From: a bacterium | Lineage (GTDB): Bacteria; Pseudomonadota; Alphaproteobacteria; SP197 | Assembly: GCA_028821455.1 (NCBI GenBank) | Contig: JAPPGE010000003.1 | Coordinates: forward strand, 1-64,000 | DNA length: 64,000 nucleotides | Direction of reading: 5' to 3' | In this document: positions 1 to 64,000 of the stretch, in pieces | Numbering within the stretch: the first letter of the stretch is position 1 | Layout of the letters: the number at the start of each line of letters is the position of its first letter | Made by a program: the position numbers and the translations under genes | Notes under the pieces: generated by a model | Databases searched by the model: none | The model's input: only the letters and a program-made list of their open reading frames with translations | Told to the model about the DNA's origin: nothing

Positions 1-58
1 GTCTGAATCCTCAAAACCAAAACGTCACCAACTCTTCAAAAGCGATTCCCCTGGAGAC

Positions 59-1660
59 GTGGCGTGGATCGCCATGGCTTTCGTTCTGGGTCTGCTGTCG
101 CGAACCGTCGGGCTGCCACCCCTGGTCGGTTTCCTGGTTGCAGGATTCCTGCTCAACCTGCACGGAATAGTCGGTGGCGACATGCTGCGGAAACTGTCGG
201 ACCTCGGCATTACGCTATTGCTGTTCATCGTCGGCCTGAAGCTCGACCTCCGGACGTTTGCGCGACCGCAGGTATGGGCCGTGACCGGGCTGCACATGGC
301 CATCATCGTGCCGCTCTTCGTAACGGCCATCTATGTTGCCGCCGCACTCGGGGCGCCGTTCCTTGCCGACCTCGACTTGTTCCAGTCTCTTCTGATCGCC
401 TTTGCCTTGAGCTTTTCCAGCACGGTCTTCGTCGTGAAGGTGCTGGAAGACAAGGGCCAGACGGCGGCGCTCCACGGCCGGATCGCGATCGGAATTCTCA
501 TCGTGCAGGACCTGGCTGCCGTGGTCTTTCTGGCCATCTCGGTGGGAAAGTGGCCGACTTACTGGGCCCTGCTGGTCCTGCTCGTCTTTCCGCTTCGGCC
601 ACTGCTGATCGTCGTGCTCCAGCGCGTCGGCCACGGCGAACTCATGGTCCTCTACGGTTTTCTGCTTGCTCTGGGCGGTGCGCAGCTGTTCGAGCTCGTC
701 GGACTCAAGGGCGACCTCGGCGCGCTCGTGCTGGGCGTTCTCATCGCCAATCACGCCAAGGCCGACGAGATGGCGAAGACCATGCTCAGCTTCAAGGACC
801 TCTTTCTGCTCGCGTTCTTCCTTTCCGTCGGCCTGTCGGGTCAGCTGACCCTGGAGACGCTCCTGATCGGTGCGGCGATCACACCGTTCGTGTTGTTCAA
901 GTCGGCCCTGTTCTTCGGCCTGCTGACCGCGTTCAGGCTCCAGGCCCGCACGTCGTTTCTGGCGACGCTCAATCTCAGCAACTTCAGCGAGTTCGGACTC
1001 ATCGTCGCGGCCATCGGAGTCGCACGTGGCTGGATCGACTCCGACTGGCTGATCGTGATCGCGGTCGCGCTGGCCTTCTCGTGTGTCATCTCTTCCGGGC
1101 TCAACGTCGCCAGCGACCGCATCTATGCGCGCTACAGGACGGTGTGGAAGCGCCTGCAACGATCCGACCTCGTTGCAGACGACCGGCCTCTTGATATCGG
1201 TGCCGCGACGATTGCGGTCATCGGCATGGGCCGCGTTGGATCGGCGGCATATGACACGATGCGTGAACTGCATGGAGAGACCGTCGTCGGGGTGGACACC
1301 GATCAGGCCACGGTCGAGCGCGAACGGTCCAGAGGACGAAAGGTGTTGCTGGGCGACCCTGGTGACGCCGATTTCTGGGATCGCGTTCAGATCGCTCATA
1401 CACTCGAACTGGTCATGCTGACCTTGCCGAACCTTGCCGCCAACCTTGCCGTGATCGACCAGCTCAAGGCCGCCTCATTTGGAGGTCGGGTCGCGGCTAC
1501 AGCCAGATTCCAGGATGATGTCGAACCGCTCGAACAGGCCGGCGCATCGACCGTCTTCAACGTCTACGCGGAGGCGGGTTCAGGGTTCGCCGCCCACGTC
1601 GCAGGACGCATGCCGGCCATCAGCCCGACCGGGACCGACGAGTCCCAGGCGACATCCTGA
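59..1660 (+). CDS. Kef-type (CPA2) cation:proton antiporter with C-terminal Rossmann/TrkA-N domain
   Basis: Multi-TM protein with GLPPLVGFLVAGFLLN and LLLFIVGLKLDL, then AVIGMGRVGSAAYD nucleotide-binding motif. Frame is open to the window edge, so the true start may lie upstream. Confidence 0.88.
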   Translation: MAWIAMAFVLGLLSRTVGLPPLVGFLVAGFLLNLHGIVGGDMLRKLSDLGITLLLFIVGLKLDLRTFARPQVWAVTGLHMAIIVPLFVTAIYVAAALGAPFLADLDLFQSLLIAFALSFSSTVFVVKVLEDKGQTAALHGRIAIGILIVQDLAAVVFLAISVGKWPTYWALLVLLVFPLRPLLIVVLQRVGHGELMVLYGFLLALGGAQLFELVGLKGDLGALVLGVLIANHAKADEMAKTMLSFKDLFLLAFFLSVGLSGQLTLETLLIGAAITPFVLFKSALFFGLLTAFRLQARTSFLATLNLSNFSEFGLIVAAIGVARGWIDSDWLIVIAVALAFSCVISSGLNVASDRIYARYRTVWKRLQRSDLVADDRPLDIGAATIAVIGMGRVGSAAYDTMRELHGETVVGVDTDQATVERERSRGRKVLLGDPGDADFWDRVQIAHTLELVMLTLPNLAANLAVIDQLKAASFGGRVAATARFQDDVEPLEQAGASTVFNVYAEAGSGFAAHVAGRMPAISPTGTDESQATS

Positions 1661-1865
1661 GTCGCGGCTGCAATCTCGCCGGCAGGTCGGCCGAACAGCG
1701 CTTGGAATCCCCGCGCAAGGGCGAAGCAGGCGTACTCCACGTTGATTGAAGGCGGCAACAGCAGCGCCGCACGCAACCAGGACCCTTGTCCGGCCATCCA
1801 CATTGGCTGATTGTCGCCCGCGTTGTTCAATGGTCGTATGCGTGCTGGAAGAATGCGCATGACTG

Positions 1866-3011
1866 GTGTGGCGCACGATGGCTGAACGAACCGACTGCGT
1901 GGTGATTGGCGCGGGACTGGTCGGACTTGCGATCGCCCATGAGCTTGTCGGGAAGGGGACGTCCTGCCGTGTGATCGAACGGGGAGGGATCGCCGGCGGC
2001 ACGACATCGACGTCATTCGCCTGGCTCAATGCAACCTCCAAGCTGGAAGAGGAGTATCATCGCCTCAACGTTGCCGGGATGGAGGGCCACCGGAGCTGGG
2101 CTGCCCGGTGGGGGAGCAACGCGACCGGTCATCGGCAGCCGGGCTGCTTGATGTGGGCGGGTGCGGACACCACCACCGGGCTTGACGATCTCGAGCGGAC
2201 CTTCGACCGTCTCTGTGAGCTTGACTATCCCTGTCATCGCGTCGGCGGGCGCGAACTGGCCGACCTGGAGCCGCGCATAGCCTTCGGCCACGGGGCCGAA
2301 GGACTTCTCATGCCTCTGGATGGCTGGCTCGACGCGCCGCGCCTTGCCCGTCACCTCGCGGAAGGCATTGTTGGCCAGGGGAGCGCCATCCACGAGGAGA
2401 CGCCGGTGACCGGATTCCTGGGCACCGCTCCCGTGCTGGACGGAGTTGCGACCAAGCGTGGTCCGATCCATGCCGACAGGATCGTCATTGCCGCCGGGAC
2501 CAGGACCGGTGATCTCGCGGCCATGGCGCTCGGGAGCCAGACGGCCTCCCGTCCGGTCGGCAGTGATCCTGGCCTGCTGGCTGATATCGCCGGAGCACAG
2601 GCGTGGCTCAACCACGTCGTCTATTTTCCCGAGGGCGACGATGAACTGCACACGCGCCCCAATGTGGGAGGGGGGCTGCTGATGGGTGCGGATGCCGCGG
2701 ATGGGATGCTGCCCGACGAACTGCGAGCGCGGCGTTACCTCGCCGACAGGGCACAGCACTGGTTCGTCGATGTCGATGCGGCTGACGTGATGACGCGCAT
2801 GACGGCGCGGGTCGGACATCGTCCGATGCCTGCCGACGGCCGCTCGATCGTCGGGAGGCTTCCCGGGTGCGACAATCTCTTCGTCGCCGTCACCCACAGC
2901 GGCATCACGCTGGCACCGGCCATTGGCGCCCTGCTCGCCGACGAGATCACCGGGGGATCGGCGTCGCCTCTGTTGCGAGAATTTCGGCCCGACCGGTTCG
3001 CCTGGACATGA
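1866..3011 (+). CDS. FAD-dependent oxidoreductase, DAO/glycine oxidase family
   Basis: N-terminal CVVIGAGLVGLAIAHELVGKG dinucleotide-binding motif; C-terminal GHRPMPADGRSIVGRLPGCDNLFVAVTHSGITLAPAIG. Confidence 0.85.
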   Translation: MWRTMAERTDCVVIGAGLVGLAIAHELVGKGTSCRVIERGGIAGGTTSTSFAWLNATSKLEEEYHRLNVAGMEGHRSWAARWGSNATGHRQPGCLMWAGADTTTGLDDLERTFDRLCELDYPCHRVGGRELADLEPRIAFGHGAEGLLMPLDGWLDAPRLARHLAEGIVGQGSAIHEETPVTGFLGTAPVLDGVATKRGPIHADRIVIAAGTRTGDLAAMALGSQTASRPVGSDPGLLADIAGAQAWLNHVVYFPEGDDELHTRPNVGGGLLMGADAADGMLPDELRARRYLADRAQHWFVDVDAADVMTRMTARVGHRPMPADGRSIVGRLPGCDNLFVAVTHSGITLAPAIGALLADEITGGSASPLLREFRPDRFAWT

Positions 3012-3285
3012 AAAAGGGCCCTCCCGGCGGCAAGCCGGAAGGGCCTGGTGTCAGATCTTGTATCCGAGCGACGGGGCGCCGTCGATGAAGTTCCTGTGCT
3101 GGGCAATCTGCACCCACTCCTCGACCGCCTCGTCGAGCGTCTGCTGCGAGGTCAGCTCACCGGAAATGGCCTTGGAGATACTGCGTCCCAGGGCATCGGC
3201 GTACTCCGGCGCCTCTTCCCAGAACAACTGCGGGTAGTCAACCTCTCCATCGTGATGGACCCAGCCGGGCACGGCCCTGCCATGG
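2988..3285 (-). pseudogene. Decayed copy of the 3' end of the solute-binding-protein gene at 4759-6300, plus its terminator
   Basis: ORF 3051-3296 (-) reads VPGWVHHDGEV-DYPQLFWEEAPEYADALGRSISKAISGELTSQQTLDEAVEEWVQIAQ-HRNFIDGAPSLGYKI, matching the C-terminus of 4759-6300 with two internal deletions. Confidence 0.9.
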
Positions 3286-3479
3286 CGTTGCAACATTTGT
3301 TGCTTCCCGGGATGTCGTCTCGGACGACGTCTGGCAGACTATGCCGGGCGGAATGGATGCCATGTTTCCAGAGCATTCTGATCCATCGCTGTGCGTTGCG
3401 CCGGACCATGGTCCTTTCGTAGCCGGTTTCGTTTCATCCACGAGTACCTTCAGGTTTCACATGACGATTCACTTTGAGC

Positions 3480-3511
3480 TTGACATGTAGTGCAAAACGC
3501 ACTACATCAAG
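3480..3511 (+). promoter_or_regulatory. Probable autoregulatory operator/promoter of the toxin-antitoxin module
   Basis: Perfect 9-bp inverted repeat ATGTAGTGC (3485-3493) / GCACTACAT (3499-3507) overlapping TTGACA (3480-3485), just upstream of the antitoxin gene. Confidence 0.65.
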
Positions 3512-3532
3512 CATCCTCGCAAGGAGGCAAGC

Positions 3533-3841
3533 ATGCTGAATCTCGACCCTGCATCGAGCATCCCGTCAAGGCAGACCAGGACGACCCAGATACGCCACGA
3601 CGGTCGACTGGCGAGTCTGATCGAGCGGGCGGCGCTCGCGTTGGCCGTGGACAAGTCCGCGTTCCTGCGTGCCGCGATTGAGCGCGAGGCCACGCGCGTA
3701 ATCGACAGGCAGTCTCGGCACACGCTGACTCCCGAGGACGCCGAGATGTTCGCAGCGGCCCTCGATGCCCCACCGGCCCCAACTCCGCGCGCGCTTGAGG
3801 CTGCCCGCAACTACCGCGCGCGCGTGGTTCATGCCGACTGA
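3533..3841 (+). CDS. DUF1778-type (TacA-like) antitoxin
   Basis: 102 aa RHH-like protein (RLASLIERAALALAVDKSAFLRAAIEREATRVI...LTPEDAEMFAAALDAPP) overlapping a GNAT gene. Confidence 0.8.
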   Translation: MLNLDPASSIPSRQTRTTQIRHDGRLASLIERAALALAVDKSAFLRAAIEREATRVIDRQSRHTLTPEDAEMFAAALDAPPAPTPRALEAARNYRARVVHAD

Positions 3842-4394
3842 GCACCCGGCTCTCAGGATAGAGAACTTCGACCCGGCACGGCACGACCGCGCCGGTTTCG
3901 ACTGCGGTGTTGATCGTCTCAACAACTACCTCAAGCTGAGCGCCAGGAAGCAGCAGAAGGACGACATGACCCGCGTCTATGTCGTCGTCGAAGAAGGGCG
4001 CCCAGGCATTCTAGGTTACCATGCCATCAACCTCGGCATGATGAATGTGGACGAACTCAAGCGGCGCCCGCGGGGAGCTCCCGCTCATGGGGAGATTCCG
4101 GTGCTGTTCCTGGGGCAAGTCGCGGTAGATCGGGCAGCACAGGGCAAGGGTCTCGGTGGTATCCTCATGCATCATGTCTTCGAAAAGGCGTACATGATTG
4201 CCGACGTGGCCGGATGTCATGCAATCGTTCTTGATGTGATCTCGGACGGCGGCGAGTCGGAACTCGTCCGTCGCACGGGGTGGTATAAGAGCTTCGGCTT
4301 CGCGAGTTTCGCGAGCGACCCCGCGCGCATGTATCTTGCGCTGAAGCAGGTCCGTGCGGTGGTTCAGGCGATCCCTGGTGAGGGGGACGCATAA
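3831..4394 (+). CDS. GNAT acetyltransferase toxin (TacT/AtaT-like)
   Basis: FDCGVDRLNNYLKLSARKQQKDDMTRVYV and LGQVAVDRAAQGKGLGGILM; ATG at 3831 overlaps the antitoxin stop by 11 nt. Confidence 0.82.
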   Translation: MPTEHPALRIENFDPARHDRAGFDCGVDRLNNYLKLSARKQQKDDMTRVYVVVEEGRPGILGYHAINLGMMNVDELKRRPRGAPAHGEIPVLFLGQVAVDRAAQGKGLGGILMHHVFEKAYMIADVAGCHAIVLDVISDGGESELVRRTGWYKSFGFASFASDPARMYLALKQVRAVVQAIPGEGDA

Positions 4395-4681
4395 TGTGCC
4401 GCTGTTCGACGGGGCCCTGATACGGCACGCCCTTCGGTTCGAAGCGGAGTGGTTGCGAAGGGTATGCCGAACAGCAGGCATTGCCCTTGTGATCCTGGTC
4501 CCCGGATTCCTGACAACATAATGTTCCGGCGCCCGCTTTGGCTCGCTCTTCGTTGACCTCACCTGTTGCCGGTCGAGCGAGAGCCTGGTTCTCCAATCGT
4601 GTCAGGAATGTGCTCTCTCATTGTGTGCGACCCTGCTGCCAGGTGTTGAAGGCGCCACTTCCGGTACGAGGTTCAGGAAAT

Positions 4682-4979
4682 CCGGCCCGACCGGTTCGCC
4701 TGGACATGAAAAAGGGCCCTCCCGGCGGCAGGCCGGGAGGGCCCTTCGGGACCTGGTGTCAGATCTTGTATCCGAGCGACCGGGCGCCGTCGATGAAGTT
4801 CCGGTACTGGGCCTTCTGCTTGTCGAGGCCGAGCTTCTGGGCAATCTGCACCCACTCCTCGGCCGCCTCGTCGAGCGCCTGCTGCGAGGTCAGCTCACCG
4901 GAAATGGCCTTGGAGATGTTGCGTCCCAGGGCATCGGCGTACTCCGGAGCCCCTTCCCAGAAGAACTGCGGGTAGCCCA
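4682..4979. repeat. Right copy of direct repeat flanking the TA module (left copy 2988-3285)
   Basis: Shared CGGCCCGACCGGTTCGCCTGGACATGAAAAAGGGCCCTCCCGGCGGCA...TGTCAGATCTTGTATCCGAGCGAC, continuing through the SBP 3' coding sequence. Confidence 0.88.
4714..4744 (-). terminator. Rho-independent terminator of the SBP gene/operon
   Basis: 13-bp perfect stem GGGCCCTCCCGGC/GCCGGGAGGGCCC with 5-nt loop, followed by TTTTT on the minus strand, just after the stop at 4759. Confidence 0.85.
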
Positions 4980-6300
4980 CCTCGACGTTGGCAAGGCCGG
5001 CATCGAGATGATTGCGGGCCCTTCCGAAGGTCTGGAAGATACCGTCGTTCGTCGGATAGATGTCGTTCGTCCCGCGCTGCGGATTGGGCTCGATGTACAT
5101 CTGGGCCGCCGCATCGGTGTAGTGCGATGCGCCGAACGGATCGGAGCCGCAGTAGGGATCGGCGACGATCCTGTCGGAGTAGTCGGGATGCGACATGCGG
5201 TAGATGAAGTAGAAGGCCGCATCCTTGATGTCCTGGGGCAGGTTCGCCGGAATGGAGGCCGTCCGGCACCACAGGCTGATTGCCCGGTGGACCACTTCGC
5301 CATCGTCATGGACCCAGCCGGGCACGACAGCCGCGCCCTGATCTTCGGCGCGTTCCATGCCCTGCTGCTGGACCGTGAACTCCGCCAGATCGATCCACCA
5401 CACCGACATCACGTCGGAACCCGACTGCCAGCGCTGAATGGTGGTGCCGATGTCCATCGCCTCGGCGCCGGGAGGTCCGAACTTGATGATCTCCCGGTAC
5501 ATGTCGAGAGACTCGGCCGCCTTGCCCTGGTTGATGACCGGGTTCATGTTCTCGTCGAAGTAGTTGACGCCGGCGGAAGCGGCAATGTCCATCCAGAAGC
5601 CCCATCCGAAGTTCGGCGGATTGACCACCATCGACGTGCCGTAGATGCCTTGCGAACCCAGTTCCTCGGTCATGAACTGCGTGACGTTGAGGAAGTCCGG
5701 CCATGTCTTCGGCACTTCGAGGTTGGTCTGGAAACGCTTGGAATACTTCGACTGCAGTTCCGCGTTCTCGAAGAAGCTCTTGCGGTAATGCAGGATGTGA
5801 ATGTCGCCATCGAGCATCACGCCATAGGTCTTGCCGGCCCACTTCGTATAGAACTCGCGGTAGGCGGGCATGACCCAGTCGAGATAGGCATCGCTGCCCT
5901 CGTACTGGGCGAAATAGTCGTCCAGGGGCTCAAGCTGCCCGGTTTCGGCGAAGGCGCCGAAGAAGAGCGAGGGAAACTGCACCCAGTCGAACCTTGGATT
6001 GCGTGACAGGAGCTGCGGCAGAATCTTGGCCACGGCATCGCCACCGTCATAGTTCTCGCGCCCCTTGATGCCGACTCCGGCTTCATTCATCAGGTGCTCC
6101 GACAACCACAGCGGCGCATGAAGCCAGTTCGAGTCCTGGAAGTAGGTCAGCTCGACGTCATTGAAGAGCTTCTTTCCGGGAGGAACGGACTGCGCGCCCC
6201 ACGACAGCCTGCCGGGAAGCTGGAGTCCGGCCGCGGCACCAGCGCCGGCGGCTACGGATTTCATGAACTTGCGTCGAGTCCATGCACTGAAAACACCCAT
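4759..6300 (-). CDS. Tat-exported extracellular solute-binding protein (sugar/polyol-type ABC transporter)
   Basis: Twin-arginine start TRRKFMKSVAAGAGAAAGLQLPG; adjacent MalFGK-like genes. Confidence 0.88.
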   Translation of the reverse strand: MGVFSAWTRRKFMKSVAAGAGAAAGLQLPGRLSWGAQSVPPGKKLFNDVELTYFQDSNWLHAPLWLSEHLMNEAGVGIKGRENYDGGDAVAKILPQLLSRNPRFDWVQFPSLFFGAFAETGQLEPLDDYFAQYEGSDAYLDWVMPAYREFYTKWAGKTYGVMLDGDIHILHYRKSFFENAELQSKYSKRFQTNLEVPKTWPDFLNVTQFMTEELGSQGIYGTSMVVNPPNFGWGFWMDIAASAGVNYFDENMNPVINQGKAAESLDMYREIIKFGPPGAEAMDIGTTIQRWQSGSDVMSVWWIDLAEFTVQQQGMERAEDQGAAVVPGWVHDDGEVVHRAISLWCRTASIPANLPQDIKDAAFYFIYRMSHPDYSDRIVADPYCGSDPFGASHYTDAAAQMYIEPNPQRGTNDIYPTNDGIFQTFGRARNHLDAGLANVEVGYPQFFWEGAPEYADALGRNISKAISGELTSQQALDEAAEEWVQIAQKLGLDKQKAQYRNFIDGARSLGYKI

Positions 6301-6373
6301 GGGATTCTTCCTTTCTCCTGGTCAATGTCGGGACAGGAAACGCCCTGCCCCGGATGATGGGCACGAGCGACCG

Positions 6374-7474
6374 TCAGGTCACAAGCGCTCCGGTTTCGGC
6401 ATCGAAGATCATCACGTCACGAGGATCGAGGCTGAAGCCTGCATGTTCGCCCGGAGCCATCCGGGTGTCCGGAGGCGCCAGTGCCTGCAGCGTCACATCC
6501 CCTGTCACGAACGAGAGGATGGATCTCTCCCCGAGGTACTCGTTGATCACGATCTTGCCGCCAATCGTCGCTCCGTGGTCGCAAAGATGAAGGTTCTGCG
6601 GCCGGATGCCTACCATGAATTCACACCCGCCATGGGCATCGAGGTCGGGTATGCGCTCCGCGGCTACGTCAAAGACGAGTTCCGCACCGGTCGCGTGGAG
6701 CCGGGCGCACTCTGCGCTATCGCGCCGTTCCACCGGGATAAAGGTCGTCGGAGGTTCACCGATGAAATCGGCCACGAACATGTTGGCGGGACGGTTGTAG
6801 AGCGTGTTGCGGTCGCCGACCTGCTGGAGTTCGGCATTCGACATCACGGCAACCCTGTCCGCCAGCGCCAGTGCCTCCACCTGATCGTGGGTGACGTAGA
6901 TCATGGTGCGCCGGAGTTCCTGGTGAAGACGCTTGAGATCGAACAGCATCTGGAACTTGAGGTGGGCGTCGAGGTGGCTCATCACCTCGTCGAGAATGAA
7001 CACCGCCGGCTCGCGGATCAGCGCCCGACCCAGGCTGACACGCTGCTGCTGACCGCCGGAGAGAACCGGCGGCTTGGCCGAGAGGATTTCGGTGATGCGC
7101 AGGAGTTCGGCCAGTTCCCGGGCGCGGCGGCGCCTTTCTGCCGGTGGAACACCGCGCACCTCGAGAGGAAAGGCAAGGTTTTCCTCGACGGTGAAGTTCG
7201 GATAGAGGGCATAGGTCTCGAAGGCCATGGCCACGTTGCGTTCCCTGGGCTCGAGATCGTTGACGCGCAGGTCGCCGAAGCGGATGTCGCCGGACGTGAT
7301 CGGTTCAAGGCCGACGATCATGCGCAGTGTCGAGGTCTTTCCGCACCCGGACGGTCCCAGCAACGCCATGAATTCTCCATCGGGCACCGCGAGGTCGAGG
7401 TCGCGCACCGCGTGGACGCCCGTTCGTCCGGATCCGTAGATCTTGTTGACCTTGCTCAACGTCACGTTCGACAT
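6374..7474 (-). CDS. ABC transporter ATP-binding protein (MalK/UgpC-like)
   Basis: [35 protein letters not shown]-terminal TOBE-like region. Confidence 0.92.
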   Translation of the reverse strand: MSNVTLSKVNKIYGSGRTGVHAVRDLDLAVPDGEFMALLGPSGCGKTSTLRMIVGLEPITSGDIRFGDLRVNDLEPRERNVAMAFETYALYPNFTVEENLAFPLEVRGVPPAERRRRARELAELLRITEILSAKPPVLSGGQQQRVSLGRALIREPAVFILDEVMSHLDAHLKFQMLFDLKRLHQELRRTMIYVTHDQVEALALADRVAVMSNAELQQVGDRNTLYNRPANMFVADFIGEPPTTFIPVERRDSAECARLHATGAELVFDVAAERIPDLDAHGGCEFMVGIRPQNLHLCDHGATIGGKIVINEYLGERSILSFVTGDVTLQALAPPDTRMAPGEHAGFSLDPRDVMIFDAETGALVT

Positions 7475-7475
7475 G

Positions 7476-8570
7476 TCACAACAGGATGTTGCGCCCGTCG
7501 ACCGGGCTGAAGAAGTAGAGGGCCTCGGGGTTCCATGCCAGCGTGACGTCCGCTCCGTGGTCGAACGTGCGCTCGGGGCTGGTGAGCGCCGTCAGCCTGA
7601 CACCACCGGCATCCACGATCATGACACCTGTGGAACCCAGAGCCTCGAAGATGTCGATACGTCCCTCGAGCGCCACGCCTTGCGGAAGTTCATCCGACGG
7701 GCGCAGGTGCTGGGGCCGCAGACCGATGGTGACCTGGCGTTGCTGCACCTTTGTCAGGGCCGCACGGTGGGCCGGCGCAATCGGCAGGCGAAGCGATCCG
7801 GCGTGGGCCTCGAGACGGTCGTCCACATCAACAAGTTCGGCCTCGATGGCATTGATGGTCGGCTGGCCGAGATGTTCGGCGACAAACAGTGTCGCCGGCT
7901 GCTCGAAGAGCTCGCGCGGATTGCCGACCTGGACCAGGCGGCCGCCGTTCCCCATGACGGCAATCCTGTCCCCCAGCGACAGCGCTTCGGCATAGTCGTG
8001 GGTGACATAGACGGTCGCCACCCGGCGCAGATCTTCCAGGGTATGGAACTGGCTGCGCAATTCGTGACGGATGCGTGCGTCGAGATGGCTGATCGGCTCG
8101 TCAAGCAGGAAGACCTGGGGATCGGCGACAAGGGTGCGCCCGAGCGCGGTGCGCTGTTTCTGGCCCCCGGAGATCTCTCCGGGCTTGCGCTCGAGCAGCA
8201 TGTCGATGCGCAGCAGGCGGGTCACCTCCCCGACACGCCGCCTGATCTCGTCCTCCGGAAGTCGCCGCGCCTTGAGTGGCGAGGCAATGTTCGCGGCTAC
8301 CGTCATGTGGGGGTAGAGGGCATAGCTCTCGAAGGTCATTGCCACGTCGCGCCGGTAGGGGGGAACACGCGTGACGTCGCGGTCACCGACCAGAATGCGT
8401 CCGCGGTCCGGCGTCTCGAGGCCTGCCACGAGTCGCAGCAGCGTGGTCTTGCCGATACCCGATGGGCCGACGATGACCAGGAACTCGCCCTCCTCGACGT
8501 CGAGCGAGAGATCGTCGATGACCGGAAAGTCCCAGCCCTTGCACAGTCCTTCGATCGCCAGTCGCGCCAT
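7476..8570 (-). CDS. Second MalK/UgpC-like ABC transporter ATP-binding protein
   Basis: MARLAIEGLCKGWDF...GPSGIGKTTLLRLVAG...ISGGQKQRTALGRTL...FLLDEP. ATG at 8570 overlaps the upstream permease stop. Confidence 0.92.
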   Translation of the reverse strand: MARLAIEGLCKGWDFPVIDDLSLDVEEGEFLVIVGPSGIGKTTLLRLVAGLETPDRGRILVGDRDVTRVPPYRRDVAMTFESYALYPHMTVAANIASPLKARRLPEDEIRRRVGEVTRLLRIDMLLERKPGEISGGQKQRTALGRTLVADPQVFLLDEPISHLDARIRHELRSQFHTLEDLRRVATVYVTHDYAEALSLGDRIAVMGNGGRLVQVGNPRELFEQPATLFVAEHLGQPTINAIEAELVDVDDRLEAHAGSLRLPIAPAHRAALTKVQQRQVTIGLRPQHLRPSDELPQGVALEGRIDIFEALGSTGVMIVDAGGVRLTALTSPERTFDHGADVTLAWNPEALYFFSPVDGRNILL

Positions 8571-9424
8571 CAGCCCTTGACCACTCCCAGCGACAGGCCG
8601 CGCACCATGTAGCGGCGCAGCAGAATGAACAGGGTCACAGGCGGAATCATGGCAATCAGCGAGAACGCCATCTGCAGGTTCCACAGCGTCTGGGATCCGT
8701 GGGTGAACGTCGGAATGACGATGGTGTAGGTACGCACGTCGGTGCCGACGAACAGGTTGGCGAACAGGTACTCGTTCCACGCAAAGATCCAGCAGAGCAT
8801 CGCGACCGAGATCATCCCCGGCAACACCAGGGGCAGGGTGATGCGCAGGAAGGCGCGCAACGGAGTCCAGCCGTCGAGATAGGCCGCCTCCTCCAGTTCC
8901 CGGGGCGCATCGCGGAAGAACACCATCATCAGCCAGGTCGCCAGCGGCAGGTTGAAGACGAGGTAGAGGATGATGAGCGACCAGATCGAATCGGTACCCC
9001 ACGGTGTCGAATCGAAGAGGAAGAACATCGGCACCAGGATGGCGACCGGCGGGAACATGCGGTTCGAGAGAATCCAGAAGGCGAGGTTCTCTCCCCCGGC
9101 CTGGCGCGGGAAGCGGGCGAAGGCGTAGCCGGCGAGCGTGCCGAGAAACAGTGACAGCAGGGTGTTGATCGTGGCGATGACGAAACTGTCGATGAGCGCA
9201 TCGAAGTTGGTGGCTTCGGCGAAGACCGCGGCGAAATTGCCGAATGCGAAGAGCTCGGGCCAGAAGGTCGGCACCGTGAGATTGGTTTCGGCGGTCGTCT
9301 TGAGAGCCGTGATGATCATGAAGTAGAGCGGGAACAGGGTGAACAGAAGCCACAGCCCCAGGAAGGCCAGGAACAGCACGCGGACGTGCCGCCAGCGATC
9401 GTCGGGTCGTGCCTGGTCAGCCAT
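8570..9424 (-). CDS. Carbohydrate ABC transporter permease (MalG-like)
   Basis: Six-TM protein with EAAYLDGWTPLRAFLRITLPLVLPG (EAA loop). Confidence 0.9.
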   Translation of the reverse strand: MADQARPDDRWRHVRVLFLAFLGLWLLFTLFPLYFMIITALKTTAETNLTVPTFWPELFAFGNFAAVFAEATNFDALIDSFVIATINTLLSLFLGTLAGYAFARFPRQAGGENLAFWILSNRMFPPVAILVPMFFLFDSTPWGTDSIWSLIILYLVFNLPLATWLMMVFFRDAPRELEEAAYLDGWTPLRAFLRITLPLVLPGMISVAMLCWIFAWNEYLFANLFVGTDVRTYTIVIPTFTHGSQTLWNLQMAFSLIAMIPPVTLFILLRRYMVRGLSLGVVKG

Positions 9425-9427
9425 TGC

Positions 9428-10471
9428 TCAGGCGAGTCCCTGGGCGCGCATGACGCGCTTCATGTACTGCAGGAAGAGCGTGACGAGAATTGCCGAGATG
9501 GCAAAGATGATGATTGCATAGGCAGCGGCTTCGCCGATTGCGAACTCGCGGATTCCGCGCTGGAAGGCAATGTAGGTCGGCAGTTCGGATGTCTGCGCCG
9601 GGCCCCCGGATGTCATGACATACACCAGGTCGACGAACTTGAAGGCGTCCGTGAACCGCAGGATGAAGGCGATGGCGATGACCTCCTTCAGCATGGGAAG
9701 GGTGATGCGCCGCACCACCTTCCACTGGCTGGCGCCGTCGACGCGTGCCGCCTCGTAGACCGCCGGGGGCAGACTGACGCGTCCGGAATAGATGATCAGC
9801 AACGGCAGCGCCGTCCAGTTCCACACGTCGGCAATGATGATCGACCACAGTGAAACACCGGCATTGAACCACTCGATGTGGGAGGCGATCAGGCCAAGAT
9901 CGAGGAGTGCCTGGTTGACGGCGCCGTTGGATGGCGTCAGCAGGAAGCGCCAGAGAACGCCGACGATCGAGGGTGGCAGCATCATCGGCAGAACCAGCAG
10001 AATCAGGATGATGGTGCGCCACAGGTTGGACTTGACGACTTCGTAGAGTGTCAGCGCCAGAACACAACCGAGGATGACCTGGAGTACGGCGCCGAATGAA
10101 AGGTACTGCAGGAGGTGGACCAGGCTGTCCTGGAACCGGTCCGAACTGAACACTGTGCCGTAATTGGCAAACCCGATATACGCGTGATTTCCGGTGAAGA
10201 GGCCCGTGATGTTGGTGTCGCGCAGCGAGTGATAGAACATCCAGATGGTGGGGTAGACGACGATGGCGAAGAGAACGGCCACCGGCAGTCCGACCATGGC
10301 GATCGGCACCCAGCGGGCCACGATGAGAGGCCGCTGCCGCCTCTTGCCGTCGAACCAGTCGGGATAGGTCGAGGGATCACCCCTGACGATCGCCTGGCGC
10401 ACGCTCAACACTCCTGGAGGAACAGACACACCGGCCCGCCCAGGGCCGGCACCCGATCCTGATGCATGCAA
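9428..10471 (-). CDS. Sugar ABC transporter permease (MalF-like)
   Basis: EAARVDGASQWKVVRRITLPML EAA loop; start uncertain (GTG at 10411 possible). Confidence 0.88.
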   Translation of the reverse strand: MHASGSGAGPGRAGVSVPPGVLSVRQAIVRGDPSTYPDWFDGKRRQRPLIVARWVPIAMVGLPVAVLFAIVVYPTIWMFYHSLRDTNITGLFTGNHAYIGFANYGTVFSSDRFQDSLVHLLQYLSFGAVLQVILGCVLALTLYEVVKSNLWRTIILILLVLPMMLPPSIVGVLWRFLLTPSNGAVNQALLDLGLIASHIEWFNAGVSLWSIIIADVWNWTALPLLIIYSGRVSLPPAVYEAARVDGASQWKVVRRITLPMLKEVIAIAFILRFTDAFKFVDLVYVMTSGGPAQTSELPTYIAFQRGIREFAIGEAAAYAIIIFAISAILVTLFLQYMKRVMRAQGLA

Positions 10472-10662
10472 ACCAGAAGCTCCCGGCGATCAGGGACGGA
10501 CGGGCGACGCTACACGAGATGCAGGCGGGCGTAAACGTCCCGATCCACCCGTCTCCGGCTTTCCCGACGCCGTCTCCCTCATAACGATACACGGCTCTGG
10601 ACAGCCTGTCCGACTCTGGCGAATGTTCCCCGGGTCTGGTTCAAGAGTGAGGAGGCCATGGC

Positions 10663-11943
10663 GTGAACAATGAGGTGCCGGAGGCCTATGTGCCGCAGAC
10701 GCCGGAGAGCCTTCCCGCACTGCTGGGCAGCGTTGCGGTGATCCGTGATCTCCTTGGCGGCACACCCGACAGGTGGGCCGTCGAGGAGGTCGGTGACGGC
10801 AATCTCAATCTGGTCTTCAAGGTGCGCGGCCCCGCCGGCGGCGTCGCGGTCAAGCAGGCGCTCCCCTATGTTCGCCTGGTTGGCGAGAGCTGGTCGCTGC
10901 CCCTGACGCGGGCGCACTTCGAGCATCTTGCCCTTGTCCGCCAGGCCCGCCATGCCCCTGGGCTTACTCCGACAGTCCTCCACTACGACGCCGACATGGC
11001 GCTGATCGTCATGGAACTCCTCGAGCCCCACATCATCATGCGCCACGGCATGATCGACGGCGTTGTCTATCCGATGTTTGCCGAGGCCCTGTCGACGTTT
11101 GCCGCTGCGACCCTGTTCCACACCTCGGACCTTGCCATGGCGGCAGCCGACAAGAAGGAGCTGGTGGCCGACTTCGCTGGCAACACCGCACTGTGCGGCA
11201 TCACCGAGGACCTGATCTTCACCGAACCCTACATGGTCGCTGAGAACAACCGGTGGACCTCGCCGCAACTCGACGGGCTGGCGGCGTCCATTCGCGCCGA
11301 CAGCGATCTCAAGGTTGCCGTGTCGCGGCTCAAGGTGACGTTCATGTCATCGGCCCAGGCCATGATCCACGGGGATCTTCACACCGGCTCCATCATGGTG
11401 ACGCAGACCGATACCCGGATCATCGATCCGGAGTTTGCCTTCGTCGGTCCGATGGGCTTCGACACCGGAGCCGTGATCGCCAACCTGTTGTTGAACTACT
11501 TCTCGCAGATTGGTCATGAGAGCACCCCCGGCGCCAGGGATGCCTACCGCAATTGGGTTCTCGACAGTGTCGAGGAGTTCTGGAACGGATTCCGTTCCAG
11601 GTTCCTCGCCCTGTGGCGAAGGGAAGGAAGGGGCGACGCCTATCCGGCGGTCCTCTTTGACGACGCGGTGGCCCGCGTGCACCTGGCAAGCGAACAGGAA
11701 CGCTACATGGCGGAACTGTTCAGGGACACGCTCGGGTTTGCGGCTGCCAAGATGATCCGCCGCATCCTCGGCCTTGCCCACAACATCGATCTCGAGAACA
11801 TCGCCGATGCCGACGTGCGCGCCGCAGCCGAGTCCCGCGCCCTGAAGATGGCCCGGGCCCTGATGACGGCGCCCGATTCCTTTCCCTCGATCGAGGCCGT
11901 CACCGACGCCGCCCGCCGGTGGAACGCTACGACGGTGATCTGA
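10663..11943 (+). CDS. mtnK: 5-methylthioribose kinase
   Basis: VEEVGDGNLNLVFKV, VKQALPYVRLVGESWSLPLTRAHFE, MIHGDLHTGSIM: characteristic MtnK motifs. Confidence 0.93.
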   Translation: MNNEVPEAYVPQTPESLPALLGSVAVIRDLLGGTPDRWAVEEVGDGNLNLVFKVRGPAGGVAVKQALPYVRLVGESWSLPLTRAHFEHLALVRQARHAPGLTPTVLHYDADMALIVMELLEPHIIMRHGMIDGVVYPMFAEALSTFAAATLFHTSDLAMAAADKKELVADFAGNTALCGITEDLIFTEPYMVAENNRWTSPQLDGLAASIRADSDLKVAVSRLKVTFMSSAQAMIHGDLHTGSIMVTQTDTRIIDPEFAFVGPMGFDTGAVIANLLLNYFSQIGHESTPGARDAYRNWVLDSVEEFWNGFRSRFLALWRREGRGDAYPAVLFDDAVARVHLASEQERYMAELFRDTLGFAAAKMIRRILGLAHNIDLENIADADVRAAAESRALKMARALMTAPDSFPSIEAVTDAARRWNATTVI

Positions 11944-12880
11944 TGCGGGCGTCCTCGAAGTGACAGGAGAGAAAGGCGGCGATCTCGCCGAGTGAACGCT
12001 CGGCCTCCGGCAGTTCGTCGTAGAACTCGAAGACGTGCCACAGGTCGTCCCAGATCCTGAGTTCGACCGGCGCCCCGACGCCGCGCAGGACCTGGGCAAG
12101 CTGCACGCACTGGCTCATGAGCAGATCGCGCGTGCCGGTCGTGATGATCGCCGGGGGGAAGGTGTCGTCCCAGTCGCTCCACAGCGGCGAGACGTCCGGG
12201 TCCTCAGGCTCGAGACCGCCGCAATACAAGCGGGCGGCCTGTCGGGCCAAGGCCATCGCAAGGGTCGGATCGCGGCCGTCGTTGGTGCGGTGACTGTCGC
12301 CGGCATGGGTGAGATCGCACCAGGGCGACAGCAGGGCGGCCGCGACCGGCATCGCCTGTCCATCGCGCCGCAGGCGCCTCAGGACAGAGAGGGCGGCGTT
12401 GCCTCCCGCAGATTCCCCGGCAATCGCCAGCGGGCCGGTCCGCGGATCGCGGGCGAGTGCGGCATGAACGGCCATGCCGTCATCGATGGCCGCCGGACAG
12501 GGGTGTTCGGGAGCCAGCCGGTAGGCGGGCGACACGACGCGCACGCCGCACAGGGAGGCGAGAGCGGCGCTGACGATGAGGTCTTCCTCGGGGCTGCCGA
12601 TGATGTATCCGCCACCGAAGAAATAGAGGATCGTCCCCGGACCGCGTGACTCGCGCGGCAGGATCTCGAGACAGCGCACGCCGCCATGAACGACGTCCTC
12701 CACCGAGGGCCCGAAGCGTTCCAGGGCCCTGTCGATCCTCGGCTGGAAGGCTTCCAGGGTCTCCCTGCGCAGCGCCGGCACGTCTGAGGGCACGATGTCG
12801 TCCACGGGCGGAGAGGGCGCTGCCGCCATGAACTTGCGGGCGGCCCCGCTGCACAGCAGGTTCCTGCTCGACGCTGTCAC
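11927..12880 (-). CDS. Alpha/beta hydrolase (HSL/esterase-lipase type)
   Basis: ILYFFGGGYIIGSP and GESAGGNAAL; GTG start at 12880 overlaps the GMC gene stop. Confidence 0.85.
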   Translation of the reverse strand: MTASSRNLLCSGAARKFMAAAPSPPVDDIVPSDVPALRRETLEAFQPRIDRALERFGPSVEDVVHGGVRCLEILPRESRGPGTILYFFGGGYIIGSPEEDLIVSAALASLCGVRVVSPAYRLAPEHPCPAAIDDGMAVHAALARDPRTGPLAIAGESAGGNAALSVLRRLRRDGQAMPVAAALLSPWCDLTHAGDSHRTNDGRDPTLAMALARQAARLYCGGLEPEDPDVSPLWSDWDDTFPPAIITTGTRDLLMSQCVQLAQVLRGVGAPVELRIWDDLWHVFEFYDELPEAERSLGEIAAFLSCHFEDARIRSPS

Positions 12881-14529
12881 CGGGATTCTCCCTGCCCCGG
12901 CCTGTGGACGGGCGCTTCGTCTGCTGGCAGCGGAGTCTTGCCGGCGACGGCATCGGCGATTTTCTCGGCCAGCATCAGCACCGGCGCGTTGAGATTGGCG
13001 GTCACGTTGTGGGGCATGATCGAGGCGTCGACGACCCGCAGCGCTTCCGTGCCGTGGACCCGGCCCTCGTGGTCGGTCACCGAATCGTCGCCCGTGCCCA
13101 TCCGGCACGATGAGCATGGGTGGAACTCCGTGGTGCCCTCCTCCGCGAGCCAGGCGAGGATATCGGCGTCGCTCTGGACGTGGCGGCCGGGAATCGTCTC
13201 CTCACCGCGCCAGGGATCGAAGGCCGGCTGCGCCGCCATGGTGCGTGTGCGCTTCAGGCCCTCGGTCATGGCGCGCCGGTCGTCCTCGTGATCGAGGTAG
13301 TTGAAGAGGATCGCGGGATGCTGCCGGGGGTCGGCTGATTTCAGCCAGATCCGGCCGCGGCTCCTGGGGCGCATGAGGCCCATCGAGAACATGAACCCCG
13401 GGTCCACGCTGGCGTGATCGCCCCCGAAGTACCCGGTCATGGCATAGAACTCGTGCTGCAGGTCGCAGTAGTCCGCGGCTTCGGAACTTGCGAAGAAGCA
13501 ACCCGTCTCGGTGAGGGTCGAGGCCCCGGGGCCGCGCTTCGTGACGAGCCATTCCAGCCCCGTTGCCAGCTTTCGCCAGCCGGTAAAGCGATGGGAGGCC
13601 GACAGCGGTCGCTTCTCCCGGTAGCTCACCTGCGCGATGAGGTGATCCTCGAGATTGCGCCCCACGTCCGGGACGTCCGCGACGAGCGGGATGCCGTGCT
13701 CGGCCAGATGCGCAGGATCGCCGACGCCCGACAGGAGCAGGATCTGCGGCGAGTTGATGGCGCCGCCCGAGACGATCACTTCCCGGTCGGCCTCGAAGCG
13801 GGTGACGCCGCCTGCTGTCTCCGCCTCGACACCCACTGCCCGCCTGCCGTCGAAGACGATCCGGTGGACGAGGGCCCCGGTGACGAGTTCGAGGTTCGCC
13901 CGCCCGAGAGCAGGCTTCAGGAAGGCCGAGGCAGCGCTCCAGCGGCGGCCCTGGCGCGTGAAGCTCTGGGCCACGTGAAATCCCTCGTGCCGGTGGCCGT
14001 TCTGGTCTCCGGTGACGGCGTAGCCGGCCTCTTCGCCGGCCTTCAGGAAGGCCTGATCGTAGGGATGATCGGCCCGGCAGGTCTCGATATGCTGCGGCCC
14101 CGAACCGCCGCGCCAGGAATCGGCGCCGCGATCGAAGGCCTCGCTCTTGCGGAAGTAGGGAAGGCAATGAGCGAAGGACCAGTCGGCGAGACCCTCGACG
14201 ACCCACTGGTCGTAGTCCAGGGGATTGCCGCGGTTGGCGACCATGCCGTTGATCGATGACGATCCGCCCACCACGCGGCCCCGGTGGGCCAGCACTCCGC
14301 GGCCCCCGAGACCGGGTTCGGGTTCGCCGACGTAGCCCCAGCCGAAACGGGGGTCGCGGGCTGCCAGCGGCGCCGCAGCGGGCATGGCGATGGCGAGCGC
14401 CCTGTCAGAACCTCCAGCCTCGAGAAGGAGCACCGAAACCCCGGAATCCTCGCTGAGGCGCGCCGCCAGCACGCACCCGGCGGTTCCTGCACCGATGACG
14501 ATGTAGTCGTGGCGTGTGGCTCGTGTCAT
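12877..14529 (-). CDS. GMC-family oxidoreductase (choline dehydrogenase-like)
   Basis: DYIVIGAGTAGCVLAARLSED, GRVVGGSSSINGMVANRG, VVDASIMPHNVTANLNAPVLMLAEK. Confidence 0.92.
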   Translation of the reverse strand: MTRATRHDYIVIGAGTAGCVLAARLSEDSGVSVLLLEAGGSDRALAIAMPAAAPLAARDPRFGWGYVGEPEPGLGGRGVLAHRGRVVGGSSSINGMVANRGNPLDYDQWVVEGLADWSFAHCLPYFRKSEAFDRGADSWRGGSGPQHIETCRADHPYDQAFLKAGEEAGYAVTGDQNGHRHEGFHVAQSFTRQGRRWSAASAFLKPALGRANLELVTGALVHRIVFDGRRAVGVEAETAGGVTRFEADREVIVSGGAINSPQILLLSGVGDPAHLAEHGIPLVADVPDVGRNLEDHLIAQVSYREKRPLSASHRFTGWRKLATGLEWLVTKRGPGASTLTETGCFFASSEAADYCDLQHEFYAMTGYFGGDHASVDPGFMFSMGLMRPRSRGRIWLKSADPRQHPAILFNYLDHEDDRRAMTEGLKRTRTMAAQPAFDPWRGEETIPGRHVQSDADILAWLAEEGTTEFHPCSSCRMGTGDDSVTDHEGRVHGTEALRVVDASIMPHNVTANLNAPVLMLAEKIADAVAGKTPLPADEAPVHRPGQGESR

Positions 14530-14557
14530 GTCGAATCTCCCCTGAGAGAAAGGGCTG

Positions 14558-14663
14558 CGGTCACGTCGTCGCGGCAATTGACGACGAGATCGGCGACAGC
14601 GGCATGATCGGAGAGCGCAGGCAGGGTGATCACGAACGCGTCGACGTCGCCCGGCTCCATCAT
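14558..14663 (-). pseudogene. 3' remnant of an SDR gene paralogous to 27411-28124
   Basis: MMEPGDVDAFVITLPALSDHAAVADLVVNCRDDVT versus MMEPGDIAELTATLIALSNTASIAELVVNCRNDVT. Confidence 0.88.
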
Positions 14664-14707
14664 CGCATGGCCGGCAACCGCGACGAGGTCCCCGAAGATG
14701 ACGGCCT

Positions 14708-14818
14708 GCCAGTGATCGTCGCTGCCATCGCGGTCACGGCCCGTCAGCATCCTGCTGTTCCGGTGGAGCGAGGACGTTACGGAGGACCGCACGTGCTGGA
14801 AGGCCCCGGTGCGAACCA
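14708..14818 (-). pseudogene. 5' remnant of a CmcJ/NvfI-like oxidoreductase gene paralogous to 28143-29168
   Basis: RTGAFQHVRSSVTSSLHRNSRMLTGRDRDGSDDHW versus GTGRFNYLGPSAEPSLYRNGKVLTRRDRDGSDDHW; DNA stretch GTCGTCGCTGCCATCGCGGTCACG also shared (GATCGTCGCTGCC... in ghost). Confidence 0.88.
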
Positions 14819-14954
14819 TTGCCGGCGCACGTAGCTTCATCTGTTCGCCGATACCCCTGTCGCCCGCCGTCAGCCCGCTGCCGGCGGACCTTACCTTTCG
14901 CCGCGCCGCGACGCCAGAGAGACTGATCGACGCCGGACAACCGCACAGACGTGC

Positions 14955-15148
14955 TAGGAACTCGTTGCCGATTCCATTGCGGTCAATTGCCCCAAGGAGT
15001 TTGCGGGACTGTATCTTCCGGGTACGAACGACACGTCTGCAAAGGAGGACTGCTTTGCCGGGCCATGCCGCTGTTCGGCGACAAGCGCGATCCCGCCATT
15101 CTCGCCTGCAAGGCGGACAGCTTCCACAAGCTTGCGGCCGCCGCGTGA
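14955..15148 (+). pseudogene. Fragments of a glutathione S-transferase gene paralogous to 29192-29836
   Basis: (G)ELVADSIAVNCPKEFAGL versus MELFADPITVNCRKVLAGL; MPLFGDKRDPAILACKADSFHKL versus KPLLGDTTDPAVLAGEADNFHKL. Confidence 0.85.
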
Positions 15149-15207
15149 CGCGGCCGCGCCGGAAGGAAACGCGCGTGGGCACCGTGGGCGAGAACACCTG
15201 AGGGGCG

Positions 15208-16122
15208 TCAGTCCGTCGGCAGGACACCGGGCGGCGGCGGCACCACCTCGCATTTGAGCCAGTGGACCCGTTCGCGGTAGGCGCGGTCGAGTTCGGGGTC
15301 GTTGCGCGGCCCTGGCGGACCGCCTGGCTCCTCGAGGAGGTGGTGCGGGTTGCGGCCGTTGACCGCGCCCATGAACGGGGCTCCGAAGTCGTAGCCGACA
15401 AGCCTCTGCAGCTGATCGGGCAGTTCCCGGGCCTTGTCGGGAGGCAGCGTCAGGAACTGGTTCTCCTGCTGGCGCAGCCAGCCCAGCGCGAGGTTGATCG
15501 CCACGGCGGTGCGCGGCTGTGCCGTGGCGTTGGCGCCGCCGCCGTGAATCAGGCTGTGGGCGTAGATGATGGCCGACCCGGCGGCCATCTCCGCCACCTC
15601 GATCTCATCGGCGCGGGGCCGGCGTTCCTCGTCCCACTGGTGGCTTCCCGGGACGATGCGTGTGGCGCCGTTCTCGCGCGTGAACTCGGTAACGGCCCAC
15701 AGCGAACCTTGCTGCGTTATCGGACCCGGATTGCGAAAGGGGTAGAAGAAGGCGTCCCGGTGGAGGGCCTGGGCGGTCTCTCCGGGAAGCAGGTGCATGG
15801 TGCCCGTGTAGGTGATCTGGTAGCGCGCGCACCACGGCAGGAGGATGTGGTCCGCGGCGCCGAGAAGGACGGGATGGAGCGCCATCCCGCGCGTGGTCGG
15901 CGCGCGCATGAAGAGGTTGTTGAGGCGCTGGGTCCGGGCTCCCAGGAAATTGCTCTCGCCCGTCGCCTGGCCGGCGAGCTCGTGATCGAGCTCCCCGCTC
16001 AGGGAGGCAAGCTCGTCAGCGTCGATCATGTTCTCGACGATGGCATAGCCATGCCGCTCGATGGCGCTTCCGACCTCCCCGCCATCGGTGGATCGTGCAT
16101 CGAACCTTGCCGCAACCGACAT
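15208..16122 (-). CDS. Phytanoyl-CoA dioxygenase (PhyH) family protein
   Basis: ERHGYAIVENMIDADEL; HRDAFFYPF metal-binding HxD; GSHQWDEER and HGGGANAT distal His region. Confidence 0.85.
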   Translation of the reverse strand: MSVAARFDARSTDGGEVGSAIERHGYAIVENMIDADELASLSGELDHELAGQATGESNFLGARTQRLNNLFMRAPTTRGMALHPVLLGAADHILLPWCARYQITYTGTMHLLPGETAQALHRDAFFYPFRNPGPITQQGSLWAVTEFTRENGATRIVPGSHQWDEERRPRADEIEVAEMAAGSAIIYAHSLIHGGGANATAQPRTAVAINLALGWLRQQENQFLTLPPDKARELPDQLQRLVGYDFGAPFMGAVNGRNPHHLLEEPGGPPGPRNDPELDRAYRERVHWLKCEVVPPPPGVLPTD

Positions 16123-16274
16123 CTTCGGGCCTCCCCGCAGCGATGCCGGGCAGTCTCCCTGTCCTCCGAATCGCCGTCAATCTCCCCGGAACGCAGGGTC
16201 CTGCGGCGGCGGCGCCCTGCAGGATCGAATGGAGAGAATTGTCCATGCGTCGGGTCTTGAGCGCCGCGCTGGCC

Positions 16275-16340
16275 GCCGACGCTCCGCGCTGCGGGCGCAA
16301 CTTCAGCGATTGCTGGAACCTCTTCGACTTCGTCATTCTA
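16275..16340 (+). pseudogene. Possible remnant of a voltage-gated ion channel gene
   Basis: RNFSDCWNLFDFVILAS resembles the S2-S3 region (xGWNxFDFxIV) of bacterial ion transport proteins; no intact ORF. Confidence 0.4.
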
Positions 16341-16430
16341 GCCTCGGTACACCGGTTCCTCCCGGACCGGCAGCGCCACCGCAATCGTCTCCTTGTGGAC
16401 GTCCAGACCAGCGTATCTATACTCGGCCAT
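16338..16430 (-). mobile_element. IS110-family transposase, N-terminal remnant
   Basis: Minus strand reads MAEYRYAGLDVHKETIAVALPVREEPVYRG-stop; Y-x-GLDVHK is the IS110 N-terminal DEDD signature. Confidence 0.82.
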
Positions 16431-16579
16431 GATCTGCCTTCCTCGACGTGTCTCTTGTGTTCAACGGTGTTCCGACCTTGAGCATAGCCCGCGATCCTTG
16501 AGGCCGGGGAAGGTCTGTGCAGAGGCAAGGCCACCCGCATGAGCGAGGGATCTCCCGAGCGGTGGCCAGGGAGCATGCG

Positions 16580-17725
16580 ATGGAGCGGAGCAACGAACTC
16601 GAGGAACGCAACAGGCACTTTGACGCCCTGGCGTCGCGATCGGGACTGATGTGGCTCGGTCAGAACACCAATCACTTCGAGCCGTGTCCGGCTGTCCGCC
16701 AGGCGATGATCGACTGCATCGATTCAGGCGAGTGTCATCGCTACGCACCCCCTCTGGGCGTTGAGGAATTGCGCGGAGCCATTCTTGAAGACCTGGGCCT
16801 CGACCGGGATTTTTCCGTCATGGTCACCGACGGTGCGATCGAGGGGCTCTACCATGCCTGCCATACACTGCTTGGCCCGGATGACGAATTCGTCGTGACC
16901 GACCCGGGGTGGCTGTGGCCGAGGCGTTTCGCAGCCAGCCGGCAGGCGCGCGTTGTCGAGTTGTCGATTTACGACCGCGATGCGGGCTTTCGCATGAAGC
17001 CTTCACAGTTGCGCGAGGCGATGACGGAGAAAACGCGCCTCATCTATCTTGTGGATCCGAACAATCCCATGGGCTCAATCCAGACAGCCGTCGAGATCGA
17101 AGAGATTGCCTCGATCGCCCGCGATGCCGGCGCATATCTTGTTCACGACTGTACCTATCGCGACTTTGCCGAGGGACACACCCTGGCCGCTCGCCACTTT
17201 CCGCAAGGGACGATCACCACCTACAGCTTTTCCAAGTGGCTTGGACTGGCAGGCCTCAGGCTCGGGGCGGTGGTTGCCTCTCCCGAGATCATCAATCTGC
17301 TTGCTTCCGCCCCGCCAAACAATCTTGGCTCATCCTTCATCGCACAGCGCGCGGCGCTCGCGGGCCTGCGTCACAAGGCAGAGTGGTTCCCTGGCGTCCA
17401 GGATCGCCAAAGGACCAACCAGACGTCAATCAAGCAGTCGATTGATCGTGTCGAAGGACTGAAGACAACGGTCTTCCCCTCACATGGAAACTTTCTCGCC
17501 ATCGATACCTGTCAGGGCGGGTTCGCACCTGATAGCCTTTGTGCATTCTATCTGGAGCGCGGTATCCTCATCCGACATGGCGGCTACCATTCGACCCGTT
17601 GTGGAGACCGCTTCGTGAAGGTCAGCACGACAGTTCCTTCGGAATGGATCGACGCATTTTGCGGTCATCTCGAAGAGGCCATCGAATGGAGCCGGAGTGC
17701 GACGGCCGTCCGGACTCTATACTGA
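16580..17725 (+). CDS. PLP-dependent aminotransferase class I/II
   Basis: LVDPNNPMGSIQ, LVHDCTYRDFAEGH, TTYSFSKWLGLAGLRLGAVVASPEI. ORF listed from 16517; ATG at 16580 preferred. Confidence 0.88.
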   Translation: MERSNELEERNRHFDALASRSGLMWLGQNTNHFEPCPAVRQAMIDCIDSGECHRYAPPLGVEELRGAILEDLGLDRDFSVMVTDGAIEGLYHACHTLLGPDDEFVVTDPGWLWPRRFAASRQARVVELSIYDRDAGFRMKPSQLREAMTEKTRLIYLVDPNNPMGSIQTAVEIEEIASIARDAGAYLVHDCTYRDFAEGHTLAARHFPQGTITTYSFSKWLGLAGLRLGAVVASPEIINLLASAPPNNLGSSFIAQRAALAGLRHKAEWFPGVQDRQRTNQTSIKQSIDRVEGLKTTVFPSHGNFLAIDTCQGGFAPDSLCAFYLERGILIRHGGYHSTRCGDRFVKVSTTVPSEWIDAFCGHLEEAIEWSRSATAVRTLY

Positions 17726-17785
17726 CATGGTGAGTATCGGGTCCGCGCAGGCAGCAACACCGATGAATGACGTGCAGGAGGAGAT

Positions 17786-18568
17786 GTGGAACTCGGATTG
17801 ACTGGCCGATGGGCTCTCGTGTCCGGTGCTTCGCAGGGCATTGGCGAGGGGTTGGCCGACGCCTTTGCCTCGGAGGGCGTCAACCTGCATTTGACCGCGC
17901 GCAGTACTGACCGGCTCAGGGATCTGCAGAAGCGCCTCCACGACCGGACAGGGGTCACGGTACATGTTCACCCGATGGACCTCACACGATCCGGTGCGGT
18001 CGAGAAGCTCTTGGAAGCGATTGGCGACATCGACATTCTGGTCAACAACGCTGGCGCCATCCCCGGTGGAAGCCTTGACGCCGTTGACGAGAAGGCGTGG
18101 CGCGAAGGTTGGGAGCTCAAGGTCTTCGGCTACATCAACCTGACGCGCGCGGTCTATCGCAGAATGCGAGAGCGTGGCAACGGAGTCATCATCAACAACA
18201 TTGGGAATGCCGGACAAGTCTTTGATTCTGGTTATGTCGCGGGTACAACCGGCAATGCCAGTCTCATCGCCTTCACTCGTGCGATGGGCGGGCGGAGCCT
18301 CAATGACGGCATTCGCGTGGTCGGCATCAATCCCGGACCTGTCGATACCGAGCGCATCTACAAACTGCTGAAGATCCGCGCCAGGGACCTCTTCGGCGAC
18401 GAGGCACGCTTCACGGAGTTGCTGAAGTCCTATCCCCTGGGACGCCCCGCCAAGGTCAGCGAGATCGTGGACCTCATTGTCTTCCTTGCATCCGATCGTT
18501 CCGGTTACACCAGTGGCACTGTCATCACGGTGGACGGCGGCATCTCGTCGCGTCACTCGATTGTGTGA
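17786..18568 (+). CDS. Short-chain dehydrogenase/reductase
   Basis: VSGASQGIGEGLADAF, LVNNAG, C-terminal SGTVITVDGGIS. The usual YxxxK reads YVAGTTGN here. Confidence 0.88.
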   Translation: MELGLTGRWALVSGASQGIGEGLADAFASEGVNLHLTARSTDRLRDLQKRLHDRTGVTVHVHPMDLTRSGAVEKLLEAIGDIDILVNNAGAIPGGSLDAVDEKAWREGWELKVFGYINLTRAVYRRMRERGNGVIINNIGNAGQVFDSGYVAGTTGNASLIAFTRAMGGRSLNDGIRVVGINPGPVDTERIYKLLKIRARDLFGDEARFTELLKSYPLGRPAKVSEIVDLIVFLASDRSGYTSGTVITVDGGISSRHSIV

Positions 18569-19458
18569 AGGCGCGCCAGATGCCCTACGCAACGTGCGAT
18601 GACGGCGTCAGGTTGTACTTCGAGACCGAAGGGGTCGGAACGCCGGTCCTCTTCGTGCATGAATTCGGAGGAAGTTACTGGAGCTGGGAACCCCAGGTGC
18701 ACGCCTTGTCCCGGCGTCACCGATGCATCACGTTTGCGGCGCGTGGTTACCCGCCCTCTGACATTCCGGCGTCTGTTGATGCCTATTCCCAGGAGCGAGC
18801 CGCTCGGGACATCTTTTCTGTCATGGATGCGTGCGAGCACGACTCCGCTCATCTGGTCGGGCTGTCGATGGGCGGCTTCGCCGTCCTGCATGCAGCGATG
18901 CTGCGTCCCGGGCGCGTTCGTTCGCTCGTCGCCGCGGGTACGGGCTATGGCGCGGAAAAGGTGCATGAAGACTATTTCCGCAGGATTTCCTGCGAGGTCG
19001 CCGACGGATTCGAAAACGGCGCGGTCGACTTCGCTGCGACTTACGCCGAAGGCGCATCGCGCGTGCAGTTTCAGGCCAAGGACCCAGCTGGATGGCGCCT
19101 GTTCGCCGAACGGCTGGCCAGGCATTCGGAACGGGGCGCCGCCAACACCATGCGCGGAGTCCAGTCGCGGAGACCCTCGCTCTTCGATCTCGAAGAAGAA
19201 CTGTCCCGGATCTCGGTCCCCACGCTCATCGTATGTGGAGACGAAGACGATCACTGCCTGCAGCCTGGCATTTTCCTGAAGCGGACCATTCGTACCAGCG
19301 GTCTCGCGGTGCTCCCGAAGAGTGGCCATACCATCAATCTTGAAGAGCCGGAGTTGTTCAATCGCCTCCTGACCGACTTTCTTGTCGCCGCCGAATCCGG
19401 CCACTGGGGCACGCGGGATCCGCGTGCCGATCCAAACCAGATCATGAGAACACGGTGA
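18565..19458 (+). CDS. Alpha/beta hydrolase
   Basis: VLFVHEFGGSYWSWEPQ, VGLSMGGFAVLHAAM, GHTINLEEPELFN. Confidence 0.88.
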   Translation: MKARQMPYATCDDGVRLYFETEGVGTPVLFVHEFGGSYWSWEPQVHALSRRHRCITFAARGYPPSDIPASVDAYSQERAARDIFSVMDACEHDSAHLVGLSMGGFAVLHAAMLRPGRVRSLVAAGTGYGAEKVHEDYFRRISCEVADGFENGAVDFAATYAEGASRVQFQAKDPAGWRLFAERLARHSERGAANTMRGVQSRRPSLFDLEEELSRISVPTLIVCGDEDDHCLQPGIFLKRTIRTSGLAVLPKSGHTINLEEPELFNRLLTDFLVAAESGHWGTRDPRADPNQIMRTR

Positions 19459-20720
19459 TGCCGCCAGGGAAACAGCACGGCATGCACCCTTCCGATCTGA
19501 TTGATGTTGACCGCCTGTGGCGTCGACTGATGCGCCTGGCCGAATTTGGCGCCACGTCTGCCGGTGGTGTGAACCGGCAGGCGCTTTCTCCTGAAGAAAT
19601 CGCCGCCAGGAAGGTTCTGGCGGCCTGGGCTCGCGAGGCTGGACTGACTGTCCTCAACGATCCGATTGGCAACCTCTTCTTCCGATTGGAAGGTACCGAT
19701 CCGGCAGCGGCTCCGGTCCTGTCGGGCTCCCACATCGACTCACAACCCACAGGCGGAAAGTTCGACGGCACCTTCGGAGTGCTTGCCGCGCTGGAAGCAC
19801 TCTGCGCACTTGCATCATCTGCCGGGAAGCCCCGACGCCCCGTCGAGGCTGTTGCCTGGACCAACGAGGAGGGCTCCCGCTTTGCTCCGGGAATGATGGG
19901 TTCGGAGGCCTTCACCGGAAAGAGGGCGCTCGACGGCATGCTCGCGGTCGAAGACGTCGACGGCACCAGCGTCAGATCAGCCCTGGCGCGAGTCCTCGCT
20001 GCCGAGCCGGACGTCAGCGGTCGTCCGCTGGGTTTTCCGGTTCACGCATATGTTGAAGCCCACATCGAACAGGGACCGATCCTGGAACGCGAGGAAACGT
20101 CCATCGGAGTCGTGTCCGGCATCCAGGGCAGCCGGCGATTTCGTGTGACAGTGAGCGGCGAGGCGGCGCATGCCGGCACGACCCCGCGCAGGGACCGCAA
20201 GGACGCCGTGCTGGCCGCTGTCGGCATGATCGACGCGCTTTCAGGGCTTGCGGGCGATCCGGAAGACGTCATGTTCACGGTCGGTCTGTTCCGAGTAAAG
20301 CCGAATGCTCCTTCGGTCGTTCCCCGGGAGGCCTACTTCTCCATCGATCTGAGGCATCCCGACAATGACGTACTTGGCCGGTTGGGTGATGCAATACCCG
20401 ACTGCTGCCATTCGAACAAAGGGGCCTGCGCGGTGGCGGTGGAGGAAATCGCGCATGCGCCGTCACTCGAGTTTCCCGGGAGCCTCCGCGAATCGATATC
20501 AACCGCCGCGGAACGGCTGGGGTTGTCGTGGCGGGAAATCCACTCCGCCGCCGGGCACGATGCCCGGCAACTTCACTACCACTGCGACAGCGGCATGATT
20601 TTCATTCCGTGCAGGGATGGGATCAGCCACAACGAAAGCGAATGGACCGAACCCCATCACGTCGCGGATGGCAGTCGCGTTCTTGCCGATGTCCTTTGGG
20701 AGCTCGCGGATGGACGTTGA
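19455..20720 (+). CDS. M20-family amidohydrolase, N-carbamoyl-L-amino-acid hydrolase/allantoate amidohydrolase type
   Basis: GSHIDSQPTGGKFDGTFGVLAALEAL, AVAWTNEEGSRF, HIEQGPILE, FIPCRDGISHNESEW. Confidence 0.92.
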   Translation: MMPPGKQHGMHPSDLIDVDRLWRRLMRLAEFGATSAGGVNRQALSPEEIAARKVLAAWAREAGLTVLNDPIGNLFFRLEGTDPAAAPVLSGSHIDSQPTGGKFDGTFGVLAALEALCALASSAGKPRRPVEAVAWTNEEGSRFAPGMMGSEAFTGKRALDGMLAVEDVDGTSVRSALARVLAAEPDVSGRPLGFPVHAYVEAHIEQGPILEREETSIGVVSGIQGSRRFRVTVSGEAAHAGTTPRRDRKDAVLAAVGMIDALSGLAGDPEDVMFTVGLFRVKPNAPSVVPREAYFSIDLRHPDNDVLGRLGDAIPDCCHSNKGACAVAVEEIAHAPSLEFPGSLRESISTAAERLGLSWREIHSAAGHDARQLHYHCDSGMIFIPCRDGISHNESEWTEPHHVADGSRVLADVLWELADGR

Positions 20721-20834
20721 TTTCGCGGAAGCGTCGCGCCCGCGTGAAGCGTTTCATGTCGCCACAGGCGTGGGTGGGCACATGGCCCGTGACGTGACCC
20801 TCATCCGGGATGCGTCATGCGCGCCTGAACCATC

Positions 20835-21644
20835 GTGGACAGTATCGTGACAGCCGGGATCGCACTGGCGCCACTCGTGGAGCTGAGCGATGTTTCGGTG
20901 ACCTATGACATTCCAATGCAACAATCGGTGGTGGAAGCCCTGCAAGGCGTTGATCTCGCCATTGCGCGCGGCAGCTTTACCTCACTGATCGGTCCCTCCG
21001 GTTGCGGCAAGAGCACCCTGCTCAGGGTGGTGGCGGATCTCATAGAACCCACAACCGGGCGGGTGTTGATCGAGGGCCAAACGCCCGCTTCTGCCCGGCG
21101 CGCACGCCAGATCGGCTTTGTCTTTCAGGAACCTGCCTTGCTCGAGTGGCGCAGTGTTCTGGACAATGTCGCCCTTCCGCTGGAACTCCAGGGACTCGGT
21201 CGGGCGAAGCGCCAAGCGGAGGCCGGGCGGCTGATTGATCTTGTCGGATTGAGCGGCTTCGAGGCGGTGTGGCCCTCGCAACTTTCCGGCGGCATGAAAC
21301 AGCGAGCCTCCATTGCCCGCGCGCTGTCGACGTCGCCGCACGTGATGTTGATGGACGAGCCGTTCGGTGCGCTCGATCAGATCACGCGAGACCGCATGAA
21401 TCTGGAGTTGGTGCGCGTTTTCGAACAAACCGGCATTACTGTCCTGTTTGTGACCCATTCCATCCGGGAGGCCGTCTTTCTGTCGGACAATGTGATCGTG
21501 ATGTCACCGCGGCCGGGACGCATTGTCCGCAATATCGAGGTCGACCTGCCACGTCCACGCAGCCTCCTCGTGCGTGACAGTCGAACCTTCGGCGAGCTGG
21601 TCCGCATTGGCGCCCGCGAACTCGAGCAGGGCTATGACGCTTAG
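20835..21644 (+). CDS. ABC transporter ATP-binding protein (SsuB/TauB-like)
   Basis: GPSGCGKSTLLRVVADL, LSGGMKQRASIARAL, LMDEPFGALDQITR. Confidence 0.92.
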   Translation: MDSIVTAGIALAPLVELSDVSVTYDIPMQQSVVEALQGVDLAIARGSFTSLIGPSGCGKSTLLRVVADLIEPTTGRVLIEGQTPASARRARQIGFVFQEPALLEWRSVLDNVALPLELQGLGRAKRQAEAGRLIDLVGLSGFEAVWPSQLSGGMKQRASIARALSTSPHVMLMDEPFGALDQITRDRMNLELVRVFEQTGITVLFVTHSIREAVFLSDNVIVMSPRPGRIVRNIEVDLPRPRSLLVRDSRTFGELVRIGARELEQGYDA

Positions 21645-22455
21645 CGCGCGACCGGTGGGTCGACATGAGGCCGGCATCGCCCAACAGTTCGGGACTTTGG
21701 CGCGCACGGCGGGACCACCGATCGTGGCAGCCATCGTCATGGTGAGCTTGTGGGAAGGAATTTGCCACCTCTTCGACATTGCGCCTTACATCGTGCCGGC
21801 GCCGACGAGGATCTGGGCTGCCTTCGTGTCGAAGCCCGGATCCCTGCTCTTCAACGGAGGAGTCACCTTCGTCGAGGCGGTCTCGGGCTTTGTCATCGGC
21901 TCCGTGCTGGGGGCCTTGCTTGGGACGGCATTCGCCTACTCGCGTCTCCTCGCACGCGGTCTTCTGCCCTACATCATCGCCGCCAACACGATTCCCGTGG
22001 TTGCCATCGCTCCGATCATCATCCTCTGGTTCGGGCATGGCATGCAGTCGAAGATCGCTGTCACCGCTTTCCTCTCCTTCTTCCCTCTGGCACTCAACAT
22101 GATGAAGGGACTGCAATCCTATGACCGGGTGGTCATGGACGTATTCCATGTATCCGCCGCCAGCGAGTGGCAGCGCTTCTTCAAGATGCGTCTTCCAAAC
22201 GCGCTTCCCTACGTCTTCGTCGGTCTGAAGCTTAACGTCACGTTTTCTGTCATCGGCGCCATCGTCGCGGAGTTCGTGCAGGCCGACAAAGGTCTGGGCT
22301 TCGTGATCATGACGACCTACCGCACTCTCAACATGCCACGTCTGTGGGCAGCGATGCTGTTGTCGGCCATTATAGGAATTCTCTTCTTCGCGTTGATCGC
22401 CTGGATCGAAAAGCGGACGATTCCCTGGCACAGTTCCATGCGAGAGGACCATTAG
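21634..22455 (+). CDS. ABC transporter permease (SsuC/TauC-like)
   Basis: FHVSAASEWQRFFKMRLPNALPYVFVGLKL; ATG at 21634 overlaps the ATPase gene end. Confidence 0.9.
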   Translation: MTLSARPVGRHEAGIAQQFGTLARTAGPPIVAAIVMVSLWEGICHLFDIAPYIVPAPTRIWAAFVSKPGSLLFNGGVTFVEAVSGFVIGSVLGALLGTAFAYSRLLARGLLPYIIAANTIPVVAIAPIIILWFGHGMQSKIAVTAFLSFFPLALNMMKGLQSYDRVVMDVFHVSAASEWQRFFKMRLPNALPYVFVGLKLNVTFSVIGAIVAEFVQADKGLGFVIMTTYRTLNMPRLWAAMLLSAIIGILFFALIAWIEKRTIPWHSSMREDH

Positions 22456-22516
22456 GGTGATAGAATGACCCCGTGGACAAGGCTGTCCAGATGGGGAAGC
22501 AAGGAGGATTGACATC

Positions 22517-23530
22517 ATGAAATCGAGAACGACGGTCGGACTGGCCGCATTTGCCTTCGTCGTGGGAGCGGCTCTTTCAGCAAGCCCGCGGGCCGACGAG
22601 ACGCTGCGCCTCGAGTGGGTCATGCAGGGACAGTTTGCGGGGCCGATCGTGGCCCACGACAAGGGCTACTACGAGGAAGCCGGCGTCACCATCGAACTCC
22701 TGCCGGCCGGGCCCGACATCAAGCCGGCTGTCACCGTGGCGCAAGGTTCCGACACCTTCGGTCTGGGTCATCCCAACCAGATCATCGCTGCGCGCTCGAA
22801 CGGCGTCCCGCTGGTGATGGTGATGCAGTTTGGTCAGAAGAGCGCCACGACCTATGTTGCGCGCAAGGATTCCGGCATCTCCAGCGTCAGCGACATGCCA
22901 GGTCGTAGTGTCGGACTCTGGTTCGGAGGCGACGAGCACGAGTTCCTCGCCATGTTGAATGCGGCAGGCGTCAGTCAGGAAGATGTTCAGATCATTTCCC
23001 AGGGATTCGACATCATCGCCTGGCTCAACGGCGAGTACGAAGTGATGCAGGTCACGCGCTTCAACGAGCTTCTCCAGGTCTATGACAATGGCTTCGGCCC
23101 CGAGGACCTGGTCCTGCTCAATCCGGAGGACTACGGGGTGGCGTTGATATCAGGCGGGCTCTTTACGACAGAGAAGATCATCAACGAGAAGCCGGATGTC
23201 GTTCAGGGTGCGGTTGAAGCGACCATGCGCGGATGGAGGGACGCCCTGGCTGATCCCGCCGCGGCCGCGGAGATTGTGCTGAAGTACAATGAGGAACTGA
23301 CTCTCGACAGTCAGATCGGTCAGATCAAGGCCATGGCCGATCTGATTTGTGCCGGTCCGACGCTGGAGGGCGCTTTCGGCAAGTCGGTCCTCGCGGACTG
23401 GGAAACCTCTCAGAACGTCATACATGAGGCCGGAGTCATCGAATCGACGATCGATCTCGAGGAAGGCTTCACCAACAGGTTCTGGGACATGGTTCCCGCG
23501 GAGTACAAGCAGGTCATGTGTTCGATGTAA
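22517..23530 (+). CDS. ABC transporter substrate-binding protein (NMT1/THI5, SsuA-like)
   Basis: Signal peptide VGLAAFAFVVGAALSASPRA; LEWVMQGQFAGPIVAHDKGYYEEAGVTIELLPAGPDIKP. Confidence 0.92.
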   Translation: MKSRTTVGLAAFAFVVGAALSASPRADETLRLEWVMQGQFAGPIVAHDKGYYEEAGVTIELLPAGPDIKPAVTVAQGSDTFGLGHPNQIIAARSNGVPLVMVMQFGQKSATTYVARKDSGISSVSDMPGRSVGLWFGGDEHEFLAMLNAAGVSQEDVQIISQGFDIIAWLNGEYEVMQVTRFNELLQVYDNGFGPEDLVLLNPEDYGVALISGGLFTTEKIINEKPDVVQGAVEATMRGWRDALADPAAAAEIVLKYNEELTLDSQIGQIKAMADLICAGPTLEGAFGKSVLADWETSQNVIHEAGVIESTIDLEEGFTNRFWDMVPAEYKQVMCSM

Positions 23531-23605
23531 GGACCGACACATCGGCCGGCGTTGCTCGCGGCAGCGTCGGCCTGGTCCGCTTCAAGGAGAATTGGGCCTG
23601 AACCT

Positions 23606-24535
23606 ATGGACGTGCGCATTCGTCTTTTGTGGCTCCCACAGGCCCAGTTCGCCGGCTATCTCCTTGCGGGACGGGAATCCCGCCTCCGGGGGAAGGGGCC
23701 ACGCATCATCTGCCAGGGCGCCGATTTGTCGATCGGGCCGGCCGCAGCCTTGCTGCGGGGAGAATGCGAGTTTGCCGTCGCAAGCCCGGCACACATTCTG
23801 GAATCCGGGGCGCCGGCGGATCTTGTCTGGCTGCTCACCATCCAGCAGGAAAGCCCCCTTGTCTATCCGGTATCCCGGACCAGCGGCATAGAGAGTCCGG
23901 CTGACCTTTCCGGATGCCGTGTCGCGGTCTGGCCCGGCAACGAGGATCTGGAACTGCAATGGATGATCGCGAGAGCAGGTCTTGATGCAAATCAGGTAAC
24001 GAGGCTTCCGGTTGCCGATACCGTCGCCGCCTATCTCGCCGGCGAAGCCGAATGCGCCCAGATGACCAGCTATCATGAACTGCATCAGCTCGAGGCCGCG
24101 TTGCCGGGCCGGGGCGAGTTCCGTCTTCTGCGGGCGGCGGACCAGGGTATCGGCATTCTCAAGGATGGCCTGATTGCACGGCGTGACTTTGTTGAGGAGA
24201 ACGAGACTCTGGTAGAGGACGTTGTCTGCGCCGTTCTTGCCGGTTGGACTTTGGCGTTCGCCGACTCAGAGGCGGCAGTTGAAGCTTGTCTGGCGGCAAG
24301 GCCGGAGTTGGGTCGCGAAGATCAGGCACGACAGCTGGAGGATATCCGGGTGTTGAGCCGGGGTGGGGCGACACAGAGCCATGGCCTTGGATATCCCGAT
24401 CCGGCGCACGTGGAAAACGCGATTGTAGCGGCGAGGGAGACCGGATTGCAGGGACCGTTCGTGACGGCATCCGAGATGACGGTCGAACGGTTTTGGCATG
24501 CGGCGCCTTCCGCCTTCCGGCGGCAAGCCATTTGA
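23606..24535 (+). CDS. NMT1/THI5-like protein lacking a signal peptide
   Basis: Starts directly at the SBP-like domain, MDVRIRLLWLPQAQFAGYLLAGRE; later DLSGCRVAVWPGNEDLELQWMIARAG. Confidence 0.8.
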   Translation: MDVRIRLLWLPQAQFAGYLLAGRESRLRGKGPRIICQGADLSIGPAAALLRGECEFAVASPAHILESGAPADLVWLLTIQQESPLVYPVSRTSGIESPADLSGCRVAVWPGNEDLELQWMIARAGLDANQVTRLPVADTVAAYLAGEAECAQMTSYHELHQLEAALPGRGEFRLLRAADQGIGILKDGLIARRDFVEENETLVEDVVCAVLAGWTLAFADSEAAVEACLAARPELGREDQARQLEDIRVLSRGGATQSHGLGYPDPAHVENAIVAARETGLQGPFVTASEMTVERFWHAAPSAFRRQAI

Positions 24536-25686
24536 GCAGGACGGCCGAGGTCATTGTTGTAGGCGCGGGCGTCGTCGGATCCGCAATCGGTGCGGAACTG
24601 GCCGTGCTCGGCCACGACGTGATGATCGTGGAACAGGGTATGCCAGGCGCCGCCGTATCCGGTGCAAGTCTGGCCTGCATCGGCTCTCACATGGTCGACA
24701 TGGAGGAACTGCCATTGCTCGCCTGGGCCTGCGAGGCATGGCGGACACTGGACGAAGAGGTCGGGGGTTTCGAGCACAACCCGTGCGGTCAGCTTCGTTT
24801 CATCCTGAACGAAGAGGACCTTGCGACGGCGCGGGCCTGGATCGACGTCGAGCGAAATGCCGGGCTGGATGTGACACTCCTGGATCCCGCCGAAGTGCTC
24901 GAGGTGGAACCGTCGCTGACCGGTCCGATCATGGCAGCCTCATGGTCGAAAGACGACGCAGTGGTCAATCCGTTTCTTGCGGTTCGTGCCTTTCTCAACC
25001 GGGCCCGCGATTGTGGCGCCCGCCTCGAGACACGCTGCCGTGTGGACTCGCTGATCGAACGCGAGGGCAAGATTACGGGTGTACGGTGTGCGACGACCGA
25101 CATGTCGGCCGAACACATCGTGCTGGCATCAGGCCCCTGGACGGCGCGGCTCGCAGCCAGTCTTGGGATGAATCTGCCAGTCCGGCCTCGCAAGGCTCAG
25201 TGCCTTGCGACGGTCCGCATTCCTCCCTCGATCCGCCGCGTCGTCGGTGCCTGTGAAAGCGACGGCGGTGTCGAGGCCGGCTACACGCAGATCCAGCAAT
25301 CCAGGAACGGGCAGGTGCTGTTCAATACGGTACTCGCGGACGGATGTGTCAGTGACGGCGCACCAGACCGCATTCCTGAAGTCGATACGGCCTTTGTCCG
25401 GGATTCCGTCGAGATGTTGCTTTTTCTCTTTCCCGATCTGTGGAGTGCCCATCTGTTGCGCTCCTGGGTCCGCTTCGAGGCCGTCACGCCCGACAGTCGC
25501 TTCCTCATAGGCCCCCTCGGACCTGAGGGTCTCTGGGTTGCCGCAGGAGACTGTGGCACCGGTTTCACGAGGGCACCGGCAATCGCGCGACTGATCGGTC
25601 AGATGCTTGGTGGCGAACATCCCGCCTTCGACACGACACTCTATGAGCCTGATCGATTCTCTTGCGAGCGCCCGGCATCGACATGA
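24532..25686 (+). CDS. FAD-dependent oxidoreductase, DAO family (HcnC/OoxB-like catalytic subunit)
   Basis: AEVIVVGAGVVGSAIGAELAVLGHDVMIVEQG; TTG start at 24532 overlaps the preceding stop. Listed ORF 24286-25686 includes upstream read-through. Confidence 0.85.
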   Translation: MSRTAEVIVVGAGVVGSAIGAELAVLGHDVMIVEQGMPGAAVSGASLACIGSHMVDMEELPLLAWACEAWRTLDEEVGGFEHNPCGQLRFILNEEDLATARAWIDVERNAGLDVTLLDPAEVLEVEPSLTGPIMAASWSKDDAVVNPFLAVRAFLNRARDCGARLETRCRVDSLIEREGKITGVRCATTDMSAEHIVLASGPWTARLAASLGMNLPVRPRKAQCLATVRIPPSIRRVVGACESDGGVEAGYTQIQQSRNGQVLFNTVLADGCVSDGAPDRIPEVDTAFVRDSVEMLLFLFPDLWSAHLLRSWVRFEAVTPDSRFLIGPLGPEGLWVAAGDCGTGFTRAPAIARLIGQMLGGEHPAFDTTLYEPDRFSCERPAST

Positions 25687-25934
25687 AGCGGCTGCAAATC
25701 TCGATCGACGGCGTGCTGCTTGATGTCTCCCCGGGAACAACCGTTGCGGCAGCAATGATCGAAACCGGCCGACTTGTCGTCCACCGCAGCACCCGGTTGG
25801 GGCATCCGCGCGGAATGTTCTGCGGGATGGGAGTCTGCTTTGCATGTCTGCTTTCGGTCGACGGTCGTCCTAACGTTCGGGCATGCCTGACCGAGGTGAA
25901 GGACGGCATGGTGGTCGAGACCCATCGGTCATGA
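25683..25934 (+). CDS. Small (2Fe-2S)-binding subunit (HcnA/SoxA-like)
   Basis: MKRLQISIDGVLLDVSPGTTVAAAMI...GMFCGMGVCFACLLSVDGRPNVRACLTEV: plant-ferredoxin-like Cys pattern. Confidence 0.9.
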   Translation: MKRLQISIDGVLLDVSPGTTVAAAMIETGRLVVHRSTRLGHPRGMFCGMGVCFACLLSVDGRPNVRACLTEVKDGMVVETHRS

Positions 25935-27331
25935 AGCGGCACTACGCCTGTGACATCGTCGTTGTGGGAGCAGGGCCCGCAGGTCTTTCGGCGGCGCAGG
26001 CTGCAGCGGAGAAAAACCTTGATGTCGTGGTGGTGGACGCCAACAGCCATCCTGGCGGCCAGTACTACATGCAACCACTGGGAGCGGGATCCGTCTTCGC
26101 GAGATCGGCACAGGTCATGCGGGGCAAGACCAGGATCCGCGGAGCAACTGCTGCCGGTGTGAAGATGCTGCTCGCAACCGAAGTGTGGGGGGCGGTCCCG
26201 GGCTTCGTGCTCCATGCCCGGGATGCCGATGATGCTGTCTGCATCGAATCGAAAGTCGTCATCGCCGCGACAGGAGCGCACGATCGGGTTCAGGCCTTTC
26301 CAGGCTGGACCCTCCCCGGTGTCATGACACCGGGCGCTGCCCAGCGTCTGGCCAAGACCTCGAGTGTTCCGCCCGGCCGACGCACCGTGCTGGCGGGCAG
26401 CGGACCATTTCTCCTTCCAGTTGCGGGAGCCATCCTCAAGGCTGGCGGCACGCTCGTGGAAGTGGTCGAGGCACAGTCCTCTCTCCTGTCCACGCTGCCC
26501 CTCCTCGCAGCACATCCGAACAAGTGGCTGGAGACGATGCGTCTGCTGTTTCCGGTCCTTGCGGCCCGTACCAGGCTCCGATTTGGTGAAGTCGTCGTGG
26601 CGGCGTCAGGTGAGAAAAGGGTAAGGGAGGTTGAACTGGCGCCACTCGATGCCGAGGGTCAGCCCGATTTCGCAAGAAGACGCGTTGTTCCGGACATTGA
26701 TTCGCTGCTCGTCGGCTTCGGCTTTCAGCCGCAGATAGAACTCACGGCAGTACTGGGATGCCGGCATCACTTTGATGAAGAGGCAGGCGGCTGGTGCTGC
26801 ACTGTGGAGAAAGACTGCGGCGCAACAGACACATCCGGGGTGTTTGCGGCCGGTGAAGTATGCGGCGTGAACGGTGCTGTTCCCGCCGCTCTTTCGGGCC
26901 GCATAGCCGGCCTTGCAGCCGCCGGGCACATTCTTGACGAGGAAACCGCATTCGAACGACGCACTCTGGCGAGGAGCCTGCAACGTGCCCGCAGATTTGC
27001 CAGGGGACTCAATCGCCGGTTCATGCCTCCAGCCGGCCTGATCGGACGTCTCCCGGACGAAACGGTCATTTGTCGATGCGAAGACGTAACGGCCGGCGAG
27101 ATCAGGGAGACAATCACAGAGGGAATGGACACCATCCATGGCGTCAAGCTCTGGACCCGCGCCGGGATGGGTCCCTGCCAGGCTCGAACATGCGGCTGGT
27201 CGTTGGCCCGGCTAGTTGCTGAAGAGACCGGGAACAGCATGGAAGCGATTGGATTCAGCCGCCCCCGCATGCCGCTGAGGCCGGTACCGTTGAACGTCGT
27301 TCGCGATTCGCTTCAGCAGGTCGAGGAATAG
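25931..27331 (+). CDS. FAD/NAD(P)-dependent oxidoreductase (HcnB/OoxA-like subunit) with C-terminal BFD-type 2Fe-2S domain
   Basis: CDIVVVGAGPAGLSAAQAAAEK; VICRCEDVTAGEIRETITEG...GMGPCQARTCGW. Confidence 0.92.
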   Translation: MKRHYACDIVVVGAGPAGLSAAQAAAEKNLDVVVVDANSHPGGQYYMQPLGAGSVFARSAQVMRGKTRIRGATAAGVKMLLATEVWGAVPGFVLHARDADDAVCIESKVVIAATGAHDRVQAFPGWTLPGVMTPGAAQRLAKTSSVPPGRRTVLAGSGPFLLPVAGAILKAGGTLVEVVEAQSSLLSTLPLLAAHPNKWLETMRLLFPVLAARTRLRFGEVVVAASGEKRVREVELAPLDAEGQPDFARRRVVPDIDSLLVGFGFQPQIELTAVLGCRHHFDEEAGGWCCTVEKDCGATDTSGVFAAGEVCGVNGAVPAALSGRIAGLAAAGHILDEETAFERRTLARSLQRARRFARGLNRRFMPPAGLIGRLPDETVICRCEDVTAGEIRETITEGMDTIHGVKLWTRAGMGPCQARTCGWSLARLVAEETGNSMEAIGFSRPRMPLRPVPLNVVRDSLQQVEE

Positions 27332-27410
27332 GCTTCTGATCGGCAGCGGACTGTGAACACGGTCTCACCGGTGTCGTCCAGGCCCATGCTCCGGGGCGCC
27401 GGGTGGGAAG

Positions 27411-28124
27411 TCACAGGGTCACGTCGTTGCGGCAGTTGACGACGAGTTCGGCGATCGAGGCGGTGTTGGAGAGGGCGATCAGGGTGGCCGTGAGTTCGGC
27501 GATATCGCCCGGCTCCATCATCTGGCCTTGGGGGAACGTGGTGACATCGGCCGTCATGTCGGTGGCAACGAACCCTGGGCACAGCGCCGTGCAGCGTACC
27601 CCGTCATCCCAGCCGCAATGACGGGTCGCATGGGAGAGGGCGACGGCGGCAAACTTGGTCATCGCATAGCCGACATTGTTGTTGTAGACGGCCTTGCCGG
27701 CGATCGAGGCGACATTGATGATGCGACCCGAACCGCTTTTCCTGAGATGCGGCAGGGCGAGGCGGATCATCGACAGCGGCGCCTTCACGTTGACGGCCCA
27801 CATGCGGTCGAGATCCTCGTCCCTGTCGGTCTCGACCGTGACCCGCACCACCATGCCCGCGTTGTTGACGAGACCGTCGATGCGCCCGAATCGCGATGCC
27901 GTGGCATCCACCCACGAGCGATGGGTGTCCTTGTCCTCGGCGTCATATCGGTGGCGGAGAAGGCGGTCGGGACTCCACCCGTCGGTCATGTCGGTAAGCG
28001 AGTCGGGAACGCGAACGCCCAGGCTCAGCGAGTAGCCGGCATCATGGAGGCGTTCGGCGATGGCGCGGCCGATCCCGCGGTTGGCGCCGGACACCATGAT
28101 GACGCGTCCTTCAGGGGCAAGCAT
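27411..28124 (-). CDS. Short-chain dehydrogenase/reductase
   Basis: VIMVSGANRGIGRAIAERL, LVNNAGMVV, YAMTKFAAVAL (YxxxK), CPGFVATDM. Confidence 0.9.
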   Translation of the reverse strand: MLAPEGRVIMVSGANRGIGRAIAERLHDAGYSLSLGVRVPDSLTDMTDGWSPDRLLRHRYDAEDKDTHRSWVDATASRFGRIDGLVNNAGMVVRVTVETDRDEDLDRMWAVNVKAPLSMIRLALPHLRKSGSGRIINVASIAGKAVYNNNVGYAMTKFAAVALSHATRHCGWDDGVRCTALCPGFVATDMTADVTTFPQGQMMEPGDIAELTATLIALSNTASIAELVVNCRNDVTL

Positions 28125-28142
28125 GGGATGTCTCCTCCGGGT

Positions 28143-29168
28143 TCAGGACCAGAGCGCAACGCACCGGACCTCGATACTCCAGCGGTCGGGTGCGTCGTCC
28201 GGTGTTGAAGGATCCTCGAAGGCACTGTGAAAACTGAACGTGGAGGTGGCATCGCCGTCTCCGCGCCGACCTCCGGACGATGCAAGCGTGCCTTCCGAGT
28301 CCCACTGCTTGAGGATCAAGATCTCGTCTCGCGTGAGCGCCGTGTAATAGGACCAGCGGTGAGCGTCGGCATGTCTGGCGAAGTAGTTCTCGCCGATGCG
28401 GTCGGCGTAGTGAATCTCGAAGACGACCAGGTCCATCGGATTCACGCTGGTGGCGTCACACAGCGCCAGGGGATAGGTGGCGACCGGTTCCGGCCTCACG
28501 TTACGCCATACGTTGATGATGGCATACCGACCGGAGTCGAGAGCACAGTCGACTTCGTCCCTGTCGAGCAACGACGTGCCGGCGGCAAGCACCGTGGAGA
28601 GCGTGTCGTTCTCGCCGGGCGGTCGCGTCAGGTCGCGAAGTCTTTGCGGTGCGCTGGCGAGGGTGTAGTCGCCGTGGACGACGCTCGCCGGTCCCTGCAC
28701 TTCCTAGCCGCCCCTGATGCGGCTGCGGCTGGACTTGCCGCCGGCCGAACGGACGTTGTGATCGAAGGCGGCGGCGAAGGAAGCGCCGCTTGCCTCGCGC
28801 ACGATATCGGCACACTCCGGATAGTAGCGGCGCACCACCTCGTCGTGACTGAGAAAGTCGAAATCGGGATGCGCCAGCGGGTTTCGCGCCATGCAGAATC
28901 CGTTGCGCGTGAGCGTCGGTCGTTGCGCGGCATCGAGCTGGCGCGCGTCGCAGACCGGCATCCGGTACTCCTCAAGGTCGACGCCGACCCAGTGGTCGTC
29001 GCTGCCATCGCGGTCACGCCGGGTCAGAACCTTGCCATTGCGGTAGAGGGAGGGTTCTGCCGATGGGCCGAGATAGTTGAAGCGCCCGGTGCCTGGCGAA
29101 GGTGTCATCGTGCGGTTCCCGAAGAATGGCGTACCCTCGACCATTCTGCCACGATAGTATGGCTGCAA
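28143..29168 (-). pseudogene. CmcJ/NvfI-family oxidoreductase, interrupted by an in-frame TAG at 28704-28706
   Basis: ORFs 28704-29168 and 28143-28700 share one frame; joined product reads ...SRIRGG-stop-EVQGPASVVHGDYTLASAPQRL... with C-terminal YAIINVWRNVRPEPVATYPLALCDA...DEILILKQWDSE. Confidence 0.75.
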
Positions 29169-29191
29169 CCATGATTGTGAGGGACGACCCG

Positions 29192-29836
29192 ATGGAACTC
29201 TTTGCTGATCCGATCACGGTGAACTGCCGCAAGGTGCTGGCCGGTCTGCAACTGCTTGATGCCGACTACGATCTCACCAAGGTCGACTACTTCGCCGGTG
29301 AGCAGGCGGGCGAGGCCTTCCGGAAGATCAATCCGAATGCAGCCCTGCCGGCTCTCAGGGATGGTGACCTTGTGCTCTGGGAGTCCAACGCCATCCTGCA
29401 GTACGCTGCCGACAAGACGGGTCGCGAGGACTGCTATCCCGTGGAGCCCGCAGCCCGTGCCGATGTCAATCGCTGGTTGTTGTGGGAAGCCGCCTCGTGG
29501 TTTCCCTCCTGCTACATCTACCTGGTCGAGAACTGCGTGAAGCCGCTGCTCGGCGATACCACCGATCCTGCCGTGCTCGCCGGGGAGGCTGACAACTTCC
29601 ACAAGCTTTCCGGCATTCTTGATGATCGCCTGTCGGACAATCCATGGCTCACCGGCGATGCTGTCACGATTGCGGATATCGCGGTAGCAGCGCCAATGCA
29701 TCTCCATGAGTGGGCCCAGTTGCCGCTGGATGATCATCCCAATCTGGTTCGCTGGATGACCGAAAACGTCGAACAGCTCGAGTGCTGGAAGGCCACCCAT
29801 GTGGGCGAGGGATTTGTCGCCGGCGCTGCAGCCTGA
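29192..29836 (+). CDS. Glutathione S-transferase family protein
   Basis: MELFADPITVNCRKVLAGL; INPNAALPALRDGDLVLWESNAILQYAADK; LTGDAVTIADIAVAAPMH. Confidence 0.92.
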   Translation: MELFADPITVNCRKVLAGLQLLDADYDLTKVDYFAGEQAGEAFRKINPNAALPALRDGDLVLWESNAILQYAADKTGREDCYPVEPAARADVNRWLLWEAASWFPSCYIYLVENCVKPLLGDTTDPAVLAGEADNFHKLSGILDDRLSDNPWLTGDAVTIADIAVAAPMHLHEWAQLPLDDHPNLVRWMTENVEQLECWKATHVGEGFVAGAAA

Positions 29837-29853
29837 CTTCGGGGTGGGGAGGG

Positions 29854-30747
29854 TCAGCGTCCAAGAACGAGGACAAGAATCCCGGCGACGATCGCCAGAA
29901 TTCCGGTGAACTCCGCGATGCTGGTGCGTTCCCGGAAGATCAGCAGCGAGGCGACGAAGGTGAACACCAGCTCGACCTGGCCCAGGGCGCGCACGTAGGC
30001 GGCGTTCTCGATGGTCATGGCCGTGAACCAGCAGGCCGACGCCAACATGCCGGTCAGCCCGACGAGACCGGAGACCCGCCAGCTGCGGAAGGCTTCGGCG
30101 AGCACCTGCCGCTGCCGCGCGATGAGCCACGCGGTCATGATCACGGTTTGCCAGGTGGTGACGATGAGAAGCGTGAAGGCTGCCTGCATCAGGTAGCCGT
30201 CGCCACCCAGCGACAGAGACGCGGCACGCACCGACACCGCCGTCAGGGCAAAGAGCGCCCCGGACGCAAGGCCGATGGGAATGGCGCGGCCGGAGAACTC
30301 CCGAACGCCTGCGGCGGCGCGCGCAACGCTGAGGACCAGCACGCCGACAAGACTGATGACGATGCCGGCCAGCGCCCCGACGCTCAGTGGATCACCCAGG
30401 ATGAGAAGGCCGATGATGGCGGCCTGGACCGTTTCCGTCTTCGAATAGGCCGTGCCGGCGGCGAAGGTCCGCATCGAGAAGAGCGCCACGAGAAAAAGGG
30501 TGGCGAGGATCTGAGACAGTCCGGCGATGCCGGCAAAGACCAGGAAAGTGCTGTCGGGGAGGGGGAGCGGGTGGTCGCCGATGACAAGCAGCGTGGCGAC
30601 CCAGACAAGGGCGAAGGGCACCGCGTAGACGAAGCGGACATAGGTGGCGCCGACGGTATCCAGTCTGCTGCGCAGATGTTTCTGCAGGGCCGAGCGCGCG
30701 TTCTGCAGGAACGCCGCAGCCACGGTGATCGGAATCCACAGTTCCAT
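29854..30747 (-). CDS. DMT superfamily (EamA) transporter
   Basis: Ten-TM architecture with two internal repeats (LRSRLDTVGATYVRFVYAVPFALVWV...VEQVELVFTFVASLLIFRERTSIAEFTGILAIVAGILVLVLG-type tail). Confidence 0.82.
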   Translation of the reverse strand: MELWIPITVAAAFLQNARSALQKHLRSRLDTVGATYVRFVYAVPFALVWVATLLVIGDHPLPLPDSTFLVFAGIAGLSQILATLFLVALFSMRTFAAGTAYSKTETVQAAIIGLLILGDPLSVGALAGIVISLVGVLVLSVARAAAGVREFSGRAIPIGLASGALFALTAVSVRAASLSLGGDGYLMQAAFTLLIVTTWQTVIMTAWLIARQRQVLAEAFRSWRVSGLVGLTGMLASACWFTAMTIENAAYVRALGQVELVFTFVASLLIFRERTSIAEFTGILAIVAGILVLVLGR

Positions 30748-31009
30748 CAGCGGTGATCCCGTGCCGCCGGCACACTGTGACGGAACGGAACGAATGGTGC
30801 GCGACTCGGCGCTTCCTCATCCACCGGCGTGCGCCGCGATCAGCCAGACCGGACGACTCATGCCGACAACAACGACCTCACACGGACAAGGCAGGTGGTA
30901 TCCCCCACCGGACGACCGATACACCGTTCCCGCCGGACGTCGATCGTCTGTCCGCCATCGGCCGGAAGCGATGCGTGTCAGGTCTTGCCATCCCGCGTGA
31001 TCTTGGGGG

Positions 31010-32725
31010 TCATGGCGGCGTCCATTCCTCGATCCGGTACTCAGTGCGCAACATTTGCCGGCGACTTTGAAGTCCTTCAAAGACCTTGTCGGCATCCGCA
31101 ATCCCGGATGGATCGAGCATCAGCGAGGCGCGGGCTTCGGCGAAGAACCGGTCGCTCGCCCGTTTCACGTAACCGTCCTGCCACCATGTGCAGATCCGGT
31201 CCCGGGCGTCGTCGAGAGCATCCGCCGAGGGAAGCCGGGCGCGTTTCTGGTGCTGGTTGACGCGCCTGTCGGTGGGCAGGAGATTCCACAGGGCGTCGCA
31301 CGGCCATGCCGCCCACGGCATGCAGTGATCGATGTTGAGTCGTTTGCTGTCCAACCTGCGGCCCGTCCAGACGCAATAGAGACGTCCTTCCTCGAAGACT
31401 TCATGAGAGACCCTGCGAGCGAACCCGACATCGCGGTCGGGATCGGACCATCGCATGGCGGCCTCGACGCGCCGATGATCGAGTTCTCTGCCCTGTGTCG
31501 TGGCCCAGTCCGTCATCAGCTTCATCCATTCGGCGATCAGTGCGGGCTCGATCCATGCGTCATGGCGCATGAGGGAGTTCCACAGATGGACGGGAATGCG
31601 AAGGTCGCCGAACTGCGCCAGATACTCCCGATCGACGAGAACGGAGCGCGGCGCTGTGCCTGCTCTCGCCGGGCGAGCCTCGAACACCTGTTTGTCGGAA
31701 CCGGGGAGGGTCATGTAGTGGATCGGCATCCTGACAAGCGTGGCGGCGGCATCTTGAAGCGCCCGGTGCAGGCCTCGGGCGTGGGAACCCGAGATCTGCT
31801 GGCCGACGCGCAGGTCGAAGGCCGGGAGATCTCTGATGGCGCGCCAGCCCTGCCTGACAAATCCAAGATTGGTCAGGCCATCGGTGCCGGGGCGTTGCGG
31901 CAGTCCGGCTTCGATCAGCGACTTGTACAGTCTGAGCCAGTTGAGAGCGACGAGACCGAGAGGCACGGTTACGGTGTCGTCGTCCGGATGATGCGCCATG
32001 CCGGGGGCGCTGTCGGCGGTCCGCGCCACGGCGCGGAGCAGGCCGAGCTTGTAGGTCGATGACTTCCTGTCGTTGAGGATGATGTGGCGGAGCAGGGGCA
32101 GGGCGCCTGTACCGTCATCGGGGAGTTGCAGCGCCACCTGTTCCCACTTGACGCCGGGACGGCCGAAACTGTCCGGTGTGGTGCTCCCGGGCAGTGCCAT
32201 GGCACCGTGCCGGCGGGCGAGAGATTCGATCTCGGCCGCGCTGGAGGGGAACATGCCATCGTCGGCGTCGTTGCCGCCGACACGCAGCGCGAAGATGATG
32301 AGTCCACCGGGCTTGAGGAGGCTGACGAGCTTGCGAAAGGCGCGCTGGCGTTCATCGGGATGGACATGCATCCACACGGCGTTGAGCAGAATGATGTCGT
32401 AACTCAGGCCCCGCCCCACTGTGCGATTGAGCGACGGCAGGCTGTCGCGGATCCAGGAGACTCGCGGTGTCGGGTGTCTCCGGTACGCTTCCGCGAGCAT
32501 CGTCTCCGAAGGGTCGACGGCGACGACTTCGTAGCCCCTTGCGGCGAACCACGCGGCGTCGCGGCCCGATCCCGCGCCCACGTCGAGAACGGCAGCCGGT
32601 GGTGGCGGCAGGTGATCGGCGAACCAGGCATGGAGCGCGTCGGGGTCAATCGATTCGTAGCGCTCGGCAAGGGCGCGCCCCGCGGCGCCCTCGTAACGCG
32701 TCAGTTGTCCAGGCGCTCCCTTCAT
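31010..32725 (-). CDS. Fusion protein: N-terminal class I SAM methyltransferase, middle region of unknown function, C-terminal HNH endonuclease domain
   Basis: VLDVGAGSGRDAAWFAARGYEVVAVDPSETML (motif I) and C-terminal YCVWTGRRLDSKRLNIDHCMPWAAWPCDALWNLLPTDRRVNQHQKR (HNH). ATG at 32725 chosen over listed 32956. Confidence 0.85.
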   Translation of the reverse strand: MKGAPGQLTRYEGAAGRALAERYESIDPDALHAWFADHLPPPPAAVLDVGAGSGRDAAWFAARGYEVVAVDPSETMLAEAYRRHPTPRVSWIRDSLPSLNRTVGRGLSYDIILLNAVWMHVHPDERQRAFRKLVSLLKPGGLIIFALRVGGNDADDGMFPSSAAEIESLARRHGAMALPGSTTPDSFGRPGVKWEQVALQLPDDGTGALPLLRHIILNDRKSSTYKLGLLRAVARTADSAPGMAHHPDDDTVTVPLGLVALNWLRLYKSLIEAGLPQRPGTDGLTNLGFVRQGWRAIRDLPAFDLRVGQQISGSHARGLHRALQDAAATLVRMPIHYMTLPGSDKQVFEARPARAGTAPRSVLVDREYLAQFGDLRIPVHLWNSLMRHDAWIEPALIAEWMKLMTDWATTQGRELDHRRVEAAMRWSDPDRDVGFARRVSHEVFEEGRLYCVWTGRRLDSKRLNIDHCMPWAAWPCDALWNLLPTDRRVNQHQKRARLPSADALDDARDRICTWWQDGYVKRASDRFFAEARASLMLDPSGIADADKVFEGLQSRRQMLRTEYRIEEWTPP

Positions 32726-32837
32726 CGGGAGAGAATAGACTCCTCGATCCCGTGGAAGAAGGTCTCGCCGTTGAAGGTGGGGGATGTTCCGCAGACCCGT
32801 CGCAGCTATTGTGAGAGGAGGGAACCGGAGAGTCAGC

Positions 32838-33962
32838 ATGGACCAGGGGTTGATCAGTTTTGCCAGCGGCAACGCCAATCCGGAAACCTTTCCGGCGGCG
32901 GATTTCGCCGCCTCCGCAGCAGAGGTGATGCGCACCATGGCGGTGGATCTCACCACCTATCCCGGGAGTCTCGGTCACGAAGGGTTGCGTCAGCTGATGG
33001 CCAGGCGCGAAATGGACCGCGAGGGGATCACGGTCGATCCCGATCACGTGCTGATCACCAATGGGTCGATGCAGGCCGTCACCCTGGCGGTGGAGACGCT
33101 GTGCACGGGCGATGACGACGTGGTGATCATGGAGGAACTCAGTTACTCGGGGAGCATCGAGGCTTTCGGCTCCATGGGCTTCGAGATGGTGGGCGTTCCG
33201 GTCGATGGCGACGGCATGGTGATGGAGGCCCTTGAGGAGACCCTTCAGTCGCTGGCGCATCAGGGACGTCGGCCCCGCTGCATCTACACCCTTGCCACCT
33301 ACCAGAATCCGACCGGCACGGTGATGCCGCGGTCCCGCCGCCTGGAGATGATCGCCATTGCCGGGCGTCATGGCGTTCCGATTGTCGAGGACAACTGTTA
33401 CGGAGACGTCCACTTCGACGGCGACGTCCCTCCGGCGCTCTACGCGCTCGACCCGTCCCCCTCGATGATCTATCTGTGTTCGCTTTCCAAGATCTTCGCT
33501 CCCGGCGTGCGCCTCGGCTACCTGGTGGCGCGGCCGCCCATGCTCGATCGGGTGTTGGCGAGACGTCATGACGCGGGACCGAACACCCTGGCGTCCGCCA
33601 TCACCCATGCGTACCTGAAGGACCGACTTTGGGATCATGTCGCCATGGCCAACCGGGCGCTGAAGATCAAGCGCGACACCATGATGAGCGCTCTCAGGCG
33701 GGAACTGGGCAACGCGTGTTCCGTCATCCGGCCGCCAGGCGGCCTCTTTATCTGGGTCCAGCTGCCCGACGATGTTGATCCCGCCCGGCTCGTCGATGTG
33801 GCCCTTGAGGAGGGCGTGGAGGTTGTCGACGGTTCGGAGTTCCATGTGAGGAACGATGCCGGTGCGGTCATTCGTCTCGCCTTCGGTTTCCCGACGGTCG
33901 AGGAAATCGACGAGGGTATCCGTCGTCTCGGCGTTGGCCTGCGAAGGGTTCGCGGTGATTGA
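32838..33962 (+). CDS. PLP-dependent aminotransferase (ARO8/MocR-aminotransferase-like)
   Basis: ITNGSMQAVTLAVETL, TLATYQNPTGTVMPRSRR, IVEDNCYGDVHFDG, YLCSLSKIFAPGVRLGYLVA. Confidence 0.9.
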   Translation: MDQGLISFASGNANPETFPAADFAASAAEVMRTMAVDLTTYPGSLGHEGLRQLMARREMDREGITVDPDHVLITNGSMQAVTLAVETLCTGDDDVVIMEELSYSGSIEAFGSMGFEMVGVPVDGDGMVMEALEETLQSLAHQGRRPRCIYTLATYQNPTGTVMPRSRRLEMIAIAGRHGVPIVEDNCYGDVHFDGDVPPALYALDPSPSMIYLCSLSKIFAPGVRLGYLVARPPMLDRVLARRHDAGPNTLASAITHAYLKDRLWDHVAMANRALKIKRDTMMSALRRELGNACSVIRPPGGLFIWVQLPDDVDPARLVDVALEEGVEVVDGSEFHVRNDAGAVIRLAFGFPTVEEIDEGIRRLGVGLRRVRGD

Positions 33963-35158
33963 GCCGAGCCATGGGGACTCTCTTTGAGCGAGAGGAATAC
34001 GAGGAACGCTGGCGCCGTGTCTACGACGACATGCGTCGGCGCGGCCATGCCGCGGCCCTTGTGATCGGTCGCGGCGGTGGTTCCTACGACCGCTGCGGTG
34101 ATGTGCTCTACCTTGCCAATCACTATTCGCCGGCGTCGGGTCACGAAGTCGACAACCTGCTCAACACGGCACGCTCGTTCTCGGCCGTCCTGCTTGAGGA
34201 AGGCCGCGAACCGCAACTCCTGATCGATGATCCCGAGCCGCGCCGTGATCGTCTTGCCACGGGGCATGTCAGCGGTCACAACGATCCCATGTCCGCTGCC
34301 GGCCGGGCCCTGGCGGATCGCGCCGTTGATGGCACCGTCGCCCTCGTGGGGGCCGATTTCCTGCCCATCAAGTACTGGCGGCTCATCCGCTCAGCCGCCG
34401 GGAATGTCGCCTGGACCGAGGATGACACCCTCATCCAGCGGGCCCGCCGCATCAAGAGCCCGGCCGAGATGGAAGTCTTTCGCGAAGCCGGCGAGATCGC
34501 GACACGTTCCCTCGACCTGCTCATGGCGGGTCTCGTGGGTGGCAAGTCCGAGGCAGAGGCCGTGGGCGAGGCGATCCGCGAACTGCGCCGTTCCGGTGCG
34601 GTATCGCAGATGATTCCGGTGGCCCACGGACGTCACATCAGCCGCTGGACGTCGGAGCCACTGACCGGGGCCAGCCGTGACGTGCCACGCCCGGGCGATC
34701 TGGTCAGGGGCTGGCTCGACAGCATCATCTACCAGGGATACTGGCTCGATCCGGGCCGCACGGCGGTCGCCGGCGGCAGGCCGACAGACCGGCAGCGGTC
34801 CCTCATCGAGAACTGCGTGACGATCGTGGACGCGTTGATCGAGGCCATCCGACCGGGTGTTCTGGTCCACGATGTGGCGCGCCTGGGAGATCGGCTGACG
34901 GCCTGCCATCGCCAGGGCTCCAGCCAGATGAGCGTCCAGTGGCCGCTCTATGGACACGGTACCGGTCTCTACTGGGAACATCCCTACATCGGCCTCGAGA
35001 TGTGTGAAGCGCACGAGCGCTTCGAAGCCGGCATGGTTCTCGGTGTCGAGGTCTTTCTTGACGGTGAAGGAACCGGCACGGCCGCGCACGAGCAGAATGT
35101 CATTGTCCATGCCGACGGAAACGAAGTTCTCACGCACTCTCCCGACTTCTGGTGGTAG
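33959..35158 (+). CDS. M24-family (Xaa-Pro peptidase/creatinase-like) metallopeptidase
   Basis: IKSPAEMEVFREAGEIATRSLDLLMAGL; YGHGTGLYWEHPYIGLEM; GMVLGVEVFLDGEGTGTAAHEQNVIV. Confidence 0.85.
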   Translation: MSRAMGTLFEREEYEERWRRVYDDMRRRGHAAALVIGRGGGSYDRCGDVLYLANHYSPASGHEVDNLLNTARSFSAVLLEEGREPQLLIDDPEPRRDRLATGHVSGHNDPMSAAGRALADRAVDGTVALVGADFLPIKYWRLIRSAAGNVAWTEDDTLIQRARRIKSPAEMEVFREAGEIATRSLDLLMAGLVGGKSEAEAVGEAIRELRRSGAVSQMIPVAHGRHISRWTSEPLTGASRDVPRPGDLVRGWLDSIIYQGYWLDPGRTAVAGGRPTDRQRSLIENCVTIVDALIEAIRPGVLVHDVARLGDRLTACHRQGSSQMSVQWPLYGHGTGLYWEHPYIGLEMCEAHERFEAGMVLGVEVFLDGEGTGTAAHEQNVIVHADGNEVLTHSPDFWW

Positions 35159-35353
35159 CTGCCGACACTCGGGGCCACCGCCTGTGGAGGACTCTTCAGC
35201 AGTCCGTTGACAGCAATCGGGCGAAAAAATACCGTCATTCACGAGATTGTCCGGATCGTGTGCGACGGGCTTCGCACCAGATATTCAGGCGCAGATTTCG
35301 CGTGTCAGGTGGCCGAAAAGCCCATGCGGCCGCCGATGTCATCGGAGGTGTTC

Positions 35354-36739
35354 ATGAACCAGATCATTGATCGTGCCGTCCGCCGCGTGGGACAGGGTCT
35401 TTTCTGGGCAACCATTCTGCTGGTTGCCGTGCCAGGCGAGGCAGCAGCGGCGGTGCCTGACGAATCGCAGTTCGTCTTCAACACCTTCTCCTTCCTGGTG
35501 TGGGGCGCCCTGGTCATGTGGATGTGCGCCGGCTTCACGATGCTGGAGTCGGGTTCGGTGCGCACGAAGAACGCCTCGGTCATCTGCCTCAAGAACATCG
35601 GCCTCTATTCCATCGCCGGGCTCGCCTTCTACTTCATCGGCTACAACCTCATGTACGTCGATGTCTCCGGATGGATCGGCACCGTCACGTTCCTCTACGG
35701 ACCTTCAGCCGACGAGCTGGCCCTGCTCGACGGCGACGAGGAAGCGGTCGGAACGGTTGTGTCCAACGGTTACTCGGTGATGTCGGACTGGTTTTTCCAG
35801 ATGGTCTTCGTCGCCACCGCTGCCTCGATCGTCTCCGGCGCCCTCGCCGAACGTGTCAAGCTGTGGTCCTTCTTTGCCTTCATCACGGTGCTGACCGCCA
35901 TCATCTACCCCATCGTCGGTGCCTGGACCTGGGGTGGTGGCTGGCTCAGCGAGAGGGGCTTCCAGGACTTTGCCGGTTCCACCATCGTTCATTCGACCGG
36001 TGGCTGGGCAGCCCTTGCCGGCGCCATCGTGGTGGGTGCGCGCCGGGGCAAGTTCCGGGCGGACGGCAGCGTGAAGCCCACCCCGCCGTCGAATGTTCCG
36101 GTGGTGACGCTTGGTGTCTTCATCCTCTGGCTGGGCTGGTTCGGTTTCAATGGTGGTTCACAGCTTGCTCTTGGAGGTGCGGTCGATGCGGTCGCCATGA
36201 GCAACGTTCTCGTCAACACGAATCTCGCCGCGGCAGCAGGCGTGATGGCGGCGATCAGCACCGCCCGTCCGATTTTCGGCCGTGTTGATCTGCTGGCCGG
36301 TCTCAATGGCGCCATCGCCGGTCTCGTCGCCATCACGGCCGGTCCGGATCTGGTCGATCACTACTGGGCGATCATCATCGGCGCAGTGGGCGGCATCGTC
36401 TGCACTCTCGGCATGAAGGTCATGGAAATGGTGAAGCTCGACGACGTGGTCGGTGCGGTTCCGGCCCATCTCGTTGCCGGCGTGTGGGGTACCCTGGCCG
36501 TCTGCATCACCGCCGGCGGGAACTTCGGGGTCCAGCTTCTGGGTGTGCTCGCCATCGGCGCGTTCGTCTTCGCCGTGTCGCTCGCCCTGTGGTTCCTGCT
36601 CCAGAAGACGGTTGGCGTGCGGGTCTCCGAGACCGTGGAGGAGATTGGCCAGGATTCCGCCGAGCTTGGCATCGAGGCCTATCCGGAGTTCGTGGTCATG
36701 CCCGATGCGGATGACGTGGAGGAATTGAAGCGCTCCTGA
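35354..36739 (+). CDS. amt: Ammonium transporter
   Basis: FNTFSFLVWGALVMWMCAGFTMLESGSVRTKNA; DFAGSTIVHSTGGWAALAGAIVVGAR; LWLGWFGFNGGS. Confidence 0.95.
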   Translation: MNQIIDRAVRRVGQGLFWATILLVAVPGEAAAAVPDESQFVFNTFSFLVWGALVMWMCAGFTMLESGSVRTKNASVICLKNIGLYSIAGLAFYFIGYNLMYVDVSGWIGTVTFLYGPSADELALLDGDEEAVGTVVSNGYSVMSDWFFQMVFVATAASIVSGALAERVKLWSFFAFITVLTAIIYPIVGAWTWGGGWLSERGFQDFAGSTIVHSTGGWAALAGAIVVGARRGKFRADGSVKPTPPSNVPVVTLGVFILWLGWFGFNGGSQLALGGAVDAVAMSNVLVNTNLAAAAGVMAAISTARPIFGRVDLLAGLNGAIAGLVAITAGPDLVDHYWAIIIGAVGGIVCTLGMKVMEMVKLDDVVGAVPAHLVAGVWGTLAVCITAGGNFGVQLLGVLAIGAFVFAVSLALWFLLQKTVGVRVSETVEEIGQDSAELGIEAYPEFVVMPDADDVEELKRS

Positions 36740-36754
36740 TCGACACGAACCGGC

Positions 36755-38167
36755 GTGCCGTTCATGGGTCACTGGTGGCAAGGGAGCGCCGTTGAGACGG
36801 CATCGGCGATCCGTCGCCGGGAGGTTGGTGCTCTCGAGGTGGTGGAGAGTCACATCGCCCGCATGGACGAGGTCAACGCGCATGTGAATGCCGTCACCGT
36901 GCGTAAGGACGAGGAGGCGCGTCGTGCTGCGCGTGCAGCCGATGACGCCTTGGCGGCCGGCACTCCCGTGGGGCCACTGCATGGGGTCCCTGTCACCATC
37001 AAGGAAAATGTCGACGTGGCCGGACAGGCGACCACCAACGGCATTCCGGCCTTCGCGGACAATGTGGCTAGCGCCGACTCTCCCGTCGTTGCCCACTTGA
37101 GGAACGCCGGCGCCATCATCATCGGCCGTACCAACACCCCGGAATTCAGCTTCCGCTGGTTCACCGACAATCCGTTGCGCGGCGCCACGCTCAATCCCTG
37201 GGACCGGGATGTCACGCCCGGTGGGTCCGGAGGCGGCGGCAGCGCGTCCCTGGCCGTGGGTATCGGCTGCATCGCCCATGGAAACGACGTTGGCGGTTCC
37301 CTGCGATATCCCGCCTTTGCATGCGGCGTGGCGACCGTTCGCCCGACGCTCGGACGTGTTCCGGCTTTCAATCCATCGGCGGCAGCAGAACGCCCGCCCA
37401 TGTTCCAACTGATGTCGGTTCAGGGACCGATGGCGCGCGAAGTGAGGGATGTACGCCTTGCTCTCGAGGTGATGGCGGCCCGTGATCCCCGTGATCCGTG
37501 GTGGGTGCCGGCACCGGTTGCACCTTCGCCTTCCGATCGCAAGCCCAGGGTTGCCGTCACCCCTGACCCCGGCGCCCTGGGAGTACACCCGCGCCAACGC
37601 GAAGCGGTGACGTCGGCCGCCGACGCACTTGCTTCAGCCGGATACGATGTCGTCGAGGCCGAGCCTCCGCGAATTGGCGACGCCATGCAGTGCTGGGAAC
37701 GCCAGATTGCCACCGAGCTGACCTTCTACATGGAAGGCGACATGCGTCGCCATGGCGGCCATGCGATCAATCGCAAGCTCGACTTCATCAGGACCAACGT
37801 GCCGACGCTCGACCTCGAATCCTATCTCGCGATGCTGTGCGAGAGACAGACCCTGCTGCGTGAATGGCTCCTCTTCCTCGAGGACTATCCTCTGGTCCTC
37901 GGTCCGGTGTCCACGGAGCCGCAGTTCCCGGTGGACGATGATCTTGTGAGCGCCGCACGGCTGGCTGAGATCTTTGTTGCCAACCGGCTGCTGACGACCG
38001 TCAATTTTCTCGGCCTGCCGGCAGCCGCCGTGCCGGTGGGACTCGCCGACGGCCTGCCGCTCGGAGTGCAGGTCATCGGCAACCGGTACCGCGAAGACAT
38101 GACACTCGATGCCGCCGAAGACATCGAAAGCGCGACTGGGGTGCTCACGCCCATCGACCCGCGTTGA
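36755..38167 (+). CDS. Amidase signature family enzyme
   Basis: GPLHGVPVTIKENVDVAGQATTNG; GRTNTPEFSFRWFTDNPLRGATLNPWD; GGSGGGGSASLAVGIGCIAHGNDVGGSLR. Confidence 0.93.
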   Translation: MPFMGHWWQGSAVETASAIRRREVGALEVVESHIARMDEVNAHVNAVTVRKDEEARRAARAADDALAAGTPVGPLHGVPVTIKENVDVAGQATTNGIPAFADNVASADSPVVAHLRNAGAIIIGRTNTPEFSFRWFTDNPLRGATLNPWDRDVTPGGSGGGGSASLAVGIGCIAHGNDVGGSLRYPAFACGVATVRPTLGRVPAFNPSAAAERPPMFQLMSVQGPMAREVRDVRLALEVMAARDPRDPWWVPAPVAPSPSDRKPRVAVTPDPGALGVHPRQREAVTSAADALASAGYDVVEAEPPRIGDAMQCWERQIATELTFYMEGDMRRHGGHAINRKLDFIRTNVPTLDLESYLAMLCERQTLLREWLLFLEDYPLVLGPVSTEPQFPVDDDLVSAARLAEIFVANRLLTTVNFLGLPAAAVPVGLADGLPLGVQVIGNRYREDMTLDAAEDIESATGVLTPIDPR

Positions 38168-38218
38168 ATCGTCACGGCCGCCGTGACGTTGCGGCCGCGC
38201 ATCGGGCATGATGGCGCC

Positions 38219-41155
38219 ATGCCCCGATGGCTCAAACGATCCGGGAGAACCGTCGCGTTCGCCGTGCTTGTCGCCGGCGCGGCCACGATCGCCGGTCTTC
38301 ATGGCGCCCGTCACGAGATTGCCGGATGGCTGATCAGCCGCAGCCTCGGCGATGCGATTGCCGGTTTCGAGGTGGCGGAGGTGACGTTGGGGACCGTCAC
38401 CATGACCAACGTCACGTTCAATCCGCAAGGCACACTCGACGAGGCCCAGGCCCAGTGGAGTCTCGGCGGACTGGCCAGCGGCCACCTCGACCGGTTGACA
38501 CTCAGAGGGTGGAGGGCCGACTGGCCCACCCTGTCGCAGATGGCTGCCGGCATGACCGCGCTGGCGGCAGACGTCGTCGCCGAGGACACGCATGTCGACC
38601 TTTCCGGACCATGGGGCGCCATCATCCTTCGCTTTGACGCGGAACTCACCGATCAGCGGCCGGGGCTGAGCGGCACGGGGGAATGGCAGGCAGCACTGAT
38701 GGGACTGGAGGGCGCCGGTGACCTTGCCTTCACCTGGCACGGTGTCGATGACCAGGTGGTGATTGAATTCGCGTCGAAGGCAGATGGCGAGACAAGGGGC
38801 GCCGGACTTCCCGGTGGCCGCATCGTGGTGGAGGGCCTGACGAGCCGTCAGCCGGTGGCCGTGTTTCGTCTGGCGTGGCCTGGCCTCGCGGCAGGCGGCC
38901 TTGACATTGAAGGAACCGTCGACGGCGGTGGCCTCAAGGGGACAGCCTCCCTCTCCGGCGGCAGGGTTCCCCTTACCGCCGACATCGGTGTCACGGGCGA
39001 TGGCGAGGTCTGGCAGGTCGAGGGGATGGTGACCTCGGGCACGTCGCTCCATGCCGCCCTGCGACTCGACGCCCGGACAGCCGATGTTTCCGAGCCGGCA
39101 AGCTGGACGATCACGGGCGACGGTGTCGTGCAGACGACCGACCTGCATCTGGGGCCGTGGCTGGCGATGGAGAGTGCGAGCGCCGCCGTGAACCTCTCCG
39201 TCGAGGGTGGTCGATTGCGGGCGTCGCTTGGCGCGCCGCTGCCCATCGTTCTCAATCTTGGCGATGGCCTGCGCCTTGACCTTGCCCTGGGGACGGCGTT
39301 GCTGGAGGCAAGGCGGCAGGGCGACGGTGCCGAACTCACCGTAGCCCTCGAGACATCGGGTGAGGTGCCAGGCCGGGGCCGGGGCCGGGCACTCGTCACG
39401 GCTGATGTTGCATTCGACGGTGCCGGCCGTGTTGTTGCCCTCAGGATTCCGGATCTCGATCTCGTCATGGAGGGCGATGTGTCAGGCCATGTCACCGGAT
39501 CGGCCGACGTCGCCGGTGGGCCGGATGCATGGCGAGGAGGCATCGGCATTCACGGTCTCCTGGATGAGGTGGCGTTGGCTGACGCCACCTTCTACAACGT
39601 CACTCTCGATCTGCCGCTGACATTGGCGACCGGAAGCGGCGACCACCTCCTGCGCAGCAATTCATCGGCTCTGTTGCATGTCGGCGAGGCTCGCAGTCAT
39701 GCCATCGTCGCAGGTGGCGTGGACCTGGAGTTGCCGTTCGGAATCGATGTCATGGAACGCGGCATCGAGATTCGCCAGAGCGACACCGGCTGGATCGACC
39801 TGCAGACGTTCACACATGGTCCCATACGCCTGGTGGGGCCGGTCTCCGTCAAGCTCGAGAAGGAGTCACTCCCTCTCTTTGTCCTGGAGCAGCTGGGAAA
39901 GGACCTGTCCTGGGATCTGCGTCTGCAGGTCAGCGATACACCGCTGCATGCTGTCGTTCTCGATGACAGTCCGCGTCCCGCGATCATCGAGGGGATCCTG
40001 CCGGATCTCGGCATCCGCCTCGAAAGCCTTGGAGCCCATTACCTGCAGGCAACCATGGAGGCAGAAGGTGGTGATCTCGTCGTCAGGGGACCAGACTTGA
40101 GGGTCAGGGATATCCGTGCCCTCCTCAACTACAATTCGGGCCTGTCGCCCTGGCCACAGTTCAGTGCCGACGTGAGAAAGATCGATGACTTGAGAGACCC
40201 GCAACGCTTTACCCGGATGTCAGTGGACGTGGTGGCGACGCCAGTGTGGCCGGAAGGCGACGATGCGCGCCTGTCGATGACCCTCCACACCGACAAGACC
40301 CGATTTGTCGGTGCCATCGATGCCCGTTACATGCCGGAACGAGACCGTCTCGAAGCATCTGTCAGGACAGCCAGCGCGCTGTTCGAGATCCCGGGACTGC
40401 AGCCGGCGGACCTCTCCCCTCTCTACGGTGCACCCTTCAGTGATGTCCGTGGAGGCGTGGCTGTCACGGGAACACTCTGGTTCGAAGGAGAGGAGTCTGG
40501 CGCCAATCTCTCTGTCGACGTCAATGACGTCTCTGCCACGGTCGCTGGTGTCCAGGTGCGGCATGCCTCCGGCACCACCACCTTCACCAACCTCCTGCCG
40601 CCGGAGACATCGTCTGCCCAGACGTTCACGATCGCCGGACTCGACGCTCCCCTGCCGCTCCACGATGTCGAAGTGATGCTGTCCTGGCCCGGCGACGGCA
40701 CGGTGGTGGTCGAGAGCGCCGTGGCTCGCCTGCCAACAGGGCAACCATTCAGGGTCGAGCCCGTGGGTCGTGATGGTCACGCCATGAGATTCCGTCTTTC
40801 CGGACTCGATGCCGTATCCCTCTTCGACCATGCGGGGGTAGCGGGACTCGATCTGGAGAGCCGTCTCGATGGCGAGGTCGCGGTGTTGCCTGGCGAGGCG
40901 GGTCTTGTAATCGACATGGCCGAGCTCCGCACCTCGTCGCCGGGCGTCGTCGCCTTCGCCGGCAGCGGAGTGCGGGCCTACGATGCGCTGGTGTTCCACT
41001 ACGACCGCCGACAAGGGACATCCGGATCGATGCATGTCACGATGACGGAAGGCCGGTGCCGGTTGCGCCAGGAGTTCTCTCTCGGTCACGGTATCCACGC
41101 GTTGGCCGGCGCAGTCGCGGCATGGATGGGTGACGCTCGATGCGACAGCACGTGA
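38219..41155 (+). CDS. Large YdbH/AsmA-superfamily-like envelope protein
   Basis: Single N-terminal TM (TVAFAVLVAGAATIAGLHG) then ~950 aa beta-rich repeats; C-terminal LDLESRLDGEVAVLPGEAGLVIDMAELRTSSPGVVAFAG typical of YdbH-type ends. Confidence 0.65.
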   Translation: MPRWLKRSGRTVAFAVLVAGAATIAGLHGARHEIAGWLISRSLGDAIAGFEVAEVTLGTVTMTNVTFNPQGTLDEAQAQWSLGGLASGHLDRLTLRGWRADWPTLSQMAAGMTALAADVVAEDTHVDLSGPWGAIILRFDAELTDQRPGLSGTGEWQAALMGLEGAGDLAFTWHGVDDQVVIEFASKADGETRGAGLPGGRIVVEGLTSRQPVAVFRLAWPGLAAGGLDIEGTVDGGGLKGTASLSGGRVPLTADIGVTGDGEVWQVEGMVTSGTSLHAALRLDARTADVSEPASWTITGDGVVQTTDLHLGPWLAMESASAAVNLSVEGGRLRASLGAPLPIVLNLGDGLRLDLALGTALLEARRQGDGAELTVALETSGEVPGRGRGRALVTADVAFDGAGRVVALRIPDLDLVMEGDVSGHVTGSADVAGGPDAWRGGIGIHGLLDEVALADATFYNVTLDLPLTLATGSGDHLLRSNSSALLHVGEARSHAIVAGGVDLELPFGIDVMERGIEIRQSDTGWIDLQTFTHGPIRLVGPVSVKLEKESLPLFVLEQLGKDLSWDLRLQVSDTPLHAVVLDDSPRPAIIEGILPDLGIRLESLGAHYLQATMEAEGGDLVVRGPDLRVRDIRALLNYNSGLSPWPQFSADVRKIDDLRDPQRFTRMSVDVVATPVWPEGDDARLSMTLHTDKTRFVGAIDARYMPERDRLEASVRTASALFEIPGLQPADLSPLYGAPFSDVRGGVAVTGTLWFEGEESGANLSVDVNDVSATVAGVQVRHASGTTTFTNLLPPETSSAQTFTIAGLDAPLPLHDVEVMLSWPGDGTVVVESAVARLPTGQPFRVEPVGRDGHAMRFRLSGLDAVSLFDHAGVAGLDLESRLDGEVAVLPGEAGLVIDMAELRTSSPGVVAFAGSGVRAYDALVFHYDRRQGTSGSMHVTMTEGRCRLRQEFSLGHGIHALAGAVAAWMGDARCDST

Positions 41156-42060
41156 AGGACGATACCGGGCTCTTCCCCGGGTCGATTGACGAGACCGTTC
41201 ACCTTCTCGAATCGGAAGGTTACGTAACGGGCCGCGATCTTGCATGCGCCATCTACCTTGCGCTTGCCATGGAAAGACCGCTGTTTCTCGAAGGCGAGGC
41301 CGGGGTCGGCAAGACGGAGACGGCGAAGGTGCTGGCGACGGCGCTCGGCCGTCGACTGATCCGTCTGCAGTGCTATGAGGGACTCGATGTGGCCCAGGCG
41401 GTCTATGAGTGGAACTACCCGCGCCAGATGGTGGAGATCCGGCTGGCGGAGGCTGCCGGGTCGGTCGATCGCGATGCGGTCTCCGGTGCGATCTATCGCG
41501 ACGAATTCCTGCTCAGCCGGCCTGTTCTCGAGGCGTTGCGTCCCCATGACGAGGGTCCGCCTGTCCTTCTCATCGACGAGATCGATCGCACGGACGAACC
41601 CTTCGAGGCCTACCTTCTGGAGGTGTTGTCCGACTGGCAGGTCAGCATTCCCGAACTGGGAACGGTGACGGCCGAACGGCCGCCGATCGTCATCATCACC
41701 TCGAATCGGACACGCGAAGTGCATGACGCGCTCAAGCGTCGCTGCTTCTACCACTGGGTCGACTACCCCTCGCCCGAGCGGGAGATCGAGATCGTGGAGC
41801 GCAAGGTGCCCGGATGCGCGGACCGGCTCGGTGCTGAAATCGTCAGGTTTGTCCAGGCGCTGCGCCGCCAGGACCTCTACAAGACTCCCGGAGTTGCCGA
41901 AACCCTCGATTGGGCGATGGCTCTCGAGCACTTCAACACCCGGTCGCTGGAACCGGGGATTGTCGACAGTTCGCTGGGGGTGCTGCTCAAGCACCAGGAC
42001 GATGTCCGGGCCATCAGGGACACCGGCATCGAGGTACTCTTGAAGGAGGCCGGCACGTGA
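41140..42060 (+). CDS. MoxR-family AAA+ ATPase (CoxD-like)
   Basis: FLEGEAGVGKTETAKVLATALGRRLIRLQCYEGLDVAQAVYEWNY; LLIDEIDRTDEPFEAYLLEVL. Confidence 0.92.
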   Translation: MRQHVKDDTGLFPGSIDETVHLLESEGYVTGRDLACAIYLALAMERPLFLEGEAGVGKTETAKVLATALGRRLIRLQCYEGLDVAQAVYEWNYPRQMVEIRLAEAAGSVDRDAVSGAIYRDEFLLSRPVLEALRPHDEGPPVLLIDEIDRTDEPFEAYLLEVLSDWQVSIPELGTVTAERPPIVIITSNRTREVHDALKRRCFYHWVDYPSPEREIEIVERKVPGCADRLGAEIVRFVQALRRQDLYKTPGVAETLDWAMALEHFNTRSLEPGIVDSSLGVLLKHQDDVRAIRDTGIEVLLKEAGT

Positions 42061-43241
42061 GCGCGTTCCTGGCAAACGTGGTGCGCTTTGCGGGTTCCCT
42101 GCGTGCCGCCGGCCTGGCGGCGGGACCAGACAGGGTGCCTGACGCCCTCCGCGCCCTGGACCTGGCGGGCGTCACCCGGCGCGAGGACGTCTTCTGGCTG
42201 TGGCATGCGATCTTTGTCTCGCACGCGCACGAAAGCGATCTCTTTGCCACGATCTTTCATCGCTTCTGGTCGGGGAAATCCGCTGACGGAAAGGTCTTGG
42301 AGGAAGCCGTCGTCGAAGCCGGCGCCACGACCCCGGGACCGGCGGACGGCACCAGGGAAGACGGGCGACATGGTCCGCAAACCGGTGAACAGGGAACCTG
42401 GTCGGCCGCCGAGGCACTGCGCACGATGGACTTTGCCGACATGGACGAAGACGACATGGCGCGGGCGCGCCAGGCGGTGGCACAGATGTCGGTTGCCTTT
42501 GCCCCGCTTGCCGGCCGCCGCTTCAGGCCTTCGCCATCCGGCCGTCGTATCGATCTGAGGGCCGCGCTGCGGGGGGGTGTGCGTCAGCCCGGCGGCATGA
42601 TCACGCTGCCTCTCGTCCGGCGGGTCGACAAGCCGCCCGGGGTGGTGCTGCTGTGCGACATTTCCGGTTCCATGATCGACTACGCCCGCATGCTGATCTG
42701 TTTCGCCCATGCCCTGTCGGCGCTTGGCCGCAATGCGGGCACCCGCCGATGGACTGCCGGCGCGATGAAGGTCCATACCTTTACCTTCGGCACCCGGTTG
42801 ACCGATATCACCCGCGATCTGGCGACGCGCGATGCCGCGGCGGGCCTGCGCACGGTTGCGGCGCGCGTGGAGGACTGGTCCGGCGGCACCCGCATCGGCG
42901 AGTGCCTGGGGACCTTCAATCGCGGCTGGGGCCGGCGTCTTCCCGGCCAGGGCACGATCGTCATTCTCGTCACCGACGGCCTTGACCGCGATGTCGGTGG
43001 CAGCCTCGCGACCGAGATGGCGATGCTCAGGCGTTCGTGCCGGAAACTGGTATGGCTCAACCCCCTGTTGCGTTGGCGTGAATTCCAGCCCCGCACATGG
43101 GGGATTCGCACGATGCTGCCCCATGTTGACGGGTTCCTTCCATGCCATAATCTCGCGAGTCTCGAAGACCTGGCGGAGGTTCTTGCCAGACCGGGACGCG
43201 GATCTGCGGAGGACATGGCAGGATGGCTGAGAGCGGCTTGA
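42057..43241 (+). CDS. VWA domain protein (CoxE-like)
   Basis: VVLLCDISGSMIDYARMLICFAHAL (MIDAS); TFGTRLTDITRDL; GTIVILVTDGLDRD. Confidence 0.92.
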   Translation: MSAFLANVVRFAGSLRAAGLAAGPDRVPDALRALDLAGVTRREDVFWLWHAIFVSHAHESDLFATIFHRFWSGKSADGKVLEEAVVEAGATTPGPADGTREDGRHGPQTGEQGTWSAAEALRTMDFADMDEDDMARARQAVAQMSVAFAPLAGRRFRPSPSGRRIDLRAALRGGVRQPGGMITLPLVRRVDKPPGVVLLCDISGSMIDYARMLICFAHALSALGRNAGTRRWTAGAMKVHTFTFGTRLTDITRDLATRDAAAGLRTVAARVEDWSGGTRIGECLGTFNRGWGRRLPGQGTIVILVTDGLDRDVGGSLATEMAMLRRSCRKLVWLNPLLRWREFQPRTWGIRTMLPHVDGFLPCHNLASLEDLAEVLARPGRGSAEDMAGWLRAA

Positions 43242-43552
43242 TGGAGGACATATTGGAGACCGCCGAGGCCTGGTCCGGGGACGGCCACCGGGTAGCGCTG
43301 GCCACCGTGACCAGAACATGGGGGTCGAGCCCGCGTCCTGTGGGGAGCCAGCTCGTGGTGCGCCAGGACGGCTCATTCCGGGGCTCCGTGTCCGGCGGCT
43401 GCATCGAGGCTGCTGTCGTCGAAAGTGCGCGCGAGGCGATAGGGGACGGAAGGGTGCGCACCCTGGAGTTTACCGTCTCCAACGAACGTGCCTGGGAAGT
43501 GGGGCTCACCTGCGGAGGTACGATTCAGGTTTTCGTCGCACCACTGATATGA
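43223..43552 (+). CDS. XdhC/CoxI family protein, N-domain only
   Basis: VALATVTRTWGSSPRPVGSQLVVRQDGSFRGSVSGGCIE. Confidence 0.9.
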   Translation: MAESGLMEDILETAEAWSGDGHRVALATVTRTWGSSPRPVGSQLVVRQDGSFRGSVSGGCIEAAVVESAREAIGDGRVRTLEFTVSNERAWEVGLTCGGTIQVFVAPLI

Positions 43553-44232
43553 AGGGCGCCACGCTCACGGCCCTCAACGAGGCTCGAAGGAAACGGGAGG
43601 GCGTCATTCACGCGACCTGGCTTGACAGCGGCGAATCGTGGCTGATCTGCCGCGACGATGCTCTTGATGCCGACCTGGCCCGGGACGTCGGCCAAGCGTT
43701 CCGGCTCGATCAGTCCCGGACGCTGGACGTGGGGGGCCGGCCACTCTTCCTTCATGTCTTCAATCCGCCCGTGCGGCTGATCATCGTCGGCGCCGTTCAT
43801 GTCGCGCAGTCGCTGGCAGTTCTTGCCAGAACAACGGGAATGGACCCGGTGATCGTCGATCCCCGACGCGCCTGGGCTGACGCGCGGCGATTCCCCGATG
43901 TACGCGTGATGGAGGCCTGGCCGGACGATGCACTGGCACGGCTGAAACCGGACCACCGCACGGCCGTGGCGGTGCTGACCCACGACCCCCGCATCGATGA
44001 CCCGGCGCTGATCGCCGCGCTCGATTCGCCGGCCTTCTACATCGGCGCCCTGGGCAGCCGGCGCAGCCATGCCAGGCGCCTGGAACGTCTTGCGGACGAG
44101 GGGCTTGACGGTCTTGCCATGGCGCGGATTCACGGCCCCGTCGGTCTCGACATCGGGGCGCGCTCGGCAGAGGAGATCGCACTTTCGATCATGGCGGAAG
44201 TCGTCGCCGCCCGGAACGGAAAACTGCAATGA
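43549..44232 (+). CDS. XdhC family protein, Rossmann domain only
   Basis: RLIIVGAVHVAQSLAVLARTTGMDPVIVDPR; AALDSPAFYIGALGSRRSHARRLERL; overlaps preceding stop (ATGA). Confidence 0.88.
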   Translation: MKGATLTALNEARRKREGVIHATWLDSGESWLICRDDALDADLARDVGQAFRLDQSRTLDVGGRPLFLHVFNPPVRLIIVGAVHVAQSLAVLARTTGMDPVIVDPRRAWADARRFPDVRVMEAWPDDALARLKPDHRTAVAVLTHDPRIDDPALIAALDSPAFYIGALGSRRSHARRLERLADEGLDGLAMARIHGPVGLDIGARSAEEIALSIMAEVVAARNGKLQ

Positions 44233-45854
44233 AGTTCGCAGACATGCCGGTGCGTGACGCTCTGGGCGGCATTCTTGCCCATAGTGTCACGATTGATGGG
44301 CGTTCCGTGAGAAAGGGGCGCCGTCTCGACGAGGCGCTTGTCAGCGAGTTTCTGGCAGCCGGTGTCACCTCGCTCTTCGTCGCCATGCCCGAGACCGGAG
44401 ATGTCCTGGAAGATGAAGCAGCAACCAGGATGGCACGTGCCCTGGCGGGGTCCCATCTCCTGGTGCAGCCCGCCTCAAGGGGCCGGGTCGACATTGTCGC
44501 CCGACAGGCAGGCCTTGTGACGGTCGACACCGTTGCGCTCGAGGCCGTGAACGGTGTCGATGAAGCGGTGACGGTTGCCACGTTGCCCGGATTCGAGCCG
44601 GTGGGTGAGGGTGAGAGAGTGGCGACCATCAAGATCATTCCCTTCGCCGTTCCAGCGACCACCGTTTCCACCTGCATCGGCCTGTTGGAGACCCCGGCAC
44701 TCGCAGTCGCCCCCTTCAGCGCCTGGCGCACGGGCCTTGTCATGTCCACCTCGCCGGCGGTGAAGTCCCGGGTTCTCGACCGCACCGTGAGTGTAGTGAC
44801 TGCGAGAATCGAGGGTTTCGGACTAATGCTTGGCGACAGCGTCAGAACCCCCCACCGGACTCCGGACCTCGCGGACACCATCACCCGCATGGCCACGAGC
44901 CACGACGTCGTTCTCGTCTACGGCGCCTCTGCCATCTCGGACCGCAGGGATGTCATCCCGGCCGCGGTCGAGGCCGCGGGGGGTGTGGTCGATCACCTCG
45001 GCATGCCGGTCGATCCGGGCAATCTGCTGCTTCTCGCCCATATCGGCAGCACCCGTGTTCTCGGTCTTCCGGGGTGTGCCAGGTCGCCGCAACCCAACGG
45101 ACTCGATCTCGTTCTGGGGCGGCTCGCTGCAGGTATCCACGTGACCGGCGCAGACATACAGGCCATGGGTGTCGGCGGTCTCCTCAAGGGGCGGCCTTCG
45201 GGTGTCCTTCCCGTGGCGGGAAGCCGCAAGGAGATGCCGGCCGCGATCGTCCTGGCGGCTGGCCGCAGCCGGCGCATGGGCGGGCGCAACAAGCTCCTGA
45301 TGACGATCGATGGTGTGCCGATGGTCCGTCACGTGGTGAATGCGCTTCTTTCGGCCGGAATTGCGGCCATTCGGGTCGTGACCGGCCATCAGGCCTCCGC
45401 CGTGCGTGCGGCTCTGGCCGGCTGTCCCGTCTCGTTTGTCGACAACAGCGAGCACGAAGCGGGGCTCAGCACGTCACTGAAGGCGGGACTCGATGCGCTC
45501 CCCGCCTCCTGCGGCGCGGCACTCGTCTGCCTGGGCGACATGCCGGCTGTCACCGGACCGGCGCTGCGTTCCCTTGTCCGTGCATGGCAGGGTTCGAAAG
45601 CAAAGGCGATCGTCGTGCCGACGTGGAATGGCCGCCGTGGCAATCCCGTCCTGTGGGACAGCAGCTTCTTCCAGGCGATGCGCAGGGTGACGGGCGACGC
45701 CGGCGCCAGGCACCTGATCGGCGAGTATGGGGACTACGTCATAGAAGTCGCGATGGACGACGGAGCCGTTCTGGTGGATATCGACACGCCGGAGGACGCG
45801 AGCAGTCTCGTCATGGCCGACGGCGAGGCAGATCGGGGGAAGCGCGAACGATGA
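44229..45854 (+). CDS. Molybdopterin-binding domain protein fused to MobA-like/MocA nucleotidyltransferase
   Basis: MoeA/CinA-like N-half (VLVYGASAISDRRDVIPAAVEAAGG); C-half AAIVLAAGRSRRMGGRNKLLMTIDGVPMVRHVV. Confidence 0.88.
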   Translation: MKFADMPVRDALGGILAHSVTIDGRSVRKGRRLDEALVSEFLAAGVTSLFVAMPETGDVLEDEAATRMARALAGSHLLVQPASRGRVDIVARQAGLVTVDTVALEAVNGVDEAVTVATLPGFEPVGEGERVATIKIIPFAVPATTVSTCIGLLETPALAVAPFSAWRTGLVMSTSPAVKSRVLDRTVSVVTARIEGFGLMLGDSVRTPHRTPDLADTITRMATSHDVVLVYGASAISDRRDVIPAAVEAAGGVVDHLGMPVDPGNLLLLAHIGSTRVLGLPGCARSPQPNGLDLVLGRLAAGIHVTGADIQAMGVGGLLKGRPSGVLPVAGSRKEMPAAIVLAAGRSRRMGGRNKLLMTIDGVPMVRHVVNALLSAGIAAIRVVTGHQASAVRAALAGCPVSFVDNSEHEAGLSTSLKAGLDALPASCGAALVCLGDMPAVTGPALRSLVRAWQGSKAKAIVVPTWNGRRGNPVLWDSSFFQAMRRVTGDAGARHLIGEYGDYVIEVAMDDGAVLVDIDTPEDASSLVMADGEADRGKRER

Positions 45855-47080
45855 GCGTGACGATCGACTCCATCAACCAGGCCTCACGCGTGATCGCAGG
45901 GCATGTCGTCAGGACGCCCTGTGTCCATTCGCGCACGTTGTCGACAATGAGCGGCGCCGATGTGTTCGTGAAGTTCGAGAATCACCAGTTCACGGCATCC
46001 TTCAAGGACCGCGGCGCCCTGGTGAAGATCGCGTCTCTCGCGGACGAGGAACGCTCCCGCGGCGTCATCGCGATGTCAGCGGGCAATCATGCCCAGGCCG
46101 TAGCCTACCATGCCCAGCGCCTGGGCATTCCGGCGACCATCGTCATGCCCGAGGGAGCGCCAGTGGTGAAGGTCAAGAACACCGAGCGCTTTGGCGCCCG
46201 GGTCATCCTGACCGGCGAAACCATCGACGATGCGGCTGTGTCCGCACATCTCATGGCGGCCGACGAGAATCTCGTCTTTGTCCATCCCTATCATGATGAT
46301 CACGTCATGGCAGGGCAGGGAACCCTTGCCCTCGAGATGCTCGAGGATGCACCGGACCTCGATGTCATCATCGTCCCGATCGGTGGCGGGGGGCTGATCG
46401 GCGGCATCGCCATTGCCGCCAGGGCCGTCCGTCCGGAGGTGGAGATCGTCGGTGTCGAAGCCGAGATGTTCCCGTCGATGTATCAGCAGCTCCAGGGACT
46501 GGAGGTGAAGGCGGGAGGCCGCACCATCGCCGACGGCATTGCCGTGAAGACGCCCGGAAGAAATGCCGTTCCGATTGTCCGGGATCTCGTGTCGGACATT
46601 GTCCTGGTGAGCGAAGGCCAGCTTGAACACGCCGTCCAGACCTATCTGGAAATCGAGAAGACGGTGGCGGAAGGCGGAGGGGCTGCGTCTCTTGCCTGCC
46701 TTCTCGCCCGGCCCGAACGCTTCCGCGGGCGCAAGGTGGGCCTTGTCCTGTCGGGAGGCAACATCGACAGCCGGGTGCTGTCGATGGTGATCGAGCACGG
46801 TCTCGTGCGAGACGGCCGCATGGTCCGTCTCGGCCTGGAGATTCCCGATGCACCGGGTGTGTTGGGCAGGGTGTCCGCCATCATCGGCGAAACCGGAGCG
46901 AACATCATCGAGGTGCATCACCAGAGGGCGTTCTCCAATCTCTCGGTCAAACTTGCCGACCTCGATATCGTCCTTGAAACCCTCGACCGGGATCACATCG
47001 GACGGATTGCGGGGCGTCTGCGGGAGGCCGGCTTCCGCGTCCAGCCCGTCGAACCCGTCTCCGGCTCGAGAACGGTCTGA
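45851..47080 (+). CDS. Threonine ammonia-lyase (PLP) with C-terminal ACT domain
   Basis: ENHQFTASFKDRGALVKI; SAGNHAQAVAYHAQRLGIPATIVMPEGAP; GGGGLIGGIAIAA; C-terminal ACT-like DAPGVLGRVSAIIGETGANIIEVHHQR. Confidence 0.92.
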   Translation: MSVTIDSINQASRVIAGHVVRTPCVHSRTLSTMSGADVFVKFENHQFTASFKDRGALVKIASLADEERSRGVIAMSAGNHAQAVAYHAQRLGIPATIVMPEGAPVVKVKNTERFGARVILTGETIDDAAVSAHLMAADENLVFVHPYHDDHVMAGQGTLALEMLEDAPDLDVIIVPIGGGGLIGGIAIAARAVRPEVEIVGVEAEMFPSMYQQLQGLEVKAGGRTIADGIAVKTPGRNAVPIVRDLVSDIVLVSEGQLEHAVQTYLEIEKTVAEGGGAASLACLLARPERFRGRKVGLVLSGGNIDSRVLSMVIEHGLVRDGRMVRLGLEIPDAPGVLGRVSAIIGETGANIIEVHHQRAFSNLSVKLADLDIVLETLDRDHIGRIAGRLREAGFRVQPVEPVSGSRTV

Positions 47081-47168
47081 CACCGTGGGCGGCCGCTATG
47101 CGCCGGCCGGGGAATCGGCTATGTGTCTCCAGGCCAAGGGGGGTGTCTGACGTTGAAGGTCGTGTGCC

Positions 47169-47915
47169 ATGAGTCGTGGTAGGGATCCCGTGCGGCGCAA
47201 GGTGATCTGTGTCGTTCACGGCGAATGGTCGACCACCGGTCGCATCGGTCGAATCCTTCGCGAAGGAGGCCACGAGGAGGTGCGCTGCTGCCTGAAGACC
47301 GGTGACGTTCTTCCCCAGAACTTCCACGATATCGCCGGCGCCATCATCTTCGGCGGCCCGATGAGCGCCAATGATGACGGCACGTTGGACTTCATCGCCG
47401 CCGAACTGCGCTGGATCGACCGGGTCCTCGAGGCGGGCACGCCGTTCTTCGGGGTCTGCCTTGGAGCCCAGATGCTGGCCCGCAGCCTCGGAGCTGCTGT
47501 GAAACCGCATGAGGACGGCTGGCACGAGATCGGGTTCACGCAGCTGGTTCCCACGGAGTCCGGACGGTCGGTGCTGGGTGATTTGCGCCATGTCTATCAG
47601 TGGCACGGGGAGGGTTTCGATCTTCCCGGGGGATGCGAACTTCTCGCCACCAGTGTGACAGAGCACTTCCCCAACCAGATGTATTCCTGCGGCCCGAGCG
47701 TCTACGGCGTGCAGTTTCATCCGGAATGCACCATCGACATGATCGGCGAGTGGATGAAGGAGGGGGCGGAGGAACTCGACGAACGGGGCGCCCAACAGCC
47801 TGAAGAACAGCTGGCCGACGCCGGCAGGTACGATCACCTGGTCGATGCGTGGCTGCCGGGCTTCTTTGAACGCTGGCTCGGCGCCGCCGACTCCGGGAGG
47901 ATGGCGGCCGAATAA
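47169..47915 (+). CDS. Class I glutamine amidotransferase
   Basis: GAIIFGGPMSAND; PFFGVCLGAQMLARSLGA; GVQFHPE. Confidence 0.9.
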   Translation: MSRGRDPVRRKVICVVHGEWSTTGRIGRILREGGHEEVRCCLKTGDVLPQNFHDIAGAIIFGGPMSANDDGTLDFIAAELRWIDRVLEAGTPFFGVCLGAQMLARSLGAAVKPHEDGWHEIGFTQLVPTESGRSVLGDLRHVYQWHGEGFDLPGGCELLATSVTEHFPNQMYSCGPSVYGVQFHPECTIDMIGEWMKEGAEELDERGAQQPEEQLADAGRYDHLVDAWLPGFFERWLGAADSGRMAAE

Positions 47916-47919
47916 GGTG

Positions 47920-48522
47920 TCAGGCGCGTTCCCTGAGAGCCGCTTCCAGGAGGACGAGCCGGTCGTTGCCCCAGAACATCTGCTCGCCGAGGAAGAAAGT
48001 TGGAACTCCGAACGCCCCGCGCCTGGCGGCTTCCTTGACTCTCGCCTCCATGTCATGGAGGAGGTTGTCGCTCTCCATGTCGCTCCGGAATCTCCCGACA
48101 TCGAGGCCGCCGAAGTCAGCCGCCTGTTCGAAGTCCTCCTGGACCAGCCTTTCTCCGGGTGTGATGAAGATGAGCGACATCACCGCTCGGGAGAAGAACT
48201 CCGCGGCGCCCTGGCGTTCGGCGGCCAGACAGGCGAGCGCGGCCAACAGGGGATCGAACGCCAGGCGGTCGACCGGTTCCAGGTAGTCGATCCCGTAATG
48301 ACGGGCCCACGCCGCGGCGTCCTGCTTGCGGTAGTCCCAGTCGTACTGGCCGGCCGCGCCCTCGAAGGGGTCCTTGCGACCGGCTGAGATGAGCGGACCG
48401 CTCTGCAACGGCAGCCAGCGGAAGCGGCAACCCGTCTCGCGCTCGATGCGCCCCAGCTGCGTGGAAGCAAGATAGGAGTAGCGGCTGCCCGGACCGAAGT
48501 AGAAATCGACCTCTTGGGTCAT
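47920..48522 (-). CDS. DsbA-family / 2-hydroxychromene-2-carboxylate isomerase-like protein
   Basis: VDFYFGPGSRYSYLASTQL...FRWLPLQSGPL...AARRGAFGVPTFFLGEQMFWGNDRL. Start 48522 preferred over listed 49356. Confidence 0.88.
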   Translation of the reverse strand: MTQEVDFYFGPGSRYSYLASTQLGRIERETGCRFRWLPLQSGPLISAGRKDPFEGAAGQYDWDYRKQDAAAWARHYGIDYLEPVDRLAFDPLLAALACLAAERQGAAEFFSRAVMSLIFITPGERLVQEDFEQAADFGGLDVGRFRSDMESDNLLHDMEARVKEAARRGAFGVPTFFLGEQMFWGNDRLVLLEAALRERA

Positions 48523-49670
48523 TCGGCGGCCTGGGGAACGGGCAGGGGTCCGCCCTCCATGGCCTGCATGACCAGCCTGTGGAAATGGTGCACCGCGTGC
48601 TCGCTGATGTGGCTGCGGCCGCTGTCGACGATGAACCGGCCACGGTCGTAGCCGCGCGATTTCAGGCCTGCGTGGACACTCTCGCAAAGGGCGATGTCCT
48701 CGGGCTGAAGCACGTCGACGACGTAGTCGATCGCCGCCTCGGACTGTTGGGTCAGTTCTCCGCCCAGCGAGTGCCAGTGCAGATGCTCGACGCAGCCTTC
48801 GGGTCCGTCGGGGAGCATCTGGAGAGTCATGAGATTGGGCTCGCCCGGCATCAGCCAGATCGTCAGGTTCGGCCACACGAAGTAGCCGGCGTAGCCGAAG
48901 TCGACGTCGCCGGTTTCGAAATCGTAGGCCGTGCTCCTGTTCGAGCGCGGCTTGTCCGACGTCTGGGCCGACCAGTACTGGTGCGTGCGATTGCGATAGG
49001 TGGGCATCTCGACCATGTCGACGAAGGCCGGATGCGCCGGTTCGCAGTGGTAACACTCCTGGAAGTTGTCGATGACCACCTTCCAGTTGGCCTTCAGCGC
49101 GAAATCCCTTTGACACGCCGGCTCGAGAGACGCGGCCCGGGGCATCCAGCGCAGGATGTCGTCCTCGAGCCCGGCGTACTGTTCGCCGAACGGGAGGGCT
49201 TCGGCGTCGAGATTGACGAAGACGAGGCCGAGCATCGTGTCGACCCTGACCTGTTTCAGCGAAAACGCCGACTTGTCGAAATCGCGGACGTTCTCGCAGC
49301 CGCGCGCCGTCCTCAGGGACCCGTCGAGATTGTAGGCCCAGGCATGATAGGGGCACGTCACGACGGGCCCCAGAGTGCCGCTGCCCTTGAGGACGCGGTG
49401 AGCCCGGTGCTGGCAGACATTGTAAAAGCAGCGCAGGACGCCATCACGCCCCCTGACGAGAGCGAGGCTCTCGTCGGCGATCTCCACCACCCGATAGCTG
49501 CCAGGTGCCTTGAGCGTGCTTTCGTGTCCGGCAAAGAGCCATGAGCGGGCGAAGATTCGCTCCTTTTCCTCCTCGAAGATCAACGGATCGGTGTAGTAGC
49601 GCGAGGCCATCGTGAAGGAACGGGAGGGGTCGTCGTGGAGACCTCCTGGAAGAGCGTCATAGGGCGTCAT
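48519..49670 (-). CDS. Rieske aromatic ring-hydroxylating oxygenase alpha subunit (choline monooxygenase-like)
   Basis: CQHRAHRVLKGSG...CPYHAWAYNLDG Rieske motif; NFQECYHCEPAHPAF iron site. Start MTPYDALPGG at 49670. Confidence 0.93.
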   Translation of the reverse strand: MTPYDALPGGLHDDPSRSFTMASRYYTDPLIFEEEKERIFARSWLFAGHESTLKAPGSYRVVEIADESLALVRGRDGVLRCFYNVCQHRAHRVLKGSGTLGPVVTCPYHAWAYNLDGSLRTARGCENVRDFDKSAFSLKQVRVDTMLGLVFVNLDAEALPFGEQYAGLEDDILRWMPRAASLEPACQRDFALKANWKVVIDNFQECYHCEPAHPAFVDMVEMPTYRNRTHQYWSAQTSDKPRSNRSTAYDFETGDVDFGYAGYFVWPNLTIWLMPGEPNLMTLQMLPDGPEGCVEHLHWHSLGGELTQQSEAAIDYVVDVLQPEDIALCESVHAGLKSRGYDRGRFIVDSGRSHISEHAVHHFHRLVMQAMEGGPLPVPQAAE

Positions 49671-49869
49671 CGTGGCAGTCCGCTGACCATGCTTCGTCGC
49701 CGTACCATATGAATGCCTCCCCATACAATCAATCGAGTTGTGTCGCACAGACATTCAAGATTTTCTCAATGATTGAACGCTCAATGCCCTGTGCGCTCTC
49801 GACGCCGCAGGCAGACACCTGAATCTCGTCAGGGCCGCCTTGGCAAGCCTGGCAGACGGCTTGACACGG

Positions 49870-50080
49870 GGACGATCACATCCGGATCATCCGGCCGAGG
49901 GGGCGGCGACCATGGCATTGAAAAGGCCGTGGGTGGAAGCTGACCTTCTGCTTGTGATCGATGTCCTGAACGACCTTTGTCACGGCGACGCGCCTGATGT
50001 CCCTCGGGAGAGACGAGGTGACTGCCGTCGTCGACCGGATGGTGCCACGCGCTCTCCATCTGCGTCGGCTTCCAGCTGGC
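49870..50080 (+). pseudogene. Frameshifted 5' remnant of a nicotinamidase gene paralogous to 59172-59813
   Basis: ATGGCATTGAAAAGGCCGTGGGTGGAAGCTGACCTTCTGCTTGTGATCGATGTCCTGAACGACCTTTGTCACGG aligns with ATGGCATTGACGAGGCCGCGGGCGGAAGCTGACCTTCTGCTTGTCATCGACGTCCAGAACGACTTTTGTCCCGG; upstream GCTTGACA...CCGGATCATC also shared. Confidence 0.92.
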
Positions 50081-50225
50081 GCACCAGGCTCAGGGCCGCC
50101 GGCGGTCACCGCCGCTTCGCAACGGGTCGGCACGGGATCCGGTGCGCCGGATGTGAGGTCCAGCGCCTTGTCGAGTCAGGCGGGGACGCGTTTCATGGAG
50201 TGCCGGCACCACGCGGATACGCGTG

Positions 50226-51458
50226 TCAGGCGGTTTCCGCTGCGGTGAGGTCGAAGCCGCGCTCCTGGACGAAACTCCCGAATTCCTCCTGTGTCATGAG
50301 GGCAAACCCGGAGCGCCGGGACATGTGCTCGCGTACCGCCGACACGATCTCCGCGACGGTTTGCCCGTTCGCGGACCTGCCGAGGAGCGAGAGGTTGTAG
50401 AGGACCGTGAATTCGTTGCAGCGCCGACCGATCGACAGGTGGTGGCGGTTGCCGACCAGCCGGGGCGGGTAGACCAGGGCCTCCTCGAACCTCCCCTCCT
50501 GGTGGAGCTCCCAGTAGACCTGCTGAATTTCCTCGGTCTCGGGAATTGCGAAGGCCGAATCGCCCACGACCGGCTTCTGCCGGGGGATCGCGAGGCCGAT
50601 CGAACGGGAAACGAGTTCCGAGAGCTCCTTGAGGGACGAAAGGTCGATGCCGGTGGAAACGCCGATGTGCATCTCGGCCGCCACGGCGAATTCCTCGAGC
50701 GGCACAAGGCCCGTGAATTCCCCCACACCGTTCACCGTGGTCTGGATGGTCGAGGCGCCCGCCAGGACGGCCGCCATGGCGTTGACGACGGCCATGGAGG
50801 AATGGTTGTGCAAATGAACCTGCAACGGACGGTCGGTCCATGCGGCGACGAGCCCGACGAGGTGGTGGAGGCCCCATGGCGAGATCGTGCCGAGGGAGTC
50901 GCCGATGGTGAACTCGTCGCAATGCGGCGTGAGTTCCCTGATCAACTGTTCCAGGAATTCCGGACGTGTGCGCGTGGCGTCCATGCACATCAGGCACGTG
51001 TGCATGCCGTGCGCCCTTGCATGATCGGTCAGGCGTCGGGCGAGGTCGATGATGTCGGCGCCGGACTTGCCCTGAGGCACAAGGGCGTCGTTGACTCCCA
51101 CCAGAATGTCGATGTCGGAGAGGCCGGTTTGCCGGGCGATGTCGATCTCTTGAGCTGTCTTGACGAAGGAACTCAGGCGGACGGGGAGGTCGAGGGCGAC
51201 GATCTTCTCCGCGCAGCGGATATCGTCGTCGGACGGCAGGGGCGAGTTGCCGAGAATGGACATGCGGCCGACACCGGCGCCGGCGAGTTTGCGGGCAATG
51301 GCGATGCGGTCGGCTTCGCTCAGGTATGCTCCTGCCATTTCCTCGCCGTCGCCCTCGAGCGTGAGGTCGTGGATGGCGACGTTCTTCGGCCTGTCGGGCT
51401 TCTGCAACTGTGGAGCGAGCCAGTTGTAGGGACTGGCGTAGGGTGTGAGCGTGGACAT
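50226..51458 (-). CDS. LeuA/homocitrate synthase-type (HMGL-like) protein
   Basis: NVAIHDLTLEGDGEEM at TIM-barrel start; PLQVHLHNHSSMAVVNAMAAVLAGASTIQTTVNGVGEFTGLVPLEEFAVA. Confidence 0.85.
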   Translation of the reverse strand: MSTLTPYASPYNWLAPQLQKPDRPKNVAIHDLTLEGDGEEMAGAYLSEADRIAIARKLAGAGVGRMSILGNSPLPSDDDIRCAEKIVALDLPVRLSSFVKTAQEIDIARQTGLSDIDILVGVNDALVPQGKSGADIIDLARRLTDHARAHGMHTCLMCMDATRTRPEFLEQLIRELTPHCDEFTIGDSLGTISPWGLHHLVGLVAAWTDRPLQVHLHNHSSMAVVNAMAAVLAGASTIQTTVNGVGEFTGLVPLEEFAVAAEMHIGVSTGIDLSSLKELSELVSRSIGLAIPRQKPVVGDSAFAIPETEEIQQVYWELHQEGRFEEALVYPPRLVGNRHHLSIGRRCNEFTVLYNLSLLGRSANGQTVAEIVSAVREHMSRRSGFALMTQEEFGSFVQERGFDLTAAETA

Positions 51459-51494
51459 GATCCGATCTCCCAGGTTTCTGTTCCGCCGGTATCT

Positions 51495-52301
51495 TCAACA
51501 GGAGGCAAACGAGGTGAAGGACGTCCGCTTGAGGTAGCGATCCAGGAACTGCCGGGATCTCTGTTCCCTGGGACTCGAGAGGAAGTCGGCCGGCGCGCCT
51601 TCCTCGATGATCGAGCCTTCGTCCATGAACACGATTCGGTCCGCCGCCTCGCTCGCGAAGCCGATCTCGTGGGTCACCACGATCATGGTCGTGCGCTGCT
51701 CCGCGAGCGCCTGCATGACGTCGAGGACTTCCCCGACGAGCTCCGGATCAAGTGCGCTCGTGGGTTCGTCGAACAGGAGGATTTCAGGCTCCATGGCAAG
51801 GGCGCGGGCGATGGCGACGCGCTGTTGCTGGCCGCCGGAAAGCTTGGCGGGATAGCTTGTCGCCTTGTCCTGCAGTCCGACCCGGTCGAGCAGGACTTCG
51901 GCCCGCTCGCGAGCCTCATTCTTGGAGAGGCCCCGGACGATCATCGGTCCCTCCATGACATTGCCGATCGCCGTCCTGTGAGGCCACAGGTTGAAGGATT
52001 GGAAGACCATGCCGATCCGGCTGCGCTGCCGTCTCAACCGGGCATCGCCCAGCGGCCTCGGGGTGCCGTTGGCATCCCTTTCCATGCCGAGCATTTCATC
52101 ACCGATCCATACCGTTCCCGAGGTCGGCGGCGACAACCAGTTCAGGCAGCGCAACAGGGTGGACTTGCCGGAGCCCGAAGGACCCAGGACGCAGACGACC
52201 TCACCCTTGGCCACCTCGAGGCTGATGTCACTGAGAACCTCGAGATCCCCGAAGGTCTTGACCAGGTGTTCGGCGCGAATGGCGGGCACGTTCTTCGTCA
52301 T
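51495..52301 (-). CDS. Amino-acid-type ABC transporter ATP-binding protein
   Basis: [57 protein letters not shown]. Confidence 0.93.
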
Positions 52302-52311
52302 GGTGGTGTCC

Positions 52312-52971
52312 TCACCTCGCTTCACGGTAACGGGTCACGCGACGTTCCAGGGACCGCATGCCGTTCTCCCACACGAAGAGGATGGTCCAGTAACAGATGG
52401 CGGCAAATGTCCAGAACTCGAACGGGGCATAGGTCCGGGCAACGACCTGCTTGGTCTCGAAGGCGAATTCGTGCACCGAGATGATCGACAGGATTGCCGA
52501 ATCCTTGACGAGGCCGATGGAGATGCCGGTGAGCGGAGGGATGATGAGGCCCAGGGCCTGCGGCACGGTGATCCTGCGCGCCGCCTGCAGGCGGGACATG
52601 CCAACCGAGCGCGCGGCTTCCAGCTGTCCTGAGGGAATGGCATCGATGGCGCCGCGCATGATTTCGGCCATGTAGGGCGAATAGTAGAGCGTCAGGGTGA
52701 GAAGGCCCGCCGCCAGTTCCGAAAGCCTGAGGCCGATGTCCGGGAGAACGAAGTAAATCACGTAGAGCAGCACGAGTATCGGGATGCCCAGGATGATCTC
52801 CGTATAGATGCGAACGATGACGGCGAGCGGCCGGATGCCGGAGCGCTGCATCGCGACCAGGACGGCTCCGGTGACAATGGAAAGCAGGATGCCGGCCGTG
52901 GAGATGATGATGGTGACCTTGAGGCCCTCCAGCAGGAGCGGCGCATACTTCAGAATCTGTTCTAGATCCAT
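52312..52971 (-). CDS. Amino acid ABC transporter permease
   Basis: HisM/GlnP type: [52 protein letters not shown]. Confidence 0.93.
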
Positions 52972-52986
52972 GCCGCGCGTCCTCCC

Positions 52987-53643
52987 TCAGGTGTGGAGCA
53001 GCCGGAAGCGGCGTTCCAGCCACCGGGAGACCTGGGTGAAGGAGAGGGCGATGAGGACGTAGCCGACCGCGATCGGGAGGAAAATTTCGACGGCGCTGAA
53101 CGCTCTTGCCTGGATGACGACGCCTGCGTAGGTGAGTTCGGTCACCGCCACCACGGAAGCAAGCGGTGTCGACTTCAGGACGATCGTGAACTCGCTGGTG
53201 AGAGCCGGCAGGCTGACCACGAACGCCTGCGGCAGGATGACCCGGAACCAGATCTGCCGGGTCGACATACCCATGGCCCGTGCCGCCTCGATCTGTCCCT
53301 CGGGCACATTCTGGACAGCCGCTCTGAGGATTTCCGTCGTATAGGCTCCGCTGTTCAGTCCGATCGCCACGGCCGCGGCGAGGAAGGCCTGTCCCTTGAT
53401 GCCCAGCAGGGGCAGACCGAAGAAGACGACGAAGAGCTGCACCAGAAGGGGCGTGCCGCGCATGATGCTGACATAGGTCCGGCTGAGCCAGTAGCCGCCC
53501 GGGATCTTCGACAGCTGGAGCATCACCGAAATCGTGCCGAACAGCAGACTCAGAATGACACTGCAGACGGTCAGTTCCACAGTGACGATCGCTGCCGATG
53601 CAAGAATGGGTACGGATTCGTAGAAAAGGTCGAGATTGAACAT
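52987..53643 (-). CDS. Amino acid ABC transporter permease
   Basis: VAIGLNSGAYTTEILRAAVQNVPEGQIEAARAMGMSTRQIWFRVILPQAF; start MFNLDLFYES at 53643. Confidence 0.92.
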   Translation of the reverse strand: MFNLDLFYESVPILASAAIVTVELTVCSVILSLLFGTISVMLQLSKIPGGYWLSRTYVSIMRGTPLLVQLFVVFFGLPLLGIKGQAFLAAAVAIGLNSGAYTTEILRAAVQNVPEGQIEAARAMGMSTRQIWFRVILPQAFVVSLPALTSEFTIVLKSTPLASVVAVTELTYAGVVIQARAFSAVEIFLPIAVGYVLIALSFTQVSRWLERRFRLLHT

Positions 53644-53749
53644 GCGCTTCCAGGCACCGGGAAGGGATGCGCAGGGGCCGCGGCATGCCGCCACCCCTGC
53701 GCCGGTTGCTTTGCGGTCCGGTCAGATGATCAGCCGACCGGACAGGGAT

Positions 53750-54601
53750 CTAGCCTTCCGGAATGAAATTCTCTTCGGGAAGATTGTCGATCCGGAAGCC
53801 GAAGTGTTTCTCCTGAAGCTCGCCCATCTTGCCGCTGGCCTTGAGTTTCTTGAGGGCATCGTTGAGCGCCGCGTTGAGCTTCGGATCGTCCTTGTTGGTA
53901 CCCCAGCCGATCACTGCCTTCGTGCCGATCTCACCGACGATTTCCATCTCGATGTCCGGGCGGCTGGCCATGGCCTTGTGGAGAACGACGATATCGTCGA
54001 CGACGCAATCGACCCTTCCGTCGACCAGGGCGGCGATGGTCTGCTCCACGGTGTCGAAACTCAGGAGCTCCACCTCGTCCATGCCCGCGGCCGACAGTTC
54101 CTCGTTCATCGATTGCATCATCTGCTCGGGTTGCGTCGTCTGCTTGACGGCACACCTGTTGCCGGAAAGGTCATTGATGTTGCTGTTCGTGACATTGGCG
54201 TTGCCCTTGGTTGTCAGTATCGCGTTCACGGTCGACGTGATGGGTATCGTGAAGTCGATTTTCTGGGCACGCTCGGCAGTGATGTTCAGCGCCGTGGCGG
54301 TGAAATCGAACGATCCGGCGATGAGGCCGGGAATGACGCCGCTGAAGGCCATGACCTGGTAGTCGATCTCGACACCCCAATCCTCGGCAATGGCTTCGAG
54401 CAGCTCGGGATCGTAGCCGATGATATTGCCCTCCGAATCAGTGTATTCGAAGGGTGCGAAGGTCGGATCGATGGCAACGATCATGCTGCCTCGCTCCATG
54501 ATGTCGTCGAGGGCATCGGCCTTGGCAGGCGCCAGTCCGGCGTTCATGCCGAGTGCGATGACGGCAGCAGCCGTCGACGTGATGATGTATCTTGTGTCCA
54601 T
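53750..54601 (-). CDS. Amino-acid-type periplasmic solute-binding protein (SBP_bac_3)
   Basis: Signal peptide ITSTAAAVIALGMNAGLAPAKA; GSMIVAIDPTFAPFEYTDSEGNIIGYDPELLEAIAEDWGVE. Confidence 0.93.
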   Translation of the reverse strand: MDTRYIITSTAAAVIALGMNAGLAPAKADALDDIMERGSMIVAIDPTFAPFEYTDSEGNIIGYDPELLEAIAEDWGVEIDYQVMAFSGVIPGLIAGSFDFTATALNITAERAQKIDFTIPITSTVNAILTTKGNANVTNSNINDLSGNRCAVKQTTQPEQMMQSMNEELSAAGMDEVELLSFDTVEQTIAALVDGRVDCVVDDIVVLHKAMASRPDIEMEIVGEIGTKAVIGWGTNKDDPKLNAALNDALKKLKASGKMGELQEKHFGFRIDNLPEENFIPEG

Positions 54602-54666
54602 GGGAATTTCTCCTTTGGTCCATTGAATGTTCGTTACGTTGTGCCAGTGATTCCCGTGCTCGCGCG

Positions 54667-55704
54667 TCACCCCCCTTCCTTGCTGGGTGTGCCGAACAGC
54701 CGAAGGCGGTTCACGCCACCGTCTGGAATCATGTTGAAGCGGACATGGGTCACTGTTCCGAGGACGGCGACTTCATCCTCGAAGGTGTGGACCCGGTCCA
54801 TTTCGAGTTTCTGCTCGGGCAGCAGATCCTGCCAGAACAGTGACGATGCCACGGCCGACGACTCGTCGGCCGCATGCGCGGCGGCCTGAATTGAACATCG
54901 GTCGGGATAGTTGCCCTTGAAGTGGGTGGTGTCGACAACAATTTTTCTGACCGTTCCCGCACAGGCGAGGCGAAACAGCGCCCATTCGTTGCCGGGTTCG
55001 CGCCGTCTGCGGGTTTCCCATCCCTCGGCCATGGTGGCGCCGACACCGGGATAGAGGATGTTCGCCGGCGATCCGTAGTGCTGGTCGCTGCAGTCCACGA
55101 GCCAGCCACCGTGTTCAATCGCCGCAAGGTCCATCTCTGCCGCGCCGTCCCGGTCGCGAACGATCTCGCCGTAGACGCGCAGGCGCGCGACACCCCCGTC
55201 GGGATAGATGTTGAGGCGCACATGCGTCCACAGACCGTCGTTGTCGATCGGCCGGACGTGGTGAGCGTTCCCCTCCAGGGCGACCGGTGGCAGGACCTCG
55301 GTCCAGGGGGTGGCATCATCCGGGTCGCCGTTGCAGCGGCAGGCGTCGATGGAGGCGGACGGCGGAAAGTTGCCGGTGAAGTGACTCGTATCGATATCGA
55401 AGCCCCTGATTCGTCCTGTCGCCGAAAGCCTGACGATACAGTAGTCGTGTCCCGTCGTTCTCCGGCGCCTGGTCTCCCATCCGTCCATCCACTTGCCGTG
55501 ATCGTCGTACCTGTCCGGAATGAAGCGCGCGGGACGCGGTTCGAGCATGCGCTCCTTCGGCGCGAACCACTCGTTGTTCGCGAACACCGCAACAGCACCC
55601 AGGCGGGGGTCGGCGAGGTTGGGCCAACGCTCCGCAAGCGTGTTCTCGCTGGCGGGGACGAACTCGCCGAGTGTCTCGTCGAAGATCAGACCGGCGCCGG
55701 TCAT
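54667..55704 (-). CDS. alc: Allantoicase
   Basis: [36 protein letters not shown] twice (internal repeat), [20 protein letters not shown]. Confidence 0.95.
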
Positions 55705-56228
55705 CGAAGGTCCGTGTCGAGCGTCACCACGATCCCCTCGTCATCGATGCTCTCCTCTTCGTAGTCCTGATCGAAGACCTCGCCTCTTGCCGAGCGGTCC
55801 TCAACCAGAAAATCGGCGGCATGGAGCGCGATGAGGGAGTGATGCCATGTACCGGGGTGGAGGGTGACGCCCTGGCCGTGCCGCGCCAGGAACCCGCGCA
55901 TGTTGCCGGTCGCGGGACGGGCATCGCGCTGCGCCACGACGATCAGAAACTCCGAACGGTCGAGAGGCACGAAGGCCTGACTGGAGACGGGATGACGTTC
56001 CATGAGACGCAGCCGGAAGGGAAGCATCGCGGGTCTGAGCCCCTGGAAGATGCTGATCACGGGCCTGCCATCCTCGGCCGTCACGTCGACCCTGGCGAGG
56101 TCGTGTTGATGCAGGACCTCGCCATTGTTGATTTCGAGGCACGAGCGCGGATCCCGTTCGATGACATCGCCGAAGGCGCGGCAGACCGGTCTGGTCAGAG
56201 GTTCGACCCGGATCTCCCTTATCGACAT
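55701..56228 (-). CDS. allA: Ureidoglycolate lyase
   Basis: [59 protein letters not shown]; overlaps alc. Confidence 0.93.
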
Positions 56229-56406
56229 GCTGCCGTCCCGATTCGCGTGCGGTGCAACATTCAATCGCTCAATTCTCGCGGCGGTCAAGCGTCCAATGTC
56301 CCGGTCCGGGCACCCTTCGGCCGCCGCCTTACGGATAGTTCCGGGCCGTTGCGGCATGATGAGGACCGTTTGCCGGCATCTCGAGGGGTTTGCCCATACG
56401 CTTGTC

Positions 56407-56586
56407 ATGCCTGCGATGGAGCCGATCGGTCTTTCGGTCGACGACGTCGGGATCACGCTCGATGTGAATGGCGTCAGGCGCCAGTCGGGGAATCGCAACC
56501 AGATGATCTGGAAGACGGTGGAAGCGATCTCGCTTCTTTCGGGTCTCCTTGAGCTCCGGTCCGGCGACATCCTGTTCAACGGGACG
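56407..56586 (+). pseudogene. 3' remnant of a fumarylacetoacetate hydrolase (FAH) family gene
   Basis: VGITLDVNGVRRQSGNRNQMIWKTVEAISLLSGLLELRSGDILFNGT, the C-terminal FAH signature, with no upstream catalytic body. Confidence 0.8.
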
Positions 56587-56766
56587 CAGGCGGCCTCTCA
56601 TGTAGGGATCGACTGACAGATAGATGGTGCGAACCAGCACCTCGCCGGGGCCCGGCACCGGCATCGGCGATTCGACGAGATCGACGTGCCCGGAAGCCGG
56701 CGCGCCCGGCGGATAGTCCTTCAGGAAAAGTGCCCGATTGATCCTGGTGTGACGGCGTCTTGGTCA
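56587..56766 (-). pseudogene. 5' remnant of an NADP-dependent MDR oxidoreductase (CurA/YncB type)
   Basis: Minus strand reads RINRALFLKDYPPGAPASGHVDLVESPMPVPGPGEVLVRTIYLSVDPYMRGRL, then stops matching. Confidence 0.85.
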
Positions 56767-56894
56767 TGGCATTGCGTCCTGCGGTCGGCGCGTTGCTGTC
56801 AACAATTCCATTGAATGCGGCCCTCCCCGAGCGTATCTCTTCAGTGCTGGTCTAACCGCACTCTTGGCTACGCTCATGACGACATGTGTCAAAT

Positions 56895-57150
56895 GCACCG
56901 ATCCTCCCATGCAGCTTGCAGAAGCCGTCTGGGTCGATTCCGGGCGCATGAGTGGCGTGCCCTGTTTCCGCGGTACGCGTCTACCGGTCCAGCAGCCTTT
57001 TTGACTGGATTGAAGACGGCGTCCCCCTGGATGAGTTCCTCCGCGACTTTCAGATCGATCGCAGGGCGGCGGCCGCCGTCCTGCGTGCCGGAGCGTCCGC
57101 CGTTTGCGCCGCCGCAGCCGACAATCCCGACTGCGCTGTCTCCTCCTGAC
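56895..57150 (+). pseudogene. DUF433 antitoxin with a single-base frame change near 56990-57004
   Basis: Frame 1 MQLAEAVWVDSGRMSGVPCFRGTRLPVQQPF-stop; frame 2 SLFDWIEDGVPLDEFLRDFQIDRRAAAAVL. Together they form a canonical DUF433 protein. Confidence 0.75.
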
Positions 57151-57158
57151 ACCCGGGC

Positions 57159-57497
57159 ATGAAGGTTCTGCTTGACGTCGGCGTGTCACCGCGCCTGCGC
57201 CATCCGCTCCGGCAGCAGGTCGGCGATGCCCTGGTCGAATCCGCGGAGTTCCACAACTGGCGTTCACTCCGTGACCAGGAACTCTTGACCGCGGCCGAAC
57301 GCTGCGGTTTCACAACTCTCACAACGACCGATAAGCGAATGGCGATGGAACAGCCGCATTCGCCCGTCGTCATCATTGCGGACGACGATAACACCCTTGC
57401 CGGGCTCTTGGCTGCCGCCTCCAGCATCGCTGAGGCCGTTCGGTCGACACGTCCCGGCGAGAAGCGCCTCGTGCCGGTCGCACGATTCCGCCGATGA
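57159..57497 (+). CDS. DUF5615 PIN-like toxin
   Basis: MKVLLDVGVSPRLRHPLRQQ...DQELLTAAERCGFTTLTTTDKRM, next to DUF433. Confidence 0.75.
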   Translation: MKVLLDVGVSPRLRHPLRQQVGDALVESAEFHNWRSLRDQELLTAAERCGFTTLTTTDKRMAMEQPHSPVVIIADDDNTLAGLLAAASSIAEAVRSTRPGEKRLVPVARFRR

Positions 57498-57762
57498 TCC
57501 GTACTCCTCGGCCGGCCGCGAAGGAGGACTCGATGTCGGGTCGGGGCTGCGACGATACGCGGGCAGGCTACGACGTCGTCTTGATGGCTGCGGTCTCCGG
57601 ACTCGTGTCAATGCCGGCGATCGACTCGGGAACTGCGAATCGGCCCGATCACCTGAACGCCGGTGCCAACGTCGTGATCGCGGCTTCGACGTTCCACGAC
57701 GGCGACTCTAGAGTGGCTGACATCAACCAGGTGATGACCCCGGATCATTTTCGGAGCGAGCG

Positions 57763-58974
57763 GTGACAGATCACGCTTCGCCAGCGGGTGTCGGCGCAGG
57801 ACGGCGCCTTCCGATCCTGGCTTTCTGCGCTGGTCACATGGCCGTTGACTGGCCTCACGGCGCGCTCTGGATCCTGATTCCCGCGATCGGCATTGCCATG
57901 GATCTTTCGCCATCCGACCTCGGACTGATGGTGAGCCTTACGGCAATCGGGGGCGCACTGAGCCTGATTCCGGCCGGGATGCTCAGCGATCACACGCGGC
58001 GCCGGGGGACGCTCTTCGTGAGCACATTTGTCTGGATCGTGGTGGGCTACAGCCTTGCCAGCATGGCGCCGGACTTCTGGTCCCTGACCCTGTTGCTCGC
58101 CGTCGCCGGGATGGGCAGCTCGGCCTGGCATCCACTGGCCACAGGCACGCTGACGCAGATACTGCCGGCGCAGCGGGCGCGGGTGCTGGGGATCCACGCC
58201 ATGGGCGGCACCCTTGCCGAGGTCTTCGCGCCCGTGCTGACGGGCGCCCTGCTGGTCTACGTCGACTGGCGGCAGGGCCTGCTCCTTGCCGTCGTTCCCG
58301 CGGTTGCCCTTGGTTTCGTCTTCCTGGCACTGCGCGGCCGGCTTACGGTCCCCGTCGCGTCAGATGCGCGCATGGTGGATCTCAAGGACCTCGCGAAGCG
58401 CTGGCTCAGTCGAGTCGGCCTCCTGCTCGTGGCGATGATCAGCATCTACAACATGGCCATCATGGCCGTGCTGGCCATGGCAACACTCTTCATCGTCAAC
58501 GATCTCGGCCTGTCCGAATTCTGGGCCGGCATCGCATTCGCTGCGATGATCCTGGCCGGCGCCGTGCTGCAACCGGTGATGGGGCATCTTTCCGACACGC
58601 TGGGCCGGCGCAGGATCTTTGCCTTCTCGCTGCTGGCGGCCGCGCCCTTTGGCTTTCTCATGCCGCTGGTCGAGGCACCCTGGCTCGCCCTTGCCTTTCT
58701 GATCATCATGATCGGGGCCTTCTACGGCGTGCGCTCTGTCGTGCTTGCTTCGGCGCTGGATTTCGCCGGCAAACGCGAGGGAACGACGCTGGCACTGGCC
58801 TTCGTGCTGATGGACGGTGTCGGTGCGCTGGGCGCCTTCCTGGGCGGCTACGTCGGCGACTTTGACCTCGCCTATGCCTTCGTGCTTGCCTCGGTGTTCG
58901 CTGTGGTGGCAGCGATCCTCTCGGCCGCCTCCACTCTTGCCTCCCCGCGCATACGAAGGAAGCCGGCAGCCTGA
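57763..58974 (+). CDS. MFS transporter
   Basis: Twelve-TM protein with GMLSDHTRRRGTLF and GHLSDTLGRRRIFAFSLL loops. Confidence 0.9.
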   Translation: MTDHASPAGVGAGRRLPILAFCAGHMAVDWPHGALWILIPAIGIAMDLSPSDLGLMVSLTAIGGALSLIPAGMLSDHTRRRGTLFVSTFVWIVVGYSLASMAPDFWSLTLLLAVAGMGSSAWHPLATGTLTQILPAQRARVLGIHAMGGTLAEVFAPVLTGALLVYVDWRQGLLLAVVPAVALGFVFLALRGRLTVPVASDARMVDLKDLAKRWLSRVGLLLVAMISIYNMAIMAVLAMATLFIVNDLGLSEFWAGIAFAAMILAGAVLQPVMGHLSDTLGRRRIFAFSLLAAAPFGFLMPLVEAPWLALAFLIIMIGAFYGVRSVVLASALDFAGKREGTTLALAFVLMDGVGALGAFLGGYVGDFDLAYAFVLASVFAVVAAILSAASTLASPRIRRKPAA

Positions 58975-58980
58975 TCAAGC

Positions 58981-59087
58981 CCAGGGAGGGTCGCGCCGTA
59001 CCGCTCGTCTCCGGCAAAGGGTCGAGAGCAGGCGAAGATGCGCCCCCTTTGCCCCTCGAAGATCAGGAGATTGTCGTCGTACAACAT
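58981..59087 (-). pseudogene. 5' remnant of a Rieske oxygenase gene paralogous to 48519-49670
   Basis: MLYDDNLLIFEGQRGRIFACSRPFAGDER versus RYYTDPLIFEEEKERIFARSWLFAGHES; DNA TCCGGCAAAG...GGCGAAGAT..CGC...CCTCGAAGATCA conserved. Confidence 0.9.
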
Positions 59088-59171
59088 GATCGTCCCGGCA
59101 TTGACAGGCTTGGTGGACAGCTTGACATCGGGGCCATCAAGTCCGGATCATCGGGTGATGAGGCTGCAACG

Positions 59172-59813
59172 ATGGCATTGACGAGGCCGCGGGCGGAAGC
59201 TGACCTTCTGCTTGTCATCGACGTCCAGAACGACTTTTGTCCCGGCGGCGCGCTTGGTGTCCCCGGGGGCGATGAGGTGGTCGCCGTCATCAACCGGCTG
59301 GCACCGCACTTTCAACATTGCGTCGTCACCCAGGACTGGCATCCGGCGGACCATCTTTCCTTTGCCAGCAACCACGCCGGGCGCCAGCCCTTCGAGACGG
59401 TCACGCTCGATTATGGTGAACAGGTGCTGTGGCCCGATCACTGCGTTCAGGGAAGTCACGGTGCGTTCCTCCACCGCGATCTCGACTGGCGCGGAGCCGA
59501 CCTGGTTCTGCGCAAGGGGTTCCGCCGCGCCATCGATTCCTATTCGGCGTTCCAGGAGAACGACAAGGCAACGCCCACTGGTCTTGCAGGTTACCTGCGG
59601 GAAAGGGGCTTCACGCGTCTCTTCATCGCCGGTCTGGCGACGGACTTCTGCGTTGCCTGGACGGCACTTGACGCGGTGACGGAAGGCTTTGGCGCGGTCC
59701 TCGTTGAGGACGCCTGCCGGGCCATCGATCTTGACGGTTCACTGGCCGCTGCCATGTCGGCCATGACGGATGCCGGGGTCGCGATCACCCGCTCCACTGC
59801 GATCACCGGCTGA
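59172..59813 (+). CDS. pncA: Nicotinamidase
   Basis: LLLVIDVQNDFCPGGALGVPGGDEVV, VVTQDWHPADHLSFASNH, GLATDFCVAWTALDA. Confidence 0.93.
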   Translation: MALTRPRAEADLLLVIDVQNDFCPGGALGVPGGDEVVAVINRLAPHFQHCVVTQDWHPADHLSFASNHAGRQPFETVTLDYGEQVLWPDHCVQGSHGAFLHRDLDWRGADLVLRKGFRRAIDSYSAFQENDKATPTGLAGYLRERGFTRLFIAGLATDFCVAWTALDAVTEGFGAVLVEDACRAIDLDGSLAAAMSAMTDAGVAITRSTAITG

Positions 59814-59815
59814 AT

Positions 59816-61090
59816 TCAGCGGACTGCCACAGAGCGCAAGCCTGTATCCTGCCAAAAGTCCGTTGCGGCGCCGACATGGTCCGCGAGATGGCGTGTCAGA
59901 TCGCACGCATCGTCCCCCGCCCCATGAATGAAACTCGACTTGCGGCGACGCAGGAATGTCAGCCCGATACGGTAGAGACCCGGGGCGACCACGCCCCCGT
60001 CGTGACGCAGGCGCCCCTTGTGATCGAATACCGGAAGATCGAGCCACGAATGGTCCGCCTCGAATCCGGTGGTCCAGATCACGCTTCGGATGCCTTCCCG
60101 GGCGAAATCGAGCACCAGGTCCGGTGACTCTGGGAGGCGCGTGGGGGCCGGACGTTCCGGTGCCTCGAGCACGCCATCGATCCCGTGGCAGGTCGCCCAC
60201 TCGTCGAAGGTGTCGAGAAGACGGCCCTGCTTGAGGTCCGCCAGAGCGCACTTGTTGGCCAGTGAGCCGGAGAACTGGGCCCGTCCGTCCGCGATGCCGG
60301 CAAGGCGTCCCACCAGCCGGACGCCGCCCGTCGTCAGCGCGTTGAGGTCGAGTGTGCTCCTGGGCTCGCTGCCGACGAGCTGCGGTGACGGCACGCGGCG
60401 GGCTCGCGCAATATCCTCGACTTCATCCCAGCGTTCGTCGTGAAGGCCCGAGCGCTCGAACCACCACAAGATGTCCCGTCCCCGGTACAGTCTCGGCATG
60501 CGCACGTGCTCGCCCACGGCGAGAGTGACCGGGCGTCCCGAGCGCTGCACCTCTTCCGCGATCTGGACGCCGGTAGCCGACGCGCCGACCACCAGCACGC
60601 CCCCTGGAGGCAGGCTGTCAGGGGAGGCGTAGTCGAAGGGTGTCAGCGACTCGACGTCGACGGGCAGGGAGGGAGCGAAGGACGGAAGCCGGGCGATGTT
60701 GAAGCCGCCCGAGGCGATGACCACAGCGGAACACGTGATGGAGGCCTTGTCGGTGGTCACCTGATAGCCGTCAGCCGATGCCGTTACCGACTCGACGTTC
60801 GTGCGCGTCCACAGCTCCGGATTGACGAGACGCGCGTAGCGTTCCAGGAAGGCGACGACTTCCGCCATGTGCATGTAACCGTCAGGTTCATCACCGTCGT
60901 AGGCCAGTCCCGGCAGGCGGGTCAGCCAGTTCGGCGTGAGCAGCCGGAGCGATTCCCAGCGCTCAGTGCGCCAGGAATGGCCCACCTCGCCGCGCTCGAT
61001 GACCACGTGGTCGATACCGAGCGCGGCGAGGCAGTGACTTGTCGCAAGACCGGTATGGCCGGCGCCTATGACGACAGCGGTCGTGCGCAT
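59816..61090 (-). CDS. Flavin-containing monooxygenase-like FAD/NAD(P) oxidoreductase (CzcO-like)
   Basis: AVVIGAGHTGLATSHCLAALGIDHVVIERGEVGHSWRTERWESLRLLTPNW; VLVVGASATGVQIAEEVQRSG. Confidence 0.88.
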   Translation of the reverse strand: MRTTAVVIGAGHTGLATSHCLAALGIDHVVIERGEVGHSWRTERWESLRLLTPNWLTRLPGLAYDGDEPDGYMHMAEVVAFLERYARLVNPELWTRTNVESVTASADGYQVTTDKASITCSAVVIASGGFNIARLPSFAPSLPVDVESLTPFDYASPDSLPPGGVLVVGASATGVQIAEEVQRSGRPVTLAVGEHVRMPRLYRGRDILWWFERSGLHDERWDEVEDIARARRVPSPQLVGSEPRSTLDLNALTTGGVRLVGRLAGIADGRAQFSGSLANKCALADLKQGRLLDTFDEWATCHGIDGVLEAPERPAPTRLPESPDLVLDFAREGIRSVIWTTGFEADHSWLDLPVFDHKGRLRHDGGVVAPGLYRIGLTFLRRRKSSFIHGAGDDACDLTRHLADHVGAATDFWQDTGLRSVAVR

Positions 61091-61097
61091 GGCGCGT

Positions 61098-61661
61098 TCA
61101 GGTCACCTCGACGGTGACGTTGGTCGGATTGGTGACGATGTCGAAGACGGCCGAACGCTTCTGCGACTGGGCGACGAGTGCCTCGATGTCTTCGGGAGAT
61201 GCGTCGGCATCGATGTCGTAGGTGACACGGATGTTGCTGAATCCGTTCCTGACATCGGGATCGGCTCCCAGGATACCCTGGATGTCCATGTCGCCCTCGA
61301 CCGTGGCCTTGACCGAGTTCAACTGGATTTCCCGGTTCTGGGCCACGGCGGCAACGCCGGCCGTAAGGCAGCTTGCAAGTCCGACGAGGACAATCTCGAC
61401 GGGCGTCGCCGCATTGTCTTCTGCTGCGAAGACAAGGGGATGGTCGGCTTCGAAGTCAAACCCCGACTTGTGCTCATGTTCGGCGCCGAGCCCGTAGTAG
61501 CTCCTGACCGACGAGCGGGAATGGGTGCCATGGACCCACTCGTTGGTGGCACGCCAGACGAACCGGCCGGCCTCCGGGGTTTCGCCAAGGGCGTTGCGGG
61601 CGCCGAGCAAGGCCTCGACGTTGACGCCGTTCTGTGTGGACTTGACCTGTACTTCAGTCAT
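61098..61661 (-). CDS. OsmC family protein
   Basis: TPVEIVLVGLASCLTAGVAAVAQNREIQLNSVKATVEGDMDIQG. Confidence 0.92.
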   Translation of the reverse strand: MTEVQVKSTQNGVNVEALLGARNALGETPEAGRFVWRATNEWVHGTHSRSSVRSYYGLGAEHEHKSGFDFEADHPLVFAAEDNAATPVEIVLVGLASCLTAGVAAVAQNREIQLNSVKATVEGDMDIQGILGADPDVRNGFSNIRVTYDIDADASPEDIEALVAQSQKRSAVFDIVTNPTNVTVEVT

Positions 61662-61826
61662 GACTGTCTCCATTTCGGGGATCGGGTTGGCAACGCAGGA
61701 GCACGGCCTCCCGAACGGCAGGAAAGGAGCCTGATACGAACAGGGCACGCAAAAGCCGAGTGTGAAAATACCTGGAACTTCAAGACGGATTCATGCATCC
61801 GACGGCACTCCACTCTCAACTCCTAC

Positions 61827-61842
61827 GCGCTCTTAAGAGCGC
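61827..61842. promoter_or_regulatory. Perfect 16-bp palindrome GCGCTCTTAAGAGCGC upstream of the OsmC gene
   Basis: Sequence equals its own reverse complement; lies ~165 bp upstream of the OsmC start in an intergenic gap. Confidence 0.45.
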
Positions 61843-62000
61843 CGAGAGCGGTGTGACCGCATATCGGCTGACTCATCGATCAGGCATTGGCACCGTCAAG
61901 ACGGTTGCCGCGGCTTCAAAGGGCCTGTCCCTCCACCGCTCTGGATGAGCGCGTCCTGTGTCGCCACTCTGGAATCTGCGCCGATCCACTGTCAAGCAGT

Positions 62001-63563
62001 TTATTCTGATCCGTCGAGACGCCGTATGCGGCCTTCGCGATCTGCGGACATGGTGCCGGTCGCCCAAATATCATCGGCAAGAAGCGTGGCCAGCGCCCTG
62101 CCGTCCGCCGCACCAATGACGACGTCGGCGGTCTCGAAGGCCTGGTATCCGTCACCACCGCCGGCAAGGAAATCAGTGGTGGCAACCGTGTAGCGGGTCT
62201 GCGGATCGAGTGCCACGTCGCCGACGTTGATGGTCACGACGCGAGATCCCGACGGCTGCGACGGATCATAGACGAACGAGAGCCCGGAGACCTGCAGGAA
62301 CCGTCCGGAACCCTCTTCGATAGCCGAAACGGAATGTTCAAGAACAAGCCTGAGGGTGCGGCCGGAGAGGCTCAGGACCACCGCCCTGTTTCCGAACGGC
62401 AGCTCCTTCAACATCATCCCTCGTGTGATGGCCGTGCCTGGCGGATAGATGGTATCGCCGCGGATTCCACCGCCGTTATGAAGCGCGATGTCGCTGCCCG
62501 TGGCGCGACGCATGGCGTCGGTCAGCAGATTTCCGAAGGTCGTCTCGCGGGACCTGACGTGAGCCCGTCGCGTGTCGAGGGCGGTCGCCGCATGTCCGAT
62601 CACCTGGCTGAGACCGGCGTCCAGATCGTTCTCGAAATCTGCCACCATGGCGGCGACCCCCGGATCATCCCCGGCTCCTGCGGTGGCCTTGAGACGGATG
62701 TCCTCGAAGCGGATCGCGCCGTCATCACCGACGACAAGGTCGGCTACCGCCACATGACGCCCCTGGGATCCGGACTTCAGCATCGCCTGCTTGCTGTCCC
62801 GAAGGGCCACCAGAAGATGGTCGTGCCCGCCAAGCACCATGTCGATCGCGTCCGACGCCGCCAGCAAGGCTCGGTCCTCGGCGATGGCGAGATGGGTGAG
62901 GGCGATGACGACATCGGCGCCTTCTGCCTTGAGTGCCCGGGCCAGTTCGGCCCCGCTGGCTAGGACGGAATCGAAGGAGACATCGTCGCCGGGTTTCGAG
63001 ATCCATGCCGTGTCTTGCGTGACGAGACCAAGGACACCGATTGTCAGGCTGCCACGTTCCAGCATGGCCGTGGCTTGCGTTCCGGCCACCAGGCCGCCCT
63101 GGCGGCTGACATTGCCCGCGAGCCAGATCATGGAGGAGTCGGCGAGGCGTTTCTCGAGAACGTCGGTTCCGTAGTCGAACTCGTGGTTGCCCGTGACGCC
63201 GATGTCGAAACCGATGGCATCGGCCAGCGCGATCATGTGGGCGCCCTGATCGATGGCGGACATCGTCGACGGCGAGATCATGTCACCGCCGAACGTGACC
63301 AGGGTCGCGCTGCCCAGGGATGCCGCGCGCGCCCTTTCCCGGGCCACCACCGCAGCGATGCGGGGTGCCGCGGTCATGTCGTCCCAGTCGTTCAGGTGAA
63401 TGACAGTCAGCCGATCCGCCGCATGGGAGGGATGCATGGCCAGAAGGCCGACGGCAAGAACCAGCGCCTGAAGCGTCCGGTGCGAAGACATGCTCCTTCG
63501 GACCATCGTCCGGACCTGCCGGCCGAAACTTTGCCTGTGTTGCGTGTTGTCGGGAGACGTCAT
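62001..63563 (-). CDS. Bifunctional metallophosphatase/5'-nucleotidase (UshA-like)
   Basis: VIHLNDWDDM, VTGNHEFDYG, VLGGHDHLL, LHNGGGIRGD, signal-like LQALVLAVGLLAMHPSHA; start between 63563 and 63491. Confidence 0.9.
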   Translation of the reverse strand: MTSPDNTQHRQSFGRQVRTMVRRSMSSHRTLQALVLAVGLLAMHPSHAADRLTVIHLNDWDDMTAAPRIAAVVARERARAASLGSATLVTFGGDMISPSTMSAIDQGAHMIALADAIGFDIGVTGNHEFDYGTDVLEKRLADSSMIWLAGNVSRQGGLVAGTQATAMLERGSLTIGVLGLVTQDTAWISKPGDDVSFDSVLASGAELARALKAEGADVVIALTHLAIAEDRALLAASDAIDMVLGGHDHLLVALRDSKQAMLKSGSQGRHVAVADLVVGDDGAIRFEDIRLKATAGAGDDPGVAAMVADFENDLDAGLSQVIGHAATALDTRRAHVRSRETTFGNLLTDAMRRATGSDIALHNGGGIRGDTIYPPGTAITRGMMLKELPFGNRAVVLSLSGRTLRLVLEHSVSAIEEGSGRFLQVSGLSFVYDPSQPSGSRVVTINVGDVALDPQTRYTVATTDFLAGGGDGYQAFETADVVIGAADGRALATLLADDIWATGTMSADREGRIRRLDGSE

Positions 63564-63875
63564 TGCATTACCATCCATGACCGGCGGTCTGGAGCCCCGT
63601 ATCCCCGATGGCCGCTTACCGGTCAACGCCGTACCGGACAGGTTGTTCGTCGCAGTAGAGAACCACGCACCGAAGGGCGTTCCTGTCGCGCAAACCGTCG
63701 GGTACTGAAATACATTGTGCAGCGGGCATCTGGCCCGAGAGGCGCTTGAGTGGCAGTGTTCGCGGCGCAATTGCGTGGACATTCCCCGAGTCGCCGCGTG
63801 GTGTCCGAGTGTCGCCATTGGAAGCACGCGGAAAGCTTGACTAGGGTTGTTCGGCTAGTCTCATCGGAAGCCACA

Positions 63876-64000
63876 ATGCCTCATTGCGACGTCGTCATCG
63901 TTGGAGCCGGAGTGATCGGCAGTTCGATCGCCTACCACCTGGGGAAACGCGGCATGCGCTCCGTCGTCGTGGAGCGCGAGTCGATTGGAACGCGCGCCTC
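63876..64000 (+). CDS. FAD-dependent oxidoreductase, DAO family (partial, runs off window)
   Basis: MPHCDVVIVGAGVIGSSIAYHLGKRGMRSVVVERESIG. Confidence 0.8.
   Translation, partial: MPHCDVVIVGAGVIGSSIAYHLGKRGMRSVVVERESIGTRA

Follow-up and report, generated by a model that had tools for sequence, protein, structure and literature searches.

The locus described here lies in the window, the whole stretch of 64,000 nucleotides that was analysed (contig JAPPGE010000003.1 of assembly GCA_028821455.1; Alphaproteobacteria, SP197), and its features are compiled in Table 1. Copy A of a divergent region consists of a whole gene for a Rieske oxygenase and a cut, frameshifted start of pncA, and copy B of a whole pncA and a fragment of the Rieske gene; truncated genes are hereafter marked with a prime. 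The region between the copies does contain the ureide cluster to which an earlier note on this DNA had drawn attention, but also an intact MFS transporter gene and a HisF remnant, which that note had left out.

Table 1. Features of the duplicated Rieske/pncA locus and of the region between the two copies (window coordinates)
Feature	Position	Strand	Basis or remark
Rieske [2Fe-2S] ring-hydroxylating oxygenase alpha subunit, intact, GbcA-like	48519..49754	-	Pfam PF00355, PF00848
GcvA-type LysR 5' fragment (upstream region and ~23-27 codons), spacer A only	49725..49839	+	81% to G000:C48:28100-28224
Promoter-like site TTGACA-18-GATCAT, copy A	49861..49890	+	sigma-70-like, 10 of 12
pncA 5' fragment, truncated and frameshifted, ~56 codons, copy A	49912..50080	+	77% to 59098-59340; alignment
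ACGGCGAC direct repeat, 8 bases, left end of segment absent from sister genomes	49982..49989	+	sister alignments break here
Ureide cluster: HMGL-like, ABC ATPase, two permeases, solute-binding protein, allantoicase, ureidoglycolate lyase	50226..56240	-	
HisF C-terminal remnant, about residues 173-251, ~200 bases	57536..57762	+	tblastn 56-58%; directly 5' of MFS
ACGGCGAC direct repeat, 8 bases, right end of segment absent from sister genomes	57699..57706	+	sister alignments resume here
MFS transporter gene, intact	57763..58974	+	orthologue between hisF and hisA in congeners
HisA N-terminus, short trace	58972..59002	+	alignment; long form in G004 at L160 10065-10262
Rieske 5'-region fragment, ~90 bases, copy B	59003..59091	-	82% over core; longer in G004
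Promoter-like site TTGACA-18-GATCAT, copy B	59122..59151	+	sequence scan
pncA, intact, bifunctional nicotinamidase/pyrazinamidase	59172..59813	+	NF008623

The likely true start of the Rieske gene is at position 49670. Its product is an oxygenase alpha subunit; against the best NCBIfam profile, that of GbcA (glycine betaine monooxygenase, NF058607), it scored 157 bits, below the cutoff of 670. The intact pncA passed NF008623 with 205 bits (cutoff 174). Across the four genomes of the subclade, which comprises the window's own genome (G000) and its sister genomes G001, G004 and G007, dN/dS ranged within 0.12-0.18 for Rieske, 0.11-0.16 for MFS and 0.10-0.14 for pncA; all three genes are under selection. 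It should be added that about 42 Rieske oxygenase matches were counted in the single 4.4 Mb genome G000, and that the flavoprotein adjoining pncA (59816-61090) is MSMEG_0569 family-like (332 bits, below the cutoff of 498) with high-identity matches in this subclade only.

Comparison of the 46-64 kb region with the window by BLASTN returned two pieces in register and in direct orientation: 49837-50080 against 59098-59340 (76.8% identity, E 3.6e-44), covering the spacer and the start of pncA, and 49522-49582 against 59005-59065 (82%, E 5.7e-10), in the Rieske block. These matches bear out what the earlier note had described, namely a divergent region present twice, homologous through the spacer, and, in copy A, an intact Rieske gene facing a frameshifted nicotinamidase start; the alignment places a +1 frameshift in this fragment and the match ends after about 56 codons. 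For copy B, the nicotinamidase is intact as was stated, but the Rieske remnant does not represent the first ~35 codons: it is an internal N-terminal block of roughly codons 20-50, counted from the start at 49670, the first codons being deleted. The Rieske start region of copy B is retained solely in sister genome G004, whose fragment, with start and spacer, is the longest. The conserved spacer words noted earlier proved to be the sigma-70-like promoter-like site found in both copies; that of copy A is the single such site in 49500-50250, where shuffled sequence yields 0.1, and the copy B region likewise has one.

A search with the Rieske gene retrieved 80 loci, eleven of them close (at least 69% identity), including those of G001, G004 and G007. 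Both copies occur at orthologous positions in these three further assemblies and are thus neither a matter of chance nor an assembly fault. The gene order there, ilvA-GATase-DsbA-Rieske-[pncA']-MFS-[Rieske']-pncA-FMO, then OsmC (the contig of G007 stops within Rieske), matches that of the window without the ureide cluster: in all three the pncA fragment lies between Rieske and MFS, the Rieske fragment between MFS and pncA, and the MFS gene is the sole gene between the copies. The matches are therefore real and unrelated insertions can be dismissed. Although all subclade genomes are fragmented assemblies, junctions and gene order are common to four independent ones, which refutes an assembly or binning artefact as well as unrelated insertions into the spacer and leaves either with a negligible probability.

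In G000 alone, a stretch of 7.7 kb with the ureide cluster separates pncA' from HisF'. The cluster is absent from the locus in the three sister genomes, and no match to its HMGL-like gene was found in any of 60 relatives at E<=1e-100. The ureide operon was consequently rejected as the cause of the splitting, and the view that it had separated an ancestral pair has to be given up. There are two allantoicase/ureidoglycolate lyase loci in G000, that of the window (50226-56240) and another at G000:C48:24460-25937; the window's version comes with HMGL-like and ABC genes and, among the 60 relatives, is restricted to G000. The allantoicases of G004 and G007 are located elsewhere and resemble the second copy on G000:C48, with the ureL-allC arrangement in each.

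In a tree of the four genomes, built on 247 shared columns, copies A and copies B formed two separate clades with support of 95-98, a separation explained by one duplication that predated the split of these genomes. Within one genome, copies A and B differ by 18-33%. Other markers conflict: the alignment shows a shorter pncA'/HisF' junction common to G001, G004 and G007, and copy B deletions common to G000, G001 and G007, while the his tree places G000, and the MFS tree G004, outside the other subclade genomes. Such conflicting trees and deletions require that these relatives recombined or that deletion at the short repeat took place more than once. Over the region corresponding to 43000-61000 of the window, DsbA, GATase, Rieske and MFS of G004 are unusually divergent, its neighbouring genes are not, and the gene trees conflict; this pattern along the locus suggests that recombination among relatives contributed to it.

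The origin of the MFS gene is to be sought elsewhere. In other congeners Rieske, pncA and MFS occupy three separate loci, and the MFS gene is a member of the operon hisG-hisB-hisH-hisF-MFS-hisA near groEL, which rules out its origin in place. In the window, the HisF match covers 57536-57739 (residues 173-244), and in G004, tblastn detected HisA residues 1-73 directly after the MFS gene. With HisF and HisA remnants on its two sides, the insert between the copies comes from a his operon and carries one whole gene, the transporter. In nucleotide trees the remnants group with hisF and hisA of congeners, apart from the subclade's own genes, across branches of support 100, their placement among congeners being poorly supported. 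A microhomology, GCCTTGAG, at the HisA'/Rieske' junction of G004 is at most suggestive.

All four subclade genomes possess their own adjacent hisF and hisA with no MFS gene between them. The resident hisGBHFA shares 63-77% of amino acids with congeners, whereas congeners share 71-84% with another genus, and no such excess divergence was seen in groEL or MFS of the subclade; the his genes are hence more divergent than both neighbouring and vertically inherited genes. On these comparisons, a foreign, MFS-free his operon probably replaced the native one, and the transporter would be a survivor of the displaced operon. The foreign-looking his operon is located at G000:C26:34741-36761 (L190), and two groEL genes flank this region (L190 4-612 and 10244-11875).

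At the ACGGCGAC motif of the sister genomes, pncA' runs in frame into the tail of HisF', and the copied promoter-like site, ribosome-binding site and start of pncA lead straight into the MFS gene. The fused frame is 50-51 codons long, is open in three genomes and overlaps the MFS start codon with its end. A functional leader peptide was considered, but dN/dS of the whole leader was 1.3-3.2, without purifying selection at the peptide level, unlike Rieske, MFS and pncA. It is plausible that the MFS gene of the sister genomes is driven by the copied pncA promoter; in the window, about 7.8 kb lie between the two.

Outside the subclade, the Rieske gene is divergent from a gene of a LysR-type regulator in seven loci; no such Rieske-facing LysR was found in G008. 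Its usual neighbours are GATase, ilvA and often a DsbA-like gene, pncA not being among them. In G005, G006, G008, G009 and G010, Rieske and pncA are separate, being located on different contigs or else convergent at a distance of 36-43 kb, so that the intact divergent pair sought in relatives was not met with there. Spacer A of the window also carries a LysR 5' fragment, with 89-93% identity in G001 and G007, and its match in G000 is the start of an intact GcvA-type LysR gene (C48:27251-28180). The fragment matches this C48 type, a LysR that is 40% identical to the Rieske-linked one, which leaves its descent from Rieske's own native regulator doubtful. The copying of a LysR promoter and first codons between Rieske and the pncA promoter may have brought an operator to Rieske. 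The intact LysR gene on C48 adjoins the second allantoicase locus. Our literature search found one close technical parallel, but nothing on a Rieske/nicotinamidase pair.

Direct observation covers the duplicated pieces, their order and flanks in four genomes, the position that MFS holds within the his operon of congeners, and what is left of HisF and HisA. From these we consider it probable that one insertion-duplication placed a his-operon fragment with MFS between Rieske and pncA, with ends inside both genes. Rieske and pncA would have become divergent neighbours in the common ancestor of G000 and its three sister genomes, where a fragment of the native his operon (3' end of hisF, complete MFS and 5' end of hisA) would have been inserted while a stretch of about 0.5 kb or more, from inside Rieske via the spacer to inside pncA, was duplicated in direct orientation. 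The outcome would be full Rieske with truncated pncA at left, and truncated Rieske with full pncA at right; the locus presents just this, direct repeats of the target around an insert, with either target gene complete at one end and truncated at the other. A duplication with its ends inside both genes accounts by itself for a complete and a truncated version of each, and makes reciprocal decay unnecessary. The copied pncA promoter would now drive MFS in sister genomes; the subclade's his operon, by then without MFS, was probably replaced by a foreign one, the fragments would have decayed, and G000 alone carries the ureide stretch between pncA' and HisF', which it may have gained or the others may have lost. 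An insert in the middle points to either copy-and-switch repair or single-crossover, Campbell-type insertion, indistinguishable here, in what we infer to be a single event; as the original state of the insertion is preserved in no genome, this is inseparable from a tandem duplication into which the fragment was inserted later. What weighs somewhat against this explanation is the shortness of some remnants (about 200 bases for HisF, about 90 for the window's Rieske), the conflict of junctions and deletions among the four genomes, and the leader frame without purifying selection.

A variant of it assumes that foreign or circular DNA with Rieske'-spacer-pncA' and hisF'-MFS-hisA' entered by one chromosomal crossover, yielding the same structure with A and B copies that stem from different lineages. 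It would account for the end structure, for the 18-33% difference between the copies in the same genome and for remnants closer to congeners than to the subclade's own his genes; we nevertheless hold it to be rather unlikely, as no gene of an integrase, plasmid or phage came to notice close to the junctions and the necessary donor with Rieske' beside pncA' was not found outside the subclade. Far less credit is due to the interpretation of the earlier note, in which duplication of a whole divergent functional unit was followed by the loss of a different partner from each copy. Its premise of a duplicated block holds in so far as a single duplication preceded the divergence of the four genomes and a different gene is intact in each copy. 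The reciprocal loss does not hold, and we regard it as very improbable: in all four genomes the second copies never extend beyond 5' fragments, which led us to reject duplication of the whole unit, though an earlier complete state may have existed. Moreover, the copies flank a his-operon fragment, other congeners have the two genes either unlinked or convergent at a large distance, and Rieske faces LysR in the seven loci, with a LysR 5' fragment in spacer A. The pair is therefore not conserved outside the lineage, and a past partnership of the Rieske enzyme with the amidohydrolase, which the note had proposed, is not indicated.

The citT/rnk case of the E. coli long-term experiment is reportedly an example of promoter capture by tandem duplication. 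As in that process, a duplicated upstream region here would set an existing promoter before a gene without one, and border microhomologies are short; unlike such cases, the present arrangement is old and natural, is fixed in four genomes and encloses a his-operon fragment between its copies. Promoter capture by tandem duplication has been described, e.g., in the activation of transferred genes (PMC11111574). The full and truncated target genes on either side of the insert also resemble a Campbell (single-crossover) insertion-duplication, but neither a donor replicon nor an integration gene was seen and what was inserted is part of a chromosomal operon. The term xenologous operon displacement in situ appears in PMC1274311. 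In keeping with such a displacement, the subclade's his genes beside groEL exceed in divergence the other parts of the genome that were sampled; in contrast to it, one passenger gene of the operon that was displaced persists at another site, next to traces of its two former neighbours.

The half-copies are thus best read as the flanks of one old insertion that would have moved a transporter out of the his operon, an ordinary bacterial genome rearrangement. This corrects a tempting inference, as split half-pairs need not signal a lost functional partnership. The locus would offer a readable natural record of a gene that leaves a conserved operon, gains a new upstream region and outlives the replacement of its old operon, and a testable example of the gain and loss of passenger genes by operons. 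More tentatively, and with clear reservations, one may imagine that the passenger transporter was rescued by copying under the nicotinamidase promoter, either shortly ahead of the replacement of the native his operon by a foreign one without the transporter, or because of that replacement. If true, the function of the transporter would have been important enough to be retained and rewired at the displacement of the operon.
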